Positions 1 through 64,000 of a DNA stretch of 64,000 bases are shown here, piece by piece. The position numbers and the translations under genes were made by a program. This stretch comes from an uncultured Clostridia bacterium. Its GTDB lineage: Bacteria; Bacillota; Clostridia; Oscillospirales; CAG-272. The notes below the pieces were generated by a model that did no database searches, was not told the origin of the DNA, and saw only the letters and a list, made by a program, of their open reading frames with translations. The DNA lies in contig CAOKAC010000009.1 in the NCBI GenBank assembly GCA_948466345.1, positions 1-64,000 on the forward strand. Reading direction: 5' to 3'. Within the stretch, counting starts at the first letter, position 1; every line of letters begins with the position of its first letter.

Positions 1-60
1 CACCGAGTTGCCCCGACTAGAACCTGAATCTAGCGCGTCTGCCAATTCCGCCATATCCGC
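1..60 (-). tRNA. tRNA-Leu (anticodon CAG), 3' part cut by window edge
   Basis: Read on the minus strand from position 60, the sequence opens with a 7-base acceptor strand GCGGATA, a D-arm containing GGCAGACGCG, and an anticodon stem CTAGA/TCTAG around the loop TTCAGGT, giving anticodon CAG. The start of a long class II variable arm (GGGGCAACTC) is visible, as expected for leucine tRNAs. The T-arm and acceptor 3' strand lie left of position 1, so the gene is partial only because of the window edge. Confidence 0.93.
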
Positions 61-90
61 ATATGTATTTTTTGCCAGGCAACTTGCTGT

Positions 91-174
91 TGGTGCGAGA
101 GACGGGACTTGAACCCGTACGGTAAAACCACACGCCCCTCAAACGTGCGCGTCTGCCAGTTCCGCCACTCTCGC
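91..174 (-). tRNA. tRNA-Leu (anticodon GAG)
   Basis: On the minus strand, acceptor strands GCGAGAG/CTCTCGC close a complete cloverleaf of 84 bases with encoded CCA (91-93). The anticodon stem CACGT/GCGTG holds loop TTGAGGG, so the anticodon is GAG. A long variable arm and the T-loop GGGTTCAAGTCCC are present. It is transcribed in tandem with the tRNA-Leu(CAG) to its left, about 30 bases apart. The pairing is fully visible in the sequence, so the call is firm. Confidence 0.97.
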
Positions 175-280
175 GTATCCATTCCAGCACGCTTGCATCA
201 CGTCGCCTGCAGATAATAGTATACTAAAAAATCTCGTCTTTGTCAATATGTTTCCTAAAAATTATTCATTTTTTTGAGAT

Positions 281-322
281 AAAAACAGTATGCCGCCATA
301 TACTGGCGCACATACTGTTTTC
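281..322 (-). terminator. Rho-independent terminator of purA
   Basis: Near-perfect inverted repeat AAAACAGTATG / CATACTGTTTT around an inner CGCCA/TGGCG pair. On the minus strand it is followed by a T-rich run. It begins about 20 bases after the purA stop codon. Confidence 0.8.
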
Positions 323-340
323 ATAAAAGCAAAATCTCAA

Positions 341-1612
341 TTATCGCATAAAATAGGCGTCTCTCTCTGCACCTACGGAAATCAGCCACATTCTTTGTTC
401 TACTTTTTCTTCAATATATTCTATATATTTTTTTGCGTTATCAGGAAGTTCTTGGAAAGAACGGCACCCACTAATATCTTCGCACCAACCATCTAAATAT
501 TCAAACACGGGCTGCGCCAAATCCAGCGCTTCCCCTACCGGGAAATTACGAATCCATTCACCATTATAGGAGTAGGCAACGCAAACCGGAATTTTTTTCA
601 TGTAAGAAAGCACATCCAATTTTGTAAGTGCCAATTTATCGCTTCCCTGCGCCAAAATCCCATATTTTGATGCGACCACATCAAAGGCACCTACACGTCT
701 GGGACGGCCTGTAGCCGCACCAAATTCCCCACCTGCCGTACGCAGCGCCTGTGCCTCATCACCGTCCATTTCTACCGTAAACGGACCGGCTCCTACGCAG
801 GTAGAATATGCCTTCATAATACCAACAACTGTATCCAGCTTTAATCCTGGAACGCCTGCGCCGATTGGCGCGTAAGCAGCAATTGTATTCGATGAAGAAG
901 TGAACGGATAAATTCCATAATCAATATCCCGCAATGCACCCAGTTGGGCCTCAAACATAATTCGCTTTCCTGCTTTGTTGGCCTCATACAGATACGCTCC
1001 CGTATCACAGATATACTCCCTGAATTCTTCACCATACATACGGAGATATTCCATGGCAGCTTCCAGCTCTGTACCCGGCTTATTATACGCTTTTTCAATA
1101 ATTAAATTTTTATATGCAAGAATATCAGGAAGCACCTTCTGCAAATATTTTTCATGCAGTAAATCTCCGGTTCGTACAGCTTTCTTTGCATATTTATCGC
1201 TGTATACCGGCGCAATCCCTCGCCGCGTGGAGCCATAACTGTTTTTTCCTAGCCGCTCTTCCTCATAGCAGTCCAAATCCACATGGTAAGGCATAGTAAC
1301 AACTGCTCTATCGCTGATTTTTAAATTATCGGGTCCAATGTGAATCCCTTTCTCCCGCAGCCGCTCTATTTCATTGTGCAGATGCTGCAAATCAATTGCC
1401 ATTCCATTTCCCATCACACAGACAACATTTTCCCGTAAAATGCCGGAAGGAAGTAAATTTAAAATAAATTCGCCTTTTTCATTGATAACCGTGTGGCCTG
1501 CATTATTTCCACCTTGATATCGAACAACGATATCCTGATCCTCACTGAGAAGATCTACAATTCTTCCTTTTCCTTCATCGCCCCAGTTAATTCCAACGAC
1601 CGCAGTCAGCAT
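341..1612 (-). CDS. purA: Adenylosuccinate synthetase
   Basis: Catalyses the GTP-dependent condensation of IMP with aspartate, the first committed step from IMP to AMP, in the cytoplasm. The N-terminus reads VVGINWGDEGKGR, the family's phosphate-binding loop, and the protein also has the conserved RYQGGNNAGHT stretch and the GGEFGAATGRPRRVGAFD region of the active site. With the ATG at 1612 the protein has 423 residues, the usual family size. The reading frame stays open for another 87 codons upstream, but those residues match nothing in PurA, and GGAAAGG stands 11-17 bases before the chosen ATG. It is divergent from spoIVB. A terminator follows at 281-322. Confidence 0.96.
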   Translation of the reverse strand: MLTAVVGINWGDEGKGRIVDLLSEDQDIVVRYQGGNNAGHTVINEKGEFILNLLPSGILRENVVCVMGNGMAIDLQHLHNEIERLREKGIHIGPDNLKISDRAVVTMPYHVDLDCYEEERLGKNSYGSTRRGIAPVYSDKYAKKAVRTGDLLHEKYLQKVLPDILAYKNLIIEKAYNKPGTELEAAMEYLRMYGEEFREYICDTGAYLYEANKAGKRIMFEAQLGALRDIDYGIYPFTSSSNTIAAYAPIGAGVPGLKLDTVVGIMKAYSTCVGAGPFTVEMDGDEAQALRTAGGEFGAATGRPRRVGAFDVVASKYGILAQGSDKLALTKLDVLSYMKKIPVCVAYSYNGEWIRNFPVGEALDLAQPVFEYLDGWCEDISGCRSFQELPDNAKKYIEYIEEKVEQRMWLISVGAERDAYFMR

Positions 1613-1841
1613 AAATTTTCCATTTCCTTTCCGTTTTAGCGGCAAACGAAATCTTGCCGCAATCTCTGTTCCAAATTCGCGTTTTCCCTTTTTATTATAG
1701 CCGCATAGCAAAATTTTGTCAATAAAAACTGGGTAAGATTTGCAGTTACCGTTAATTTTGCAATTCATATTGAACCAGCGACGGTACACATTAATTATGG
1801 ATGTGCAAACAGTAAATAAAAACAAAGGCGGATTTATATAA

Positions 1842-2876
1842 ATGAAAATAAGAAAACAAAAAAGAATAATCACAGCGCTGCTGGCTGTAATTATTCTTCT
1901 GGCTCCTTTGTGTACCCATGCATATGGAGCTGAAGATATTACACAGGTATTTCTTGGAGGTATGCCCTTTGGAGTAAAATTTTATACAGGAACGCTGATC
2001 GTCAGCGGCATCAGCGAAGTAGACAGTGCAGGTGGAAGCAAGCTGCCTGCAAAGGACGCCGGGATCAAGGAAAACGATATTATATTGAAAATTAATGGAA
2101 AAGATATCGGTACGGCGGAAGCTGTTGCCAAAGCGGTAGAAGACAGTGAGGGTAAGCCACTTTCCTTCACATGCCGCAGAGGAGATGAAGAGTTCGAAGT
2201 ATCTATTACCCCAGTTTTGTCGGAAAGTACAAATAAATACCGAATTGGTATTTGGATGAAGGACAGCACTGCCGGCATTGGTACAGTAACGTATATTATA
2301 GAAGATACAGGCGGGTTTGGCGGCCTTGGTCACGGTATTTGCAGCAGCAACGGAGAGCTTCTCAAAATTGATCGTGGAATCGTAACCGATATCTCTATTT
2401 CTGGAATAAATAAAGGTGTGCCTGGTGCGCCTGGTGAACTGCATGGATTTTTTTCTTCCGGAAAGACAGGAACCGTAACAAACAATACAGAATGTGGTGT
2501 GTTTGGCGTATTTTCTGACATCTCCCATTTAAAGGAAACCGGTACGCTGATTGATATTGGAACTAAAGACAAAATTCATGATGGAGACGCTGTCATACAC
2601 TGCACACTGGATGATAATACTATTGAAGAATATACAGTTCAAATCATTATCCCAGAAAACAACGATACCCAAACCAAAAACTTTACTATCAAAATAACAG
2701 ACCCAAGACTTATAGAAAAAACTGGTGGCATCGTACAGGGAATGAGCGGCAGTCCTATTATCCAAGATGGGCTTTTGGTTGGCGCCGTAACACATGTGCT
2801 CGTCAGCGATTCTACAGAAGGTTATGGAATTTATATTGAAAATATGTTGGAAGAAATGCCTGAAATATTAAAATAA
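1842..2876 (+). CDS. spoIVB: SpoIVB serine peptidase (sigma-K checkpoint signalling protease)
   Basis: SpoIVB is a forespore-made peptidase secreted into the intermembrane space, where it cleaves SpoIVFA and so triggers pro-sigma-K processing in the mother cell (knowledge from Bacillus). Visible features are an N-terminal hydrophobic segment at residues 9-25, a PDZ domain at about 45-125 with the pattern AGIKENDIILKINGKDI, a His in GGLGHG (residue 164), and the catalytic serine motif GMSGSP (300-305). The length of 344 is somewhat shorter than the Bacillus protein. It lies immediately upstream of spoIIIG and spoIVA, among other engulfment and cortex-stage genes. The RBS AAAGGCGG precedes the ATG. 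Confidence 0.93.
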   Translation: MKIRKQKRIITALLAVIILLAPLCTHAYGAEDITQVFLGGMPFGVKFYTGTLIVSGISEVDSAGGSKLPAKDAGIKENDIILKINGKDIGTAEAVAKAVEDSEGKPLSFTCRRGDEEFEVSITPVLSESTNKYRIGIWMKDSTAGIGTVTYIIEDTGGFGGLGHGICSSNGELLKIDRGIVTDISISGINKGVPGAPGELHGFFSSGKTGTVTNNTECGVFGVFSDISHLKETGTLIDIGTKDKIHDGDAVIHCTLDDNTIEEYTVQIIIPENNDTQTKNFTIKITDPRLIEKTGGIVQGMSGSPIIQDGLLVGAVTHVLVSDSTEGYGIYIENMLEEMPEILK

Positions 2877-2903
2877 TAGGTAATATGAGGAAATCGCTTC
2901 GCT

Positions 2904-2931
2904 GTATAAGCGTCCTTTCCATGGCAATACT
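2904..2931 (+). promoter_or_regulatory. Candidate sigma-F promoter of spoIIIG
   Basis: GTATA at 2904-2908, a 14-base spacer, then GGCAATACT at 2923-2931. The -10 matches the published sigma-F consensus GGnnAnAHT at every specified base, and GTATA matches GYATA. The position, 31 bases before the spoIIIG start, fits the known forespore sigma-F control of this gene in Bacillus. No mapping data are available here. Confidence 0.65.
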
Positions 2932-2961
2932 TTAAGTATCAAAATGCGCGAGGCGAAATGG

Positions 2962-3735
2962 ATGTATTATAATAAAGTGGAAATTTGCGGAGTAAATACC
3001 GCTAAATTAAAAACATTAAATGATGAAGAAAAACATGACCTGCTTATTCGTAGTAAAAATGGGGATGAAAAAGCCAGGCAAAAGCTTATTGACGGGAATC
3101 TGCGGTTGGTGCTCAGCATTATCCAGCGTTTTACTAACCGCAGAGAGAACTTAGATGACTTATTTCAGGTTGGATGTATTGGTCTCATAAAGGCTATTGA
3201 TAATTTTAATACAGAGCTTTGTGTGAAATTCTCTACCTATGCTGTTCCTATGATTATTGGAGAAGTACGGCGCTACCTTCGGGATAATAATACAATTCGT
3301 GTAAGCCGTTCGGTGCGTGATTTAGCGTACCGTGCGCTTCAAGCCAGAGAGCAGCTGCAACGAAACGACTGTAACGAACCCACCATAGAACAAATTGCCA
3401 AACTTCTTGGCGAAGAACCAGAGGCTGTAACCAACGCGATTGAAGCGATTGTAGAGCCCATGTCCTTATATGATCCTGTATATAACGACGGTGGGGATTC
3501 TATTTATGTTATGGATCAGCTAAGTGATACGAATAATACAGATGAATCCTGGCTGGAAGACATCGCCCTTCGAGAGGCTTTGAAAACATTGAATGAACGT
3601 GAACGCGCTATTATCAATATGCGTTTTTATAAAGGAAAAACCCAAATTGAAATTGCTTCAGAAATTGGTATTTCACAAGCTCAGGTTTCCCGATTGGAAA
3701 AAGGAGCTTTAGAACGAATTAGAAAACAGATGTAA
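2962..3735 (+). CDS. sigG: RNA polymerase sigma factor sigma-G (late forespore)
   Basis: Directs late forespore transcription (SASP, germination and spoIVB genes). The N-terminus MYYNKVEICGVNTAKL is the hallmark of SigG, with region 2 (LDDLFQVGCIGLIKAIDNF, about 65-83), region 3 and region 4 with a helix-turn-helix ending ISQAQVSRLEKGALERI. It has 257 residues with the ATG at 2962, which has GAGG nine bases upstream. An in-frame ATG at 2944 would add six residues foreign to the family. A sigma-F-like promoter precedes it and a strong hairpin terminator follows. SigF is the nearest alternative, but the VEICGVNT start argues for SigG. Confidence 0.96.
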   Translation: MYYNKVEICGVNTAKLKTLNDEEKHDLLIRSKNGDEKARQKLIDGNLRLVLSIIQRFTNRRENLDDLFQVGCIGLIKAIDNFNTELCVKFSTYAVPMIIGEVRRYLRDNNTIRVSRSVRDLAYRALQAREQLQRNDCNEPTIEQIAKLLGEEPEAVTNAIEAIVEPMSLYDPVYNDGGDSIYVMDQLSDTNNTDESWLEDIALREALKTLNERERAIINMRFYKGKTQIEIASEIGISQAQVSRLEKGALERIRKQM

Positions 3736-3762
3736 AAAAGGGATCCCGAAGGATCCTTTTTT
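3734..3762. terminator. Bidirectional terminator between sigG and the nucleotidyltransferase gene
   Basis: AAAAAAGGGATCC / GGATCCTTTTTT hairpin with loop CGAA. It has T-runs on both strands and overlaps the stop codons of the two convergent genes. Confidence 0.9.
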
Positions 3763-4435
3763 ATACTTTTTTAGAAATCCAATGAGAAGCCCACTGCATA
3801 AGCAACGCAGCAGAGGAGTGAAACAAATCATTTGAAACGTGCTTTTCCTGCCGTAAAACTGCCCCTTGCTGTACAATTTTCTGTTCCTTCGGACCAAGAA
3901 GGGGCAGCAAGTCCTTCTGTTTTTTTGCAAAAATTCCCTTTTCCAAATATGCGATTCCACGAAGCGTAAAAGCCGCAGATTTATAAAGTCCCGATAAAAT
4001 ATCGACGCGTTTTTCATGAACCGTATTGTGTACACAACCATGGTAAATATTGCATACACCCATCTTTACAGCACGTATTATATCTTCTCTGTTAATGCTT
4101 TCCAGGAGCTTCTCCAAGGAACCATAAACTGAAATAGTATCATTACAGAATTGAAATAAATCGGATTTATCCCAATTTTGCAATTCAGCATATCCTGAAA
4201 CAAAACCGCAGGCTTTATTTCTATATGGAAGGTCATCTAAAATCTCGCTGTATTTCTTTAAATCTGTGTAATCCACCGAATCTAAAATCAGTACCATATC
4301 TATATCACTTGCAGAAGTAGCTTCTCCCCTACCCCAGCTTCCCTGTAGCCCAATAAACCAAATCCGCTCTCCAAACGCAGCTCTTACAGCATCCAAATAT
4401 AGATACAACCATTTTTCTATGGCAAACTGTTCCAT
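3761..4435 (-). CDS. Nucleotidyltransferase-fold protein (minimal NTase type)
   Basis: The sequence GLQGSWGRGEATSASDIDMV (residues 29-48) is the GSxxxG...DxD signature of the polymerase-beta nucleotidyltransferase superfamily, with two metal-binding aspartates. The remaining ~170 residues are helical and could be a HEPN-like or substrate-binding part, but I recognise no specific family. Related proteins modify antibiotics, nucleotides or partner proteins, and the substrate here is unknown. It converges with sigG and shares its terminator. It precedes spoIVA on the same strand but is separated from it by a terminator at 4510-4543. The ATG at 4435 is preceded by a G-rich run (GGGGG) that may serve as the RBS. 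Confidence 0.8.
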   Translation of the reverse strand: MEQFAIEKWLYLYLDAVRAAFGERIWFIGLQGSWGRGEATSASDIDMVLILDSVDYTDLKKYSEILDDLPYRNKACGFVSGYAELQNWDKSDLFQFCNDTISVYGSLEKLLESINREDIIRAVKMGVCNIYHGCVHNTVHEKRVDILSGLYKSAAFTLRGIAYLEKGIFAKKQKDLLPLLGPKEQKIVQQGAVLRQEKHVSNDLFHSSAALLMQWASHWISKKV

Positions 4436-4509
4436 ATGCCCCCCTTTTTTTTTAAAAGTATTTCAACTGTATCATAAATTGGGTGAAAAATCAATTGTGC
4501 ATACATAAC

Positions 4510-4543
4510 AAAAAAGTCACCTGATTTCTCAGGTGACTTTTTT
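4510..4543 (-). terminator. Terminator of spoIVA
   Basis: Stem AAAAAAGTCACCTGA / TCAGGTGACTTTTTT with a short loop, starting a few bases past the spoIVA stop codon. On the minus strand the stem ends in a T-run. Confidence 0.92.
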
Positions 4544-4546
4544 GAT

Positions 4547-6055
4547 TTACAGTATAATGCAAATTAATCCACTGCTGCCCTCATTGACAATTCTAGACAA
4601 CGTGTCTGAGAGTTTGTCTCTAGACTCCTCTGACAAATGCGCCAGTTTTGTATGTAATCCATCATCTACTAGTTGATATAAGCTTTTTCCAAATATATTG
4701 GATTCCCAAATTTTTTGTGGATCTTCCTCGAACTCAGACATAAGATGCCGAATCATCTCCTCAGACTGTTCTTCCGATCCAACAATGGGATTAATCTCCG
4801 TTTCTATCGTTGCTTTAATCATATGAATACTGGGAGCGGATGCCTTTAGCTTCACGCCATATGCCCCCGACTGCCGTATGATTTCCGGTTCCTCTAATTT
4901 TAGTCCTTCTACTCCAGGCAGCACTATACCATACCCTGCTGTTTCCATTTCTTCAATTGCCTTAGAATATTTATCCAATTCGCGTTTTGCATCTGACAAG
5001 GATAGCATTACGGAAATCAATTCCTTTTCATTTCGTACGCATATGCCGGTAAGGTCGCAAATGATGTTGTAATACATTGACTGTGGGAAGCTTAATGCTA
5101 CGGTCGCCACGCCCGTTCCAAGATCCGTGGATGTAATCTGTGTTGCCGCCCCGCTGCTTTCATAACGCGCTTCTATTTCATTTGAAACCAAATCGGCCAA
5201 TTTGTCTGCAAAGGTGGTGACGTCGTTCAAATTTTTGATATCTTCAATAATATCAGAAAGGCTGTTAATAATTACCTCTGTCAGCTTATGTTCCTTTGGT
5301 AAGGCAGACACCCAACCAGGCAGTTGCAAATTGATTTCTCGAATTGGAAATTCATACAGCAGCATTTCTAAAATATGGCCAACGTCTTCTGCATCCAACG
5401 CAAGACAGTTAATGAGAGCAACTGGCGCGTTATATTTCGCTTCCAATTCCATGGCCAGGGCCTCAGCCTGCTCAGACTCTGGTTTGGAAGAGTTTAATAT
5501 TATAGCAAAAGGTTTACCAAGCTCCTGAAGCTCCTTTGCGATACGTTCCTCTGCCTGCACATAATTTTCCCGGGAAATATCGCCAAAACTTCCATCGCAA
5601 GTTACGAGCATCCCCACAGTTGAATGATCGCAGATCACTTTGCGTGTGCCAACTTCAGCAGCCTCTTCAAAAGGAACCTGTTCTTCAGACCAAGGGGTTT
5701 TGACCATACGAACTTCCCCATTTTCTGTTGTACCGAGCGCCTCAGGAACAAGATATCCCACACAGTCAATCATCTTTACCCGCATAGTTGCTCCGTCTCC
5801 AAAAGATACAGGCACTGCCTCATCCGGCACAAACTTGGGTTCTGTTGTCATAACCGTCTTGCCGCCTGCGCTTTGGGGTAATTCATCCATCGTCCGTTTT
5901 CGATCATATTCCCCTTTAATATTAGGGACTACCGAAGTTTCCATAAAGCGCTTGATAAAAGTAGATTTTCCACAGCGTACCGGACCCACAACGCCGATAT
6001 AGATATCCCCGCCGGTTCTGGTCGCTATATCCTGGTATATGTTTGTACTTGTCAT
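4547..6055 (-). CDS. spoIVA: Stage IV sporulation protein A (spore-coat basement ATPase)
   Basis: SpoIVA is a TRAFAC-class ATPase that polymerises on the outer forespore membrane and anchors the coat and cortex. The N-terminus TNIYQDIATRTGGDIYIGVV is characteristic, followed by Walker A GPVRCGKST (24-32) and the conserved C-terminus ending GLICIIL. Its 502 residues match the family (about 492). A sigma-E-like promoter lies 30-58 bases upstream, and GGAGG sits just before the ATG. A terminator follows. It is expressed in the mother cell by known biology. All diagnostic blocks are intact. Confidence 0.97.
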   Translation of the reverse strand: MTSTNIYQDIATRTGGDIYIGVVGPVRCGKSTFIKRFMETSVVPNIKGEYDRKRTMDELPQSAGGKTVMTTEPKFVPDEAVPVSFGDGATMRVKMIDCVGYLVPEALGTTENGEVRMVKTPWSEEQVPFEEAAEVGTRKVICDHSTVGMLVTCDGSFGDISRENYVQAEERIAKELQELGKPFAIILNSSKPESEQAEALAMELEAKYNAPVALINCLALDAEDVGHILEMLLYEFPIREINLQLPGWVSALPKEHKLTEVIINSLSDIIEDIKNLNDVTTFADKLADLVSNEIEARYESSGAATQITSTDLGTGVATVALSFPQSMYYNIICDLTGICVRNEKELISVMLSLSDAKRELDKYSKAIEEMETAGYGIVLPGVEGLKLEEPEIIRQSGAYGVKLKASAPSIHMIKATIETEINPIVGSEEQSEEMIRHLMSEFEEDPQKIWESNIFGKSLYQLVDDGLHTKLAHLSEESRDKLSDTLSRIVNEGSSGLICIIL

Positions 6056-6084
6056 ATAAATCCTCCGCTCAAAACTCTTTGTAC

Positions 6085-6113
6085 ATAGTATGAGGGGCGG
6101 ACGGGTTTTATGA
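6085..6113 (-). promoter_or_regulatory. Candidate sigma-E promoter of spoIVA
   Basis: Minus strand: TCATAAA (6113-6107), 14-base spacer, CATACTAT (6092-6085). The -10 fits CATACAnT with one mismatch. spoIVA is a sigma-E gene in Bacillus, and the location just upstream of the start agrees. Confidence 0.6.
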
Positions 6114-6128
6114 CATGGATAAAAATAA

Positions 6129-6160
6129 AATTATCCCCTGGCTTTACCAGGGGATAATTA
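6129..6160 (-). terminator. Terminator of the DUF4430-type lipoprotein gene
   Basis: AATTATCCCCTGG / CCAGGGGATAATT with loop CTTTA, followed on the minus strand by TTTTATTTTTA. It lies six bases after the stop codon of the lipoprotein gene. Confidence 0.9.
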
Positions 6161-6165
6161 ACTGA

Positions 6166-6711
6166 TTATTCTTCTGTAGTTTCTGCAGTTGTATTGGAAG
6201 GAATCGCACCTGTGGTATCCGCACTTGGGTCTGTGCTTTCAGCAGCAGTCGTGTCCCGTCTGTCTCTGCTGTCTTCTCTCCAAGTAAAGACAATTTCATC
6301 ACCATCATAAACATTCGTCACGCTCTGACGGCCTTCCGCAGAGTCTTCACCGTTGATAGTACATTCCCAATACTGAAAGTATCCTTTTTCTGCGTCAGAA
6401 GAATCCTTCTGTGCCAAGCCAAACACTTCACCGATTGACGCGCCGTCGGCAGTCAGCTTATAAGGCACCTCATATTCCTGAAGCGCTTCTTCAACAGCCT
6501 GCAAAACCTTAGGAGGATTATCTATCGTTCCCTCCACGGTCAATCCGGCTTTCATAAAGCGTACATCGTCTTCCGCTCCCTCTTCAGTAGCAGGAATAAC
6601 AAATTTCAGCGAAACATCTTTTGCAACAGCTTTTCCGCTAGTACAGCTTGCAAAAATGGGCACCACCAAAACAACTGCAAGCAGCATACAAAGAATTTTA
6701 CATTTTTTCAT
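6166..6711 (-). CDS. Lipoprotein with DUF4430-like (transcobalamin-like) domain and Thr-rich tail
   Basis: A type II signal peptide (hydrophobic residues 7-21, lipobox FASC with Cys23) predicts a lipid-anchored surface protein. Residues ~35-145 resemble DUF4430 domains (GYFQYWECTINGEDSAEG...VYDGDEIVFTW), a fold related to the beta domain of cobalamin-binding proteins and often found on Firmicutes surface proteins. The last ~30 residues are rich in Thr, Ser, Glu and Asp. It is a single-gene unit with its own terminator, between spoIVA and a small membrane protein. The ligand is unknown, and cobalamin or corrinoid binding would be a guess from the fold only. Confidence 0.75.
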   Translation of the reverse strand: MKKCKILCMLLAVVLVVPIFASCTSGKAVAKDVSLKFVIPATEEGAEDDVRFMKAGLTVEGTIDNPPKVLQAVEEALQEYEVPYKLTADGASIGEVFGLAQKDSSDAEKGYFQYWECTINGEDSAEGRQSVTNVYDGDEIVFTWREDSRDRRDTTAAESTDPSADTTGAIPSNTTAETTEE

Positions 6712-6891
6712 GATAAACCTCCAATGTAGTTCCTATGTTCAGTATAGCCCACCACGTATAATTTGTCAAGCCAATTAGCAAAATTCAATGATTTGTAACA
6801 TATTGCAATATCGCCTCGTGACTACTGTAAACAAATTTGCATCGCTTACACGAGAATTTACACTGTGCGCAATCCAAATTATAGCAAACGA

Positions 6892-7407
6892 CTAAATCGC
6901 CGCACATAAGGAGATAAGCTGGATAAAAAAGATGAGTTGAAAAAACAAAAAAAGCAAAGAAGGAAACGCGCCGGGACAGCAGGTTTTAAGAAAAAGTAAC
7001 ATACAAAGTACCGCGGCTGCAAGAGATGCTGCACACAGCAGCAGAGCCAGAATCGGACTGACAGAAATAAAAATGATCCGATATTCAATAAGTAACACAA
7101 GGCAAATAAGTGCCGTACATGCAAAAGCTTTCAGTCGCAGTTCAAAAAGGCCTCTGCAAAACAAAACACCGGCAAGCATCAATCCAGCACAGAATATACG
7201 CAGAATATGTCCCAACATATACCCAAATGCGCCTGGAAAAAATCCTTTACAAATCAATAAATTGTATAAATTACTCGTGCCGCCCGAAAAAATCCGGAAT
7301 AAAAATGCAGAAAGCAAAAGCACACATGGTACAAGCAGCATTTTTATAGGATTTTCACGAATTTGTCTTATCCAAATACCAGCATCTCTTTTGAAAGTTG
7401 AAAACAT
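6892..7407 (-). CDS. Small polytopic membrane protein of unknown function
   Basis: It has 171 residues with four to five hydrophobic segments (about 23-41, 58-80, 92-105, 108-135 and 148-168), a Lys/Arg-rich N-terminus and many Cys residues. I recognise no family. The start at 7407 is preceded by GAGGTG, which lies inside the downstream arm of a terminator-like hairpin (7407-7447) ending the PBP gene, so translation may be coupled to how that hairpin folds. The 180 bases after it (6712-6891) show no gene. A 'predicted membrane protein' label is all that is justified. Confidence 0.6.
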   Translation of the reverse strand: MFSTFKRDAGIWIRQIRENPIKMLLVPCVLLLSAFLFRIFSGGTSNLYNLLICKGFFPGAFGYMLGHILRIFCAGLMLAGVLFCRGLFELRLKAFACTALICLVLLIEYRIIFISVSPILALLLCAASLAAAVLCMLLFLKTCCPGAFPSLLFLFFQLIFFIQLISLCAAI

Positions 7408-7447
7408 AAAAAATCACCTCAAAAATATATATGAGGTGATTTTTTTA
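7407..7447 (-). terminator. Hairpin after the PBP gene that contains the next gene's Shine-Dalgarno
   Basis: AAAAAATCACCTC / GAGGTGATTTTTTT with an AT-rich loop, read on the minus strand after the PBP stop codon at 7462. The second arm carries GAGGTG followed by the T-run and the ATG of the next gene at 7407. It therefore combines a Rho-independent terminator and a sequestered ribosome-binding site. Confidence 0.8.
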
Positions 7448-7461
7448 GATATGCTTACCGC

Positions 7462-9753
7462 TTAGCTATGTCCATAACAATATTCTGTCGGAACAGTATC
7501 TTTTGTGAAATACCCTTTTTCTCCCCAGCAGCCGCTAGCAGTCAGGAGGCCTGAATATCGACAATAGGTACACTCTACAAGACGATCAGACAATTCAAAA
7601 TTTTTCAGTGTTTCTTCACCGGCACGTACCCTTGCAAAGATATCCTCATGAAGCATAGTCATCACTTTATCCCATATCTGTACAGCAGGATTGGTACCAA
7701 AATCTGAGAGGGCCTGGTTCATATCATATCCGACCCATACGCCGCCCAGATAATAAGGCGTATAACCAACGAATGTCCGGTCAAAATCTGCTGTAGTAGT
7801 ACCGGTTTTACCAGCTACATTTACATACTGATCCACGGTAACTGCCCGCCCTGTTCCGCTGGTAACAACTCCCTGCAATATGTTGGTCATAATGGAAGCG
7901 GCTTCCTCACTGATAGCAATTTCATAGTCCGGTTTATTTTCTAAAACAACATTGCCATCACTATCCAGCACTTTATACCACAATCTGGACTTTGAATAAA
8001 CTCCTTCGTTTGGAAATATATCGTACCCAGCGGTCAGCTCCCACAATGTAATGCCATAGGAGAACTGCCCAAGCGCCAGCGGCGCCAAATCCTTGTCGCT
8101 GACAACCTGACCACTCCCAGTAGTATAAGATTCAATCACATTATCCATATGGAGGGTATTTTTCAAAAAGTCAAAAGAATAATCTACCGTAATATCCTCC
8201 AGTACACGCACGGCAATGGTGTTGACAGAACGGCGTACCGCATCTTGTACTGTTGTAAGTCCACCATATACATTCGGCAGGTTACGCGGCCAAGGTACGC
8301 CGGCATCTGTATATTTCAGCGGCACATCGTCATAGATTGAGCCCATCGTGATCACTTCCAAATCCACAGCTGGCGCGTATACAGAAAGCGGTTTAATACT
8401 GGATCCTACAGGACGTTTCGCCTGTGTCGCACGGTTCAAAATCCGGTTTTGCGTTTTCTCCCCTCGGCCGCCTACAAGGCCCAGCACATCTCCTGTATAG
8501 GGATCCAGAACAATCATAGACGACTCCGGCTGAAGGCCGCTGGTAGCATAAGGGAAATGCTGCTCGTCATTTACATAGACCTCCTCCAGCACATTCTGTA
8601 CCTTTGGATCCATACATGTATATATTTGCAGCCCACCTGTGTAGATCGCCAGACTGGCTGTATAGCTGGAGTAACCATACTTCTCCATTAATGCATCCCG
8701 CACGTCTGCAATCACAGCATCCGTATACCAGGAATTGATATGGCCGGTTGTATTTGATCCGTTTTCGTTTTCATCGGCCTTATACAGGACAAGATCTGTT
8801 TCAACAGCTTCATCAAATTGCGCCTGATTGATTTTTCCATATTGGTGCATCGTATAAAGAACAGTATTACGGCGTGCACGGTTTCCGTCTTCCTTTTCCC
8901 CTCCTTTATCGTCTTCATACATCACTACATCGTGCCGCAATGGCTCATATTTCGTAGGGTTCTTGACAATCGCAGCCAGAGAGGCACATTCAACGAGCGA
9001 CAGTTCACTCACATCCTTACCATAATACGTATTAGCGGCAGCCTGCACACCATAACAGTTATTACCAAGGAAAACGATATTTAAATACATTTCCAAAATT
9101 TCTTCCTTGCTCATTTCCTTCTCCAGATTGAGAGCTCGGAAGATTTCCTGCACTTTTCGCTGTATGGAGTTTTCTTTATCACCTGTTAGGTTTTTTACAA
9201 GCTGCTGGGTAATCGTAGATCCTCCAAAGTCTCCTGCTCCAAAGAAATACGTCACCACCGCTTTTCCCGTACGCAGCCAGTCTACGCCATTGTGGTCAAA
9301 AAAACGATGGTCCTCCACGGAAGTAAAGGCATTGATCAGATCCTTCGGCATTTGTTCATAAGAAACCCAAATACTGTTGTCAGAACTGTACAGTCGTTCG
9401 CTTTCCAATTCTACAGGGGTTCCATCTTCACTGATACGATCATCTTCCGTTTCAAAATCCATGTAATACATACGGGTTGTGTTGTCTGATCTGGCGCCGA
9501 CAAGAAGCGAAGAATCAATTTGAGGATCCACATAATTCTTGATATAAATACAGAACACAGTTCCCACGATGATACCGCAGACCGCACCAATCAAAAGAAT
9601 CGTCAAAAGAGTATTCATAATATATGTCAGTGCGCGCAAAGAGACCTTTCCAATCGTTTTCCAAATACTGCGGGACCCTTTGCCGTCCAGCGGCATGCCC
9701 TCCGGCAAAGGCGCATGTGCAGGTGCATTTTGCGGCAATTGATTATCAGCCAT
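7462..9753 (-). CDS. Class A penicillin-binding protein (transglycosylase/transpeptidase)
   Basis: A bifunctional peptidoglycan synthase. There is a cytoplasmic proline-rich N-terminus and a transmembrane helix at about 46-70. The GT51 domain has the catalytic Glu in EDHRFFDHNG (Glu147) plus GGSTITQQLVKN. The transpeptidase has SxxK at 451-454 (SSIK), SVN at 509-511 and KTGT at 649-652. All catalytic motifs are intact. Its 763 residues fit PBP1a/PonA-like enzymes. The short Cys-containing tail (ECTYCRYSGLLTASGCWG) resembles Cys-rich ends of other clostridial PBPs. It is monocistronic or read into the small membrane protein gene downstream. About 135 AT-rich bases separate it from the end of dnaE, and I could not identify a firm promoter there. 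Confidence 0.94.
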   Translation of the reverse strand: MADNQLPQNAPAHAPLPEGMPLDGKGSRSIWKTIGKVSLRALTYIMNTLLTILLIGAVCGIIVGTVFCIYIKNYVDPQIDSSLLVGARSDNTTRMYYMDFETEDDRISEDGTPVELESERLYSSDNSIWVSYEQMPKDLINAFTSVEDHRFFDHNGVDWLRTGKAVVTYFFGAGDFGGSTITQQLVKNLTGDKENSIQRKVQEIFRALNLEKEMSKEEILEMYLNIVFLGNNCYGVQAAANTYYGKDVSELSLVECASLAAIVKNPTKYEPLRHDVVMYEDDKGGEKEDGNRARRNTVLYTMHQYGKINQAQFDEAVETDLVLYKADENENGSNTTGHINSWYTDAVIADVRDALMEKYGYSSYTASLAIYTGGLQIYTCMDPKVQNVLEEVYVNDEQHFPYATSGLQPESSMIVLDPYTGDVLGLVGGRGEKTQNRILNRATQAKRPVGSSIKPLSVYAPAVDLEVITMGSIYDDVPLKYTDAGVPWPRNLPNVYGGLTTVQDAVRRSVNTIAVRVLEDITVDYSFDFLKNTLHMDNVIESYTTGSGQVVSDKDLAPLALGQFSYGITLWELTAGYDIFPNEGVYSKSRLWYKVLDSDGNVVLENKPDYEIAISEEAASIMTNILQGVVTSGTGRAVTVDQYVNVAGKTGTTTADFDRTFVGYTPYYLGGVWVGYDMNQALSDFGTNPAVQIWDKVMTMLHEDIFARVRAGEETLKNFELSDRLVECTYCRYSGLLTASGCWGEKGYFTKDTVPTEYCYGHS

Positions 9754-9888
9754 ACTGATCTCGCTCCCTTCTCATTAAGTCCTTTGTTATCATAATCCTA
9801 TATACATGGCATTCTATTTTTTCTAAGTTATACCACAAAGTATACAATTTATTTATGAACGTGTTGTGAAATTTAAAAAATATACGCC

Positions 9889-12800
9889 TTATTTTACTAC
9901 CACGGCTGCATCTCCTAAAATTTCACGCAATTCCTTTAAAGTGAAATCATTAACAGACGCGCCGAAATTTACACCGCGAAATGCAGTTTTTGCCTCATTG
10001 TCGTAAAAGGTAACTGGTATATTTCCACGAAATATGCTTAAAAATGCAGCAACCCGTCGAAAAGCTTCCGATGATTGAGAAGGCACCTTGATATAAAGTT
10101 TCTGCATACTTCCATTTGCTGTGGTACATCGTTCTTTAACTTTTTTTGTATCTTTAGGCATAAACAAAGGCGTATCGCCTCCATTTTTCTCCAATGCCAT
10201 TACGTTATTCACAAGAACTTTGGGATTCTCTTCTTCCCGTACAGAAATCGTTCCACGCACTGCAATGATACTTCCTGTAGTGAGTAAATGGGTATGTGCG
10301 GATAAGGGCGCAGGAAATACGATTAGTTCAATCTCTCCTGTAAGATCCTCTAGCGTAATAAACGCCATTGCGTCACCACTACGGGTAGTTTTATTCGTAC
10401 GTGAAAGAATGACTCCTGCGAGAATCACTGTATCCTTTTCCCTGTACTGCGGCACTCCCTCTGTATCTTGAGTAAAAGTATTGATAATTCCGGTAGTATT
10501 GGCGCATTGCAGCGCGTTCATATGATTGGTGTAATCGTCTAGAATATGACCGGAAAGATACATACCGCTGCTTTCACGCTCCAAATGCAGTTTTTCTGCA
10601 GCAGACAGTTCTGGAAGATCTGGAAATACCGTTTTAGGGGCCACCGACTCTCCCATAGGAGCGGCGGAAAACAAATCCAACTGTCCTTCCAAGCCGGAAG
10701 ATGTGCCGCGCTCCAGCAAGTGTTCATATACCGCAAGCATCTGGCTTCTTTTAGGTCCAAGGACATCTAACGCGCCGGATTTAATAAGCGCTTCCATTTG
10801 CCGTTTATTGATTCCAAGTTTCTGACTTCTTGTCAGAAAATCATCAAAGTCTAAAAAGGGGCCGCCTCTCTCCCGTTCTGCAATAATGGTATCGATAAAA
10901 CCGCGGCCCACGTTTTTCAGCGCACCAAGGCCAAATCGGATTCCTGCCTCATCCGCATGAAAATCCGTCATACTGGCGTTAACATCCGGTGGCAATACAG
11001 CAATCCCACGCCGTTTGCACTCGCCAATGTATTCTGCGATTTTTCCTTGACTTCCCTGTACAGATGTAAGCAGGGCGCAATTGAATTCTTTTAGATAATG
11101 CGCTTTTAAATACGCCGTCTGATAAGAAACTACGGCATATGCAGCCGCGTGACTTTTATTGAAAGCATAATTTGCAAATGCTGCAATATCGTCAAATAGT
11201 TTTTCTGCCTTCTCTTCAGAGACACCCCGTTCTCTTGCACCGTATACAAACGCCTCTTTTTCACTGAGAAGCACGTCTGTTTTCTTTTTGGATATTGCCC
11301 TGCGTACGATGTCCGCATGGCCCAACGAATAACCTGCCACGTCCTGAAAAATACGCATTACCTGCTCCTGATATACAATGCAGCCATAGGTAGAGGCAAG
11401 AATTGGTTCCAACTGAGGAATGAGCATCTCCGGCTTTTTGCCATGACGCGCTTCAATATACCGAGGGATTGAGTCCATAGGGCCAGGACGGTATAAAGCA
11501 ATCGCGGCAATAATATCGTCAATGTTTTCTGGAGCCAGTTGTGTGAGCATCTGGCGCATACCGCCGGATTCCAACTGAAAAACGCCGTCTGTATTTCCTT
11601 TGGAAAGCATCGCATACACAGCCTTATCGTCCAGAGGAATCGTTGCCATTGTAAAACCTGGACACTGCCGAGCAATCTCTTTTTCCGCCGCCGCGATAAT
11701 CGTTAAATACCGCAGGGCCAAAAAGTCAAATTTCAGCAAACCTAATTCCGCTACTGTATCCATATTATACTGGGTGACACAAACTCCGTTGTTGACCGCA
11801 AGCGGAACGTGATCCGTCAAAGGATTCTCTGTAATAACCACACCCGCCGCGTGGGTAGAAGCATGGCGGGGCATCCCCTCCAACGCACGTCCCACGTCAA
11901 TAAGACGCCGTACATTGGGATCACTCTCGTACATTTCGGAAAGCTCTTTTCCTTCTAGAGCACGTGCAAGCGTCATATTCAATGTGTGGGGAATCTGTCT
12001 GGCTACAACATCCACTTCTCCGTATGGTATGCCAAGAGCACGGCCTACATCACGAACAACAGCACGAGCGGCCATTGTACCAAAGGTAATGATTTGCGCG
12101 ACATGATCGTCCCCATACTTGTCCCGAACATATTGAATGACCTCGTCTCGTCTATCATAACAAAAATCGATGTCGAAGTCAGGCATACTGACACGTTCGG
12201 GATTTAAAAAACGCTCAAAAAGCAGGTCAAAACGAATGGGATCCACATCGGTAATGCCGATAAGATAAGCTATTACACTTCCGGCACCGCTACCTCTTCC
12301 CGGACCTACAGGAATTCCTTTAGATTTTGCCCAGTCAACAAAATCCCACACGATGAGATAATATTCACTGTAGCCCATTCCATCAATAATAGGAAGTTCA
12401 TATTCCAACCGCTGCATATACATCTCTCGGGGTATCTTTTCAAGGATGACGGTCCCATTCTGTATACGATGTTCCAGCCCTTTCAACGCAAGTCTTTTCA
12501 GATATACACCAGGCGGTTCGCCATCAGGACAAGGATACGATGGAAAATAGGTTCTATCAAATTGAAAATCGAGCTGACACATATCAGCAATCTTTACCGT
12601 ATTGGAGAGCGCCTCCGGATGGTCGGCAAACAGACGCTCCATTTCCCAAGTCTCTTTATAATAAAATTCATCTGTTTCAAATCCGATAGGCTTGCCATCT
12701 TCAATACTGCTATTGGTTTGAATACACATTAAAATTGCCTGCGCGTCGCTGTCACTGCGCCGCAGATAGTGGACATCATTGGTAGCAACCAATCCGATTC

Positions 12801-13392
12801 CCAGTTGTTCACTCATTTGGAACAACGCTTCATTGACAATCTTTTGTTCCGACAGTCCGTGATCCTGTATCTCCAGATAAAATCTGTCTGGACCAAACAG
12901 TTTCTGCATCTCTATGGCATATGCCTTTGCATCTTCATAATTTCCGGCAGAAATCAGACGTGGAATCCGTCCGCCCAAACACGCAGACAATGCAATAAGC
13001 CCGTTGCTATGACCACGGAGCAAATCCATATCAATTCTTGGTTTTGAATAAAAGCCGGTCTGAAAAGCTTCGGATACCATATAAATTAGATTTTTATATC
13101 CAACTTCGTTTTCACAGAGCAGCACCAAATGCTCCGAGGCATGATCTCTGCCGTACTCTCTGTCAAAACGTGATCCCGGCGCCACATATACCTCGCAACC
13201 GATTATTGGCTTGACACCTTCCTTGACACACGCCTTATAGAAATCTACAACGCCATACATCACTCCGTGGTCTGTGATTGCACAAGCCGTATGTCCAGCG
13301 GCACGCACCATTGCCGGAATGTCTGCAATGCGGCAAGCACCATCCAGCAGACTATATTCACTGTGTAAGTGCAGATGCACAAAATCTGCCAT
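9889..13392 (-). CDS. dnaE: DNA polymerase III alpha subunit, DnaE type
   Basis: Replicative C-family polymerase. The N-terminal PHP domain begins HLHLHSEYSLLDGACRI. The palm has PDFDIDF with catalytic aspartates, and the tandem HhH region precedes an OB fold (VILAGVILSRTNKTTRSG, about 995-1010). It has 1167 residues, as usual for DnaE; PolC would be longer and carry an embedded exonuclease, which is absent. In low-GC Gram-positives DnaE works beside PolC on the lagging strand. It starts 19 bases after the whiA stop and is probably the last gene of a tyrS-HAD-murB-whiA-dnaE run. Confidence 0.96.
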   Translation of the reverse strand: MADFVHLHLHSEYSLLDGACRIADIPAMVRAAGHTACAITDHGVMYGVVDFYKACVKEGVKPIIGCEVYVAPGSRFDREYGRDHASEHLVLLCENEVGYKNLIYMVSEAFQTGFYSKPRIDMDLLRGHSNGLIALSACLGGRIPRLISAGNYEDAKAYAIEMQKLFGPDRFYLEIQDHGLSEQKIVNEALFQMSEQLGIGLVATNDVHYLRRSDSDAQAILMCIQTNSSIEDGKPIGFETDEFYYKETWEMERLFADHPEALSNTVKIADMCQLDFQFDRTYFPSYPCPDGEPPGVYLKRLALKGLEHRIQNGTVILEKIPREMYMQRLEYELPIIDGMGYSEYYLIVWDFVDWAKSKGIPVGPGRGSGAGSVIAYLIGITDVDPIRFDLLFERFLNPERVSMPDFDIDFCYDRRDEVIQYVRDKYGDDHVAQIITFGTMAARAVVRDVGRALGIPYGEVDVVARQIPHTLNMTLARALEGKELSEMYESDPNVRRLIDVGRALEGMPRHASTHAAGVVITENPLTDHVPLAVNNGVCVTQYNMDTVAELGLLKFDFLALRYLTIIAAAEKEIARQCPGFTMATIPLDDKAVYAMLSKGNTDGVFQLESGGMRQMLTQLAPENIDDIIAAIALYRPGPMDSIPRYIEARHGKKPEMLIPQLEPILASTYGCIVYQEQVMRIFQDVAGYSLGHADIVRRAISKKKTDVLLSEKEAFVYGARERGVSEEKAEKLFDDIAAFANYAFNKSHAAAYAVVSYQTAYLKAHYLKEFNCALLTSVQGSQGKIAEYIGECKRRGIAVLPPDVNASMTDFHADEAGIRFGLGALKNVGRGFIDTIIAERERGGPFLDFDDFLTRSQKLGINKRQMEALIKSGALDVLGPKRSQMLAVYEHLLERGTSSGLEGQLDLFSAAPMGESVAPKTVFPDLPELSAAEKLHLERESSGMYLSGHILDDYTNHMNALQCANTTGIINTFTQDTEGVPQYREKDTVILAGVILSRTNKTTRSGDAMAFITLEDLTGEIELIVFPAPLSAHTHLLTTGSIIAVRGTISVREEENPKVLVNNVMALEKNGGDTPLFMPKDTKKVKERCTTANGSMQKLYIKVPSQSSEAFRRVAAFLSIFRGNIPVTFYDNEAKTAFRGVNFGASVNDFTLKELREILGDAAVVVK

Positions 13393-13411
13393 CGCCGCAG
13401 GCTCCTTTACT

Positions 13412-14137
13412 TTATTCTGTAATTCCTTTATAAAACTGCAAAATTTTATCCAGTCTGTGTTTAACTCCTGATTTCGATATAGGAGGATTGTGAAGTTTTC
13501 CTAATTCCGCCATAGAGGCTTGAGGGGTTTCGCAGCGCAACCTAGCCGTTTCCTGCAATTCCTGTGGAAGATGATTTTCTAGTCCCTTATGAAAAATTTC
13601 TTCAATCACAGTTGTATATTGCTGTGCCGCTGCCAATGATTTGCTGATATTCGCCATATCGCAGTTCATTTGTCGATTGGCATTGCCACGTACTTCTCGC
13701 ACAATTTTAGCATTCATTAAATCGAATGCAGCGGAAGTTGCTCCAGTGAGGGCCAAAAAATCTTCAATCTCGCTACTACTTTTTAAATACAGTAAATATC
13801 GTTTTCCTCGCCGTCCATGCTTCATAAAGACTCCGCCATCTGACAGAATTTTCGCGGCTGCATTCTGCTCCTCAGATGTTTCAAAAGAAAGCTCCAAATG
13901 ATACTGCTTGTCCGGATCTGTTATGGAACCAAATGCTATAAAAAGCCCTGCTATAAAATTCGCACGACATGCATCACATCGAAAATGTGTCTTTGCAGAT
14001 GTAATCTTTTTTGCACATACAAATCTATCACAAATATCTGCATAAGCCAGTGCATCCTGCCGGATGCGCTGGCAGCATTTTTTCTTTGGAAGCGTGTTCA
14101 GAATCGCTTCTTTTGTTATTCTACTATAGCTTTCCAT
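13412..14137 (-). CDS. whiA: WhiA-family regulator, short form
   Basis: WhiA is a DNA-binding protein with a degenerate LAGLIDADG-homing-endonuclease fold and a C-terminal helix-turn-helix, linked to sporulation in Streptomyces and to division and chromosome segregation in Firmicutes. The signature ASMAELGKLHNPPISKSG followed by VKHRLDKI near the C-terminus is diagnostic. CRANFIAGLFIAFGSITDP matches the core of the fold. The protein is only 241 residues against about 310 normally, with the N-terminal part shortened to about 60 residues before that core. The start ATG overlaps the murB stop (TAATG), so translation is probably coupled. No frameshift remnant of the missing part is seen, since murB occupies the DNA upstream. 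Confidence 0.88.
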   Translation of the reverse strand: MESYSRITKEAILNTLPKKKCCQRIRQDALAYADICDRFVCAKKITSAKTHFRCDACRANFIAGLFIAFGSITDPDKQYHLELSFETSEEQNAAAKILSDGGVFMKHGRRGKRYLLYLKSSSEIEDFLALTGATSAAFDLMNAKIVREVRGNANRQMNCDMANISKSLAAAQQYTTVIEEIFHKGLENHLPQELQETARLRCETPQASMAELGKLHNPPISKSGVKHRLDKILQFYKGITE

Positions 14138-15045
14138 TATGTTAAATAAATCATTTCACATTCGATTTCCACACCAAATTTCTGCAGTACCGCTTCACGG
14201 ATCACATCGATCAACCGCAACACATCATCTGCCGTAGCGCCGCCCTTATTGACAATGAATCCAGCATGCTTTTCCGACACCTGGGCTCCGCCAACGCTTC
14301 TGCCCTTGAGTCCGCATTCATCAATCATTTGTCCTGTATACTTGCCGGGATAGCGTTTAAATACACTGCCGGCCGATGGATATTCCAGCGGCTGTTTCGT
14401 TCTGCGCCGCTGCATAAAATCTTCCATTACACTACGGATTTGCTGCTCTTTTCCGGGCTGCAGTGCAAAGGATGCGGCTAGAATGATCCATTTTTTTTTC
14501 TGCCGATAAATACTATTTCGATAATCAAAAACATGGTCCACTGCCGCAAGAGTAGAAACAGCACCGGCTTCCATATCATAATAAGTACTGGACAACAAAA
14601 TATCCGCAATTTGACCGCCATAAGCGCCTGCATTCATAAATACAGCACCAGCAGCGGATCCGGGTATGCCATACAAAAATTCCATTCCAGAAAGTCCATG
14701 GTCTCTTGCCGCTGCTGCGGCCGCAGTCACACTTGCGCCGGCAGCGCAGGTCACCACATTTTCGCAAACAGAGATTTCTGTAATGAATTCTGTAGAAAGA
14801 ATTACGCCGGGATACCCTGCATCGGAAACTAAAAGATTACTGCCTTTTCCAACAACGGTCACAGGCATATCGGTATCCTGCAGTAACTGTATGACCGCTA
14901 CAAGGGATTCCGCACTGCAGGGACGAATATACAATAATGCAGGTCCGCCGATCCGGAAAGTAGTATGTGCGGCCATTGGCTCATCTTCCAAATAGGAAAC
15001 ACCGATTTCATCCAGCTTTTTTTTTATGCTTGCAACAGAATTCAT
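14137..15045 (-). CDS. murB: UDP-N-acetylenolpyruvoylglucosamine reductase
   Basis: FAD enzyme reducing UDP-GlcNAc-enolpyruvate to UDP-MurNAc in peptidoglycan precursor synthesis. Visible blocks are HTTFRIGGPA and GKGSNLLV in the FAD domain, GIPGSAAGAVFMNAGAYGG, the catalytic serine region YPSAGSVFKRY, and GKYTGQMIDECGLKG...VSEKHAGFIVN. The ATG at 15045 gives 302 residues, the family norm, with GGGGGG five bases upstream. The frame stays open to 15099, but those codons overlap the preceding HAD gene. It is followed by whiA in a TAATG overlap. The context murB-whiA is typical of Firmicutes, though yvcK is missing here. Confidence 0.95.
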   Translation of the reverse strand: MNSVASIKKKLDEIGVSYLEDEPMAAHTTFRIGGPALLYIRPCSAESLVAVIQLLQDTDMPVTVVGKGSNLLVSDAGYPGVILSTEFITEISVCENVVTCAAGASVTAAAAAARDHGLSGMEFLYGIPGSAAGAVFMNAGAYGGQIADILLSSTYYDMEAGAVSTLAAVDHVFDYRNSIYRQKKKWIILAASFALQPGKEQQIRSVMEDFMQRRRTKQPLEYPSAGSVFKRYPGKYTGQMIDECGLKGRSVGGAQVSEKHAGFIVNKGGATADDVLRLIDVIREAVLQKFGVEIECEMIYLT

Positions 15046-15056
15046 AAAGCCCCCCA

Positions 15057-15740
15057 TTATAATATGTCCAGCAGCTGCGGCAAAGTATGAATTGTCCATT
15101 TAGGAGACGCACTCCCGCAACCTATCCCTTTAGGATCAAAATAGCAGCTGTCTAGTCCTGCTCCTCTGGCGCCTGCAATATCGGAAGATAGTGAATCCCC
15201 AATTACAAGATACGCCTCTCTGCGGTTGTCTCCAATATCCGCAAGAACTTTGTCAAAGAAAAGCCGCTCCGGCTTAGCACAGCCCATATCATGAGAAATA
15301 TAAACTTTCTGAAAATAAGGGGCAAGCGGTGTACGAGCCATCCGTTTTTTCTGTACCCATGCAGTCGCATTCGTCACAATATACAGTGCATATTTTTTTG
15401 CTAGTACGGCTACCGTTTCCAATGCGCCGTCAACCAGCATACTCTGCTCTGACATATGCTCTAGGAAAGTCGATGCCACTGCCTCTGCACCACTGGAATC
15501 TAAAGAGTACCCAAGTGTTTTATATAACTGTACAAAGCGTTCTGTTCGTAAACGTTCGCGGGTAGTCTCTCCCCGCTCCAATTGCTTCCACATGAGATCG
15601 TTTATAGTATGATACATCTGAAAAATAGCATTACTGTATCCAAGCGGGGTATGGATTAACGTACGGTGCAACGCTTCCTGCTCCGCAAGATCAAAATCGA
15701 GGAGCGTATTGTCTGCGTCAAATAATAGATATTGATACAT
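15057..15740 (-). CDS. YjjG-like HAD nucleotidase (pyrimidine 5'-nucleotidase type)
   Basis: Haloacid-dehalogenase hydrolase. Motif I is FDADNTLLDF (residues 7-16) with nucleophile and acid/base Asp. Motif II is YIVTNAT. Motif III Lys is in GCAKPERLFFD, and motif IV is VIGDSLSSDI. The DADNTLLDFD form and the helical cap of ~75 residues resemble the YjjG family, which hydrolyses non-canonical pyrimidine nucleoside monophosphates. 227 residues is the family size. It lies between tyrS (8-base gap) and murB in the same direction. The substrate assignment is by similarity of the cap only; phosphoglycolate phosphatase-like activity is an alternative. Confidence 0.85.
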   Translation of the reverse strand: MYQYLLFDADNTLLDFDLAEQEALHRTLIHTPLGYSNAIFQMYHTINDLMWKQLERGETTRERLRTERFVQLYKTLGYSLDSSGAEAVASTFLEHMSEQSMLVDGALETVAVLAKKYALYIVTNATAWVQKKRMARTPLAPYFQKVYISHDMGCAKPERLFFDKVLADIGDNRREAYLVIGDSLSSDIAGARGAGLDSCYFDPKGIGCGSASPKWTIHTLPQLLDIL

Positions 15741-15748
15741 TATGTTTT

Positions 15749-16975
15749 TTATGCCTTTATAAACCGGTGGAAGGTTTTTTTGCCCTTCCTTACAATCAAA
15801 CCGTCCTCTGGTATCTCGTCTGCCTGCACAAAAGCAGTAAAGCCCTCCGCCTTAATGTCACCTACAAAAATCCCCCCTCCGGAGATTAGGCGCTTGGCTT
15901 CTGCCTTAGAAGGGGCTAGCTTTGCCCGTACCAGCATATCGGACACGAGAATGATTCCATCAGTAAAATCCGCGCCGGTGAGTGTCGTCGTAGGCATATT
16001 CTCTGCCATTCCGCCTGCTGCAAACACAGCTTTTGCTGCGGACAGGGCCTTGTCCGCTTCCTCCTTTCCATGGATCAAATTGGTTACTTCCCAAGCCAGT
16101 CTTTCCTTTGCAGTATTCAGTTGAGCGCCTTCCAGCTTTTCATATTCGGCAATTTCGGAAAGCTCCATAAAAGTGAGCATTTTCATGCAGCTGATCACGT
16201 CTGCATCATCAATGTTTCTCCAATACTGGAAAAATTCATAAGGAGATACCTTTTCCGGATCCAGCCATAATGCACCTTTCTCCGTCTTACCCATTTTTTT
16301 ACCCTCGCTGGTAAGCAAAAGTTTGAAGGTGAGACCAAAGGCTTCTTTACCAGTCTTGCGGCGGATTAATTCCACACCGGCGATAATATTGGACCACTGG
16401 TCATCGCCGCCCGTTTCCAGAACGCAGTCATAATCCTGATTCAGCCGATAAAAATCATATGCCTGCATAATCATATAGTTAAATTCAAGGAAAGTAAGCC
16501 CCGTTTCCATTCTGGATTTATAACACTCAGCCCCAAGCATCCTGTTTACAGTAAAGTGCGGCCCTACTTCCCGAAGAAAATCTACGTAATTCAGATCCAG
16601 AAGCCAATCGCCGTTGTTCACAAAAACAGCTTTTCCTTCGCTGGTATCGATAAATTTGCCCATCTGCTTTTTAAAGTTGTCTATATTAGCAGCGATTTCT
16701 TCTTTTGTCATCATTCGACGCATATCGTTTTTGCCGGAAGGATCCCCGATCATCGCCGTCCCGCCGCCGAAAATTGCAATTGGACGATGCCCTGCCCGCT
16801 GCATATGCGCCATCACCTTCATCTGGATAAAATGGCCGATGTGCAGACTATCTGCTGTTGGGTCAAATCCTATATAGAAAGTAATTTTCTGGTTATCCAG
16901 CAAATCGCGTACCCGTTCCGGGTCTGTCACCTGGGCAAGCATTCCCCTGTCTACAAATTCCTGATATAAGCTCAT
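15749..16975 (-). CDS. tyrS: Tyrosyl-tRNA synthetase
   Basis: Class I aminoacyl-tRNA synthetase charging tRNA-Tyr. The ATP-binding HIGH motif is at residues 45-48 (ADSLHIGHF), preceded by FYIGFDPTA. The second signature [14 protein letters not shown] replaces the KMSKS loop. The C-terminal S4-type RNA-binding domain contains [22 protein letters not shown] 16975 (MSLYQEF) gives about 408 residues. A GTG at 16984 is also possible, and RBS quality does not separate them clearly. Only 57 bases lie between recN and this gene, leaving no room for a T-box leader, which many Firmicutes tyrS genes have. Confidence 0.95.
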
Positions 16976-16986
16976 TTTTCTCACAC

Positions 16987-17007
16987 GGCACCGCCTGAAG
17001 CAGTGCC
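16987..17007 (-). repeat. Inverted repeat in the recN-tyrS gap
   Basis: GGCACTGC / GCGGTGCC with a five-base loop on the minus strand, 11 bases before the tyrS ATG. There is no T-run after it, so it is not a standard terminator. It may affect tyrS initiation or stabilise a processed end. Confidence 0.45.
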
Positions 17008-17032
17008 AGCTCCTCTCTTATTTTATTAGTCG

Positions 17033-18727
17033 TCAAATATTTTTCAGCAGTTCCCTGGCTGCTGTATATTGATTTTCAGTCACTTCTATGCCCCCGATGA
17101 TCCGGGCTAGTTCCGCCACCCGCTCTTCTTTGCCAAGCGGACGAACGTCGCTCTCGGCTCTGCAGTCCACTTCTTTTTTTTCAATCAGTAGATGCTGATG
17201 GGCATGAGCCGCAACTTGCGCTGCGTGGGTTACACAGATAACTTGTGCCCCCTTAGACAGTTCACGTAGTTTTATGCCGATTCTCTCTGCAGTTCCACCA
17301 GACACCCCCGTATCAATCTCATCAAAAATTACCGTTCCCGCTCCTACCTTTTTCGCCTGGGCGCTCTTAAGGGCCAACATTATTCTGGACATTTCCCCCC
17401 CGGAAGCCGTTTTTGACAAAGACTGGGGTGCGTCTCCTGGATTGGTAACCACAGTAAAATCAACTTCGTCTATTCCCAGTGCAGTAAATTTTTCCTTCCC
17501 GTTCTCACGCATAGGACGGATATCCACATAAAATCGAACCTTTGGCATGTCCAAAAAACGAAGGGTATCCATCACGTCATCTCCTAGACGCATCGCCGCT
17601 TTCCGCCGATGGGCGCTTAACGCTTCAGCTGCTTCCTTTCCCTTTTTGGCAAGACGTTTGTATTCACACTCAAGCTCCTCCAGCCAGCTTTCACCCATCT
17701 CGATATCAGATAGCTTTTTCGCTGCATTTTCCCGAAAAGAAATTACGTCCTCCAGACTGCCGCCATATTTCTTTTTTAGGCGGGATATAAGACTTAGACG
17801 GCCTTCTATCCGATCAAGCTGACGCTCCGGATCCTCTCCGTCCAACTCATCCAAATCGATAACATCTCTTGCCCGTTCCGCAATATCTATCAGTTCGATT
17901 CGATATTCCATAAGTAGTGCAGCGGCTTCGCTTGCACCGTCCATAATACCGTCCAACTGCTGGAGCGCAGTAGAAGCCCGTTCCAGCAGGTACGCTGCAG
18001 AAGCTCCCTTATCTGAAGGCGCAAGTGCCCGGTGGACAAGATTTGCATTCTTTGCAATCTGCTCTCGTCCCCGCAGTTTCTCCCGCAGTTTTTCCAATTT
18101 TTCCTCTTCTCCTGCATCCGCAATACGCGCTTTGTCTATTTCAGATATCTGATACTTTAAAATATCAATCATCATAGAGCGTTCTTCCATAGACTGACGT
18201 AACTGTGCAATTTCATTGCGCTTATTGACCATTTCAGAATAAACTGCACTGTAGATTTGAAGTAACCCTTGGCTTTCCCCGTAATCGTCCAAAATACGCA
18301 CATATACATGCGGATCATACAAAGAAGCTGTTTCTTCCTGCCCATGAAGGGCTAAAAGCCTTTCTGTACACCTTCGCAGTTGGGACAGAGATACACTTTT
18401 TCCATTGATCTTTGCCCCATTCCTTCCATCAATAGACAGCGTTCTTTTTAGTGTAAGCTCTCCGTTCTCATCCGGGTATATATCAATAGAGGACAACTCC
18501 CCGCCTTCATCTCCTAAATCGGAAAAAATAGCTGTCACAGAAGCGCCGGTTTCGCCGTGACGGATCAGATCTCGCTGCCCTTTTGCACCTAGAAGCAGTG
18601 AAATACTATCTATAATAATAGACTTTCCGGCGCCGGTTTCGCCGGTCAGCACTGTAAAACCGCTGCCAAACTCAATATCCAGTGTTTTTGCAACGGCAAT
18701 GTTTTCAATGGACAGAGCGCGCAGCAT
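17033..18727 (-). CDS. recN: DNA repair protein RecN
   Basis: SMC-like ATPase acting early at DNA double-strand breaks. Walker A is GETGAGKS (29-36) after the family start MLRALSIENIAV. The two central coiled-coil arms run at about 155-225 and 300-365. The C-terminal half has the ABC signature SKTASGGEMSRIMLALK and Walker B VIFDEIDTGVSGGTAERIG. 564 residues is normal. It ends the nusB-to-argR-type block typical of Clostridia. The gap to argR is 51 bases without an obvious terminator, so co-transcription is likely. Confidence 0.96.
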   Translation of the reverse strand: MLRALSIENIAVAKTLDIEFGSGFTVLTGETGAGKSIIIDSISLLLGAKGQRDLIRHGETGASVTAIFSDLGDEGGELSSIDIYPDENGELTLKRTLSIDGRNGAKINGKSVSLSQLRRCTERLLALHGQEETASLYDPHVYVRILDDYGESQGLLQIYSAVYSEMVNKRNEIAQLRQSMEERSMMIDILKYQISEIDKARIADAGEEEKLEKLREKLRGREQIAKNANLVHRALAPSDKGASAAYLLERASTALQQLDGIMDGASEAAALLMEYRIELIDIAERARDVIDLDELDGEDPERQLDRIEGRLSLISRLKKKYGGSLEDVISFRENAAKKLSDIEMGESWLEELECEYKRLAKKGKEAAEALSAHRRKAAMRLGDDVMDTLRFLDMPKVRFYVDIRPMRENGKEKFTALGIDEVDFTVVTNPGDAPQSLSKTASGGEMSRIMLALKSAQAKKVGAGTVIFDEIDTGVSGGTAERIGIKLRELSKGAQVICVTHAAQVAAHAHQHLLIEKKEVDCRAESDVRPLGKEERVAELARIIGGIEVTENQYTAARELLKNI

Positions 18728-18778
18728 TTTGTTGCATCTCCTTCACTATAGTAACATGCCTTTCATAATAAAAAACAA

Positions 18779-19234
18779 TTATTTCTCTATCATCTTTCGA
18801 ATATCCGCCGCAACCTGCGCCGCGCCGGAACCACTGCGAACAGCTAAAAATAAGGTATCGTCTCCGGCAACGCAGCCTAGTACAGAAGGGATATGCATAG
18901 CATCTAATCCCGCCGCAACCGCCTGCGCCATGCCCGGATACGTTTTCACTACAACCAGGTTCATCGCATAGTCAGCGCTGATGATGGACGCAACCAGCGT
19001 GTGACTGTATGCAAAATGTCCATTCACACTGCCCTGCGGCTTTTGGACGATATACTTATATCGCCCGCTGTCTGTCATGATCTTTTGCAGCTTCATTTCT
19101 CGAATGTCTCTGGAAACAGTGGCCTGGGTGACATTGAAACCCTCCCGCTGCAATGCATCAATCAATTCCTCTTGGGTCTCAATTTCTCCCATCTCTATTA
19201 TTTCCAAAATTTTATTTTGCCGGTTCGTTTTCAT
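18779..19234 (-). CDS. argR: Arginine repressor ArgR/AhrC
   Basis: Arginine-sensing hexameric transcription regulator. The N-terminal winged helix (KTNRQNKILEIIEMGEIETQ, then FNVTQATVSRDIREM) binds ARG boxes. The C-terminal domain carries the arginine-binding and oligomerisation motif CVAGDDTLFL. The ATG at 19234 gives 151 residues and has GGAG eight bases upstream; an ATG at 19246 is in frame but poorly placed. Its position beside recN is a conserved clostridial arrangement. No arg biosynthesis genes lie in this window. Confidence 0.95.
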   Translation of the reverse strand: MKTNRQNKILEIIEMGEIETQEELIDALQREGFNVTQATVSRDIREMKLQKIMTDSGRYKYIVQKPQGSVNGHFAYSHTLVASIISADYAMNLVVVKTYPGMAQAVAAGLDAMHIPSVLGCVAGDDTLFLAVRSGSGAAQVAADIRKMIEK

Positions 19235-19289
19235 AGAAATCTCCATTCCGCTTTTTGCACAACTCCCAATTCGCTTTTGTGTTTATAGA

Positions 19290-19532
19290 TCATTCCTTAA
19301 TTTTATGTGCGGTAATAATTGTATAGCTATGTGCATTCACGGTTATTCTGCAATTGCTTACCGTAATATACCCATTTTTTCCTAACCTTTTAATTTTTGC
19401 ATTTTTGTCTAGGGTTTGTATTCTGCACCATTGAACGATATCATACGTTTCAATCTGTAAGTTCTTTTTTATACGGTCCACACCCAACACTGTTGTATGG
19501 AGTTTATCAATATTCTCAATTAAACTGTCCAT
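19290..19532 (-). CDS. DUF3781-like small protein
   Basis: An 80-residue basic protein. The opening LIENIDKLHTTVLGVDRIKK and the ending ITVNAHSYTIITAHKIK match my memory of the DUF3781 family, small proteins of unknown function in Firmicutes. It separates nadK from argR, which are normally adjacent in this operon, and the surrounding DNA (about 19260-19660) is visibly more AT-rich than its neighbours. A possible extended -10 (TGGTAAAAT) lies upstream near 19590, suggesting its own transcription. Function unknown. Confidence 0.72.
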   Translation of the reverse strand: MDSLIENIDKLHTTVLGVDRIKKNLQIETYDIVQWCRIQTLDKNAKIKRLGKNGYITVSNCRITVNAHSYTIITAHKIKE

Positions 19533-19648
19533 TTTAATACTACCGTACCTCTAAAGTTATTTCAATATGTATATAAATACTACCTACTGAATTTTACCAT
19601 AAACACGAAGTCAAATTAGGACTTACACAATATGCATTTTACTCATTA

Positions 19649-20479
19649 TTAACTACCTGACAGCTTGGAATTTAAAATCTCTACAAAATTCTTTTTTCCT
19701 GGCCAGACGAGGGGGACTGTATGTGCACTCTTTTCAATACGGATCACATCTCCGTCTAAAATTTCCAATACCTCTTTTCCATCTACAGATAAATAAATGG
19801 AGTTATTCCTGCAACGCATATTTCGAATTTCTAAAATAGCATTATCCCCATAAATAATCGGCCTGCTGTTCAAATTGTGGCAACAAATCGGCGTTGCACA
19901 TATGCAGGACAGCATTGGATCCAGCACTGGACCTCCGGCAGACATGGAATATGCGCTGGAACCAGTGGGTGTCGCAATCACAATCCCATCTGACCGCAGA
20001 GATTGGGAAAACCTGCCACTGCAATATACATCAAAATATAGGAGCCTTGGAATGGGTCCATTAGAAAGTACTACATCGTTTAGGGCAGGATGGGTAGAAG
20101 ACATCGTTTGACCATCTCGAATAACAGCGACATCCAACATCATCCGCCGCTGAATTTCAAAATCCCCCCGGATTACCTGCAGAAGACTGTCTGTGTCTGC
20201 CGCCTCAATTCCTGCCATATACCCCACATGGCCAAAATTCACGCCTACAATGGGAACATGCATGCTGGCGGTTACTCTGGAAACGTCAATAATCGTTCCG
20301 TCCCCTCCAAGCACTACAAGCAAGTCCGCCCCCGCATAGGCCTGCAGATCAGCACCGGTCTCCGGCAGTGGAACAATCTCAGCTGCGGGTCCCCAACTAC
20401 AGATTTTTTCCCGCAGCGCTTCAACCACACCTACTGGTATATTCTTCTTGGGATTTGGCAACAGGAATATCTTTTTCAT
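19649..20479 (-). CDS. nadK: NAD kinase
   Basis: Phosphorylates NAD+ to NADP+. The diagnostic GGDGT loop is at residues 58-62 (LLVVLGGDGTIID). The second block is SDGIVIATPTGSSAYSMSAGGP, with the conserved VDGKE further on. The ATG at 20479 overlaps the tlyA stop as ATGA, and GGAGG lies about ten bases upstream inside tlyA, so translation is coupled. The 276 residues fit the family. It is followed by a DUF3781-like gene instead of argR. Confidence 0.95.
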   Translation of the reverse strand: MKKIFLLPNPKKNIPVGVVEALREKICSWGPAAEIVPLPETGADLQAYAGADLLVVLGGDGTIIDVSRVTASMHVPIVGVNFGHVGYMAGIEAADTDSLLQVIRGDFEIQRRMMLDVAVIRDGQTMSSTHPALNDVVLSNGPIPRLLYFDVYCSGRFSQSLRSDGIVIATPTGSSAYSMSAGGPVLDPMLSCICATPICCHNLNSRPIIYGDNAILEIRNMRCRNNSIYLSVDGKEVLEILDGDVIRIEKSAHTVPLVWPGKKNFVEILNSKLSGS

Positions 20480-21249
20480 GGCCGGCAAACCTCCAAAATT
20501 TTTTGTTCATCTACATGGATTTCCCCACCCTGTCTGCAATAAAGGAGAAATTCTCGATTTCCATCGCCTCCTTGAACAGGAGAGGAGATCAGCCCTGTCG
20601 GAGCCAATGCAAGTGCCGCCGCGCATGCAGCAACGCCGCATATCGCATCCCGATGGAAACGCCAGTCTTTTACGATTCCATTTTTAGAAAGGCCGCTTTG
20701 GCCACATTCAAATTGCGGTTTAATTAGACTGATCAATATGCCATTCGTTTTTATAAGAGGAACAAGAGATGGTAAAATCAATTTTTGAGAAATAAAAGAA
20801 ACATCCATGACACATATGTCACAAGTCTCCCCAATATCGGCAGCTTGCAGTGTACGAGCATTGCACTGCTCCATGCTGACTACACGAGGATCCTCTGCAA
20901 GAGAGGGGGCCAACTGTCCTACCCCGCTATCCACAGCGTATACCCTGCGTGCGCCCCGACGAAGCAAACAATCTGTAAAACCACCGCTGGATGCACCGAT
21001 ATCCAAAGCACACATTCCGGCAGGGTTTACCTGAAAGTGCTCCAATGCTGCTTCCAACTTCATGCCCCCCCGGCTTACATATGTATAAGGGACTCCAGTT
21101 ACCACAACTATCTCTTTATCATCAACCTCAAAAGCCGGTTTTTGAATCACCTGTCCCCCTACTTTTACATATCCGTCCGCGATCAACGCTTTTGCAAAGC
21201 TTCTGCTCTTTGCAAGTCCCTTCTGCGCCAAATATTGATCTAATCTCAT
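20476..21249 (-). CDS. tlyA: TlyA-family rRNA 2'-O-methyltransferase
   Basis: TlyA enzymes carry an N-terminal S4 RNA-binding domain and an FtsJ-like SAM methyltransferase domain, and methylate ribosomal RNA in mycobacteria; older annotations call them haemolysins. Here S4 is residues 1-60 (RLDQYLAQKGLAKSRSFAKA). The SAM site is ALDIGASSGGFTDCLL, with the family's VYAVDSGVGQL and a catalytic Lys in SLIKPQFE. The ATG at 21249 overlaps the ispA stop (ATGA). An alternative upstream start at 21285 would add 12 residues inside ispA. The 257 residues are typical. Confidence 0.93.
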   Translation of the reverse strand: MRLDQYLAQKGLAKSRSFAKALIADGYVKVGGQVIQKPAFEVDDKEIVVVTGVPYTYVSRGGMKLEAALEHFQVNPAGMCALDIGASSGGFTDCLLRRGARRVYAVDSGVGQLAPSLAEDPRVVSMEQCNARTLQAADIGETCDICVMDVSFISQKLILPSLVPLIKTNGILISLIKPQFECGQSGLSKNGIVKDWRFHRDAICGVAACAAALALAPTGLISSPVQGGDGNREFLLYCRQGGEIHVDEQKILEVCRP

Positions 21250-22133
21250 TTTTTCCGATTCAACAAATACATAGGCAGTTGACAAATACTGTCGCTGTTT
21301 TCATAACCTGCAAACAAAGCCGATGATTCCTGGCTGAGGCGCCGAGCCTCTTCAAACGCCTCTTCCTGCGACAAAAACTTCAATACGGTGCACTTTCCGT
21401 TTTTGACATCGCTTCCAACGGGTTTACCAAGTTCTTCCGCTGTGCTGTTTACGTCTAACAAATCATCTACAATCTGAAAGGCTAAACCCACGTTTTGCGC
21501 ATATATCTCCAGCTTTTTTTCTGTATCTGGATTCGGTATGCCTTTTGCAGCATAGTATCCCAAAAGGCATGCAGCTTCCATTAACGCGCTCGTTTTCAAT
21601 CGGTGCAGCATTTTTAAAGCATCATAATCCTGAATGTCCTTAGCCAAATCCATCTGCTGTCCAGCACACATGCCTAGTGCTCCGGCGCATCGAGAAAGTG
21701 CCTGCACAGCCAACGAATTAGCGTTATACGACTCTTTTGTACCATGGTTGCCAATACAATAAAACGCTTGTGTCAGCAAAGCATCGCCAGCAAGAAGGGC
21801 TACTGTCTCCCCAAACTTTTTATGGCAGGATGGCCTTCCTCTGCGCATGTCGTCATTGTCCATACAAGGTAAATCATCGTGTACTAAAGAATATCCATGG
21901 ACCATTTCCATTGCACAGGCATAGTCTGCCGCATCCTCCGGAATGCCGCCAAACATGCAGCAAAATTCTATCGTAAGAAAAGCTCGAATACGCTTGCCTC
22001 CTCTAAGAACAGCATACCGCATCGCCTGGGTCATAGGACTTTCCATTAACAGTATATTTGCAGACAGCTGTCTCTCCAACGCTTCTTCCACAAAGGAGGC
22101 ACACCAGGTAAGTCTTTGTTCCAATGTTTTCAT
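21246..22133 (-). CDS. ispA: Polyprenyl (farnesyl-type) diphosphate synthase
   Basis: Head-to-tail prenyltransferase making farnesyl or geranyl diphosphate for undecaprenyl carrier synthesis. The first Asp-rich motif is DDLPCMDNDDMRRG (from residue 86), with two residues between the Asp pairs as in bacterial FPP synthases. The second is FQIVDDLLD. RGGKRIR is the diphosphate-binding loop. ATG 22133 follows GAGGAG with eight-base spacing and gives 295 residues. It is placed between xseB and tlyA as in many Clostridia. No dxs gene follows. Confidence 0.94.
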   Translation of the reverse strand: MKTLEQRLTWCASFVEEALERQLSANILLMESPMTQAMRYAVLRGGKRIRAFLTIEFCCMFGGIPEDAADYACAMEMVHGYSLVHDDLPCMDNDDMRRGRPSCHKKFGETVALLAGDALLTQAFYCIGNHGTKESYNANSLAVQALSRCAGALGMCAGQQMDLAKDIQDYDALKMLHRLKTSALMEAACLLGYYAAKGIPNPDTEKKLEIYAQNVGLAFQIVDDLLDVNSTAEELGKPVGSDVKNGKCTVLKFLSQEEAFEEARRLSQESSALFAGYENSDSICQLPMYLLNRKK

Positions 22134-22143
22134 AGGATTCTCC

Positions 22144-22392
22144 TCAAGGTGATGGCGCATCAAAAGTTTTTTCCACCATAGCGCCTCCCTCTTCTGTTAC
22201 TATCTTGATTCGCTGCTGTGCTCCGTCCAGTTTTCCGTTACAAAGCCGCACTAAGGCAACACCCTCTTCAAAAAGGGCTAACGAATCGTCTAATGCCGCT
22301 GTCCCGCTTTCCAAGGAACCAACAATTTCTTCCAGTCTTGCAAGGGCAGTTTCAAAAGTCATCTGCTGTAATTTTTCTTGATCCATGTCCAC
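22144..22392 (-). CDS. xseB: Exodeoxyribonuclease VII small subunit
   Basis: Small helical subunit of the single-strand-specific exonuclease VII. The sequence TFETALARLEEIVGSLESG...LDDSLALFEEGVALVRLC is the family signature across nearly the whole 82 residues. It starts at GTG 22392 with AAGGAG six bases before it; an ATG two codons later is possible. It sits 10 bases after xseA and 10 before ispA, so the three are one operon. Confidence 0.95.
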   Translation of the reverse strand: MDMDQEKLQQMTFETALARLEEIVGSLESGTAALDDSLALFEEGVALVRLCNGKLDGAQQRIKIVTEEGGAMVEKTFDAPSP

Positions 22393-22402
22393 ACTGGTCT
22401 CC

Positions 22403-23638
22403 TTACATCTTTTTTTCTAATGGCCGTACAGAATGTATCTTTGCTTTTGTCTCTCCGTCCGCCATTTGAATTGAAAGCTCATCACCTATTCTAATATGGT
22501 GGACAGATTTGATAATCTTACCTTCCTCATTGAAAGCTGCACAAAAACCTCTGGTAAGAACAGCCATAGGATTCAACGCGCTTAGCTTTCCGCTTGCAGT
22601 CGCCAATTCTCCCTGTTTCTTTTCTAGTTCACGTTGGATCGCCGGGTCTATACGCTGTATCAAAGAAAGTACCGCCATCCGCCTATCCTCAATAGTATTC
22701 ATGGGAGAAAGAAGAGCGCGAGAGGTACTGCTGCGAAGAAGCCGCTGGCGATATCCCTCCAACGTCCGCCCAAGTACCGCCTGTTCTCTGGAAATAATAT
22801 TTAAAAATTTCTGCTTCAATTCCGCTGTATCCGGGACAGCAATCTCCGCCGCTGCGGACGGGGTAGGTGCACGCCGGTCTGCCACAAAATCGCAGATTGT
22901 AAAGTCAGTTTCATGGCCTACCGCAGAGATAAGCGGAATTTGTGACGCGGCAGTGGCTCTAGCCACAAGCTCCGTATTGAACGCCCACAAATCCTCCACC
23001 GATCCGCCGCCACGTCCTACAATCAGCACATCTGCAGAGTTTGTATCATTAAAATATGCAATTCCCGCCGCTACACTTGCAGGCGCATCCGGTCCCTGCA
23101 CCAGCGCTGGATACAGCACCAGCTTTGCATAGGGAAACCGCCGCCGGCAAATATGGATGATATCCCGTACTGCGGCACCGGTGGGAGATGTCACGATACC
23201 TACTACAGAAGGTATTTTGGGCAATGGCTTTTTTCTCTCGTCTGCAAAAAGCCCTTCGCTCTCCAATTTGCGCTTGAGCTGCTCAAAAGCAATATATAAA
23301 GCGCCAACGCCGTCCGGCTCCATGGAATCCGCATAAAGCTGATATGCCCCGTCCCGTACGAATGCAGAAATTCTTCCATGGGCGATCACCTTCATACCAT
23401 TTTCCGGCATGAATTCCATCTTTTGCGCGCTGGACCGGAACATAACGCTTTTTAGTGCGCTGTCTGCATCTTTTAATGTAAAGTAAAAATGTCCGGAAGA
23501 ATGGGCTTTAAAATTAGAGATTTCACCTTTGATATAGATGTCCGACAAAGGCGGGTTTACATCAATCAAATCCTTTATAAATTGATTGAGCTCTGTAACA
23601 GTCAATGGACTTGGAAACCGCATATCACTCACATCCAT
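22403..23638 (-). CDS. xseA: Exodeoxyribonuclease VII large subunit
   Basis: Catalytic subunit of exonuclease VII. It has an N-terminal OB fold (IYIKGEISNFKAHSSGHFYF), a catalytic domain with GIVTSPTGAAVRDI and VGRGGGSVEDLWAFN, then VGHETDFTICDFVADRRAPT, and a long C-terminal coiled coil followed by a short domain (NPMAVLTRGF). The ATG at 23638 (MDVSDMRF) gives 411 residues, the family size; neighbouring starts at 23650 and 23623 cannot be excluded. The start overlaps the end of the TsaD-like gene by 14 bases in another frame. Confidence 0.93.
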   Translation of the reverse strand: MDVSDMRFPSPLTVTELNQFIKDLIDVNPPLSDIYIKGEISNFKAHSSGHFYFTLKDADSALKSVMFRSSAQKMEFMPENGMKVIAHGRISAFVRDGAYQLYADSMEPDGVGALYIAFEQLKRKLESEGLFADERKKPLPKIPSVVGIVTSPTGAAVRDIIHICRRRFPYAKLVLYPALVQGPDAPASVAAGIAYFNDTNSADVLIVGRGGGSVEDLWAFNTELVARATAASQIPLISAVGHETDFTICDFVADRRAPTPSAAAEIAVPDTAELKQKFLNIISREQAVLGRTLEGYRQRLLRSSTSRALLSPMNTIEDRRMAVLSLIQRIDPAIQRELEKKQGELATASGKLSALNPMAVLTRGFCAAFNEEGKIIKSVHHIRIGDELSIQMADGETKAKIHSVRPLEKKM

Positions 23639-24599
23639 CCCATCGCCCATACCTTTCTTTATATTTATGCAACGCCAGCAGTGCCGTGCCTGCCGCGTTG
23701 TCCGATGAAAATGCCGGTGCGGCAAAGCTACCCCAAGCAGACAGCGCCTCTCGTATATAACTGCAGCTCATTACGCCGCCGGCATATACAATTGGAAGCC
23801 CTGGATATATCTTCAACAGGTGCTTTGTCAGTATCAGTAGTGTTTGCTGCACAGATTGCAGCACAAATGCTGCACAGGCTCCCACATTTCCACTTTTCTC
23901 AAACATTTCGCAAGCCTTGTTTTCCAGGCCGGATAAATTGCAATATAATCCTTTGACAGATGGTTTACAGGGTTTTATCTGATCCATAAACGGCGCTGCA
24001 GCCTGTTCCATAGCAGGACCAGCGGGAAAGGACATTCCCATCATCACTCCTGCCCGATCAATTATCTGCCCAGCGTTGAGATCCAACGTACCGCCAATTT
24101 TTTCTATAGAAAAAATTGTATTCTTGTCGGGATGTACCAACAAAATTTCCGTTGTTCCGCCGGACACGTGGAAGGCTGCAAAAGGCAGACGTATATGTTC
24201 CATTTTTCCAGCCCCATACAGAGCCGCCATTACATGACCGCTCTGATGTGAAAAACCATACAAAGGGATATTTGCGGCGCAGGTTGCCGCGCTTGCTGCA
24301 GCCTGTCCTGCTAAAAAGCATGGCATATAGGATTCCGCCTCATCGCGGGGCGTTTTAGAATACCCTACAGCAAGGAGCTTTCTGCCGGCAAGCACTGTCT
24401 GAATTTCCTCTAAAACCTGCGGCAACTGTACTGTATGATGAAAGAGCGCCTCACTTTGGCGCAGCCCCCTGTTCCCCTTTACTACCGGAAGCAGCTTTTT
24501 TATGTTTGCCACAATTTCTCCGTCCAGTGTACACAAAGCTGCCGAAGTCGTATAATTGCTGGTATCAATTCCAAGAATCATTGCATTATTCTTGCACAT
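23625..24599 (-). CDS. TsaD/Kae1-like paralogue (peptidase M22 fold)
   Basis: It belongs to the ASKHA-fold Kae1/TsaD family, whose true members make the tRNA t6A modification. Seen here are the nucleotide-binding start ILGIDTSNYTTSAAL, the metal-binding HxxxH (GFSHQSGHVMAA), FHVSGGTTEILLV and YAGGVMSCSYIRE. It differs from standard TsaD in length (324 against about 340) and in the GHQSGH-type surroundings. Its setting between nusB and xseA suggests the operon-specific paralogue seen in Clostridia rather than the primary TsaD, which should be elsewhere with tsaB/tsaE. The ATG at 24599 has AGGA seven bases before it and overlaps the nusB end. Confidence 0.82.
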   Translation of the reverse strand: MCKNNAMILGIDTSNYTTSAALCTLDGEIVANIKKLLPVVKGNRGLRQSEALFHHTVQLPQVLEEIQTVLAGRKLLAVGYSKTPRDEAESYMPCFLAGQAAASAATCAANIPLYGFSHQSGHVMAALYGAGKMEHIRLPFAAFHVSGGTTEILLVHPDKNTIFSIEKIGGTLDLNAGQIIDRAGVMMGMSFPAGPAMEQAAAPFMDQIKPCKPSVKGLYCNLSGLENKACEMFEKSGNVGACAAFVLQSVQQTLLILTKHLLKIYPGLPIVYAGGVMSCSYIREALSAWGSFAAPAFSSDNAAGTALLALHKYKERYGRWDGCE

Positions 24600-25017
24600 T
24601 GCTGTCCTGCGTCTGGAAAAAGCCCTGATCTTTTGCGATTTGATTCAATATTCCGTTGACGAAAGCGGTAGATTTATCATCATTATACAGCTTAGAGATT
24701 TCCACTGCTTCATTAATCGCCACCTTTGCTGGGACATCTGCATAAAGCAACTCTCCAACGCACATCCGCAGCACAGCCCTCGTCACTGCCGACATTCTGG
24801 AAAGACGCCAGTTTTCCGCACTGGCTTCAATTAGCCTATCAATTTCTTCCTGATGCTCTACCGCTGTACTGTACAACGCTTTAACAAACACATGATTTCC
24901 TAATCCCCGATTACGCATAGCGCTCTCATAGATTTGGGTCCAATCTATTGCTTCTTTTTGAAAATCTGTTTCAAAAAGCAATTCAAAAGCGCAAATTCTG
25001 CTTTCACGTCTATTCAT
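24586..25017 (-). CDS. nusB: Transcription antitermination factor NusB
   Basis: Binds boxA RNA with NusE (S10) in rRNA antitermination. An all-helical protein; the family blocks SRICAFELLFETDF at the start and AVLRMCVGELLY, PAKVAINEAVEISKLY and STAFVNGILNQIA at the end are intact. ATG 25017 (MNRRES) has GAGGG about nine bases upstream and gives 143 residues. It is the first gene of the operon running to recN, with an excellent sigma-A promoter 48-76 bases upstream. Confidence 0.95.
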   Translation of the reverse strand: MNRRESRICAFELLFETDFQKEAIDWTQIYESAMRNRGLGNHVFVKALYSTAVEHQEEIDRLIEASAENWRLSRMSAVTRAVLRMCVGELLYADVPAKVAINEAVEISKLYNDDKSTAFVNGILNQIAKDQGFFQTQDSNVQE

Positions 25018-25064
25018 ACCAGACACCCTCAATTTTCATTTTTGTCCATAAGTATACACATTTT

Positions 25065-25093
25065 ATTATACAGAAAAAGCCAAGAAAAGTCAA
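25065..25093 (-). promoter_or_regulatory. Sigma-A promoter of the nusB-recN gene block
   Basis: Minus strand: TTGACT (25093-25088), exactly 17 bases, TATAAT (25070-25065). This is a near-consensus housekeeping promoter in the divergent gap between nusB and the M23 peptidase gene. Confidence 0.85.
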
Positions 25094-25215
25094 TGAATAT
25101 TCATTATAAATATACATGCTCTATCCAGTTTAGGAAAAGAGTGTCGCTTATATTATCGAGCTACTTTGGAATACTTTTGATAGTGGCGAAAATATTGCAA
25201 AAAGGAAGTTTTATC

Positions 25216-26184
25216 ATGTTTAAGAAAGCAATTGCATGTCTGCTGTCTGCTGTACTGCTGACAGCGGCAGTCCCGGCGGTCAGCGCACAGGATTATATAA
25301 AATGGATCGACTTTGACGTTAGTGAGACAGCCATGGGAGATGCGCTGGATTTTTGCATTACCGGGTACGAAAGCGGCACTCCCTGCTCGTTTTCGACTCT
25401 ATTAGCATGTCTTGCCGTAAAGTATGGCGGAAATTTTGAGCACTATAAAAAGACTGATTTAATAGAAATCGGTGAGAGCCTTCAAAAGGGAGAGGATCCA
25501 GCAAAAATTACAAACAATGAAAAATTATATACCTATTATTCCAATGCTTATGAAGCGGTGCTTGGGGGCATGGTAGGCGAATACACTGAATATACCGCAG
25601 AAGGAGACAACATCGGCAAAGAAGAAAAATACGGATTGATCGCATATTCTCCCATTGCGCAGGGATACAGCTACGCGCATTCCGACGATTTTGGCGTTGC
25701 CCGCTCCTACGGATATAAAAGAAACCATTTAGGCCATGATCTAATGGGCAGCGTAGGTACACCAATTGTCGCTGTAGAAGGCGGATATGTGGAGGCCTGC
25801 GGCTGGAACCAGTATGGTGGATGGCGTATTGGAATTCGTTCTTATGATGGGAAGCGATACTATTACTATGCGCATTTACGAAAAGGACATCCCTACAACG
25901 ATATGTACGAAGGCAAACAGGTTGATGCGGGAGAAGTGATTGGATATCTGGGAATGACTGGTTATTCCGCCAAAGAAAATACCAATAATATTAACACACC
26001 CCACCTTCATTACGGGCTGCAAATTATCTTTGATCCTGCGCAAAAGGATGGCTGGAATCAAATTTGGATCGATATGTATGCACTTACAAAATTTTTATAC
26101 AGGAATCGCGCGCCAAGCGTATCCACGGAAGACGGAGAACGTGTCAGCACCCGCTGGTCTGTAAATAAACAGCACCCCAACTGA
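25216..26184 (+). CDS. Secreted M23-family metallopeptidase-like protein
   Basis: Signal peptide at residues 1-24, then a ~120-residue helical region of unknown type, then a LytM/peptidase M23 domain at about 140-285. The zinc ligands are complete: HxxxD in NHLGHDLMG (His171, Asp175), YAHL, and HLH at 263-265. Such enzymes cut peptidoglycan cross-bridges or stems, and spore-formers use some (SpoIIQ, SpoIVFA-like) as scaffolds. The ATG at 25216 with AAAGGAAG eight bases upstream was chosen; the frame is open much further but those residues are not signal-like. A weak sigma-E-like pair lies near 25150-25180, too uncertain to list. Confidence 0.87.
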   Translation: MFKKAIACLLSAVLLTAAVPAVSAQDYIKWIDFDVSETAMGDALDFCITGYESGTPCSFSTLLACLAVKYGGNFEHYKKTDLIEIGESLQKGEDPAKITNNEKLYTYYSNAYEAVLGGMVGEYTEYTAEGDNIGKEEKYGLIAYSPIAQGYSYAHSDDFGVARSYGYKRNHLGHDLMGSVGTPIVAVEGGYVEACGWNQYGGWRIGIRSYDGKRYYYYAHLRKGHPYNDMYEGKQVDAGEVIGYLGMTGYSAKENTNNINTPHLHYGLQIIFDPAQKDGWNQIWIDMYALTKFLYRNRAPSVSTEDGERVSTRWSVNKQHPN

Positions 26185-26203
26185 TTTTTGTGCAAATCTC
26201 ATC

Positions 26204-26232
26204 TTGCATCTGTGACTGTTTCATGGTATCCT
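26204..26232 (+). promoter_or_regulatory. Sigma-A promoter before the DUF3021-like gene
   Basis: TTGCAT, 17 bases, TATCCT preceded by TGG (extended -10). It lies 30 bases before the ATG at 26262 and about 20 bases after the peptidase stop codon. Confidence 0.6.
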
Positions 26233-26261
26233 GTAAATAAGAATAATCGGGGGAGAAATAT

Positions 26262-26690
26262 ATGAAACGGGGAAATACTTTTTCGCAAGTATTTAAAAAT
26301 GGGTGCGTCATTTTTACAATCATTACACTGATCATCTATGGTATTGGCACACTGCTTTCCAACGCGGACAAGGCTTTCATACCAACATTTCAATGGATTC
26401 TTTTATTCTTTGTATTTTCTTTATTTTTTAGCTGCACCAATCAAATTCTGCGCTTGGATCGCTTCTCTTTTTCGTTGCGTATTCTGCTTCACTTCCTTAC
26501 AGCCGCCACTCTATATGTTATAGCTGTCATCCTGTGTGGTGGCTTATACAAAAATGGTGTCGTGCTCCTGCTGTCTATCCTTCTGTTTATTGCAGGCTAT
26601 ATTCTGTTTGCCGTTTTATATTCTTTCAGAATGCGAAGAACCAAAGGAACGAGCAACGAAAAAGACACGTATAAACCAGTATTTCATTAA
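26262..26690 (+). CDS. DUF3021-like four-helix membrane protein
   Basis: 142 residues with four hydrophobic helices (about 12-31, 42-58, 72-92 and 97-120) and a Lys/Arg-rich cytoplasmic tail. Size and topology resemble DUF3021 proteins, often found with LytTR regulators in Firmicutes, but no LytTR gene is adjacent, so the family name is tentative. GGGGGAG before the ATG is a good RBS. It is followed after 32 bases by the SGNH lipoprotein gene, probably in one transcript. Confidence 0.65.
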   Translation: MKRGNTFSQVFKNGCVIFTIITLIIYGIGTLLSNADKAFIPTFQWILLFFVFSLFFSCTNQILRLDRFSFSLRILLHFLTAATLYVIAVILCGGLYKNGVVLLLSILLFIAGYILFAVLYSFRMRRTKGTSNEKDTYKPVFH

Positions 26691-26722
26691 TTTGTAAAAT
26701 AAAATTATTATAGTAGGAAATT

Positions 26723-27550
26723 ATGAAACAGTATTTTAAATGTATTACTTCTATTTTTTTAGCAGCAGTTTTGGCAATTGGCTGTTCAAGCTGTGCTGAT
26801 GATGACAATGTCAAAGGTGATGTTTCTACTGCTACTGAAGAAATCGAACAAACTGAACCAACAAATGTTGAGCCTGAGGATACAACAGCAGATACCACTC
26901 CGGCAGCCCCTGTCTTTGGAGAGCTTGAGGAACGAGAAGACGCAGGAGAAGCCTATCAGGACAAAATTGTTTTTGTAGGCGACTCCACTACCCATCATCT
27001 GCGCAATCGAGAAGTACTCTCCGGTGGAAAAGATACCATGCAAGTATGGACCCCGACTTGCGGAACGCTGACCCTTGCATATGTCCTTACTGCAAAAATT
27101 CTTTATCCGGAAACCAATACAGAAATGACAATCATGGAAGCTGCTGGGATCAAAAAGCCAGAAATCATGGTTATCACCCTAGGTATGAACGGGATCAGCT
27201 TTATGGAAGAAACCAATTTTAAAGCAGTTTATGCATCGCTGCTCCAAGGAATATTAGAGCAAAGTCCAAACACAAAAATTATTTTGCAGTCTATTTATCC
27301 CCGCGCACAGAGTGTTCATGAAAATTATGCCTCCATTACCCAAGATATGATCGATACCGGTAATGCTTGGATCCGCGAACTAGCACAAGAATGTAGTGTA
27401 TATTATTTGGACACGCAAGCGATTCTAAAAGATGAAAATGGATATCTGCGTGCCGAATACGGCGTAGAAGATGGGATTCATATTTCCCGCGACGGATATC
27501 TGGCAATTCTCCAGTTTATCCGTACACATCCGATTCCGGAACTTGTATAA
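26723..27550 (+). CDS. SGNH/GDSL-fold lipoprotein
   Basis: The lipobox LAIGC (Cys21) predicts a membrane-anchored lipoprotein. A Glu/Thr/Pro linker at about 30-75 leads to an SGNH hydrolase domain: block I FVGDSTTHHL (Ser88), block III LGMNGIS with the Asn, and block V DGIHISRDG with the Asp-His pair. Such domains deacylate or deacetylate wall polymers or glycans. The block II Gly is probably in CGTL. The substrate is unknown. It sits at the end of a short plus-strand unit closed by a terminator. Confidence 0.85.
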   Translation: MKQYFKCITSIFLAAVLAIGCSSCADDDNVKGDVSTATEEIEQTEPTNVEPEDTTADTTPAAPVFGELEEREDAGEAYQDKIVFVGDSTTHHLRNREVLSGGKDTMQVWTPTCGTLTLAYVLTAKILYPETNTEMTIMEAAGIKKPEIMVITLGMNGISFMEETNFKAVYASLLQGILEQSPNTKIILQSIYPRAQSVHENYASITQDMIDTGNAWIRELAQECSVYYLDTQAILKDENGYLRAEYGVEDGIHISRDGYLAILQFIRTHPIPELV

Positions 27551-27579
27551 AAAACCATCGGCAATGCCGATGGTTTTTT
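27549..27579 (+). terminator. Terminator of the SGNH lipoprotein gene
   Basis: Stem AACCATCGGC / GCCGATGGTT with loop AAT and a following TTTTTTC, beginning at the stop codon. Confidence 0.92.
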
Positions 27580-27659
27580 CTTTCAATGTGACTTGCTCAC
27601 AAACAAAATGGGAAACATTGTGATATCTTATAGTAAAAGATCTATAACTGGAGGTATGT

Positions 27660-27980
27660 ATGAAAAATTTCGGATTGTTTTCCGAGCCTACAATCGATGC
27701 GGGATTTGAAGATTATCATAAAACACAAGGGGCAATTCTACTGGATGTGCGCACACCGGAAGAATTTGCTGACGGGCACATTCCAGGCAGCCGCAATTTG
27801 CCGCTGTCAGAGTTAGCACGAATTAAAGAGAAAATATTTGAAAAAGACACCCCTATATTTGTATACTGTCATAGCGGGTCCAGAAGTCAACAAGCTGCTG
27901 CCGCACTGAAGCAAATGGGATACTGCAATATAAAAAATATTGGCGGCATCATACATTATCACGGGAAGGTGGAAAAATAA
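27660..27980 (+). CDS. Single-domain rhodanese
   Basis: Sulfurtransferase-type domain of 106 residues. It begins its fold at LLDVRTPEEFADGHIPGSRN, with the active-site Cys70 in YCHSGSRS and the end GGIIHYHGKVE. The six-residue loop after the Cys is sulfur-type. GGAGG stands five bases before the ATG. Its stop codon abuts the ATG of the next gene, a CoA-disulfide-reductase/rhodanese fusion, so the two act in one pathway of persulfide or thiol redox handling (inference). Confidence 0.92.
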   Translation: MKNFGLFSEPTIDAGFEDYHKTQGAILLDVRTPEEFADGHIPGSRNLPLSELARIKEKIFEKDTPIFVYCHSGSRSQQAAAALKQMGYCNIKNIGGIIHYHGKVEK

Positions 27981-29681
27981 ATGAAAGTAGTTATTGTCGG
28001 CGGCGTTGCCGGAGGCGCTACTGCTGCAGCTAGAATCAGGCGACTGGACGAAACAGCACAGATTGTGCTGTTGGAGCGTTCCGGATTTATCTCTTATGCA
28101 AACTGCGGTCTACCCTATTATATTGGTGGCACAATTCAAGATGCCGATGCTCTTACACTGCAAACTCCGGAGAGCTTTTGGAATCGTTTTCAAATTGAAG
28201 CAAGGGTTAGTCATGAGGTTCTGGCAATCAACAGAGGTTCAAAACATATCACTGTACAAGAGCTTTGTACTGGAAAAACATACACAGAAAGTTACGATAA
28301 ACTGATTCTCTCTCCTGGAGCCAAACCCATTCGGCCACAGCTTACTGGCATTCACAACGAAAAAGTATATACACTGCGTACAGTAGAGGATACCTTTCGC
28401 ATTCAAAAAGCGGCTGCGACCAGCGGCTGCAAAACAGCCGTTATCGTAGGCGGTGGATTCATCGGAGTAGAAATGGCTGAAAACCTCCAGGGGTTGGGAA
28501 TAGACGTTACGCTTGTTGAAAAACAGACTCAAATATTAGGGCAGTTTGATAACGACATGGCTAGTTTTTTGCATGCTCACATGAAAGACAAAGGGATTCG
28601 ACTCCTGCTTGGCAAATCTGTTGCAGGATTTTCAACGACAGATCAGAAATTGATTGTAAATATAGAAAACACAGAGCCGATACAAACAGATATTGTAGTT
28701 TTGGCAATTGGTGTTGTTCCCGACAGCAAGCTTGCAAAGGATGCGGAGCTTGCTTTAGGCCAAAAAGAAAGCATTGCGGTGAATGACCAGATGCAGACAT
28801 CTGATCCAGACATCTATGCGGTCGGAGATGCGGTAGAGGTCACCCACCAGGTTACTGGAGCAAAGACAATTGTTTCTCTAGCGGGCCCTGCAAATAAGCA
28901 GGGACGCATCGCTGCAGACGTAATTTGCGGATTAGACAGCAGGTATGCAGGCACGGCAGCATCCTCAGTATTAAAAGTATTTGATATGACGGCAGCATCT
29001 ACAGGAATTAACGAAAGAACTGCAAGGGCTGCAAATATTCATTATGAAAAAGTTATTCTCTCCCCTGCTTCCCACGCATCTTACTATCCAGGCGGAGAGG
29101 TAATGACTATGAAAGTACTTTTTGAAAAGGAAAGTCAGCGGATCCTAGGGGCGCAAATCATTGGAGGCGATGGTGTCGACAAGCGTATCGATGTATTGGC
29201 TACCGCGATACAGGCAAATATGCAGGTAAGCGCCTTAGGTGAGCTGGATTTGGCATATGCGCCCCCTTACTCTTCCGCAAAAGATCCTGTAAACATGGCT
29301 GGTTTTATTGCAGAAAACGTAATTTTTGGAAAAATAAAGCAATTTTATTACGAGGATATAGAAAGTCTTCCTCATGATGGGAGCATAATCCTGCTAGATA
29401 CCAGAACAGATGGAGAGTATAAGAGAGGACATGCCGAAGGATTTGAAACACATATTCCTTTAGACAGTTTGCGTAAGCGGATGCATGAATTGGATCAAAC
29501 CAAACCGATATATGCGATGTGTCAATCGGGATTGCGCAGCTATATCGCCTGTCGCATTCTAACACAAAACGGCTACGACTGTTATAACTTTGCAGGCGGA
29601 TATCGTTTCTACAAAAGTGTACATTTAGAAAATCAATCCAGTACGCAAGCCTTCCCCTGCGGCATGGAAAAGATCGAATAA
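27981..29681 (+). CDS. CoA-disulfide reductase-like flavoprotein fused to rhodanese
   Basis: Two-dinucleotide-binding flavoprotein. FAD site VIVGGVAGGATAAARIRRL at the start; active Cys42 in SYANCGLPYYIG as in CoA-disulfide reductase and NADH oxidase/peroxidase relatives; NAD(P)H site VGGGFIGVEMAENL; second FAD block DIYAVGDAVE. Residues ~475-560 form a rhodanese domain with LLDTRTDGEYKRGH and Cys in AMCQSGLRSY. The fusion (CoADR-RHD type) reduces CoA or bacillithiol-like persulfides and disulfides in family members. 566 residues. Co-transcribed with the upstream rhodanese. A bidirectional terminator follows. Confidence 0.92.
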   Translation: MKVVIVGGVAGGATAAARIRRLDETAQIVLLERSGFISYANCGLPYYIGGTIQDADALTLQTPESFWNRFQIEARVSHEVLAINRGSKHITVQELCTGKTYTESYDKLILSPGAKPIRPQLTGIHNEKVYTLRTVEDTFRIQKAAATSGCKTAVIVGGGFIGVEMAENLQGLGIDVTLVEKQTQILGQFDNDMASFLHAHMKDKGIRLLLGKSVAGFSTTDQKLIVNIENTEPIQTDIVVLAIGVVPDSKLAKDAELALGQKESIAVNDQMQTSDPDIYAVGDAVEVTHQVTGAKTIVSLAGPANKQGRIAADVICGLDSRYAGTAASSVLKVFDMTAASTGINERTARAANIHYEKVILSPASHASYYPGGEVMTMKVLFEKESQRILGAQIIGGDGVDKRIDVLATAIQANMQVSALGELDLAYAPPYSSAKDPVNMAGFIAENVIFGKIKQFYYEDIESLPHDGSIILLDTRTDGEYKRGHAEGFETHIPLDSLRKRMHELDQTKPIYAMCQSGLRSYIACRILTQNGYDCYNFAGGYRFYKSVHLENQSSTQAFPCGMEKIE

Positions 29682-29702
29682 AATTTTATTGTTTCTTAAT
29701 TA

Positions 29703-29739
29703 GAAATCCCCACTGAAAGTTCATTTCAGTGGGGATTTC
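29703..29739. terminator. Bidirectional terminator between convergent genes
   Basis: GAAATCCCCACTGAAA / TTTCAGTGGGGATTTC with loop GTTCA and T-rich flanks, between the flavoprotein and the minus-strand membrane protein gene. Confidence 0.92.
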
Positions 29740-29749
29740 TCTTTTTTGC

Positions 29750-30628
29750 TTATTCTTCTGTTTTTTCTTCTGCAACAGATGCTTCTTCTGCAGGCACGGC
29801 ATCATCAACTTCCTGCTCTTTCACAGGCGCAGCTGTTTCTTCCTGCTTTTCGGCAGCCTTTTTGGTGTCTGTCTTTGCAGCTTCTTTTTCCGCTTCAGCA
29901 CGAAGTGCTGCACGCTTAGAAGCTTTAATTCTTTCCCGCTCTTCCGCTTTTTCTGTCATCTTTTCAATCACATGGTTGATATCGTCACGGGCTTTATCCA
30001 CATCCGCACCATATTCAACAGTAAACTTGAAAGCATCCTCGCCATTTTTCAGTTTGAGTCCAAAATAGTAAACAGAAATTTCCTTGCCTGCTGCATTGAA
30101 TTTTTTCTCTTCTATATAGGCTTCTTTTACATCCTCGTAGGGGAAAGCGCCTCCGAACTCATAGTTCGCTTCTTCGGAAGCATCTGTCAACGTAATATGT
30201 TTTCCATGCACATAGATTTTTGTTTTGGTAAAATACAGCTGTGCAGCATTAAACATATTGGTTCTGTAAATATGGTCAGAACCTTTTTTGCAGTAAATTT
30301 CTTTTGGACTAAAATCAAATCCCTTTAAAAAAACGGGTTTAATGATCGTAATAAAGTGTTTTTCATAAACTTCATATTTGATCATCGCCTGTTCCGGCAT
30401 TTCTTTTGTAACCCCGTAAATCTGATTGTCGATGTCATATTCTCCCGCTTTTGCACCGGAACCAAATACAGCTACTGCCACACCCACTAAAATAATAACA
30501 ATTCCAATCGGGCGTGTGTTGCCGCCAAACAGCAAAACGATTCCGACTAAAGCGATCACTAAGCCGACAATCAATACTGGGTTGATTCCCTTGGCTGCAA
30601 AATATTTTTGATTGCGTTTCGTTTCCAT
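29750..30628 (-). CDS. Unknown membrane protein with charged C-terminal tail
   Basis: 292 residues. There are two adjacent hydrophobic helices (about 16-35 and 38-56) and a cytoplasmic domain of ~160 residues rich in beta strands (YVHGKHITLTD, EISVYYFGLKLKNG), perhaps PH-like. A long Lys/Glu/Ala tail from about residue 220 reads as a coiled coil followed by an acidic end. I do not recognise the family. It is a single gene between two converging units, 66 bases downstream of ilvE. Composition of the tail is low-complexity, so homology searches should mask it. Confidence 0.7.
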   Translation of the reverse strand: METKRNQKYFAAKGINPVLIVGLVIALVGIVLLFGGNTRPIGIVIILVGVAVAVFGSGAKAGEYDIDNQIYGVTKEMPEQAMIKYEVYEKHFITIIKPVFLKGFDFSPKEIYCKKGSDHIYRTNMFNAAQLYFTKTKIYVHGKHITLTDASEEANYEFGGAFPYEDVKEAYIEEKKFNAAGKEISVYYFGLKLKNGEDAFKFTVEYGADVDKARDDINHVIEKMTEKAEERERIKASKRAALRAEAEKEAAKTDTKKAAEKQEETAAPVKEQEVDDAVPAEEASVAEEKTEE

Positions 30629-30694
30629 TTCTCTACATTCCTATTCTTCAAATAATCGATTTATAACAAATATATGCCTGCACTGACAGCACTA

Positions 30695-31765
30695 TTACTC
30701 AACCGGTACAATCCAACCCATTTCATCCGCTGCTTTTCCCCACTGCATCGCAGTCAGGTTATCATACAGCTTCTGGGAAATCGGTCCGATTTTGCCGTCA
30801 TTGATCCGAATGCTGTAGCCTTCGTCGTTGTATTCCCCTACAGGAGAAATAACGGCGGCAGTCCCTGTTCCAAAGGACTCGTTCAAGGTACCATTTTCAT
30901 AAGCCTCTCTGATCTCGTCAATGGAAACCTTTCTCTCCTCAACTGTATACCCCCATTTTTTTAGCAGTTCAATACAGGATGCACGCGTCACACCAGGAAG
31001 AATATTTCCATCAGCCAAAGAAGGCGTTACAACTTTGCCGTCTATGACAAAAAACACATTCATAGCGCCAACTTCATCAATATATTTGCGCTCAATACCA
31101 TCCAACCAGAGAACCTGTGCATATCCATTTTCTTCTGCTTCCTGCTGTCCCAGAAGAGACGCTGCATAGTTGCCTCCTACCTTTGCCTCACCTGTACCGC
31201 CTTTTACGCAGCGCACATACTTGCGCTCCACACGAATTTTAACAGGAGCGAGACCTCCGGCGTAGTAAGATCCTACCGGAGACAAAATAATCACAAAAGA
31301 ATACTTCTTCGAAGGATGCACGCCAAGCTGCGGTTCCGTTGCAAAGATAAAGGGACGTATGTAAAGAGACGTTCCCTGGCTATGAGGCACCCAGTCGCGT
31401 TCTATATCTACAAGCGTTTTAATTGCTTGCAAGGCATCTTCTGCCGGAACCTCTGGCACACACATTCTTCGGCAGGTGCTATTCATACGAGCAATATTTT
31501 TATCTGGGCGGAACAGCTGTATACCATCATCCGACCGACGATATGCTTTCAACCCCTCAAAAAGCTCTTGCGCATAATGAAAAACCATCGCAGAAGGATC
31601 CAATGAAATAGGACCATAGGGCACAATGCGTGCATCATGCCAGCCCTGGCCTGCATCATAATCCATTATAAACATATGGTCAGTAAAGTGCCGTCCAAAT
31701 CCAAGACTGTCGTCTGCAGGTTTGGATTTTTTAACCGCTGCTTTTTCTATTCTGATATCGAGCAT
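30695..31765 (-). CDS. ilvE: Branched-chain amino acid aminotransferase
   Basis: PLP enzyme (fold type IV) interconverting Val, Leu and Ile with their 2-oxo acids. The sequence HYAQELFEGLKAYR binds substrate, the PLP lysine lies in GGTGEAKVGGNYAASL (around residue 195), and the cofactor phosphate loop is in LNESFGTGTAAVISPV. The length of 356 and the start LDIRIEKA fit the larger BCAT subfamily. AAAGGACGG precedes the ATG. A clear sigma-A promoter lies about 100 bases upstream, and the leader between them contains no T-box or attenuator that I can see. Confidence 0.95.
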   Translation of the reverse strand: MLDIRIEKAAVKKSKPADDSLGFGRHFTDHMFIMDYDAGQGWHDARIVPYGPISLDPSAMVFHYAQELFEGLKAYRRSDDGIQLFRPDKNIARMNSTCRRMCVPEVPAEDALQAIKTLVDIERDWVPHSQGTSLYIRPFIFATEPQLGVHPSKKYSFVIILSPVGSYYAGGLAPVKIRVERKYVRCVKGGTGEAKVGGNYAASLLGQQEAEENGYAQVLWLDGIERKYIDEVGAMNVFFVIDGKVVTPSLADGNILPGVTRASCIELLKKWGYTVEERKVSIDEIREAYENGTLNESFGTGTAAVISPVGEYNDEGYSIRINDGKIGPISQKLYDNLTAMQWGKAADEMGWIVPVE

Positions 31766-31864
31766 AACAATCCGTCCTTTCCGCAGGACAAAACAATACT
31801 GCTTGTCACTGTCACGTACAAAATATAACTTTATATAACTTTTTTCTTGTCACTATACTATTTT

Positions 31865-31893
31865 ATTATACACTTTCACCCTTTTAAAATCAA
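31865..31893 (-). promoter_or_regulatory. Sigma-A promoter of ilvE
   Basis: Minus strand: TTGATT (31893-31888), 17 bases, TATAAT (31870-31865). The leader to the ilvE ATG is roughly 90 bases, AT-rich, with two GTGACA-type repeats (31808-31822 and 31850-31856 regions) that might be operator half-sites. Confidence 0.75.
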
Positions 31894-32015
31894 TATGAGG
31901 CAGGAAAATATTATGAACTTTTCGTGAATCTTTTAATAACTTATCAAAGATAGTATATATCCCGGAAAAATCTGTACAGAATATGTACAACCAAACATAT
32001 GAAAGGAAAAAGCAT

Positions 32016-33257
32016 ATGAAAAAACAAATTCCATGGATTATCCTCACACTCTGTCTTATCCTGACAACAGTCGCTTCCGCCGCCACCATCTCCCCCGGAT
32101 TAGAGGTGCTTGCTGGTGAGGAGGCAATGATCGTATCCGGTATTGCAGGAGAAAGCGTCGTCTTTTCTCAGGAAAAATTTAGCGACACCGTATACAGCGA
32201 CACATTTCAATCCGTAACCATTCTTTCTCTTCCCCCCGCAGCAGACGGCACACTGTATTTTAACGATGCAGCCGCTGCTCCCAATCAGGTGATAGCTGCA
32301 GGAGATATGGATAAGCTGCGCTTTGAGGCAGCCGAGGGAGTGCAGTCTACCAGCTTTCGCTTCACCTTCGATCGTTCTTATGATATGAATTGCGTGATAA
32401 AAATGTCCGACAAAAATAACAACGCACCGGCCTGTACCCAAGGTGCCGCCATCAAAACCTTCTCAAATATGACCTGCGCAGGAAACATGATTGCCAGCGA
32501 TCCAGACGGGGACACAATATCTTACGAGGTAGTTTCCTATCCCGAAAATGGTACACTTTCCTTTAATCAGAATACAGGAGATTTCACCTATTCCCCTTAT
32601 GAAAAGGTTCATGGTACCGATTCTTTTGTATATCGTGTGCGAGACAGCTATGGTGCATATTCAGAAGAATGCATGGTCAATATTGATGTAGACAGAAAAA
32701 ACACTTCTCTCTCCTTCTCTGATATGGACGACAGCAGTTGTCAAGCAGCGGCCATTGTAATGACAAACAGCGGTCATATGGACTTTGCTGAAGAAGACGG
32801 CGAAATATATTTTGAACCCTCCAGCGAAGTAACCCGCTTGGATTTTCTTGTCACCGCTATGAACGTGCTTGGCGCGGCAAATATCCCCGAAGTGACCAGT
32901 ACAGGCTTTGCAGATGATGCAGATATTCCTGCAGAATATAAAGGATATGTATTCAGCGCCCATCGGCTTGGTATAATCAACGGCGTTCCCAGCGGAAGTG
33001 AGCTATATTTTAAACCAAATGAACCAATTACGAAAGCACAGGCGTCCGTAATATTAAATAATATTTTGGGATATTCCGCCACTGCAAAGATAAACTGTAG
33101 TGATGAAATCCCCACCTGGGCGGCTGCATCTATTGATGCGCTGTGGGAATTAGGTATTTATCCTGTATCCGGCGGTATAGCTGATCCCACAGCCAATCTC
33201 ACCAAAGAAGACACGGCAAAAATGCTTTTCAATATGACAACGCTGCTGCATGAATAA
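32016..33257 (+). CDS. Exported protein with cadherin/Ig-like region and SLH domains
   Basis: Signal peptide at 1-22, then a ~100-residue unrecognised region. A cadherin/Big_9-like repeat follows at about 135-220 (ASDPDGDTISYEVVSYPENG...VYRVRDSYGAYSEE) with the acidic DPDGD calcium-type motif. Two to three S-layer homology units occupy about 270-413 (STGFADDADIPAEYKGYVFS, GIINGVPSG). SLH domains bind secondary wall polymers, so the protein should sit on the cell wall. The ATG at 32016 has AAAGG ~10 bases upstream. It stands alone upstream of the small Asn/Gln-rich gene. Confidence 0.82.
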   Translation: MKKQIPWIILTLCLILTTVASAATISPGLEVLAGEEAMIVSGIAGESVVFSQEKFSDTVYSDTFQSVTILSLPPAADGTLYFNDAAAAPNQVIAAGDMDKLRFEAAEGVQSTSFRFTFDRSYDMNCVIKMSDKNNNAPACTQGAAIKTFSNMTCAGNMIASDPDGDTISYEVVSYPENGTLSFNQNTGDFTYSPYEKVHGTDSFVYRVRDSYGAYSEECMVNIDVDRKNTSLSFSDMDDSSCQAAAIVMTNSGHMDFAEEDGEIYFEPSSEVTRLDFLVTAMNVLGAANIPEVTSTGFADDADIPAEYKGYVFSAHRLGIINGVPSGSELYFKPNEPITKAQASVILNNILGYSATAKINCSDEIPTWAAASIDALWELGIYPVSGGIADPTANLTKEDTAKMLFNMTTLLHE

Positions 33258-33361
33258 AATATCTTCTTTTGGGAAATACTTTACACGTACCCCAGTTGGA
33301 TTCCATTCAAATTGGAATGCAGTGGGAGCCAATTTTAATAAAAGAAAGGCAAGTATTTATT

Positions 33362-33493
33362 ATGAACAACCAGAATCAGACTCCTGAAAACCAGAACAAA
33401 AATCAGCAGAAGAATCAGAGCAAAAACCAGAACAAGAACAGAGCTCCTCAGACACAGGGCGAAAACAAGTCCAAGCAGGAACCCCAGGACTAA
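33362..33493 (+). CDS. 43-residue Asn/Gln/Lys-rich protein
   Basis: A very short coding region that is almost only Asn, Gln, Lys, Glu and Pro (starts MNNQNQTPENQNKNQ) and has no hydrophobic core, so it should be unfolded. Composition recalls gamma-type small acid-soluble spore proteins, but no repeat or protease site of that family is visible. AAAGGCAAG lies ~13 bases before the ATG, and a strong terminator starts 17 bases after the stop, which supports a real gene of this size. Co-transcription with the SLH gene is possible. Confidence 0.62.
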   Translation: MNNQNQTPENQNKNQQKNQSKNQNKNRAPQTQGENKSKQEPQD

Positions 33494-33510
33494 CAACGTA
33501 GCCCTTTTTG

Positions 33511-33539
33511 AAAAAACACCCGCTGTTGCGGGTGTTTTT
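33511..33539. terminator. Terminator after the Asn/Gln/Lys-rich gene
   Basis: AAAAACACCCGC / GCGGGTGTTTTT with loop TGTT. It has T-runs on both sides and lies just before the convergent symporter stop codon, so it can serve both strands. Confidence 0.92.
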
Positions 33540-33544
33540 CTTTG

Positions 33545-35080
33545 TTATTCTTCTTCGGTGGAAAGCGCATCCGCCATTTCCTTTTGAATACGGCTGTCAT
33601 AAGAAAGCATCGGCTCTATCTTCTTCCCACGTATTTTTCGCTCTACATAATTTTTAGTAATCCGCATTACCATCGGGAACAAAGCCAGCACACCAATCAG
33701 GTTCGGAATCATCATCATACCGTTAAAGGTATCTGAAATATCCCATGCAAGGGTGGAAGTCATTACCGCACCGGAAATGATCATTAAAACAAAAATCACT
33801 TTGTAGACAGGAACAACTTTTTCACCAAAAAGATACTCGATGGCTTTTGTGCCATACTGAGACCAGCCAAGTACCGTTGTAAAAGCAAACAAAAGCATAG
33901 CCAACGCGATAAAAATCTCTCCGCCTTTTCCAAATACGTTTCCAAATGCGGATGCAACCAAAGTCGCATCGTTCACACTCTCTGCCGCAAGTCCTGTGTC
34001 CAGATTGATATAACCAGAGGATAAAACAACAATTGCAGTAATAGTGCACACCACAAAGGTATCAAAAAATACCTCAAAAATGCCCCACATGCCTTGCTTA
34101 ACCGGTTCTTTAACATTAGAAGCAGAATGAACCATAACGGAAGAACCAAGCCCCGACTCATTGGAAAATACCCCGCGCTTGCAGCCTTGCGTAATAACTT
34201 CTTTCAGCGCAATGCCCACGGCAGCGCCGCCTACCGCTTTTATTCCCAACGCAAATTTGAAGATAGACGCAAACATAGCGCCTATCTGCCCAAAATGTGT
34301 ACCAACTACAATTAAAGCGCCCACCACATATAAAACCGCCATAAAGGGGACGATGCGTTCCGCTACTGCTGCAATCCGTTGGATTCCGCCTATAATAATC
34401 AGCGCCGCTACGATCATCAGTGCAATACCAATTGCAATATTTATAATGGAAATATCTCCAATCTTTGGCGCATGCACTCCAGAAAAGAAAGCAGACTGCA
34501 TATTTAAAGTAATTTTATTGACCTGACCCATATTGCCAATTCCAAAGGACGCCAAAAGAACGCAAATGGAAAAGAGGATTCCGAGGATTTTTCCAAAAGT
34601 TTTGCTGTGAATTTTTTTGCCCAGTCCATCTTCCAGATAGTACATAGCACCGCCGGACCACTCTCCCTTACTGTTGCGGCGGCGGTAATATATGCCCAGT
34701 ACATTTTCTGAAAAGTTTGTCATCATTCCAAAAAACGCAGCGATCCACATCCAAAAGACTGCTCCGGGCCCACCGATCACAATAGCGGCGGAAACACCGG
34801 CAATATTGCCGGTGCCAATAGTGGCAGCAAGCGCAGTACACAGCGCCTGAAACTGTGAAATTGTTTGCTTATCCGTTTTTTTCGTAGCAGCACTTCCTCG
34901 TTTGAACACACTTCCAATTGTGTTTTTCCACCAGTGACTGATATGGGAAAGCTGAAAAAATTTCGTACAGCAGGTCAAAAGAATCCCTGTACCCAAAAGC
35001 AGTACCAGTCCTATTTTGACCCATACAAAATCGTTTACGATTCCATTTATGTTAGCGATTATTTCAACAAATTTATCCAT
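33545..35080 (-). CDS. Sodium:alanine/glycine symporter (AGCS family)
   Basis: A polytopic Na+-coupled amino-acid transporter. The AGCS hallmarks are present: ALCTALAATIGTGNIAGVS (Na+ and substrate site), GPGAVFWMWIAAFFGM, and GCKRGVFSNESGLGSSV. Eleven or so hydrophobic helices can be counted. ATG 35080 (MDKFVEI) has GGGAG with six-base spacing; an ATG at 35086 would overlap its own RBS. The leader carries a glycine aptamer and an intrinsic terminator, so glycine is the likely transported or sensed solute. Cytoplasmic C-terminus is acidic. Confidence 0.93.
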   Translation of the reverse strand: MDKFVEIIANINGIVNDFVWVKIGLVLLLGTGILLTCCTKFFQLSHISHWWKNTIGSVFKRGSAATKKTDKQTISQFQALCTALAATIGTGNIAGVSAAIVIGGPGAVFWMWIAAFFGMMTNFSENVLGIYYRRRNSKGEWSGGAMYYLEDGLGKKIHSKTFGKILGILFSICVLLASFGIGNMGQVNKITLNMQSAFFSGVHAPKIGDISIINIAIGIALMIVAALIIIGGIQRIAAVAERIVPFMAVLYVVGALIVVGTHFGQIGAMFASIFKFALGIKAVGGAAVGIALKEVITQGCKRGVFSNESGLGSSVMVHSASNVKEPVKQGMWGIFEVFFDTFVVCTITAIVVLSSGYINLDTGLAAESVNDATLVASAFGNVFGKGGEIFIALAMLLFAFTTVLGWSQYGTKAIEYLFGEKVVPVYKVIFVLMIISGAVMTSTLAWDISDTFNGMMMIPNLIGVLALFPMVMRITKNYVERKIRGKKIEPMLSYDSRIQKEMADALSTEEE

Positions 35081-35132
35081 ATCCATCTCCCTAAAATAAT
35101 ATGATAAAATCAAACGGCTGCAAATGTACGAT

Positions 35133-35169
35133 AAAAAAACAGCCTGTTCTCTTTCGAGCGCAGTCTGCT
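35133..35169 (-). terminator. Intrinsic terminator in the glycine riboswitch leader
   Basis: Minus strand: AGCAG-ACTG...CAG-G-CTGTT with an inner CTC-GAAA-GAG hairpin, followed by seven T residues (35139-35133). It is placed between the aptamer and the symporter ATG and is the probable expression platform. A small AAAGG/CCTTT hairpin (35170-35186) lies between it and the aptamer. Confidence 0.72.
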
Positions 35170-35189
35170 AAAGGTATATTTCCTTTTCG

Positions 35190-35285
35190 TGAAATACTTT
35201 GTCCTTTTGCCTGAGAGATTAACGTCTACCACGTTTTGCCCCTTCGGCACGCAAAAACATGCGTTTCTCCAAAGTTCTATCCACT
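35190..35285 (-). promoter_or_regulatory. Glycine riboswitch aptamer
   Basis: Read on the minus strand, the leader holds the class hallmarks in order: TTTGGAGAA, GCCGAAGGGGCAA, then AATCTCTCAGGCAAAAGGAC, with ACTTTG/CAAAGT forming the closing P1 helix. These match the conserved core of glycine riboswitches. Only one complete aptamer is visible; the ~95 bases upstream may fold as the degenerate partner found with single-aptamer forms. It precedes an AGCS symporter gene and an intrinsic terminator, so control is at transcription elongation. Whether glycine turns the gene on or off is not decided by the sequence alone. Confidence 0.92.
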
Positions 35286-35379
35286 TACAGTCCAATGTTT
35301 TTGTAGTTCCTATCCATTTCCTGCAAGCTTCCTATAGATTTTCTATTTAATTTTATCGGAAATTGTCGTAACCAATTTT

Positions 35380-35408
35380 ATTATAGCAGAAAAAATCCCA
35401 ATATGCAA
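35380..35408 (-). promoter_or_regulatory. Promoter of the glycine-riboswitch transcript
   Basis: Minus strand: TTGCAT (35408-35403), 17 bases, TATAAT (35385-35380), with TGC just before the -10. It predicts a leader of about 290 bases. Confidence 0.8.
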
Positions 35409-35474
35409 TATATACGCACTTTTTTCGTATGACTGATGCCATAATCGGATATAATTTTATACGACACCAACATA

Positions 35475-35503
35475 TTGATTTTCCATATAATTTGTGCTAT
35501 TCT
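35475..35503 (+). promoter_or_regulatory. Promoter of the large unknown membrane-anchored protein
   Basis: TTGATT, 17 bases, TATTCT preceded by TGC (extended -10), 37 bases before the ATG at 35541. It is divergent from the riboswitch promoter. Confidence 0.55.
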
Positions 35504-35540
35504 GATATAGTACCATTCCAAAGAAAGGCAATGTGATATT

Positions 35541-37196
35541 ATGAAAAAAAGTTTTTCTGTTCCATTACGGATCTGCATCAATATTCTGATCACGCTCGCG
35601 GCTGCCGCAATATATTTTTATATTGTTCTGCCACCTATCAACGTCCAGTCCAGCGAATTTTGGACCTTTGCGTTTCTAATCTTAATTGTCTTCAGTGTTC
35701 TGACACTGCTTACCTGTAAAAATAAGCCGCAGGAGTCGGGAACACCCCACAGCTTGTTTTCTTTTCTTTGGAAAAATATACGTATACCTGTGATCCTGAT
35801 TGGTGTATGCTTGGCCATTTGTCTGATCGGCAGTATTCTTTCTGCTGTCATCTTCAATACTAAGGCCTACAGTTCCCTGATCCATATACAGGAAAGCGAT
35901 TTTTCAAAAGACGTCGCAGAAATATCCTATGATCAAATTCCCATGCTGGATGAAACCTCAGCCAACACCCTTGCAGCAAGAAAGCTGGGAGAACTGAGCG
36001 ATTTGGTCAGTCAGTTTGAAGTAGACGCCTCCTCAGCACAAATCAATTATAAAAACGCTCCTGTGCGGGTAACATATTTAAACTATGGCGACTTTTTCAA
36101 ATGGATGAACAATCGTGACAAAGGAATCCCCGCTTATATCGTGACAGATATGGTGACGCAGGAAGTATCTGTGATACGCCTGGAAGAAGGAATGAAATAC
36201 ACGCCTTCTGAACCTTTCAACCGAAATGTAGAGCGCCATTTGCGTTTTAAATTTCCTTGTATCATGTTTTCCGATATCAATTTTGAAATAGATGAAGACG
36301 GAACGCCTTACTGGGTAGCTTCTGTTATGAAAAAAACTATTGGCCTTTTCGGCGGCGCAGATATTACCGGCGCCGTACTGATGAACGCCGTTACAGGCGA
36401 ATGCAGCTACTATGATATCGAGGACGTTCCTACTTGGGTGGATCGAGTATTCAGCGCTGGTCTGATTATTGACCAGTATGATTATTATGGTGAATATAAA
36501 AATGGATATTGGAACTCTATTTTTGGCCAAAAAGGCTGTACGGTCACAACAGACGGATACAACTATATTGCACAAAACGACGATGTATGGGTATATACTG
36601 GTATTACTTCCGTTGGTGGAGATGAGTCCAATACAGGGTTTATTCTGGTAAATCAACGTACCAAAGAAGCAAAATATTATAGTGTAGCGGGGGCGGAAGA
36701 ATATTCTGCCATGAGCTCCGCCGAAGGGTCTGTTCAGCAGTTCAGCTACAACGCTACCTTCCCTCTGCTCCTGAATATTGAAGGACAGCCCACCTATTTT
36801 ATGGCGCTGAAGGACGACTCCAATTTGGTGAAGATGTATGCAATGGTAAATGTCCAGCAGTATCAAATTGTAAGCAACGGTACCTCACTTGCCGAGTGTG
36901 AGCAAAACTATTACGAATTGCTGCGCCAAAACAGCATTATCTCCGACGACACGGAAGTCCCCGATATAGAAAATGAAAAAGAACACATTTCTGGCATTAT
37001 TACGGAAATGCGAAGTGCGGTCGTAGAAGGAACCACTTACTATTATATAAAGTTAGACACAAATGCCGATCTATGGTTTAAGCTTTCGGCAGCAGAAAGT
37101 GAAGAAATAATTCTGTATAATATCCAGGATACCGTCTCCCTACTCTACGAAAAAGATATGGATGCGACAATTTTGCCAGCAATAATACAAAAATAA
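35541..37196 (+). CDS. Large membrane-anchored protein of unknown function
   Basis: 551 residues. Three hydrophobic helices are at about 10-31, 41-59 and 80-108, followed by a ~440-residue domain that should be outside the cell. The domain is rich in Tyr and beta strands, with repeated VxxxTxE(V/C)S..Y units (TDMVTQEVSVIRLEEG, MNAVTGECSYYDIEDVP, VNQRTKEAKYYSVAGA) suggesting three related blades or PepSY-like segments; this is my reading, not a known family. AAAGAAAGGC precedes the ATG. It has its own promoter and a strong terminator. Unrelated neighbours give no clue. Confidence 0.7.
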   Translation: MKKSFSVPLRICINILITLAAAAIYFYIVLPPINVQSSEFWTFAFLILIVFSVLTLLTCKNKPQESGTPHSLFSFLWKNIRIPVILIGVCLAICLIGSILSAVIFNTKAYSSLIHIQESDFSKDVAEISYDQIPMLDETSANTLAARKLGELSDLVSQFEVDASSAQINYKNAPVRVTYLNYGDFFKWMNNRDKGIPAYIVTDMVTQEVSVIRLEEGMKYTPSEPFNRNVERHLRFKFPCIMFSDINFEIDEDGTPYWVASVMKKTIGLFGGADITGAVLMNAVTGECSYYDIEDVPTWVDRVFSAGLIIDQYDYYGEYKNGYWNSIFGQKGCTVTTDGYNYIAQNDDVWVYTGITSVGGDESNTGFILVNQRTKEAKYYSVAGAEEYSAMSSAEGSVQQFSYNATFPLLLNIEGQPTYFMALKDDSNLVKMYAMVNVQQYQIVSNGTSLAECEQNYYELLRQNSIISDDTEVPDIENEKEHISGIITEMRSAVVEGTTYYYIKLDTNADLWFKLSAAESEEIILYNIQDTVSLLYEKDMDATILPAIIQK

Positions 37197-37230
37197 AAGA
37201 AAGGCCCTGGACTTCTAGGGCCTTTCTTTT
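37195..37230. terminator. Bidirectional terminator, unknown protein / rnfB
   Basis: AAAAGAAAGGCCCT / AGGGCCTTTCTTTT around an eight-base loop, flanked by both stop codons of the convergent genes. Confidence 0.93.
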
Positions 37231-38089
37231 ATCCTCGCATTGCATAATTATGTATTTCACCACGCCGTAATATCAATCCGTCCGCGCCCTCAATATCCGA
37301 CTTCCAAATAACGCCTGTTGGACATATATCATAGCATTGACCGCATCCCGCACAGAGACTGTAATCGATAGAAGCTAGTTTTCCCCGTACCTGTATTGCT
37401 CCGCGGGGGCAAACTTTTTCGCACGCACCGCATCCAGTACAGCCCGCTCCACAATTATATTGTCTGTGGCGTGCTTCTTCATGAGAAGAGCAACCGACCC
37501 AGTGATAACAATCATATGGAATCAAATGTATAATACGCTTGGGACAACTTTTTACGCAAATCCCGCAGCCGGTACATTTCTGATACTGTACCACAGCTAC
37601 ATCTCCAATGATTTCAATGGCATCAAAAGGACAGCTTTTTACGCAGCTTCCAAGTCCCACACATGCATATCTACAGCTTTTTTCTCCACCGCCAAGACGA
37701 GCGGCGGCGGCACAATCTTCAGCGCCACTTTCATATATATACTTTTTTCGGGTAGAAACGCCCCCTCCCGAACACATAACCTGGGCGCGCATACGGATTC
37801 CATGGGTTGAGTCTGTTCCCATAACCACGCCCACCGCCTGCGCCGTCCCGATGCCGCCAGCCAAGCAGACATCCGGTGCAGCAATTCCCCTTGCAACAGC
37901 CATTGCTGCTGAAGGACAGTCCGGATATCCGCAAGCACCGCAATTCTTTCCGGGCAGGCAATCCAATATCTTTTCCCGCAGTACTTCCCTGCGCACAGTA
38001 TCATCCGCCTGCGCTTTTTCCTGTAAAGCAGCGGTAATTAAGCCGATCACTGCAAATATAATTACAGCCAAAAGTATTCCGATAAACAT
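37229..38089 (-). CDS. rnfB: Rnf complex subunit B (iron-sulfur ferredoxin-interacting subunit)
   Basis: Electron-entry subunit of the ion-translocating ferredoxin:NAD+ oxidoreductase. It has an N-terminal membrane helix (2-22). The Fes domain is [15 protein letters not shown], with a further Cys ~19 residues on. Four Cys-rich ferredoxin-type clusters follow ([45 protein letters not shown]). Last gene of rnfCDGEAB. It ends in a shared terminator. 286 residues agrees with clostridial RnfB. Clusters are complete, so the subunit should be functional. Confidence 0.95.
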
Positions 38090-38128
38090 TTAGATAATCC
38101 CTTCTTCCCTTATCTTGGCTGTTTCGTG

Positions 38129-38698
38129 TTAGAAATGGAGTCCGGCAAAACCGGAGAACGCCATTACTGCCAAGGCGGCTGCCGTAATCATTATGGGAAT
38201 GCCTGCAAAAGCGGCAGGCGGCGCACAATGAGAAATCTTTTCTCGAATGCTTGCAAAAACAAGGGCGGCCAGAGTGTATCCTATTCCCGCACCTAAGAAA
38301 AGAAGGAATGCGGCACCGATATTCAAATTCTGCTCTATCGCCAAAAATACAGCTCCTATAATGACAGCATTTGTGGTAAGCATCGGGATTTGTGCCCGCA
38401 ATATTTCTGCAAATATGCTGTTTTTAACAGCAGCTTCCACCCCTGCTACAACAGTTGTAATCAAAAGAACGCCGATAGGAAGTGTTAAAAAAGAAATTTT
38501 CAGCGGAGAAAGAACAAAAATATACAGCAAATAGGTCAATCCGCCCCCTACAAGCGATACGGCTGTTACTAGTCCGCCGCCTCTGACTGCAGAAGAAGGT
38601 TTTTCAGATGAAATAAAGGACTGCTCGATTCCCAAAAACTTTGAAAAGACAAAATTGTCTGTAAAAATTGCGGTCAGCAATAACAATACGTATTCCAT
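38129..38698 (-). CDS. rnfA: Rnf complex subunit A
   Basis: Integral membrane subunit with six helices. Family signatures are ILTAIFTDNFVFSKFLGI-like (here LLTAIFTDNFVFSKFLGIEQ), VTAVSLVGGGLTYLLY, and the C-terminal GIPIMITAAALAVMAFSGF. It forms an inverted-topology pair with RnfE around an Fe-S site and is part of the ion path. 189 residues, usual size. It starts nine bases after rnfE and precedes rnfB by 39 bases. Confidence 0.95.
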   Translation of the reverse strand: MEYVLLLLTAIFTDNFVFSKFLGIEQSFISSEKPSSAVRGGGLVTAVSLVGGGLTYLLYIFVLSPLKISFLTLPIGVLLITTVVAGVEAAVKNSIFAEILRAQIPMLTTNAVIIGAVFLAIEQNLNIGAAFLLFLGAGIGYTLAALVFASIREKISHCAPPAAFAGIPIMITAAALAVMAFSGFAGLHF

Positions 38699-38707
38699 TA
38701 CATCCTC

Positions 38708-39337
38708 CTACACAGTTTCCGGATTTGCAGCAGCCTTTTTCTCGCTGCGTATCTGTATATACTGAAATACTGCCGCCCATACCGCAATCAGCAGCAACGC
38801 ACCGGCAGGATGTGACAGAAAAGAAACTGGCGCGGCAGGAAAGACCTGCCATCCCCCATGACCCAACGGATCCGCTAACAAGCGGCCTGTACCAAACAAT
38901 TCCCGAATGAAGCCGGATCCCAGCATGATCGCACCGAACTCCACTCCGGCAATCAATCCATCTACAGCAGCCGGACCAGGCAGGTTCAGCGCAGAAAAAG
39001 TTTCCATACGCATAACCATAACGCAGCTGACAGCCAAAACCGGCAAATAAATTCCCAGCGCTGTCACTACGACGGGAAAAATAGCGCGCATAATTAAATA
39101 TACAACGGAAACAGAGAAGCTGGAGATGAGTAAATAAACAGGCATTCGCAGTTTTGTAGGAATGATTTTACGCAAAACAGATATCAGTACGGCAGACAAC
39201 GTAAGAGATATCAATAAAGCGCTGGCAATAGCCACGGAACAGGAAATCGTAGTTGTCACTGCAAGGGCTGGACACAAAGCAAGCATTTGCAGCATCGATA
39301 ACGTATCGCTGCTTTTTAATTTCGTCTTTAGTAACAT
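38708..39337 (-). CDS. rnfE: Rnf complex subunit E
   Basis: Membrane subunit paralogous to RnfA. It has six helices with the blocks LCPALAVTTTISCSVAIA, KLRMPVYLLISSFSVSVVYL and GAIMLGSGFIRELFGTGR. The paired Cys-containing start of helix 1 matches the RnfA/E Fe-S site. 209 residues is normal. It follows rnfG by 32 bases in operon order C-D-G-E-A-B, the standard clostridial order. Confidence 0.94.
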   Translation of the reverse strand: MLLKTKLKSSDTLSMLQMLALCPALAVTTTISCSVAIASALLISLTLSAVLISVLRKIIPTKLRMPVYLLISSFSVSVVYLIMRAIFPVVVTALGIYLPVLAVSCVMVMRMETFSALNLPGPAAVDGLIAGVEFGAIMLGSGFIRELFGTGRLLADPLGHGGWQVFPAAPVSFLSHPAGALLLIAVWAAVFQYIQIRSEKKAAANPETV

Positions 39338-39369
39338 ATATCGCTCCCATAAGCATCACAGATTTTTTA

Positions 39370-40485
39370 TCAACCCCAGCCGGGCCAATTCCCGCCTCCG
39401 GTAGTTTCTTCAGAGGGGGCGGTAGTGTCGACGTCTCCTGTGGTTTCCTCTGGCACTGTTGTACTTTCTGCTGGCGGCTTTGTTTCAGGTGATGTTGTCA
39501 CGGGTGGTGGAGTCGTCACAGGCGGCGCATTTGTAACAGCCGGAGGTTGTGAAGGCGCTTGTGTATCTGTAGTAGTTTCCTCTGCAGTCGTCTCGCCTGG
39601 TTCTTCTGTCTCTGTCTCATAAACAGTTGTGTCGTCTTCTCCTTGGGCAGAACCATTGTTTGCATCGCCGGTATTGGCATTGGCTCCGCCAACATTATTT
39701 CCCCCAAACGCGGTATCGTCCCCTGGACGTGTGGTTATGGAAGGCACTTTTGTCGTCTCAGTCGCTGCAGTCGTTTCTGCTGTCTCTTCCTTTTGCAGAT
39801 CATCTTCCATTTCCGCAGCAGAAATGGTTTCAACATCTAAATCTTCAGCAATAGCCAGGAAATCCAGTTCCAATTTCAACACCTGCGCCACACTATCTTT
39901 TACAGAAAGGCTGGATACGGTTGCTCCGGATATTAAATCTATACTTATATTCTCATCCGGCATACCTACAAATTGAGAAAGAAATTTGTTTCCCTCGATT
40001 TTGCTGCCAAGGCCTTCCGATTCCTTATGAGACAAAATCTGCACTTGAGATACCTTGTTATCCGCGTCGAACGCCACAAGCATCTCAATAGAGCCAATAT
40101 ATCCCTTATCTGCAACATATACAGCGTAGCCCGCGAGCTTTCCTTTATAGTAGGCCACATATACGGGAAAATCCTCTACCATATCATACAACTCTGCCCG
40201 GTCACATCCGGGAAAGAGTGTCAAAACTGCATCTCTGCGGATATCCTTTTGTCCCTTTTCTGCTGCAAACACGGTAAATACATTAGTAAGAGCTAGGACC
40301 AGCGCACATACCGCACATAATATCACAAAAAAAAGAGAGTTTTTCATATTTGACACACCGGCGGCTGCGTTCCTACTTGGAGCAGGTGCAAACTCATCCG
40401 GATCAAATTCCGGAGAGTTGATATCCGCTTCCGTCAACCGTTTCGGCTGTTTATTTCCCAAATTGCCGCGATCTTTTTCTTTCAT
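39370..40485 (-). CDS. rnfG: Rnf complex subunit G with long Thr/Glu/Pro tail
   Basis: The flavin subunit: N-terminal cytoplasmic segment, one helix at about 47-67, then an extracytoplasmic FMN-binding domain. The covalent FMN Thr is in LISGATVSSLSVKD (about residue 190). From about residue 220 a tail of ~150 residues is added, nearly all Thr, Glu, Pro, Asp, Asn and Gly, ending GGGNWPGWG. Typical RnfG is about 180-220 residues, so the tail is an extension. ATG 40485 has GGAG six bases upstream; the TTG at 40497 is not preferred. The flavin motif is intact. Confidence 0.92.
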   Translation of the reverse strand: MKEKDRGNLGNKQPKRLTEADINSPEFDPDEFAPAPSRNAAAGVSNMKNSLFFVILCAVCALVLALTNVFTVFAAEKGQKDIRRDAVLTLFPGCDRAELYDMVEDFPVYVAYYKGKLAGYAVYVADKGYIGSIEMLVAFDADNKVSQVQILSHKESEGLGSKIEGNKFLSQFVGMPDENISIDLISGATVSSLSVKDSVAQVLKLELDFLAIAEDLDVETISAAEMEDDLQKEETAETTAATETTKVPSITTRPGDDTAFGGNNVGGANANTGDANNGSAQGEDDTTVYETETEEPGETTAEETTTDTQAPSQPPAVTNAPPVTTPPPVTTSPETKPPAESTTVPEETTGDVDTTAPSEETTGGGNWPGWG

Positions 40486-40527
40486 GTAACACTCCAACCT
40501 TTCAAAGGTTTTTAGGGTCGTAATGCC

Positions 40528-41535
40528 TTATTTCTTTACCTCGGTCGCCTTTCCAAAACGCACCGGTACAGTAACACGTTCCATCAGCGGTACAAACAAA
40601 TTCATAATTAGCACCGCATACGCTGCGCCCTCAGGATATGCACCGAAATACCGGATAAATACTGTAATCAGTCCGCAGCCGGCACCAAAAATCAGCCGAC
40701 CGCCATTGGTAACCGGTGTGGTCGAATAATCATTTGCCGCAATAAAGGCACAAAATAACAACCCGCCTGTAAATATACTAAACAACGCAAAATTTCCATT
40801 TTCTCCTTCAATACGCGGGAAAAAGAAAAATAAAGCGGCAGCAGTCCCAAGAAAAGCGACTGGAATATGCCAGGTAATTACCTTACGGATAAGCAAATAA
40901 ACCAAACCAATGGCAAGGGCCACAGCAGAAATTTCGCCAATGGCACCGACATAATCCCCCAACACATAGTCAAATAAAGAATTGGAAGGAAGGACACGCT
41001 CCTTTAGGGAAACAAGTGGCGTTGCACGGGAAATTATATCTGTTTTGCCCACTGCAAAGCGTGTCATTTCCTCCGGCCAGCACAATGCAAGAAATACCCT
41101 TCCAGCTAAAGCGGGATTGACTAAATTTTTACCAATACCCCCAAAAAGTCCTTTTGCAACAACAATTGCAAAAAAGGCGCCAACAACAGGAATCCAAAAA
41201 GATACCTTGGAAGGCAAGCTAAGTCCTAAAATCAGCCCTGTTACTACAGCTGACAAATCCGTAATCATCAGCGTGCGTTTTGCAATTTTTTGAAAAACTG
41301 CCTCAAACAGGACGCTGGATGCAACACTGATCAATACCACTATAAGCGCACGCAAACCAAAGGTAAATATACCCCACAAAAATGCAGGCACCAAAGCGAT
41401 GATCACATCTAACATCAATGCCCTTGTAGTATCTAAGCTTTTTATGTGCGGCGCAGGAGACACACACAGCAGACTTGGAAGTGTATATACCGTGTCTTTT
41501 GCCACAGATTTATTCTTTTGATTTATTTCATTCAT
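40528..41535 (-). CDS. rnfD: Rnf complex subunit D
   Basis: Integral membrane subunit carrying covalent FMN on a Thr (here DYSTTPVT) and probably the main ion channel. The start SPAPHIKSLDTTRALMLDVI is typical. GLILGLSLPSKVSFWIPVVG and GGIGKNLVNPALAGRVFLAL are conserved. About nine helices, 335 residues. Starts 11 bases after rnfC and is followed 42 bases later by rnfG. Signature residues are all present. Confidence 0.95.
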   Translation of the reverse strand: MNEINQKNKSVAKDTVYTLPSLLCVSPAPHIKSLDTTRALMLDVIIALVPAFLWGIFTFGLRALIVVLISVASSVLFEAVFQKIAKRTLMITDLSAVVTGLILGLSLPSKVSFWIPVVGAFFAIVVAKGLFGGIGKNLVNPALAGRVFLALCWPEEMTRFAVGKTDIISRATPLVSLKERVLPSNSLFDYVLGDYVGAIGEISAVALAIGLVYLLIRKVITWHIPVAFLGTAAALFFFFPRIEGENGNFALFSIFTGGLLFCAFIAANDYSTTPVTNGGRLIFGAGCGLITVFIRYFGAYPEGAAYAVLIMNLFVPLMERVTVPVRFGKATEVKK

Positions 41536-41546
41536 CGCGCTTGTTC

Positions 41547-42881
41547 CTATCCTTCATGCCTTGCATCGTTTCTGCGCTGTTCCAGCACTGCCATTTTTGC
41601 CCGTACAGCAAGCTGCGTTACAGGTACGCCACCCGGACATATATACGAACATGTTCCGCATTCAATACAATCTGTCGCGCCAAAAGCAGCAGCCTCATCT
41701 ACTCGTCCGATTTCTATAGCAGACGCAATTTTCAAGGGCATCAGCTTCATTGGACATGCGCGCACGCAACGGCCACATCGGATACACACCGGAGGGAGTT
41801 TGGATTCGTAGTCAAAATATTCGCTAAGTACCAAAACAGCTGCGGTCGTTTTGTTTATCGGAGCATCCGCATCCCACTGGGCTTGTCCCATCATGGGACC
41901 GCCGCAAATGATTTTTTTCGGCTGTGCACAAAGACCGCCACAGCATTCGATCAAGTCTGAGATAGGCGTCCCAATCGGTACCAAAAGATTTTTCGGCGTT
42001 TGGATACAGTCTCCGTCTACAGTGACAATTCGGCGCACTAAAGGCATTCCCTTTGCTAGAGCCTCATACACTGCAGCACAGGTCTGTGCATTAAAAACTA
42101 CGATTCCAACGTCTAGAGGCGTTCTGCCGCCTGGTATCTCTTTTTTTGTCAGGGCATAGACAAGCTGCTTTTCTGATCCTGCCGGATACTTAGATGTAAC
42201 TTTTTTTATCTCAATCAGCTTTGCATCTCCAATCAATGACTGCAGCGCTGCCCGTTCTTCTTTTTGGATGCCTTCCACTGCAATCCATGCCCGCTGGATT
42301 CCTAAGGCAACCATGATTATTTTCAATCCGTGAATGATTGCTGCCGGATTTTCCAATACAAGTCTATGACTGGCACAGGCAAACGGCTCACTTTCAATAC
42401 AATTTACAATCAAAGTGTCTGCTCTTCCTGCCGCTGCCGCAAGTTTTGCATAAGCGGGAAAGGCCGCCGCACCCATTCCTGTGATTCCTGCAGACCGCAC
42501 TGCAGCAATGATCTCTTCAGAAGTTGCTTCTGAAAGTTTTTTTCCAAAGGGCTGTACCGTATCATCCAACATATTCTGGCCATCGTTTTCAATTACGATA
42601 TTGTAAGAAGTGCCACCTCGCTGGGCTGTGACTTCCTCTATTTGGACAACCGTTCCGGAAACACTAGCATGAACGGGGCACCCTAATCCCCCTGGAACAT
42701 CGCCGATCATTTGTCCCACGCGGACCTGCTCACCCACCTTTACAACAGGCTTGCACATGATTCCCACATGCTGACTGAGAGAAACAGAAACTTTTGCTAC
42801 AGGCGCAATCTCTTCTATAGGAATATTTTTTGTATATTTATGATCATCGGGCCAGACTCCGCCCTTGAAGGTGTAAGCCAA
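41547..42881 (-). CDS. rnfC: Rnf complex subunit C (NADH/flavin and Fe-S subunit)
   Basis: Peripheral subunit that passes electrons to NAD+. It has an N-terminal barrel-sandwich (biotinyl-like) region, an NADH/FMN-binding region (GITGMGAAAFPAYAKL; VNCIESEPFACASHRL), a SLBB domain, and two 4Fe-4S motifs at the C-terminus (CIRCGRCVRACPMKL; CIECGTCSYICPGGV). The start codon is TTG at 42881, with AGAGGTG seven bases upstream located immediately after the GH43 stop codon. 444 residues. First gene of the rnf operon, apparently in the same transcript as the glycosidase. Confidence 0.95.
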   Translation of the reverse strand: MAYTFKGGVWPDDHKYTKNIPIEEIAPVAKVSVSLSQHVGIMCKPVVKVGEQVRVGQMIGDVPGGLGCPVHASVSGTVVQIEEVTAQRGGTSYNIVIENDGQNMLDDTVQPFGKKLSEATSEEIIAAVRSAGITGMGAAAFPAYAKLAAAAGRADTLIVNCIESEPFACASHRLVLENPAAIIHGLKIIMVALGIQRAWIAVEGIQKEERAALQSLIGDAKLIEIKKVTSKYPAGSEKQLVYALTKKEIPGGRTPLDVGIVVFNAQTCAAVYEALAKGMPLVRRIVTVDGDCIQTPKNLLVPIGTPISDLIECCGGLCAQPKKIICGGPMMGQAQWDADAPINKTTAAVLVLSEYFDYESKLPPVCIRCGRCVRACPMKLMPLKIASAIEIGRVDEAAAFGATDCIECGTCSYICPGGVPVTQLAVRAKMAVLEQRRNDARHEG

Positions 42882-42896
42882 AATCGTTCACCTCTG

Positions 42897-44309
42897 TTAA
42901 GATTGATTTTCTTCCCAGCGTCCAAAAACAGTAAAGTTTACAAGACCTGGTGCAATACCCTGCGGCCACTTGCAGATCACAAGACGAACCCGCTTTGTTT
43001 TCATATGGCGCAGCGGCCGGTAGTCGATAATCAGATCTTCACTACTTTCTGAACGATCCAGCACGCAAACCCATCCGCCCTTTTCATCTTCCGCCTCAAT
43101 TTTATATCCAAAAGCGCCTGCCAGTATCCCTCTTTTGATATCCAGTCCTACATCCCGCCAGATAATTCTTGCACTGTATATATCAAGCGGCGTATCAGAA
43201 AGAGATACCTGTACTGTCAAGGCAGGATTTTGGTCTCCCTTTGCAGGCTGCCACCAGGACAGCATACTGTCGTCCACCGCATATATAGGATCTCTTCCCG
43301 GCGCACTGGAAGTAGCGGCAGCCTTTTTGTGCTGGGTTACCGGGACAAGTCCCGCGCTGTTTCCGCTATAAGGCTGCGTCTGGATTCCCGGCGCCCACTG
43401 CGGAATCTCCGAAGATGCCGTTGCAATAATATCCCCGTTTTCGTTAAAGCCAATTGGATCATATCCGATGCGGCGTTCATACTCCCCCGCATAGCACATA
43501 CAGCAGGTATAAAACGCCCATGTCGTACCGCCTGGGCCATCTACAATACAGCCATGTCCAGGGCCCCGCACAAGTCCTGACCGATTGGTCATGAAGGGAC
43601 TTGTTTCCATATACTCCCATGGGCCTAGGGGAGATTTCCCCTTGTATGCTCCCATGGCATAGGTAATCCACTCCGTTCCTGGACCACAGTAGGTAAGGTA
43701 GTAGGTGTCACCCCGCTTATACATCCAAGCGCCTTCCGTCCAGCTATAGGAACCGTCTTCGTTCCAGTCTCCCATCCTCTCCCAAGAATGCTCCGCTGTA
43801 TTCATTGAAAACATCACTTCTAAAGGAGAGATCAGCTGTACCGGGTTGCCCGGATCTAGTCTTGCCCCACTAATGGCGCCACCGCATCCGCAATACAGAT
43901 ATAAACTACCGTCCGTATCTGAAAACAACATAGGGTCATCTACATAAATAGCATGGCCTTCCATATCCAACATTGGACCCAGTGCCTGAAAAGGACCTAG
44001 GGGACTTTCGCTCTCATATAAAACAGACGAGCTTGCCAGAAGATAAAACCTGCCATTGTGTTTCACAACAGTAGGCGCATATCCGCAGTCATACGGTTCC
44101 ATCTTTTGATGCTTCCAAGTAACGAAATCTTCTGACCAGTACACCATTCCACAGGATGGATACAAATACCATTTTTCATTTTCATACAGCACGGTAGGAT
44201 CGGCAGTCTCACGATAGTCCATGCGGGTTTTGCCTTCTATATAACAATTCCTGCCGATTGGGTAGTCCGGCAATGGAATCGGATTGCAATAGGTTTTTTC
44301 AATATCCAT
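42897..44309 (-). CDS. Glycoside hydrolase family 43 protein
   Basis: Five-bladed beta-propeller glycosidase, usually acting on arabinose or xylose side chains. The general base is in the ADPTVL motif after the opening CNPIPLPDYPIG, the pKa-modulating Asp in VDDPMLFSD and the acid in WTEGAWMYKR. A C-terminal ~130-residue beta domain follows (QPAKGDQNPALTVQVSL). No signal peptide is present, so it is cytoplasmic. 470 residues. It has an extended -10 promoter and lies 15 bases before rnfC. No transporter or other sugar gene is adjacent. Arabinofuranosidase or xylosidase are both possible. Confidence 0.87.
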   Translation of the reverse strand: MDIEKTYCNPIPLPDYPIGRNCYIEGKTRMDYRETADPTVLYENEKWYLYPSCGMVYWSEDFVTWKHQKMEPYDCGYAPTVVKHNGRFYLLASSSVLYESESPLGPFQALGPMLDMEGHAIYVDDPMLFSDTDGSLYLYCGCGGAISGARLDPGNPVQLISPLEVMFSMNTAEHSWERMGDWNEDGSYSWTEGAWMYKRGDTYYLTYCGPGTEWITYAMGAYKGKSPLGPWEYMETSPFMTNRSGLVRGPGHGCIVDGPGGTTWAFYTCCMCYAGEYERRIGYDPIGFNENGDIIATASSEIPQWAPGIQTQPYSGNSAGLVPVTQHKKAAATSSAPGRDPIYAVDDSMLSWWQPAKGDQNPALTVQVSLSDTPLDIYSARIIWRDVGLDIKRGILAGAFGYKIEAEDEKGGWVCVLDRSESSEDLIIDYRPLRHMKTKRVRLVICKWPQGIAPGLVNFTVFGRWEENQS

Positions 44310-44431
44310 GATTTTGCAGCACCTTTCTGTAATGCCATGATTTATGATTGCATAAAGTGCAATCTACAACGAAAGCTGCGGCAGCAGCCACGCCACTGCA
44401 AAGCAGCTACTATATTCATAGAGATAAAATA

Positions 44432-44460
44432 ATTGTACCATAAATCCGCTCGTTTGTAAA
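44432..44460 (-). promoter_or_regulatory. Sigma-A promoter of GH43 (and perhaps rnf)
   Basis: Minus strand: TTTACA (44460-44455), 17 bases, TACAAT (44437-44432) with TGG before the -10. The ~120-base leader to the GH43 ATG has a potential ATTGCATAAAGTGCAAT inverted repeat near 44347-44363, a possible operator. Confidence 0.72.
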
Positions 44461-44484
44461 TGATAAATTTCCCTCTGCTGGGCA

Positions 44485-44510
44485 GAAAAGGGAGCGGTAC
44501 CGCTCCCCTT
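44485..44510 (-). terminator. Terminator of the spoIIIA operon
   Basis: Perfect palindrome GGGAGCGGTACCGCTCCC (44490-44507), with TTTT after it on the minus strand, 28 bases past the spoIIIAH stop. Confidence 0.8.
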
Positions 44511-44537
44511 CTACAATAACACTTGATCCATAATGCT

Positions 44538-45128
44538 TTACTTGGATTCAATAATTGTTAAATTATCTGGAACCACATTTGCCTGCTCATAAACAATCTC
44601 ACTAATCTGCGCTACTTCATTTTCCATAAGTCCCTGTGTTTTTACAATTACCTGGGCAGTTTCTCCGCTTACAACCGCCACACATTCTTCAAAGCCCTTA
44701 GCTTTAATAAGGCTTTCAATATTTGCTTCACACTCAATGTCTTTTGCAATTTTCTGAATCTCGTTGATTGCCTCTTCCTTCATTGCATCTACTGCCGTAT
44801 CGCTTTCAGCAACCGCGTTCAAAACTTCCATGGCCTCATCTCTTGCCTGACGTCTCTCCAGATTCATCTGTGCAAACTTGTCTTTTGCATTTGCATTGTC
44901 ATTCGATGCGCCTTTGGAATCTCCATTTGCAATTGCGCCAGCCACATCGGACAGATCCACTGCAGGATCCACTTTTTTCTTATCCTTAGCGGCATCTGTG
45001 GGCAGCAACAGAAAATTGAGCAGCACCGCTACCCCAATGATCACCACTGCGCCGGCGGAAATAACCGCCTTTCGATTTAGCTTTTTGATCATTTCTAACG
45101 TCTTTTCACCTAATTCTTTCAGTTTCAT
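44538..45128 (-). CDS. spoIIIAH: Stage III sporulation protein AH
   Basis: Mother-cell half of the feeding channel that docks with SpoIIQ across the engulfed septum. It has one N-terminal helix (about 21-42), an Asp/Lys/Asn-rich linker and the YscJ/FliF-like domain at about 95-196 (DEAMEVLNAVAE..., ECVAVVSGETAQVIVKTQGL). 196 residues is usual. Last gene of the A-H operon. No spoIIQ homologue is visible in this window, although the M23 gene at 25216 is a candidate in type only. Confidence 0.94.
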   Translation of the reverse strand: MKLKELGEKTLEMIKKLNRKAVISAGAVVIIGVAVLLNFLLLPTDAAKDKKKVDPAVDLSDVAGAIANGDSKGASNDNANAKDKFAQMNLERRQARDEAMEVLNAVAESDTAVDAMKEEAINEIQKIAKDIECEANIESLIKAKGFEECVAVVSGETAQVIVKTQGLMENEVAQISEIVYEQANVVPDNLTIIESK

Positions 45129-45186
45129 ATACCGACCTCCGATTTAAATTCATATTATACATATTCAGTCTATATGCGCTCTATTC

Positions 45187-45666
45187 CTACCCAGCAACTG
45201 TAATTCTGCCGGAAGAAATTCCAAGAGAAGCGCTGATGAGCTCTGTCACCTTTTTCTGGATCTGTACATTGTCACCGTTAGTGCATACAATAGCTACGCC
45301 GCGAATTTGTGGATATATCTCATTTATCAGTACCGTTTTATCACCTCCGTCCTCCTGCACTACCAGGTAGTCTCCCGTCCTTCCATCAGCCGATACAGAC
45401 GTATTTTGTGCATATACAAACTCGCTGCTCCCATCCATAGTAAGCAGTACCGCAGCATCATCAATCCCTTCTATACGCAGGATTAGAGCCTTGATTTTCT
45501 CCTCTAAAATTGTGCTGTAATAGGAGGGATCGCTCGATTTAGGGGCTGATGATGCATTCTCTTTTCCCTCTCCAACAGGAAGAAAGCGAGGAAGCAAAAT
45601 AAGCGCGATTCCCAGCACCGCTGCTCCAATCAACCACCATTTCTTTGCAAGCTCCATCAACTTCAT
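45187..45666 (-). CDS. spoIIIAG: Stage III sporulation protein AG
   Basis: Ring-forming protein of the mother cell-forespore channel. One helix (about 12-29) is followed by a linker and the conserved YYSTILEEKIKALILRIEGI...VLLTMDGSSEFVYAQN region, then the end IRGVAIVCTNGDNVQIQKKV. The ATG at 45666 has GGGGG four bases before it; an ATG at 45684 lies inside spoIIIAF. 159 residues. Between AF and AH in the usual order. Confidence 0.93.
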   Translation of the reverse strand: MKLMELAKKWWLIGAAVLGIALILLPRFLPVGEGKENASSAPKSSDPSYYSTILEEKIKALILRIEGIDDAAVLLTMDGSSEFVYAQNTSVSADGRTGDYLVVQEDGGDKTVLINEIYPQIRGVAIVCTNGDNVQIQKKVTELISASLGISSGRITVAG

Positions 45667-45676
45667 GTTACCCCCT

Positions 45677-46132
45677 TTATTCATTCTGCACCACTACCGT
45701 GCAGGAAAATAGCTTGGATAAAGTATCCGAGGCTTTCTTCGCATCTATTTTTATACTGGCCGGCAGTGTAACATGTACCTTTTCTGCCGCAAAGGACTCC
45801 GAATTGTCTTCCGGATATACAGCAACGGATATATCTCCAATATCCAATGAGTAGAGCTCTGCCATAGTCAATGCAATATTATAGGCCAGATACTGTGCGC
45901 TTTGCTCCTGGTATTCTGCGGGGGATTGCTGTTCATCCAGATTCCACTGGGTTTCAAGGCTGTCCATCCATTCGTCAAGCCCACCGGTTAGGGGAGATAA
46001 TGCAATCAGCGCTACGATCAAAGCGCCGGCAAAACCCACAAATTTGCCCATGCCTTCTTCCTCCGGCGCCGCTGCACAGAGCACCGCAACAAAAATAGAC
46101 GCAGCCACTACAGATAAGAGATAATTTGCCAT
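45677..46132 (-). CDS. spoIIIAF: Stage III sporulation protein AF
   Basis: Membrane component of the SpoIIIA complex. Two helices at about 4-22 and 29-47, then a soluble domain of ~100 residues with IALTMAELYSLDIGDISVAVY. Length 151 (family ~200, variable). Position between AE and AG is diagnostic, since the primary sequence is poorly conserved. Confidence 0.9.
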   Translation of the reverse strand: MANYLLSVVAASIFVAVLCAAAPEEEGMGKFVGFAGALIVALIALSPLTGGLDEWMDSLETQWNLDEQQSPAEYQEQSAQYLAYNIALTMAELYSLDIGDISVAVYPEDNSESFAAEKVHVTLPASIKIDAKKASDTLSKLFSCTVVVQNE

Positions 46133-46148
46133 TTACACACTCCCTACT

Positions 46149-47303
46149 TTATCCATATGCCAGGGATGTCCTGCAGAACAGAGATAAGGCGAATATATAC
46201 ATTACCGCTGCCGCTATGGTTATGGCTAGCAGTAAAGTACACAAACTTCCTGTCTCTCGAAACAGCGCTTGCTCTCTATCACAGCCAAGCACGCCCGCCA
46301 CAGCGCCAGTCATCCCAAGCGCTACCCTGTTTACCAGTAAGCCCGCAAGAGGAGCAAGCACCACAATTACAATTACAACGATTCCTGTAACACCCGCCAT
46401 CTGCTTAATCACTCCAAGGCTGCCGGAAACCATGGAAAAAGAGTCCGCCACCGTTCCGCCGATGATGGGAAGATAGCTTCCAAGCGCAAACTTGACCGTT
46501 TTAGCGGCAAAAGTATCCGCGGCGCTGGCTATTCCGCTCTGCATTGATAAAACGAAAGTCATAAGCGTCATCATCAGCACCAGCGCGCCGGTTACGATCC
46601 CCCGCAGCGCTCCCGCCATAAAAGATACGCCTCGGTTTCCGGATACGGCAGATGTAATAGATAAAAGGAAACATACGCTTACGCAAGGAGCAAGTACATT
46701 TGCATATAAAGTCTGAATAAATGTAATCATTAGATTAATGCCCGTTCCAGAAACAGCCGCTCCGGTTACGTTGCCGCTTGTAAGATAAACTGCTTCCATC
46801 ACCGGAACCATCATCAGCATGGTACTGCTGAGCATATCCAGCATGGACTGCACTAATGCAAAAACAGACTTTTGTACTTCATATAAGGTCAGCGCCATAC
46901 ACAAGAGACAACACAAAGAAAACACTGTCTCAAGGGAACCGTTTTTTACAGTTTTGGAAAGCATCCGAAATACGGAAGATAGAATCACCATTCCCATCAG
47001 AACAGACAGCGTTTTAAATCCAGGCAAAAGCGCATCACTAAAGGCGCTTTTGATAAGTGACAAAAAATAGGATACATTATATTTCTCCATCGCGCCCTGT
47101 GCGTCCCCTGCTTCTCCAACCTGCTGTCGGATTTCTGGAGGCAGCTTGTCAATATATGCTTCATAAGCGCCGTCTGCCGCTTCTTCCGGTCTCTCATCGA
47201 AGTGAAACTGATATGGCATGTCCTTTGCTGCACCGGATATTGTAAATATAAAAAGCAGAAGCGGCAAAAGCAGCAATACAAAAATTTGTCTTTTTCTTTT
47301 CAT
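46149..47303 (-). CDS. spoIIIAE: Stage III sporulation protein AE
   Basis: Polytopic inner component of the channel. Signal-like helix at 8-26, a short extracytoplasmic segment, then seven or so helices. FLSLIKSAFSDALLPGFKTL and FALGSYLPIIGGTVADSFSMV are highly typical family blocks. 384 residues is the usual size. It follows AD by 21 bases. Confidence 0.95.
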   Translation of the reverse strand: MKRKRQIFVLLLLPLLLFIFTISGAAKDMPYQFHFDERPEEAADGAYEAYIDKLPPEIRQQVGEAGDAQGAMEKYNVSYFLSLIKSAFSDALLPGFKTLSVLMGMVILSSVFRMLSKTVKNGSLETVFSLCCLLCMALTLYEVQKSVFALVQSMLDMLSSTMLMMVPVMEAVYLTSGNVTGAAVSGTGINLMITFIQTLYANVLAPCVSVCFLLSITSAVSGNRGVSFMAGALRGIVTGALVLMMTLMTFVLSMQSGIASAADTFAAKTVKFALGSYLPIIGGTVADSFSMVSGSLGVIKQMAGVTGIVVIVIVVLAPLAGLLVNRVALGMTGAVAGVLGCDREQALFRETGSLCTLLLAITIAAAVMYIFALSLFCRTSLAYG

Positions 47304-47324
47304 ACATCCTGTCCCTGTCCTATT

Positions 47325-47711
47325 TTACAAAAGCTCTGCCGCAATCTCCAGCAGTCTTGAAATTAAAGGCAAGCTTAAAAGAATCAGTTCCCCTTTTCCT
47401 GCAAGCACCGCTGCCGAAGCCAGCATTCCTTCCCCTGCGCTTTTACATAGTTCCGCTGTAAAGGCAGAGATATATGCGATTCCCAGCGCCTTTAACAGAA
47501 TCATTGCATAACCGGAAAAAGCCGTTTGCTCTGCGGCATCTGTAATTGTTTGTACCGCCGTAAGCGCGCTGCCTTCTAAAATATATAAAGCAACAGCAAC
47601 CACTGCTGCTGCCGCACAAAGCAGTGCAAAAACCGTATTCTTTTCCCGCAAAAGCAGCGCTGCGCATAGTCCTAACACGCAGATTCCGCTCAGTCGCAAT
47701 ATATCCGCCAT
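47325..47711 (-). CDS. spoIIIAD: Stage III sporulation protein AD
   Basis: Small membrane protein with four helices; LSGICVLGLCAALLLREKN at the start and SAFTAELCKSAGEGMLASAAVLAGKGELILLSLPLI-type ending are characteristic. The ATG at 47711 overlaps the AC stop as TGATG; a GTG one codon earlier is possible. 128 residues. Same protein fold as FliQ/FliR-like export parts has been proposed for AC/AD. Confidence 0.93.
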   Translation of the reverse strand: MADILRLSGICVLGLCAALLLREKNTVFALLCAAAAVVAVALYILEGSALTAVQTITDAAEQTAFSGYAMILLKALGIAYISAFTAELCKSAGEGMLASAAVLAGKGELILLSLPLISRLLEIAAELL

Positions 47712-47905
47712 CACAATCCAAACACGGTCTGCACTGTTTCAAACAAGGTACCGATTTCTCCCACCAACATCAGCAGTACTACGACAATACCGACTACAGT
47801 CACAAGCATCGCCTGTTCATCCCGTCCGGCACGCTGCAGAATCTGATTGGCTACGGCTACCAAAATTCCCACACCAACCGTTTTAAGTATCAGTGAAACA
47901 TCCAT
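47711..47905 (-). CDS. spoIIIAC: Stage III sporulation protein AC
   Basis: 64-residue two-helix membrane protein (3-22 and 30-60); SLILKTVGVGILVAVANQIL and GRDEQAMLVTVVGIVVVLLM match the family throughout. Stop overlaps the AD start. Lies 59 bases after AB. Confidence 0.95.
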   Translation of the reverse strand: MDVSLILKTVGVGILVAVANQILQRAGRDEQAMLVTVVGIVVVLLMLVGEIGTLFETVQTVFGL

Positions 47906-47964
47906 AATCTACCTGCTTTTCAATACATTTTCAGTAGAGGGCGCTGCCCTAGAGAATGCTGCTA

Positions 47965-48441
47965 TTATACAATCAGCAGCAGTACGGAAGCCGCCGCAAG
48001 CAGCGGCAAAAGCCTGTACATTTTAAGCCGTTGAGGAAGCTGCATGCGCATATCCTCACCGATTTTTCGCAGCCTCTCCTTTGTAAAATCACACAGTTTT
48101 GTTTCCTCGGGTGCAGAGCCTCCGCCGATTGTCCCCGCAAAAGAGCATAGCTGATCATAAATCTCCGGCGGAAGTTCTTTTTCTATAGCGGATACTGCTG
48201 GCGCCAGCCCATCGCGGCGCAGCGTATTTAAAAAGCCGATTTCTTCCAAGACTGTGTTATGATAATCATCAAAGATACGCCCCAGAGGCATCCGGAAGTT
48301 TTCTATACTCCCTCCGATATAGCAAACCAAGTCGTCCAGCGCCGTTACGATTGCAAGCCTCCGCTTCATCTTCTCACACATTCCCCGACCATATAGAGAT
48401 GCTGCAATAAATACCAGCGCCGCCCCCGCCAGCTTCAGCAT
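47965..48441 (-). CDS. spoIIIAB: Stage III sporulation protein AB
   Basis: Membrane protein with helices at both ends (5-22 and 140-157) and a helical middle related to type II secretion GspF. The sequence KLAGAALVFIAASLYGRGMCEKMKRRL is typical. The ATG at 48441 gives 158 residues, with AGGAG ten bases upstream. It overlaps the spoIIIAA end by seven bases. Confidence 0.93.
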   Translation of the reverse strand: MLKLAGAALVFIAASLYGRGMCEKMKRRLAIVTALDDLVCYIGGSIENFRMPLGRIFDDYHNTVLEEIGFLNTLRRDGLAPAVSAIEKELPPEIYDQLCSFAGTIGGGSAPEETKLCDFTKERLRKIGEDMRMQLPQRLKMYRLLPLLAAASVLLLIV

Positions 48442-49334
48442 ATCGCCGTCTCTCCTGCGCCGATTCGGTTTATATCCAAAGTAAATCCGGACTGCGTGCG
48501 TGAGAGGCCGACTGCATATGTAAAAGCACCGGAATCGATCAGCGTACGCATAAATGGACGGACACAAAGCTCTTCCAAACTGCCGGCATGAGCAGTTACT
48601 ACAGTTGGCACGCCAGCGCCAAAGCTTGTATAAATTGCCTGTGCATCCTCCTCACTACCAATTTCATCGCACAAAATGAGTTGTGGCGAGAGTGTGCGAA
48701 CAGCTGTCTCCATCCCCTTGGCCCGCGGATATCCCGACAGCGCGTCATAGGTTACGTCTCCGCCAAGAGACCCGCAAATTTCAAAGCGTGTGTCAATAAC
48801 TGCGATGCGGATATTATAAGGTTTCGCCCCCAGACGTGCGGCGATTTCCCGTAAAGCCGTTGTTTTTCCTATCCCAGGCGGGGAATATAAAATAGCGCCT
48901 CGAAATCCTTCTTCCAATATAAGACGGCATATCCCATCAGCAGCGCCCGGTACCCGATGGGGAATACGGATTGCCACAGACGAAATATCGGTCACCGATA
49001 GGATTTTCCCTCCCTCTGTCACAGCACGGCCACACACTCCTACACGAATACCGCCCTCCGTACAAATATATCCCTCTTTAATTGTCTCACTATGGCAGTA
49101 GAGAGAATTGCCGCACAATGATCGGATAATCATAGAAAGCTCATCAGCTGTTGGAGAAATACCGCAGGAAATATTTTTGCCTCCAATGCTTAAAAACATA
49201 GGGCAGCCTACCCGCAATCGAATTTCACTGATCATTCCATGATACAGGGCGGCTGATTTTCGTGCGGCTTCCGTCAGTCTGCCTGGCAGATACGCCAATG
49301 CTGCCTCTTCATTAAAGTCCTTCCCTTTTTCCAT
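48435..49334 (-). CDS. spoIIIAA: Stage III sporulation protein AA (ATPase)
   Basis: Secretion-type ATPase driving the channel. Walker A is SPPGIGKTT (151-159), Walker B LILCDEIGSEED, with RIAVIDTRFEICGS between. The N-terminal domain binds in EIRLRVGCPMFL. 299 residues. First gene of the operon; the ATG at 49334 follows AAAGGA by ~12 bases. A weak sigma-E-like promoter lies 61-91 bases upstream, as expected for spoIIIA. Confidence 0.95.
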   Translation of the reverse strand: MEKGKDFNEEAALAYLPGRLTEAARKSAALYHGMISEIRLRVGCPMFLSIGGKNISCGISPTADELSMIIRSLCGNSLYCHSETIKEGYICTEGGIRVGVCGRAVTEGGKILSVTDISSVAIRIPHRVPGAADGICRLILEEGFRGAILYSPPGIGKTTALREIAARLGAKPYNIRIAVIDTRFEICGSLGGDVTYDALSGYPRAKGMETAVRTLSPQLILCDEIGSEEDAQAIYTSFGAGVPTVVTAHAGSLEELCVRPFMRTLIDSGAFTYAVGLSRTQSGFTLDINRIGAGETAIC

Positions 49335-49394
49335 AAGTCATAAGTCCTTTCCTTTTTGCCTCATCCGTGCGCTTTATGCCGGATCAAGTTTAGT

Positions 49395-49425
49395 AATATA
49401 TACTCGGACAAGTGTGACAATATGA
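49395..49425 (-). promoter_or_regulatory. Possible sigma-E promoter of the spoIIIA operon
   Basis: Minus strand: TCATATT (49425-49419) matches the -35 consensus exactly, but the best -10 (TATATATT, 49402-49395) has two mismatches to CATACAnT and the spacer is 16 instead of 14. Tentative. Confidence 0.4.
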
Positions 49426-49464
49426 CCTGCAGCCCGCTGAAACTTTTTAAGAAGATAGTTCCGA

Positions 49465-49503
49465 CAAAAAAAGCACATCCCCCTTTTGGGTGGATGTGCT
49501 TTG
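49465..49503 (-). terminator. Terminator of the sigma/anti-sigma gene pair
   Basis: AAAGCACATCCACCC / GGGGGATGTGCTTT stem with loop AAAA and TTTTTTT after it on the minus strand, 30 bases past the stop codon of the anti-sigma-like gene. Confidence 0.9.
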
Positions 49504-49532
49504 ATCCTTCTGTCCACAAAAAAGGACATGGG

Positions 49533-50459
49533 CTATTTTATATATAATGAATCAATAATTTTCTTCATTTGTTCTGGCTGAACCCGTCCTTTCAGCATAT
49601 ACTCAATACCGTCATAAATAAAATGTGCGCTCGTCACCGGGTTCAATTCATCAAATTCCATATTTGCCTTAGAAAGGAACGGATATGTCGCAATCACTGC
49701 TTCAACCCCATTCTTGTCAGATGTATATGTTAAAATTTTAATGCCTTCCACGTCGTACAGACCGCCGCTTTTATAATCGCTGTATTCATCGGACTCATAT
49801 ATATACGCACAATAATAAATCGGGGTTTGATAGGTATAATTTTTGTAAAAATCGAATGCTTCCTGTTCACTGCCATATAAAGGATCATAAACCAAATCAG
49901 AAAAACGAGGATTTTTCATAGCATCCCTCTCTACAGGGAGATCCCCCATTATATAATACGGGCAAAAGATTCTGATACTATTGATATTGTTTTCTTCTCC
50001 GCAAGCAGTCAAAACAGTATAAGGTTCTTCCCATTCATATGCCCAATCGCTTTGTAATAAATTTACATCATATCGTTTTGCAATATCGGAAACAGTAGGA
50101 AACAATTTTTCATAAACTTCGTATTCCTGATTTCTGTCTGCTAATGTAAAATCAGAAACATCCAATCCTTTAGGTGTCAATACAGATGTAAGCCGATAGC
50201 TGTTTTTCGTTATTTCGATCCAAAGGCTTTTCAATTCTTCTGCCGCATATGCGATAAAGTTAGTATGAAACACGACTGTCATAATAAGCGCGAATACAGC
50301 CGTCCCGGTAGCATATCGTAAAAAAAGAGACTTGTGCTTTTGTTTTTTCATAGGAGTGATATCCTTCTGCTTGAAAGATTGCGTTTTTATGTCTTGAAAA
50401 AGATCCTTTGGAGTATGCACCGCATTCATTGTATCCTTATAAAGCTCTTTGATATCCAT
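49533..50459 (-). CDS. Membrane protein, probable anti-sigma partner of the adjacent ECF factor
   Basis: 308 residues. The cytoplasmic N-terminus (~45 residues) is followed by one helix at about 48-70 and a ~235-residue external domain rich in Tyr and acidic residues. The end ITSAHFIYDGIEYMLKGRV...MKKIIDSLY resembles DUF4367 domains that follow ECF sigma genes. Its ATG directly follows the sigma stop codon without a spacer. No zinc-binding HxxxCxxC motif is present. The function is inferred from context. Confidence 0.7.
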   Translation of the reverse strand: MDIKELYKDTMNAVHTPKDLFQDIKTQSFKQKDITPMKKQKHKSLFLRYATGTAVFALIMTVVFHTNFIAYAAEELKSLWIEITKNSYRLTSVLTPKGLDVSDFTLADRNQEYEVYEKLFPTVSDIAKRYDVNLLQSDWAYEWEEPYTVLTACGEENNINSIRIFCPYYIMGDLPVERDAMKNPRFSDLVYDPLYGSEQEAFDFYKNYTYQTPIYYCAYIYESDEYSDYKSGGLYDVEGIKILTYTSDKNGVEAVIATYPFLSKANMEFDELNPVTSAHFIYDGIEYMLKGRVQPEQMKKIIDSLYIK

Positions 50460-50933
50460 TTATATGTCCTCCAAAATTAGTTTTTTTAGTATTTTACGTC
50501 CGCGGCAAAGCCGCGTACGTATCGTAGCTGCATTGACATGCAGCAAATTTGCTATTTCTAAAATAGAATAGTCTTCATAATAAAACAGATGAATAATCAT
50601 CCTATATTTGGGGGGAATGGTCATCACCCGTTCATATAAATCATTGTTGGGTTCCCCCGAAACACTTGCACGATCAGATAAATCCTCTACAGGTTCCACC
50701 ATTCTTTTCCAATATGACTTTTTCAGATTTCTGCTTTCATTGAGCGCTACACGGATCAGCCATCGTCGGATATGATTTTCATCCTGAAACAACATGTCCG
50801 TCTGTAGCAGTTTAAAAAAAGTATTCTGCAAAATATCCTGTGCGTCATGATAAGACTTGGTAGCGTTCAGTGCTGTGCGGTAAACAACATCGGTAAATTG
50901 ACACACATAGGTTTGATATTCCTCATCGCACAT
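50460..50933 (-). CDS. ECF-type RNA polymerase sigma factor
   Basis: 157 residues with region 2 (VVYRTALNATKSYHDAQDILQNTFFKLLQ, including the DAxDxxQ-type core) and region 4 helix-turn-helix (SILEIANLLHVNAATIRTRLCRGRKILKK), with no region 3. The ATG at 50933 has AGGAGG eight bases upstream; a GTG at 50942 would sit on the RBS. The following gene is a candidate membrane anti-sigma factor. The stimulus is not evident. The region is more AT-rich than the spoIIIA operon. Confidence 0.92.
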   Translation of the reverse strand: MCDEEYQTYVCQFTDVVYRTALNATKSYHDAQDILQNTFFKLLQTDMLFQDENHIRRWLIRVALNESRNLKKSYWKRMVEPVEDLSDRASVSGEPNNDLYERVMTIPPKYRMIIHLFYYEDYSILEIANLLHVNAATIRTRLCRGRKILKKLILEDI

Positions 50934-51033
50934 GGTTACCACCTCCTTATTTTACAATGTTTTGAAAGGCTTCTCATATAAATAAACAATTCAAAGCAGC
51001 AAAATGTTTCATAGAATAAGAAAATATTTTTAT

Positions 51034-51061
51034 AAAAAAAGCTCCCCCAATAAGGGGGAGC
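51034..51061 (-). terminator. Terminator of the TerB_N/ATPase/helicase operon
   Basis: GCTCCCCC / GGGGGAGC with loop TTATT, followed by TTTTTTTATA on the minus strand, 20 bases after the helicase stop codon. Confidence 0.94.
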
Positions 51062-51081
51062 GCACAAGAAGCAGAATAGTA

Positions 51082-53241
51082 TCAAATAAATGTGGCCTTT
51101 AGACCCTCAAAATCCAGAAAATCTTCTACAAACTGCTTGCGCAGCAGAGATTGAGGGATAAACTCATTATATTTATTTTGTATCTGTACCTTAGCCGGCA
51201 GCGGGAAATTAGCCGGATCCACGTCCCAATGGAAAATCTCCCCTATAAGGGCCTCCAACTCGGCCGCATCGCCTTTATAATATACTTCTAAGTATATACA
51301 GGTTTCCCATGGCATTTTGCTCTGGACACCCCGAGCCAGCAACGCATAATGGAGCGCAAACAACTGCCGGGTTCCTACCCATGGGAAAATGGCAAATTTT
51401 TGTTCCGACAGAGGCGTAACGATTTTGTCCAGCAAGCCCGCGCCTCTGGCAAGATACCGAATTTCTCCTAACCGTTCTACGCAGCTGTCGCTCAAGTACG
51501 GATAACTTTCGTTTTCTTTTAAAACATACCGGATTTTTTGGACCAAATGCGTATGCAGCTCCGACTTAAAATCCACATCCCAGTCTACAAGGGATACACC
51601 CGGTACCCGCTGGACAAACAATACCTTTGCTTTTACATTCACATCTACCGTTTCCCATGTGATGCCGGCAAGGGAAAAGCGCGTCCCTACAGGATAAATT
51701 TTGTCCACTGTGCCAATGGCACGATTTTCGTCCTTTACCAGATAATACTCCGGAACAATAAAGACCGTATAAAACTGATGATGATTTACCACCTTTTCCC
51801 CGGCACGCCCGATAATCAGACCGCCGCGTTCTGTCTCCTGCAGTTGCTCTATTTCAATAAGATGGTGCAAAAGAATTCTATAATCCTCCTTCGATATATG
51901 AGAAAAACTTTCCATAGAGAGCATTGCCTGTGCCAATGCAGCCGGGGACGTCTCGCCGCTGCTTTTCAAATAACTCATCGTTTGATGGTACAGCAGCGAA
52001 TACGGATGCAGATGAGGTTCGATTGGCTCAATCCACCGTTCTTTTGTATATAGTTCAATGATAGCGATCAGCCGAATAAAGGCCCAATTGATAGGGCCTA
52101 GAAAATCCGTCGCTGTAGTCTGTACGTCCTCTGTAAAGGTAAAAAGCAGCTGCGGAATCTGTCCGCGCCTGCCGCATCGTCCAAGGCGCTGAGCAAAGCT
52201 GGAAACATTGATAGGCGCCCCCACCTGCACTACCTGATCCAGAGACCCGATATCCATTCCCAACTCCAACGTCACCGTAGCACCTGTAACGATTTTCTCC
52301 TCTGAGGACTTCATTTCATCCTCCGTTTGCTCCCGAAGCATAGCAGACACATTTCCATGATGCACCCGGTACACATCCGGCGCCTTATTTTTAGCGGCAA
52401 TCTGACGCAAATTTGCCACTACAAATTCTGTTTCCTCTCTGGAGTTGGTAAAGATAATCGTTTTTTTATCCAGAGTCATCCGAAACAAATATTCAAAATG
52501 CTCCCGGTCTCCCGCATCTCCTATCTCGCTGGTTGTCTCTCCCTGCCGGACAAAACGGTTGACAAAGAGACGAATGCTCCGCTTTTCTGTCTCGCTCACC
52601 GGAGCGATGCAGTCACGGCCGCTTCCTGTATTCAGCCACTTTTTTGCAAGGGTCAAGTCACCTAACGTAGCACTTAGACCAATTCTTCTGGGAATATTTC
52701 CTGTAATCCGCTGCAGCCGTTCCAGCAGACACAGCACCTGTACGCCTCGGCAGTCCCGCATAAAATGGTGTACCTCATCAATGATTACATATCGAAGGTC
52801 GGAAAATAGCTTTAAACAAGATCCTCGTTTGTTTATCAGGAGACTCTCCAGAGATTCCGGCGTAATCTGTAAAATTCCCGCAGGGTGCTTCACAAGCGAA
52901 TTTTTCTTTGCCTGGGAAGCATCTCCATGCCATTTGCACACAGGAATATCCGATTCCAAAATAAGCTGCTCCAATCGTTTAAACTGGTCGTTGATCAAAG
53001 CCTTTAGGGGACTGATGTAGAGTACTCCTACTGAAGCAGACGGACAATTGTACAATTCTGTCAGTACCGGCAGAAAAGCCGCTTCTGTCTTCCCTGATGC
53101 TGTACCGGAGGAAAGCAACAAATTAGCATCTGTATCAAAAATCACATCGCAGGCGGCTACCTGGATTCCACGTAGTTCTTTCCAATGGTTGTTATAAATG
53201 TAATCCTGTATAAACGGCGCAAGCCGTGCAAATGCATCCAT
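51082..53241 (-). CDS. Lhr/BrxHI-like DEVH superfamily 2 helicase
   Basis: A 719-residue SF2 helicase. Motif I GTASGKT is at 46-52, Ia ISPLKAL, II DEVH at 155-158, III SAT at 190-192, and motif VI QRLGRCGRRG at 351-360. After the two RecA lobes come ~350 residues with winged-helix and beta parts typical of Lhr-like helicases (COG1201). The overall build resembles BrxHI of BREX type 2. Its ATG overlaps the ATPase stop (TAATG), so it is the third gene of a coupled operon, ended by a strong terminator. All helicase motifs are intact. It probably moves on DNA or RNA:DNA duplexes (family knowledge). Confidence 0.9.
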   Translation of the reverse strand: MDAFARLAPFIQDYIYNNHWKELRGIQVAACDVIFDTDANLLLSSGTASGKTEAAFLPVLTELYNCPSASVGVLYISPLKALINDQFKRLEQLILESDIPVCKWHGDASQAKKNSLVKHPAGILQITPESLESLLINKRGSCLKLFSDLRYVIIDEVHHFMRDCRGVQVLCLLERLQRITGNIPRRIGLSATLGDLTLAKKWLNTGSGRDCIAPVSETEKRSIRLFVNRFVRQGETTSEIGDAGDREHFEYLFRMTLDKKTIIFTNSREETEFVVANLRQIAAKNKAPDVYRVHHGNVSAMLREQTEDEMKSSEEKIVTGATVTLELGMDIGSLDQVVQVGAPINVSSFAQRLGRCGRRGQIPQLLFTFTEDVQTTATDFLGPINWAFIRLIAIIELYTKERWIEPIEPHLHPYSLLYHQTMSYLKSSGETSPAALAQAMLSMESFSHISKEDYRILLHHLIEIEQLQETERGGLIIGRAGEKVVNHHQFYTVFIVPEYYLVKDENRAIGTVDKIYPVGTRFSLAGITWETVDVNVKAKVLFVQRVPGVSLVDWDVDFKSELHTHLVQKIRYVLKENESYPYLSDSCVERLGEIRYLARGAGLLDKIVTPLSEQKFAIFPWVGTRQLFALHYALLARGVQSKMPWETCIYLEVYYKGDAAELEALIGEIFHWDVDPANFPLPAKVQIQNKYNEFIPQSLLRKQFVEDFLDFEGLKATFI

Positions 53242-54557
53242 TATATTTCAAACCCCACAAAATCGCTGTGTATCTCTTCATCTGACAGACCGCCCTTGGC
53301 CAGCGCAAAGCTGTTGCCGCCCAAAATTTCGGCAATGGTTTTATCTGGGTTTTGATGCAGAATATTGACCAGTTCTACAAAGTCGCGGATAATCTCTCTA
53401 GGCGTAATATGGGTGTCGGCACCCACACGGTTATATTCCACATTCAAAAAGTAGAGAAGATCTTCATGGGTCAGCGCCGGTGCATAATCATACAAGCCAG
53501 CATGTATATCTCGTAGCTTTTCCACTAAAACATACATTTCTTCCTGAGTGAGCATGGAAAGACGGATAATGGGTGCGGATAAATCCCGCATATCCTCCGA
53601 TGCAAAGTGTCCCTCAGACAAACGGGAACGCAGCGCTTCATAACTGAAAATCCCCTTGTACCGATCCTCTACACACTGGGGTGTGCAGCCCATCAAAAAG
53701 CCAATATGCCTGGCTTTTCCCTGAAGCGTATCGTTATACATGGTCAGCATTTTTTCATAGTTATTTTGCCGGGTAATAGAATTGGGAATTTTAAAAATAT
53801 TGACCAGTTCATCTACCATTACAAGAATTCCTGCATATCCTGCCCGCACCATAAATGCGGCAAATACCTTTAAAAAGTCATACCAAGTCTCATCAGTAAC
53901 GATATAATTAATAGCCAATTCTTCTCTGGCTTCCTTTTTGGAAGTATACTCTCCGCGAAACCACTTAAGCACATTGGATTTAGCAACGACATCGTCTGCC
54001 TTGTATGCCCGCCAGTAAGCGGCCACTGCCTTAGCAAATTCAAAGCCGCTGACCATACCTTCAAGTTCTCCCGTCACCCCATAGATTCGCTTTTCTACCA
54101 AGCTGTCAAAGGCAGGATCATTGGTATCGCATTCCATAGCAACCTGTGTCTGAATCCCGGAAATCCATTTTTCCAGAATCAAAGGCAGCGCGCCGCCATC
54201 CGGCTTAGACTTAACCGACATGTTACGGATCAACTCTTTATAGGTAGCCAATCCCTGCCCTTTTGTACCGGCAAACCGACGTTCTGGCGAAAGGTCCGCA
54301 TCTACCACCACAAAGCCCCGCGCCGTAGCATAATTGCGAATGGTCTGCAAAAGAAAGCTTTTGCCGCTGCCGTATTTTCCAACAATAAAACGGAAGGTCG
54401 CGCCCCCATCTGCAATTATATCAATATCGTGCAAAATCGCATCGATTTCTCGTGCACGGCCTACGGTAATATATTCTAATCCAACTCTAGGCACAACGCC
54501 CCCTTTCAGGGCATTTATAATTGTACTTGCAATTCGTTTCGGTACCCGCGTCTCCAT
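53241..54557 (-). CDS. DUF2791/BrxD-like P-loop ATPase
   Basis: 438 residues. Walker A GKYGSGKS at 60-67 follows VGRAREIDAILHDID; Walker B ILVMVDE at 244-250. The block FLMGCTPQCVED with YKGIFSYEALRSRL (286-313) is the hallmark of DUF2791 ATPases, the family of BREX BrxD. A C-terminal ORC/AAA-like helical part follows. It is coupled by TGATG to the upstream TerB_N gene and by TAATG to the helicase, so the three products are made together and likely form a complex. BrxC is a much larger relative and is not meant here. The biochemical role is unknown. Confidence 0.9.
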   Translation of the reverse strand: METRVPKRIASTIINALKGGVVPRVGLEYITVGRAREIDAILHDIDIIADGGATFRFIVGKYGSGKSFLLQTIRNYATARGFVVVDADLSPERRFAGTKGQGLATYKELIRNMSVKSKPDGGALPLILEKWISGIQTQVAMECDTNDPAFDSLVEKRIYGVTGELEGMVSGFEFAKAVAAYWRAYKADDVVAKSNVLKWFRGEYTSKKEAREELAINYIVTDETWYDFLKVFAAFMVRAGYAGILVMVDELVNIFKIPNSITRQNNYEKMLTMYNDTLQGKARHIGFLMGCTPQCVEDRYKGIFSYEALRSRLSEGHFASEDMRDLSAPIIRLSMLTQEEMYVLVEKLRDIHAGLYDYAPALTHEDLLYFLNVEYNRVGADTHITPREIIRDFVELVNILHQNPDKTIAEILGGNSFALAKGGLSDEEIHSDFVGFEI

Positions 54558-56176
54558 CAGTTTTCCACCACTTCCATCAGTTTTTCTTTATGTTCATCAT
54601 ATACAATCACTGTGTCGTCTATCTCCAGAATCGTATCTCCTATAATATCCATGGCCTTTCCGTTGATCCCGTCCAGCAAAACCTCCAGCATAATTTTGCT
54701 GTCTCTGGCTACATCCTTCACGCATTTCCCTTTCAATACAGCCTGCAGTGCCGCCGTCTCCGGCTCTGTCAAGCCGGAAACAAGCTGCCGCCAAGGATTT
54801 TCCTCTACCAGCGGTGCAGGTGCTATAATCACAGGAGTCTCCACTGCAGCAATTTCTTCCTCTTCCTCTGGAACAATCAGCTTGTCCTGAGTTTCCAACG
54901 CCTCCCGACGGATACGGCTGACTGCAGCCGTATCTACACGCACCTCTGTTCGGTTCCGGAGTGCCAGAAAGGCTCGCACTCCCTCTGTGATCTTCTCTGG
55001 TAAGGAAATTCCCACGCTTTGCAGCCGTTTCAATATTTTAGGGCTGCACATATCTGGAGAGCTACGAAGCTTGTACCGAAAATGCAGCGCAGTACGCAAG
55101 GCAGCCTCCATTTCTTTTATAATATATCCGACTAGGCATTTTCCCTCATCCTTCAGCAATACTGAACGGTATGTCCACCGATTCTTTGTACAAATGTACG
55201 TCTCCCGCGGGGACAGTTCCACGGCACGATCTTCCTGTTCCAGATATGGATAAAACAAAGCGCCTGCAAAAGGTTTCCAATCTGAATCCTTATGCATAGA
55301 ATAAAATATAAAGTCCTCAAAAATTTTCTTTTTTTCTCTGCACAGCTTTCGCAAATAGGAAAGAAGAAAATAAAAGCAGTCATGGATCAGCGATTTGGTT
55401 TCATCTGTATAAAAAATAGATTTGCGAATATCATATTTGGATAAGTCCGCATACACGTCCAAGCTATCTTCTTTTTCAGATGTATAAGCAAACACCTTTG
55501 GATAATATTTTTTCAAATTCTGCTGTGCTGCAAATGCGGCAAAAGTCTGTTCCATTGGATAATATACGTAAAAATCCTTGATCCATTGAAGTACATATTT
55601 ATCAATGGTTTTATCTATCTTCCGATATACACGCCAAAAATCCAAAAGCTTCTGCATGCTCTCCTCAGGGGATGTTGATCCGATGCAGGCCAGCAGTTCG
55701 TATATATACACAAAAGCATAAGAAACCGACGTACCTTGTATATCTCCCACACGCACCCGTGTACGCCAAGTGAAATATGTGCGAAGCTGTCCGTACCCCA
55801 TCAGCTGATAATATGGAAAATAAAAGGAGAACGGCGCCGCTCCGGGGTAATCGTCTGTGAATTGCTCCATCATCCGGGCTTGCTCATAGAAAACTTTTGA
55901 AGGGTTACCTAGGTAGGACAGATCCCGGCGGGCAATTTGCCGCATTTCATAAAACAGCGTTCGTTTTTTATCTGGAGCAGCCTGTATTTTCTGACACGAC
56001 GGAAACGCTTTCACACCAGACATTCCTCGGTCCTCCAGCAAAATCTCTGCAAATTTTATCTCCCAAGGAGATTTTTCTTCCGACATTGGCGTCTGTTCTT
56101 TTGTTTCGGAGTTTATCGCCTTCAGCTCTTCTCTGCTGGGGATAGGCTGGGGCTCGTAATTTCTTCTTTCGTCCAT
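54557..56176 (-). CDS. TerB_N / TerB_C-type domain protein
   Basis: 539 residues, cytoplasmic. The TerB_N-like region spans about 75-270, with the diagnostic YFTWRTRVRVGDIQGTSVSY (134-153) followed by AFVYIYELL. Residues ~380-460 are variable and include a Glu run. A TerB_C-like end occupies ~463-539 (LKGKCVKDVARDSKIMLEVL, then DIIGDTILEID). I cannot find a clear central TerB metal-binding core. First gene of the operon with the DUF2791 ATPase and helicase. AAAGGG precedes the ATG, and an extended -10 promoter is 40 bases upstream. Ter-domain proteins are linked to tellurite, phage and DNA-damage responses; the role here is inference. Confidence 0.82.
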   Translation of the reverse strand: MDERRNYEPQPIPSREELKAINSETKEQTPMSEEKSPWEIKFAEILLEDRGMSGVKAFPSCQKIQAAPDKKRTLFYEMRQIARRDLSYLGNPSKVFYEQARMMEQFTDDYPGAAPFSFYFPYYQLMGYGQLRTYFTWRTRVRVGDIQGTSVSYAFVYIYELLACIGSTSPEESMQKLLDFWRVYRKIDKTIDKYVLQWIKDFYVYYPMEQTFAAFAAQQNLKKYYPKVFAYTSEKEDSLDVYADLSKYDIRKSIFYTDETKSLIHDCFYFLLSYLRKLCREKKKIFEDFIFYSMHKDSDWKPFAGALFYPYLEQEDRAVELSPRETYICTKNRWTYRSVLLKDEGKCLVGYIIKEMEAALRTALHFRYKLRSSPDMCSPKILKRLQSVGISLPEKITEGVRAFLALRNRTEVRVDTAAVSRIRREALETQDKLIVPEEEEEIAAVETPVIIAPAPLVEENPWRQLVSGLTEPETAALQAVLKGKCVKDVARDSKIMLEVLLDGINGKAMDIIGDTILEIDDTVIVYDEHKEKLMEVVEN

Positions 56177-56215
56177 GACAGAACCCTTTCAAAAAGCTCC
56201 AATAAATATGTATTT

Positions 56216-56244
56216 ATTGTACCACAGGATTACAAAAAGCGCAA
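56216..56244 (-). promoter_or_regulatory. Promoter of the TerB_N/ATPase/helicase operon
   Basis: Minus strand: TTGCGC (56244-56239), 17 bases, TACAAT (56221-56216) with TGG directly before it (extended -10). It lies 40 bases before the ATG at 56176 and downstream of the terminator that ends the phage genes. Confidence 0.75.
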
Positions 56245-56300
56245 TCAAAATGTAGACAAAATCCCAATTGAAAAAATATTACTCTGCATTTATACCCAAG

Positions 56301-56331
56301 CAAAAAAGAAGGCAATATGCCTTCTTTTTTG
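56301..56331 (-). terminator. Terminator of the phage tail gene unit
   Basis: CAAAAAAGAAGGCA / TGCCTTCTTTTTTG with loop ATA, 11 bases after the last phage gene on the minus strand. Confidence 0.93.
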
Positions 56332-56341
56332 CTTTTCCAGG

Positions 56342-56605
56342 TTAAACACACTGTCCGTGTGTGTCCTCTAGCTTGATAATGCGCATATTCTGCATTTGCA
56401 TGGCATCTTTCAGATCAGCAATATTTTTGTGAAACGCTTCATGCTCCTGCTTATTCTGACTGGTCAGATTCGTCAGAGTGCAATTCAAGTTTTCCACAGA
56501 GTAATTAAGCTTTGTCAGGGTTCTGGAAAGTTCATAAATAACCTTTCCGATAGCTATGCCTGCAGTTGCCAGAGACAAAAAGCCTACAACAATATCCCAA
56601 GTCAT
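56342..56605 (-). CDS. XhlA-like phage membrane/coiled-coil protein
   Basis: 87 residues: one helix at about 4-24, then a coiled coil (LTKLNYSVENLNCTLTNLTS and onward) ending in a short charged tail. This is the build of XhlA/haemolysin-type accessory proteins found next to phage holins and lysins. The ATG at 56605 overlaps the preceding stop (ATGA) with GAGGTG seven bases upstream. No holin or endolysin follows it, since a terminator and the TerB_N operon come next. Assigned from topology and position. Confidence 0.7.
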   Translation of the reverse strand: MTWDIVVGFLSLATAGIAIGKVIYELSRTLTKLNYSVENLNCTLTNLTSQNKQEHEAFHKNIADLKDAMQMQNMRIIKLEDTHGQCV

Positions 56606-57198
56606 TGCGGCACCTCGTTCCAGCCATGTATGCCAGGCTCCCATACATTGTTATCCACATCCGAAATCCAGTGCTTGTCCAAATGACATACCTTATCTCC
56701 CAACATATACACATCGTGTGCACCCACAGGCTGTGCCCATGTCGGCCACTCTTCTCCACAGTCACCTACACATGTCCAAAGTGACGCAGAGATCTCCGGC
56801 GTCCAGTCAAGCTGAGATGTGTGCTCTTGAATACAGCGATACAGACTCTGCCCAAAGGCACAGATATCGCCTTTTTTATAGTGTACAGAGTGATTCCAAT
56901 CTGCAAATAATTCTGCGTGCTCCATCACAGCAACATCATCCAAAATCTGTGCCTGTGCAAGAGCCACGAAGGTAAGAAACGCCGTATTCATCAGTTTCTT
57001 TGTATCCTCCTGCCAAATCAGCATTACTGTGGGGCGATCAATTTGAGGACGGCCATCCACATGATAAATCTCTCCGTCCAAAATAACGCCTTGACCCTCA
57101 CTTTCATCGCAGCATACAAACACACCGTTATCCTGCAGCTTTACCCACTGGAGCCGCTGCGCCATCTTTTCTTTTCCATCTATCCATGTATGATACAT
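56602..57198 (-). CDS. Phage tail-end protein with CBM5/12-type modules
   Basis: 198 residues. The N-terminal half (LQDNGVFVCCDESEGQGVI...LIWQEDTKKLMNTAFL) is common in Firmicutes prophages after tail-fibre genes. It is followed by two aromatic-rich ~45-residue modules, WNHSVHYKKGDICAFGQSLY with WTCVG, and WPTWAQPVGAHDVYMLGD with WNEV, which look like carbohydrate-binding family 5/12 repeats. It may help the particle or a lysin bind host glycans (inference). The end overlaps the XhlA-like gene. Confidence 0.78.
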   Translation of the reverse strand: MYHTWIDGKEKMAQRLQWVKLQDNGVFVCCDESEGQGVILDGEIYHVDGRPQIDRPTVMLIWQEDTKKLMNTAFLTFVALAQAQILDDVAVMEHAELFADWNHSVHYKKGDICAFGQSLYRCIQEHTSQLDWTPEISASLWTCVGDCGEEWPTWAQPVGAHDVYMLGDKVCHLDKHWISDVDNNVWEPGIHGWNEVPQ

Positions 57199-57221
57199 AA
57201 CTTTTTTCTCCTTTTCTTAAT

Positions 57222-59234
57222 TTAAACGCAAAATCCAAAACATACGCCATGATATCCAGACGCTCTGAACGTATTAGCATCGCCGTATGAACTAATATAT
57301 ACAAAATTGGAAGAATTTCCAGTCTGAGGAGAACGGGTCCACCAATGGCTGGGACATTCCGCCCCATTAGACAAGAATTTTTTGCGGCTGTTGTTGTCCG
57401 TGAAAATTGGATACTTGTATCCTTCTCCAGGAACAGAAAGTGAAACACTACCCATACACTCCAGCTGGGAAAACAGAAACAAGGATACAACGTCCGTGCG
57501 CATTGTATGGCTTGCAGCGCCAGACGAAGTTTGCTTTTTTACCGGTTTGATAACAGCACGCAGGTCGGCAGGCAGCATATTCCATAAACCCTGTTTCATC
57601 CAGTTGTATAGGTTCGCTCCTGTAAATCCTCCTTCGTTCGTATCAGACGTATTCATCTGACGATAACTGCTCATAAGATTTTTCAGTCCAAAGGTAATAC
57701 CAGCTTTTCCCGTTCCGCTTGCCAAATCGTCATGGCGAAAATCGTAAATCTGCAGGGTAAGAATTTGACCGTCACTACAAGTGATATTTATTGTGTCTCC
57801 CACACTCCAATATTTAGACGCTATACCATTGGAAGATGCCTGCGCAATCTCTGACCAGCTGTTAAGAGACAAAATATTGAAATATCCCCGATATTGCCCA
57901 TTTGTTTCCGTTGGTGTAAAGGTCTTTGTATAACCATCACAGGTTACAGTATAAGTCTGTCCTGTTGTTACGATACCAACAGTAACCTCTGCCTCCTGTG
58001 GTACTACATTGGAGTATCCACTAAATCCTCTGCCTGTTATCGTAAAGGCTTTTCCGACAAAACGTGTACTAAAAGACAAAACAAACAGGGTGCTTTCTTT
58101 TTTGGGAACAGGGTTGAGCAACTGCCATGCAGATCCGTCAAATATAAATAAAGCCCGCGCCTGTCCTGGAATCAAGTCCTGGTTCCAATAAATGCTGTTA
58201 TTATATTGAATCGGATATGTTCCCGAATTATTGATGTTCAAATATAATCTCTCATCTATGCTGTCTGTTGCTGCATTTCGAAAATATACCGTCACCATGA
58301 CTCCAGTTCTTAGAGTGAACCCACTGCCCACATTTACCGTTTTGGTATAAGTAGAAGTAGAAGTAGTACAGGTACCGTAAAAAGTATTTTGACTTCCTGT
58401 ATGTGCTTCCAGCGCCTGCTTTACCAACGCGCTTGACGGCGGCAGACTGCCGTTCTGGGCAATATTCGTATTGTTGATAAGTGCACGTGTCTGAAGCGTA
58501 TAACTGTTTGTTAATGGTATATATTGTACTACATACTCCGTTTCTGCTCCGCCATTAAAAACATATTTATAGCCCTCCTCACATTTTTCCTCTCTGCGAA
58601 CCAACGTATACACTTTCTCTCCGCTTTTCAAAATCACATTCGGCTCTCCCGATGCCTGATGGAGCGCCCGCAAAGCTGTTATATTGGACGACTGATTTGT
58701 CACAAACTGCAGAACTGTAGCAGATTTTGCGTTGCTGTTCCAAAGCGTCCGCTCTGCTGCGGTAATATGTACATCTTTGCTTTCTGTATGTGCTTCCAGT
58801 GTTTGCTTCACCAATGTGCTGGACGGCGGCAGACTGCCGTTCTGGGCAATATTCGTATTGTTGACCAGCGCACGTGTCCGAATCGTATAGCTGTTTGTTG
58901 ACGGTGTATATCGTACTATATACTCCGTTTCTGCTCCGCCATCAAAAACATAATCGTAGCCTGCATCAGCCTTTGTTTCCCTGCGAACCAACGTATACAC
59001 TTTCTCTCCGCTTTTCAAAATCACATTCGGCTCATCTGACGCTTGATGGAGCTCTCTCAAAGCCGTTATATTGGACGACTGATTTGTCACAAACTGCAGA
59101 ACTGTGGCGGGATCTGCCTTACTATTCCAATTTGTTCGTTCTGCATCCCCTACCAGCGCGCTTATTCCTCTTGTATCCAACTGCAAAATCGCCCGCGCTC
59201 CATCTTGGGACAATTCTTTCACTTTTATAGCCAT
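57222..59234 (-). CDS. Tail-fibre-like protein with tandem repeats and DUF6273-like C-terminus
   Basis: 670 residues. After ~30 residues come two copies of a ~129-residue unit (AERTxWNSxAxxATVLQFV, LPPSSxLVKQxLEAHT), then beta-rich sections and a C-terminal domain of ~140 residues. The latter contains NLMSSYRQMNTSDTNEGGFT, WNMLPADLRAVIKPVKKQT and SHWWTRSP, ending GVCFGFCV, the DUF6273 pattern seen in phage receptor-binding proteins and some diversity-generating-retroelement targets. ATG 59234 has GAGG nine bases upstream. No reverse transcriptase lies in the window. Probably a receptor-binding or fibre protein. Confidence 0.82.
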   Translation of the reverse strand: MAIKVKELSQDGARAILQLDTRGISALVGDAERTNWNSKADPATVLQFVTNQSSNITALRELHQASDEPNVILKSGEKVYTLVRRETKADAGYDYVFDGGAETEYIVRYTPSTNSYTIRTRALVNNTNIAQNGSLPPSSTLVKQTLEAHTESKDVHITAAERTLWNSNAKSATVLQFVTNQSSNITALRALHQASGEPNVILKSGEKVYTLVRREEKCEEGYKYVFNGGAETEYVVQYIPLTNSYTLQTRALINNTNIAQNGSLPPSSALVKQALEAHTGSQNTFYGTCTTSTSTYTKTVNVGSGFTLRTGVMVTVYFRNAATDSIDERLYLNINNSGTYPIQYNNSIYWNQDLIPGQARALFIFDGSAWQLLNPVPKKESTLFVLSFSTRFVGKAFTITGRGFSGYSNVVPQEAEVTVGIVTTGQTYTVTCDGYTKTFTPTETNGQYRGYFNILSLNSWSEIAQASSNGIASKYWSVGDTINITCSDGQILTLQIYDFRHDDLASGTGKAGITFGLKNLMSSYRQMNTSDTNEGGFTGANLYNWMKQGLWNMLPADLRAVIKPVKKQTSSGAASHTMRTDVVSLFLFSQLECMGSVSLSVPGEGYKYPIFTDNNSRKKFLSNGAECPSHWWTRSPQTGNSSNFVYISSYGDANTFRASGYHGVCFGFCV
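58371..59144 (-). repeat. Two direct repeats of 387 bases inside the tail-fibre-like gene
   Basis: The unit starting at the AERTNWN codons (59144) recurs as AERTLWN at 58757. The same words, such as ATGTGCTTCC, are 387 bases apart on the plus strand at 58401 and 58788, so the period is 129 codons. The copies are close but not identical at DNA level (many third-position changes), showing an older in-frame duplication kept by selection. Confidence 0.88.
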
Positions 59235-60847
59235 TTTGTTTCTCCTCTCCTTTTTATACATAAATGCTGTAATTCATTATTAACACGTATCGCCAAAGGT
59301 TCTCCTGCAAGAGCCAAAGTCCAAAAATCGTACTCACCCTCATCAATAAACGACTTCATAGCCGCGCAAAACTGAATCCATCGATTGATGTCCTCACGTA
59401 ACGGAGTAGTTTCATGAAATTCCTTATGCTCTACATAGTACGGATTGATCCAGTCCATTATTTGGTTGATTTTGTCAATGTTACGCTCCAAGGCATTAAT
59501 TTTTATCTTAAGTTCCCGTATATTGGTACTATACCCTCTAGAAAAATCAATATCCTCCAATGGTTCCAGACTTTCTTCTCCAAAAACCTCTGCAAAGCGA
59601 TTCCATACGTAGCAAAGATTGGTTTGAACTGCGGCGGGAATCCGATAATCCCATCGGCATCCCTGGGGCAAAGAAAACATCTCATTCCACGCCGATGTTC
59701 CCTCTTCTTCTACCTGTACTTTACAAATATAATTTGTAGTTTCAGACGCCCCATATGAATGAATTATAATGGTCGCTTGCCCAACACCGACTCCAGTCAC
59801 CACGCCATCGTCCGTTACCTCAGCTACCTCCGTATTGTGGCTTTTAAAGACTAGGCTTTTGTGGCTGGCCGTTTCCGGATATACAGAATAAATAATATTG
59901 CTTGTTCCATTTACAGGAAGATATATTTGCGGGTTGATGACGTATACACATTTTATATCTTCTTCTACATTTATGATTACAAATGTCTCTGCTCCGCCGC
60001 CGTCTGCCGCACAAATATTGATACGGCATGTTCCTGCGGAACAGGCACGCACCATTCCACTTCGTGAAACAGTAGCTACCTTGGGGTTGCTGCTGGTATA
60101 CGATACTTCATGAATGCTGGCCGTTTCCGGAAATATCTGCACACGCAGCTGTGTCGTCGAGCCTTTCTGCAAAGGACTGTCTCCCCACGCCGAAATAGAC
60201 TTTACATATATCGGCTTTGTTGTAAAAATTTCTGTCACTGTGCGGGTGGCAATACCGTTTGCGGCTATCGCCCGAAATGTTGCTGCATACTGCGTATTGG
60301 GCTGCAAATCTTGAAAAGTTGCAACCCCTTCTTTGACCCTTTTTTCTATATTGTTTACGGTAAATATATATTCCTGGATCCCAAGGGCATGGCTGGCTTC
60401 CATAGTAAGAGTTACTGTGTTCTGATCCACTTCTGCCACTTGCCTGTGCTCCAATACAGGCGGGATCTGGGGAACCGGGTCCAAAATTACCTCCCCTTCC
60501 GCTTTCATTGTATTTTCTCCCACACGCCATACGGCAGACAGCTTTACCGTTCTTGTACCATCAAGACCGTGCGGAATTCCCTTCCATTCCCATCGGGTCA
60601 AATATTTGTTCTTGGTACCAGAGTTACCGCCCAAGTTGTCCGAAAAAGCCGGGGTCTTTACCGTATGTGGCTCACCAAACTCCGCAAGGTCTACTGTTAT
60701 TTCTCCCGCAAACACTGCCATAGTTAAGCTGTATCGATAATATACTGTCAGCGCCACATCACTGGTGTTTTTCTCATTGTTGACCTCCGAATCCCATACA
60801 CAATATAAATGGGAATGACCTATTCCTTCAAAATATCCACTTGCCAT
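59225..60847 (-). CDS. Phage structural protein with FN3 and BIG2 Ig-like domains
   Basis: 540 residues. N-terminal ~125 residues of unknown beta-rich type (DVALTVYYRYSLTMAVFAGE). A fibronectin III domain follows at about 130-212 (LQPNTQYAATFRAIAANG). Two bacterial Ig-like group 2 domains are at ~215-300 and ~305-390 (SSNPKVATVSRSGMVRA; SHNTEVAEVTDDGVVTGVGVGQATI). A helical C-terminal region of ~140 residues with NRFAEVFGEESLEPLEDIDF ends the protein. Such Ig-like domains decorate tails and bind glycans weakly. The end overlaps the tail-fibre start by ten bases. Confidence 0.82.
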   Translation of the reverse strand: MASGYFEGIGHSHLYCVWDSEVNNEKNTSDVALTVYYRYSLTMAVFAGEITVDLAEFGEPHTVKTPAFSDNLGGNSGTKNKYLTRWEWKGIPHGLDGTRTVKLSAVWRVGENTMKAEGEVILDPVPQIPPVLEHRQVAEVDQNTVTLTMEASHALGIQEYIFTVNNIEKRVKEGVATFQDLQPNTQYAATFRAIAANGIATRTVTEIFTTKPIYVKSISAWGDSPLQKGSTTQLRVQIFPETASIHEVSYTSSNPKVATVSRSGMVRACSAGTCRINICAADGGGAETFVIINVEEDIKCVYVINPQIYLPVNGTSNIIYSVYPETASHKSLVFKSHNTEVAEVTDDGVVTGVGVGQATIIIHSYGASETTNYICKVQVEEEGTSAWNEMFSLPQGCRWDYRIPAAVQTNLCYVWNRFAEVFGEESLEPLEDIDFSRGYSTNIRELKIKINALERNIDKINQIMDWINPYYVEHKEFHETTPLREDINRWIQFCAAMKSFIDEGEYDFWTLALAGEPLAIRVNNELQHLCIKRRGETKWL

Positions 60848-60853
60848 TGTATC

Positions 60854-62404
60854 TCACCTGCCTTCCGCCAATTTGTATGTTCCATCTGCAACGAGCTTGT
60901 CGCCTTCCAGATGGAGCGTTCGCTGTACAAGAAATACATCTTTTCCATTAATCAAAATCCGGTCGCCGGTATGAATATTGTTGTCCATAACGGCTTTGGC
61001 ATTGTAAAACTCCGAATGGAAATAATATTTAGCGTATAGATCCCGCAATGTGTTAAAATGCTTGTACGCCGTATCCGCGCCCACTCCGGTTACACGCATG
61101 GCGCTCGTATCCAGCACCAGTTCCGCCGCGCTGCCGGAATACGCCGTATTTCTCAAGGAATGTGTCTCCGCTTCCTCATCATCCGCCTTATACTTGATCG
61201 TCAAAGTACGATACGGCTCCCGCAGTTCCGTACTGTCGCCGCTGAATACCTGCACCTCCGGAATGATTTTCGGCCTGCTCATCCCTCGGTCAGTTGGATC
61301 TACTGGGGGTGCCTCCAAAGCGTCCTTTGTAGATTTAATCAAAATTCCATCGGAACGGCTGGTATCCACATACGCCCCGGCGGCAAGACACAATACGGTA
61401 AGCGCTTCTCTTTTCGTCATCTCTTTTTCAAAAGCACCCATAATCTGCATATCCAACATAGATGCGTCAGACTCCGGATCCAAAGCAACGGAAGATTGTC
61501 CTGCGTCCTCTCCATCGGATAAAATCCTTTTTATCCAATCGGTCAATGTCTTGTTCACAGAAGATATAGGCTTTATTTTAGACTTGTCCAGCTTGGACAG
61601 AATATCGTTGCCGGTTATGGAAATGCGCTGCCCCTGTATTTTTAAATCCGTTACATGGTGTTTTGCAATCCGCTCTCCGCCATACCAGATTTCAAAATCC
61701 TGCTGTTCCTGAAAGGTTGCCTCCGGATCCGCCCAAAGCACCACGCTGCTGGTATTGACCTGCAGCTGATCCGCCACCAAATTTACATTTTCCGTTACAG
61801 AAGCAGAAAGAACAGCGTCCCCTTCATATACTTCCTCGTGGCCGTAATCGATCCGGCATAGCCGTGCCCATCTGTGGCCAAACGACCAGCTTTTAAAGAC
61901 AATATCAAGCTGCACATATCCCTCTACCTTCTTTTTACAGAAAAATACGTTGCTGTCCGGATAAAACGTCTCCGTAACCGTTTTCTCTTCCTCCCCCGGA
62001 GCAGTCGCCAAATGCCAGACAAGCTCTACCTCGGCAGCATACTCCTCTTCTATAGGCGAAAAAAACAAAGTGATTCCGTCAGATGTAATCGGAAATCTTG
62101 CCCTTCCTTCCTCCATGTCAAACATACGAATTGTAAGAACAGGATAATACCTAAATTCACCGGTGCTGTCACACATGTCCTCACTGATATAGCCTACGCT
62201 TTCCGTTATATCGTCTCCCAGACAGTAAAACGGATATCCCACATCGCTGCTCATGTACTGTTCTTCAAAAGAAGCCAGCCGCCGGGGGATGCTGTCGTCC
62301 TGCAAGTCTTCCAGCCGGGCAAATGGACTTATATTATCGCTCGAAATTCTGGTACTTTTTTTATCAATGAGCGCATAGTTTTTATAAATGATTTTAGCAC
62401 CCAT
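60854..62404 (-). CDS. Tail hub/baseplate-like phage protein
   Basis: 516 residues without a signal or membrane helix. The position directly after a small tail protein and before receptor-binding genes is that of the tail hub or Tal-like protein. The middle (LWADPEATFQEQQDFEIWYG with HVTDLKIQGQRISITGNDIL) looks like hub-type beta domains, and the C-terminal VFLVQRTLHLEGDKLVADGT like the end of hub proteins that carry a cutting or binding domain. No peptidase motif is seen. Assigned mainly from gene order. Confidence 0.65.
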   Translation of the reverse strand: MGAKIIYKNYALIDKKSTRISSDNISPFARLEDLQDDSIPRRLASFEEQYMSSDVGYPFYCLGDDITESVGYISEDMCDSTGEFRYYPVLTIRMFDMEEGRARFPITSDGITLFFSPIEEEYAAEVELVWHLATAPGEEEKTVTETFYPDSNVFFCKKKVEGYVQLDIVFKSWSFGHRWARLCRIDYGHEEVYEGDAVLSASVTENVNLVADQLQVNTSSVVLWADPEATFQEQQDFEIWYGGERIAKHHVTDLKIQGQRISITGNDILSKLDKSKIKPISSVNKTLTDWIKRILSDGEDAGQSSVALDPESDASMLDMQIMGAFEKEMTKREALTVLCLAAGAYVDTSRSDGILIKSTKDALEAPPVDPTDRGMSRPKIIPEVQVFSGDSTELREPYRTLTIKYKADDEEAETHSLRNTAYSGSAAELVLDTSAMRVTGVGADTAYKHFNTLRDLYAKYYFHSEFYNAKAVMDNNIHTGDRILINGKDVFLVQRTLHLEGDKLVADGTYKLAEGR

Positions 62405-62409
62405 TGGCC

Positions 62410-62784
62410 TTACCTCCTTTTGGCAGACTGCGGTACAATCTCAAAGGACAGGTCAAACCAGTAATTTTCACCGTCCCGTATAAAGCCTAGGGTATCCGAC
62501 ACGCTGGTTATGTACCCGATAAATGTATAGGTGGTTTGCCCGTAAGGCATTTCAAAAATATGAAACTCATCCGGCGATGTGAGAATTTCATACAGCGCAT
62601 CGTACTGCTCCGGATGCAGCGCGGAAGTCTGCAGCTGTACCGAATAGTTATAAAAAGAACCGATTACCGACCGAATCGCCGTACCCGTAGTGGTGCTGCG
62701 GGCCGTTTCCCGCTCCTGCGCAGAAAACTTTCTGGACAGGGCTGTGACGCCCACGTCAAACTCTGTATTGTCGATTTTAAACAT
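62410..62784 (-). CDS. Small phage tail protein (distal-tail type by position)
   Basis: 124 residues, mixed strands, with VTALSRKFSAQERETARSTT followed by a conserved-looking YNYSVQLQTSALHPEQYDAL. The ATG at 62784 overlaps the tape-measure stop (TAATG) and has AGGAGG nine bases upstream. Located between tape measure and hub, the slot of distal-tail or tail-completion proteins. I recognise no named family. Confidence 0.68.
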   Translation of the reverse strand: MFKIDNTEFDVGVTALSRKFSAQERETARSTTTGTAIRSVIGSFYNYSVQLQTSALHPEQYDALYEILTSPDEFHIFEMPYGQTTYTFIGYITSVSDTLGFIRDGENYWFDLSFEIVPQSAKRR

Positions 62785-64000
62785 TACCAAACACCTCCTG
62801 AAGCAAGGCGGACGCCTCGCTCTGCTTTTACCGTTTCCATCATATCAAAGAGCACATTTTCCCGCACCTTTGCCTCTACGTTCAGGTAGATGGGCTGCTG
62901 GGTCTGCTCCGCGTTTGCACGGCGCACCGCGTCGTACACGCCTCCCGATACTGCCGCTACAATCTGGTCGTTGTTCATAACCACGTTCCGGCTTCCGAAT
63001 GATCCTACAAACTCCGGTCCCGCTTCTCTAGCTACGAACAGTTCCCCGTATCCGGGAATACCTCCTTCGGCCAATGCCGGCAATCCTTTGCTTGCAGCAA
63101 CAGCTTTTGCTATCACTTCTATTATAGTTAAAACTGTTTTTGCAATTTCTTTAATTTTTGATTCTTTTTTATTATCTGATATTTCATCGTCAAGTGTATT
63201 TAACGTTATTTTTATAATAATAGCTTCAGACCAAGTACCAAAAGTTGCAATCCAAATACCCTTAGCTACATTCAAAATATCAACGATTGAACAAAAGATT
63301 TCAAAAAGTGACATAAAAATCTCTAAAGCGATTATTGAAATATTTTCTATAACTTTTTTAATTTCTTCTTGTTTTTCTAGTATTAGGTCCATTCCTAAAT
63401 TCATAGCTATTTTCATATCAAACAAATAATTAAATAATGATGAATCGATATTTTCTGACTGTGAACCTATTGCTGCCTCAATTGTTTTTATATGTGTTCC
63501 TATTGAATTTATTAAACTATTTGTATATTGAGGAAAATTCATATTTATTATTTCACATAAAATATTACAGCAATCCCTTAACATAAATATCACTTCGTTG
63601 GTTGATGACCTCAACAACTCTTGGTTCGCCACAAGCATCCGTTCATTTATATTCGTACATAAAATTTCAAATCGAGCTGGAATGTCCCATGCAATAAGTG
63701 ACAATAAGCTTTCCTGATTGTTCATAAAAGCTTCTGTTAACATATCACTTAGTTGATCCATTTTTCTTGGTACATCCCATCCTAAAAATGACTGAGCATA
63801 TTCCTCCTGCGTATTAATGGATTCAGATAAATTTATAGACAAATCTTCTGTTAAAATTGGTAAATTCCATTCCAACATAGCCTGGAGTATCTGACTGTTA
63901 AATATATCAAAATCCAAACTAAGTTTAAATTTTTCTACTAACAATGGTATCCATGTAGATATAATATTTAATAATTTTTCAGAATCATCATTTTTCAATC
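62784..64000 (-). CDS. Tape measure protein, C-terminal part (cut by window edge)
   Basis: At least 404 residues; the frame is open to the right edge, so the gene continues. The C-terminus is typical of Firmicutes tape measures: ALAEGGIPGYGELFVAREAG, FGSRNVVMNNDQIVAAVSGG, then VYDAVRRAN. Upstream is a long, helical, hydrophobic segment with repeating (M)xWxxPxxxxxL units (EWNLPILTE, GWDVPRKMD, AWDIPARFE). The DNA from about 63120 to the edge is far more AT-rich than the last ~330 bases. It lies in TAATG overlap with the next gene. Confidence 0.85.
   Translation of the reverse strand, partial: LKNDDSEKLLNIISTWIPLLVEKFKLSLDFDIFNSQILQAMLEWNLPILTEDLSINLSESINTQEEYAQSFLGWDVPRKMDQLSDMLTEAFMNNQESLLSLIAWDIPARFEILCTNINERMLVANQELLRSSTNEVIFMLRDCCNILCEIINMNFPQYTNSLINSIGTHIKTIEAAIGSQSENIDSSLFNYLFDMKIAMNLGMDLILEKQEEIKKVIENISIIALEIFMSLFEIFCSIVDILNVAKGIWIATFGTWSEAIIIKITLNTLDDEISDNKKESKIKEIAKTVLTIIEVIAKAVAASKGLPALAEGGIPGYGELFVAREAGPEFVGSFGSRNVVMNNDQIVAAVSGGVYDAVRRANAEQTQQPIYLNVEAKVRENVLFDMMETVKAERGVRLASGGVW

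Follow-up and report, generated by a model that had tools for sequence, protein, structure and literature searches.

Introduction

Operons in which a TerB-domain protein is encoded together with a helicase and an ATPase have been predicted, in the literature on the Ter-dependent stress response, to be DNA-processing systems. The test of the anti-phage system Shango in Escherichia coli is reportedly that of Millman (2022). The TerB-operon prediction is cited as a forerunner of Shango in PMC10250203, which cites anti-phage activity in E. coli (its reference 22) and describes activity in Pseudomonas, where the PA14 trio placed in PAO1 lowered plating 10-100-fold for many but not all phages. PMC10924106 notes that, outside defence islands, Shango genes are preferred co-location partners of restriction-modification genes. 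The table of a 2026 review gives the mechanism of Shango as unknown (PMC12926258), and our literature search on Shango, Shango mechanism, core-genome Shango and TerB found no dedicated mechanism paper among those listed.

BREX type 2 contains a homologous dyad of an ORC/Cdc6-like ATPase and an Lhr-like helicase, in which BrxD may load or activate BrxHI (PMC12839542). Hachiman (HamAB) is likewise a defence system built on an SF2 helicase and is described as performing genome surveillance; HamB belongs to the Ski2 group, whereas the Shango helicase SngC is placed in a separate, potentially distinct clade with BrxHI, DruE and DpdJ (PMC12278908).

Here we analyse a three-gene operon in a 64,000-nucleotide stretch of DNA (the window) from an uncultured Clostridia bacterium (assembly GCA_948466345.1, contig CAOKAC010000009.1). 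The assembly comprises 1,997,065 bases in 14 contigs and is 97.64% complete; the window is part of a 71,665-base contig. The nearest named relative of the host among the matches was Candidatus Avispirillum faecium (Clostridia).

Layout of the operon and identity of its genes

The features of the locus are collected in Table 1. An earlier note on this DNA had described three genes overlapping by one base each and sharing a promoter and a terminator. The reading frames (539, 438 and 719 amino acids), all on the minus strand, agree with this description to the base, with stop/start overlaps TGATG at 54557 (sngA/sngB) and TAATG at 53241 (sngB/sngC). The terminator, a strong one, was also borne out, its stem lying 21-41 bases beyond the sngC stop. 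The shared promoter found no support: a scan of the minus strand upstream of sngA gave no promoter-like site, but such sites are no commoner in the region (12) than in shuffles (mean 11.3), so that the scan speaks neither for nor against it.

Table 1. Features of the sng locus and its downstream context (window coordinates)
Feature	Position	Strand	Description and basis
sngA	54557..56176	-	539-aa ORF, first gene of the operon; Pfam and PADLOC
sngB	53241..54557	-	438-aa ORC/Cdc6-like AAA+ ATPase
sngC	51082..53241	-	719-aa SF2 (Lhr-type, DExH) helicase; DEAD/Helicase_C, PADLOC, alignment
SngA C-terminal wHTH (predicted), residues 457-539	54560..54808	-	weak fold match
SngB Walker A GKYGSGKSF, residues 60-68	54354..54380	-	conservation in 59 sequences
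SngB Walker B acidic pair D249-E250	53808..53813	-	invariant in 59 sequences
SngC TASGKTE (taken as motif I), residues 47-53	53083..53103	-	intact in alignment
SngC DEVH (taken as motif II), residues 155-158	52768..52779	-	intact in alignment
Intrinsic terminator past sngC	51041..51061	-	8 pairs, 7 GC, then TTTTTTT
spoIIIA operon, outside the trio	44538..49334	-	downstream context, shared neighbour in the genus sub-clade; gene matches

In Pfam, SngA contains TerB_N (PF13208, residues 72-257, 1.3e-22) and TerB_C (PF15615, residues 408-533, 4.7e-16), and SngB matches BrxC_BrxD (PF10923, 8.4e-160); the TerB-type third partner proposed in the earlier note was thus confirmed. SngC matches DEAD and Helicase_C, and its match to WH_Lhr stayed below the cut-off.

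The PADLOC model for SngA (1.4e-60, 204 bits) was the only one matched by the first protein. SngB scored 4.1e-183 (607 bits) with the SngB model versus 8.3e-43 (145 bits) with BrxD, and SngC 2.3e-226 (752 bits) with its own model versus 6.9e-119 (396 bits) with BrxHI. With the NCBIfam BrxD equivalog SngB reached 147.8 bits, far under the cut-off of 350. The earlier note had seen a defence-type trio akin to yet distinct from the BrxD/BrxHI pair of BREX type 2, which these scores corroborate; it had overlooked that such a system is already named and tested, and its overall reading is therefore supported in part.

The locus differs from BREX type 2 in having SngA as third partner and in its gene content: the host genome contains no PF10923 match besides sngB, hence no BrxC was seen in this 97.64% complete assembly, and none of the scanned flanking genes matched PglZ, PglX or PglW. 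From Shango no difference was seen, since the three families, their order, the overlapping genes and the best model for each gene are the same; the A-B-C order also occurs on plasmids of Paenibacillus, Mesorhizobium and Halocatena. With adjacent genes in the expected order, Shango models best throughout and intact ATPase and helicase motifs, the trio is, as judged from its sequence, an intact sngA-sngB-sngC operon of this known anti-phage system.

Motifs, folds and a proposed mechanism

Across 59 sequences, eight of the nine Walker A positions of SngB (all but K61) are either invariant or conserved to 90% or more. In SngC the alignment also contains SATL and QRLGRCGRR; the names of the helicase motifs are those we presume to apply. 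A PDB sequence search with SngC matched Lhr, YprA and Ski2-like helicases, and the same search returned nothing useful for SngA and SngB. In a fold search with the SngB model 10 of the top 11 matches were ORC/Cdc6 proteins, and TnsC was also matched; the predicted ORC/Cdc6-type AAA+ fold spans most of the domain. The AF2 model of SngA had a mean pLDDT of 88.8. Foldseek gave no match for it at E <= 0.001, and the winged-helix match of its C-terminus was weak.

The fold of SngB, by analogy with ORC/Cdc6, and the published suggestion for BrxD and BrxHI lead us to infer that SngB would act as a loader bringing the Lhr-type helicase SngC to DNA that is invading or being replicated. SngA may contact DNA through its predicted wHTH and gate the machine. 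Because no nuclease domain turned up when SngA, SngB and SngC were searched against protein families, whereas HamA of Hachiman is a nuclease, phage DNA would be disrupted without a nuclease of the system's own, and phage replication would likely be blocked.

History of the operon in the host genus

SngC was found in eight of 17 genomes of the genus, most of them incomplete assemblies: six copies are close (87-100% identity, including that of the window) and two distant (43-45%). In four genomes (the window's, G008, G121 and G146) the trio occupies the same site beside spoIIIA. Between the window and G008 dS was 0.89-1.17 for the trio and 0.99-1.36 for four spoIIIA genes, so that the trio looks, from these sequence distances, as old as its neighbours in the genus sub-clade. 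As the divergence of the two sets is alike, the most parsimonious history is a single acquisition that predates the divergence of the sub-clade, followed by retention beside spoIIIA.

The dN/dS ratios, which are rough since most pairs have dS values close to or beyond saturation, were 0.03-0.05 for SngB and SngC (10 pairs) and 0.03-0.05 for spoIIIAA (five of six pairs). For SngA, which changes fastest, they were 0.10-0.18 (eight of 10 pairs, two undefined). By this measure the trio is under purifying selection in the genus.

No clean empty site was found. The spoIIIAA loci of six genus members show no trio (2.5 kb or more is visible ahead of the gene in four, about 0.6 kb in two). Their spoIIIAA is only 56-68% identical to that of the window, so the event appears old and does not allow an empty site to be drawn.

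Two clades of SngB

The SngB trees comprised 55 of the 105 carriers in the host family and four genomes of the genus, excluding identical rows, proteins shorter than 350 aa and any second locus of a genome; a second tree also left out 30 rows of clade M. Most SngB copies of the family fall into clade E, which follows taxonomy: 49 own-family rows, nine rows of f17 and two of f6 form sub-clades of their own, with a joint support of 98. The copy of the window belongs to clade M, which crosses phyla and mixes Lachnospiraceae, Oscillospiraceae, Bifidobacterium, Myxococcota, Thermodesulfobacteriota and four other families of the order (f7, f10, f14, f26). Its members were collected mainly for their similarity to the window, which makes its breadth better covered than clade E's, and some of its MAG records may be mislabelled. 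Three f16 rows lie outside both clades. Clade M occurred in none of 99 clade-E genomes and in six of the other 47 (Fisher 9e-4, confounded by ancestry, with carriers outside the trees assigned by identity); we give this exclusivity no weight.

The window's own lineage thus holds a version of the trio different from the near-core one of the family. The host genus carries the horizontally spread clade M version, and the operon of the window, intact and ordinary as a Shango, is a member of this mobile clade now resident in its host. The clade E relatives depart from this pattern, with vertical-looking, near-core and often split loci; in most of the genera sampled, the clade E genes appear from the trees to be near-core and vertically inherited.

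Retention and splitting of the genes in the family

All three genes were present in 100 of 146 genomes of the host family, a partial set in eight and none in 38; the co-presence count is inflated by shared ancestry. Singly, SngA was found in 105 (E <= 1e-12), SngB in 105 (window SngB as query, E <= 1e-20) and SngC in 103 (PADLOC model, E <= 1e-100), nearly all carriers having one copy of each gene. Among the 103 genomes at least 90% complete and at most 5% contaminated, 76 carried SngB. In control genomes the SngC model matched three of 14 at E <= 1e-80 and none of 14 at 1e-100; a check outside the family gave 15 SngC matches, all with E < 1e-209 among the matches listed. Under a stricter SngB criterion and in another draw of genomes, the counts were 10 of at least 18 in the family, 12 of 22 in a sister family and 43 of 227 in the rest of the order.

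By the earlier note's own account, a trio present throughout the core genome of the order in conserved synteny would speak against its reading. Half of that picture was found: the genes are near-core in the family, but they are not universal and, between most genera, not syntenic. Since 38 genomes carry none of the three, the set is not essential.

SngA and SngB lie within 1 kb of each other in 97 of the 104 genomes carrying both. SngB and SngC do so in 55 of 101, are 1.1-3.8 kb apart in seven and lie on different contigs in 39. A contig-end artefact was excluded in 34 of these 39 splits by at least 1.8 kb of sequence beyond SngB or ahead of SngC; the other five, among them G055, may be such artefacts. 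Solo SngC genes stand in varied neighbourhoods (25 loci, including G055), and in seven of 23 SngAB loci, from six genera, SngAB lies directly upstream of a gene cluster whose identity as alaS comes from one member (L131). Genus g17 includes three genomes in which SngA is on a contig apart from SngB and SngC. On a tree of the 49 own-family clade E rows and 11 rows of f17 and f6, the split/linked label (G055 counted as split) changed at least seven times, three of the changes being forced by well-supported branches.

Outside the family, 16 named loci had no SngC beside SngB. Eleven were checked, the other five being on short contigs, and nine of the 11 carry SngC elsewhere in the genome. The nine include Acetatifactor muris DSM 23669, a cultured strain whose copy belongs to clade M, and seven of eight mostly Defluviitaleaceae records, in one of which (L097) the locus ends 0.7 kb past SngB.

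Because the three genes co-occur in genomes even when unlinked, their co-presence supports one functional machine. As shared ancestry inflates co-presence, the argument rests on the repeated splits and not on raw counts. Since all three genes are present in most of the family genomes sampled, linked or not, the set is likely an inherited part of the cell and not a passing mobile defence.

Main reading and alternatives

Our main reading, to which we assign a probability of about 0.6, is that the window carries an intact Shango in which SngB would load SngC under the control of SngA, and that this is the clade M version, held by the host genus, of a set that appears near-core and vertical in its relatives.

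Alternatively, the trio may be a plain mobile defence operon, its frequency in the family due to phage pressure and long vertical persistence and its splitting to neutral drift. The spread of the window's clade M to Bifidobacterium, Myxococcota and Thermodesulfobacteriota agrees with this, as do more distant SngB proteins on plasmids (681 of 72,556 records, all below 60% identity) and the 23 of 398 genomes across the phylum, host included, that carry SngB under the stricter criterion. It accords less well with clade E, where each sampled family has its own sub-clade, with the near absence from phages (0 of 50,697 records; five IMG/VR contigs in a pattern-limited scan), or with the two defence markers tested, Cas1 and HsdR, which are about fourfold rarer in the same genomes. 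We regard this explanation as a serious one, if on balance improbable.

In this Clostridia order SngABC might instead serve primarily in chromosomal genome maintenance, a DNA-bound AAA+ protein loading an Lhr-type helicase where DNA is damaged or stalled, with the mobile anti-phage operon a derived or parallel use. The single copy in nearly all carriers, the 100 complete sets compared with 24 genomes with Cas1 and 26 with HsdR among the 146, the taxonomy-following clade E, the co-presence of unlinked genes and the position of SngAB upstream of alaS all favour such a role. Against it stand the 38 genomes lacking the set, the lower frequencies in the stricter draw (family and sister family), the wide plasmid carriage of more distant SngB and the anti-phage activity of Shango elsewhere (PMC10250203); SngA moreover evolves faster than its partners, as arms-race proteins may. 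We consider a primary maintenance role unlikely.

The earlier note had placed the trio beside phage tail genes, raising the question whether it is cargo of a prophage. The location is roughly right: phage-type genes begin about 165 bases upstream of sngA and match PHROG tail families, partly via Ig-like (Big_2) repeats, and a further gene, of major-tail type, is found at about 67.0-67.4 kb of the contig. The association looks incidental, because four of the upstream genes recur in a relative (G158) about 10 kb away from the trio, and they are hence no part of it. Given this spacing, the trio-spoIIIA junction common to four genomes and the lack of any match in the 50,697 phage records, we rejected prophage cargo as very improbable.

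A BREX type 2 remnant or incomplete system, to which the PF10923 and BrxHI-like matches might point, was rejected as the least credible reading, because the SngB and SngC models outscore BrxD and BrxHI by more than 460 and 350 bits, respectively, the BrxD cut-off was missed and no second PF10923 match exists in the host genome, and because the trio also occurs on bacterial and archaeal plasmids.

Implications

The main reading, of an intact Shango with a putative SngB loader, admits a wider proposal, which we advance tentatively and with less than even confidence: in one Clostridia order the Shango genes may form, instead of a mobile immune operon, a core, vertical three-part DNA-surveillance machine (an ORC/Cdc6-like loader, an Lhr-type helicase and a TerB-type DNA-binding gate), kept by selection after several independent breakups of the operon and serving the chromosome as the mobile version acts on phage. 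If this is true, Shango callers that rely on adjacency would miss split copies.

The operon of the window is itself a further Shango; its interest lies in the relatives, where the set is retained vertically, near-core and with the operon broken. The occurrence of the three genes together across many genera without adjacency is good evidence of one machine, and the pattern in the family shows a defence system behaving like core genome. Two questions become testable, how Shango works, for which the loader-helicase idea offers a mechanism, and whether certain defence systems arose by domestication of genome-maintenance machines; near-core retention in the relatives raises the question whether the role of the genes there is still only immunity.

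Conservation of the Shango genes

At nine loci the SngB gene is not accompanied by an adjacent SngC gene. Seven of these (L077, L084, L086, L092, L094, L096 and L097) come mostly from Defluviitaleaceae records, L085 is from Acetatifactor muris, and the ninth is L116. In all nine genomes SngC is found at another place, and these loci are additional lineages with a broken-up Shango system. SngC without detectable SngA or SngB was seen in only two of the 146 family genomes sampled, G020 and G127, in which searches with SngA and SngB gave no match. Both belong to genus g20, as does G082, in which all three genes were found.

Some SngA and SngB copies may be defective. The SngB frame of genome G228 contains two in-frame TAG codons; it is either a pseudogene, or the genome decodes TAG as an amino acid. 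The SngA matches in G103 and G130, each interrupted by one in-frame stop, are possibly broken copies or assembly errors. The alignments of the SngB relatives on Salmonella plasmids (hits H10-H15) are split in two pieces, and no listed gene underlies the SngB match; these are perhaps broken copies.

Genomic surroundings of the operon

The host also carries a type I restriction gene, which was encountered in the HsdR control search. The phage-type cluster upstream of sngA (L226) encodes an Ig-like Big_2 protein, a DUF6273 protein, a CBM_5_12 protein, a small PHROG-1009-like protein and a major-tail-type gene product. In the related genome G158 homologues of the first four cluster genes after sngA occur in conserved order, but lie ~10 kb from the trio.

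Coordinates of the features
Feature	Location	Remark
ECF-type sigma factor and 308-aa protein	window 49533-50942	between sngC and spoIIIAA; no Pfam match for 308-aa protein
Phage-type gene cluster	window 56342-63998	continues to ~67.4 kb of contig
HSDR_N gene	G000 (host), C1:172059-172637	
SngB frame	G228, C58:13583-14899	
SngA match	G103, C6:19040-20473	
SngA match	G130, C71:24791-26431	

The interval between sngC and spoIIIAA looks like a small exchange spot, because in the relatives G008 and G146 it holds different genes, which do not match those of the window, and in G121 it measures merely ~0.2 kb.
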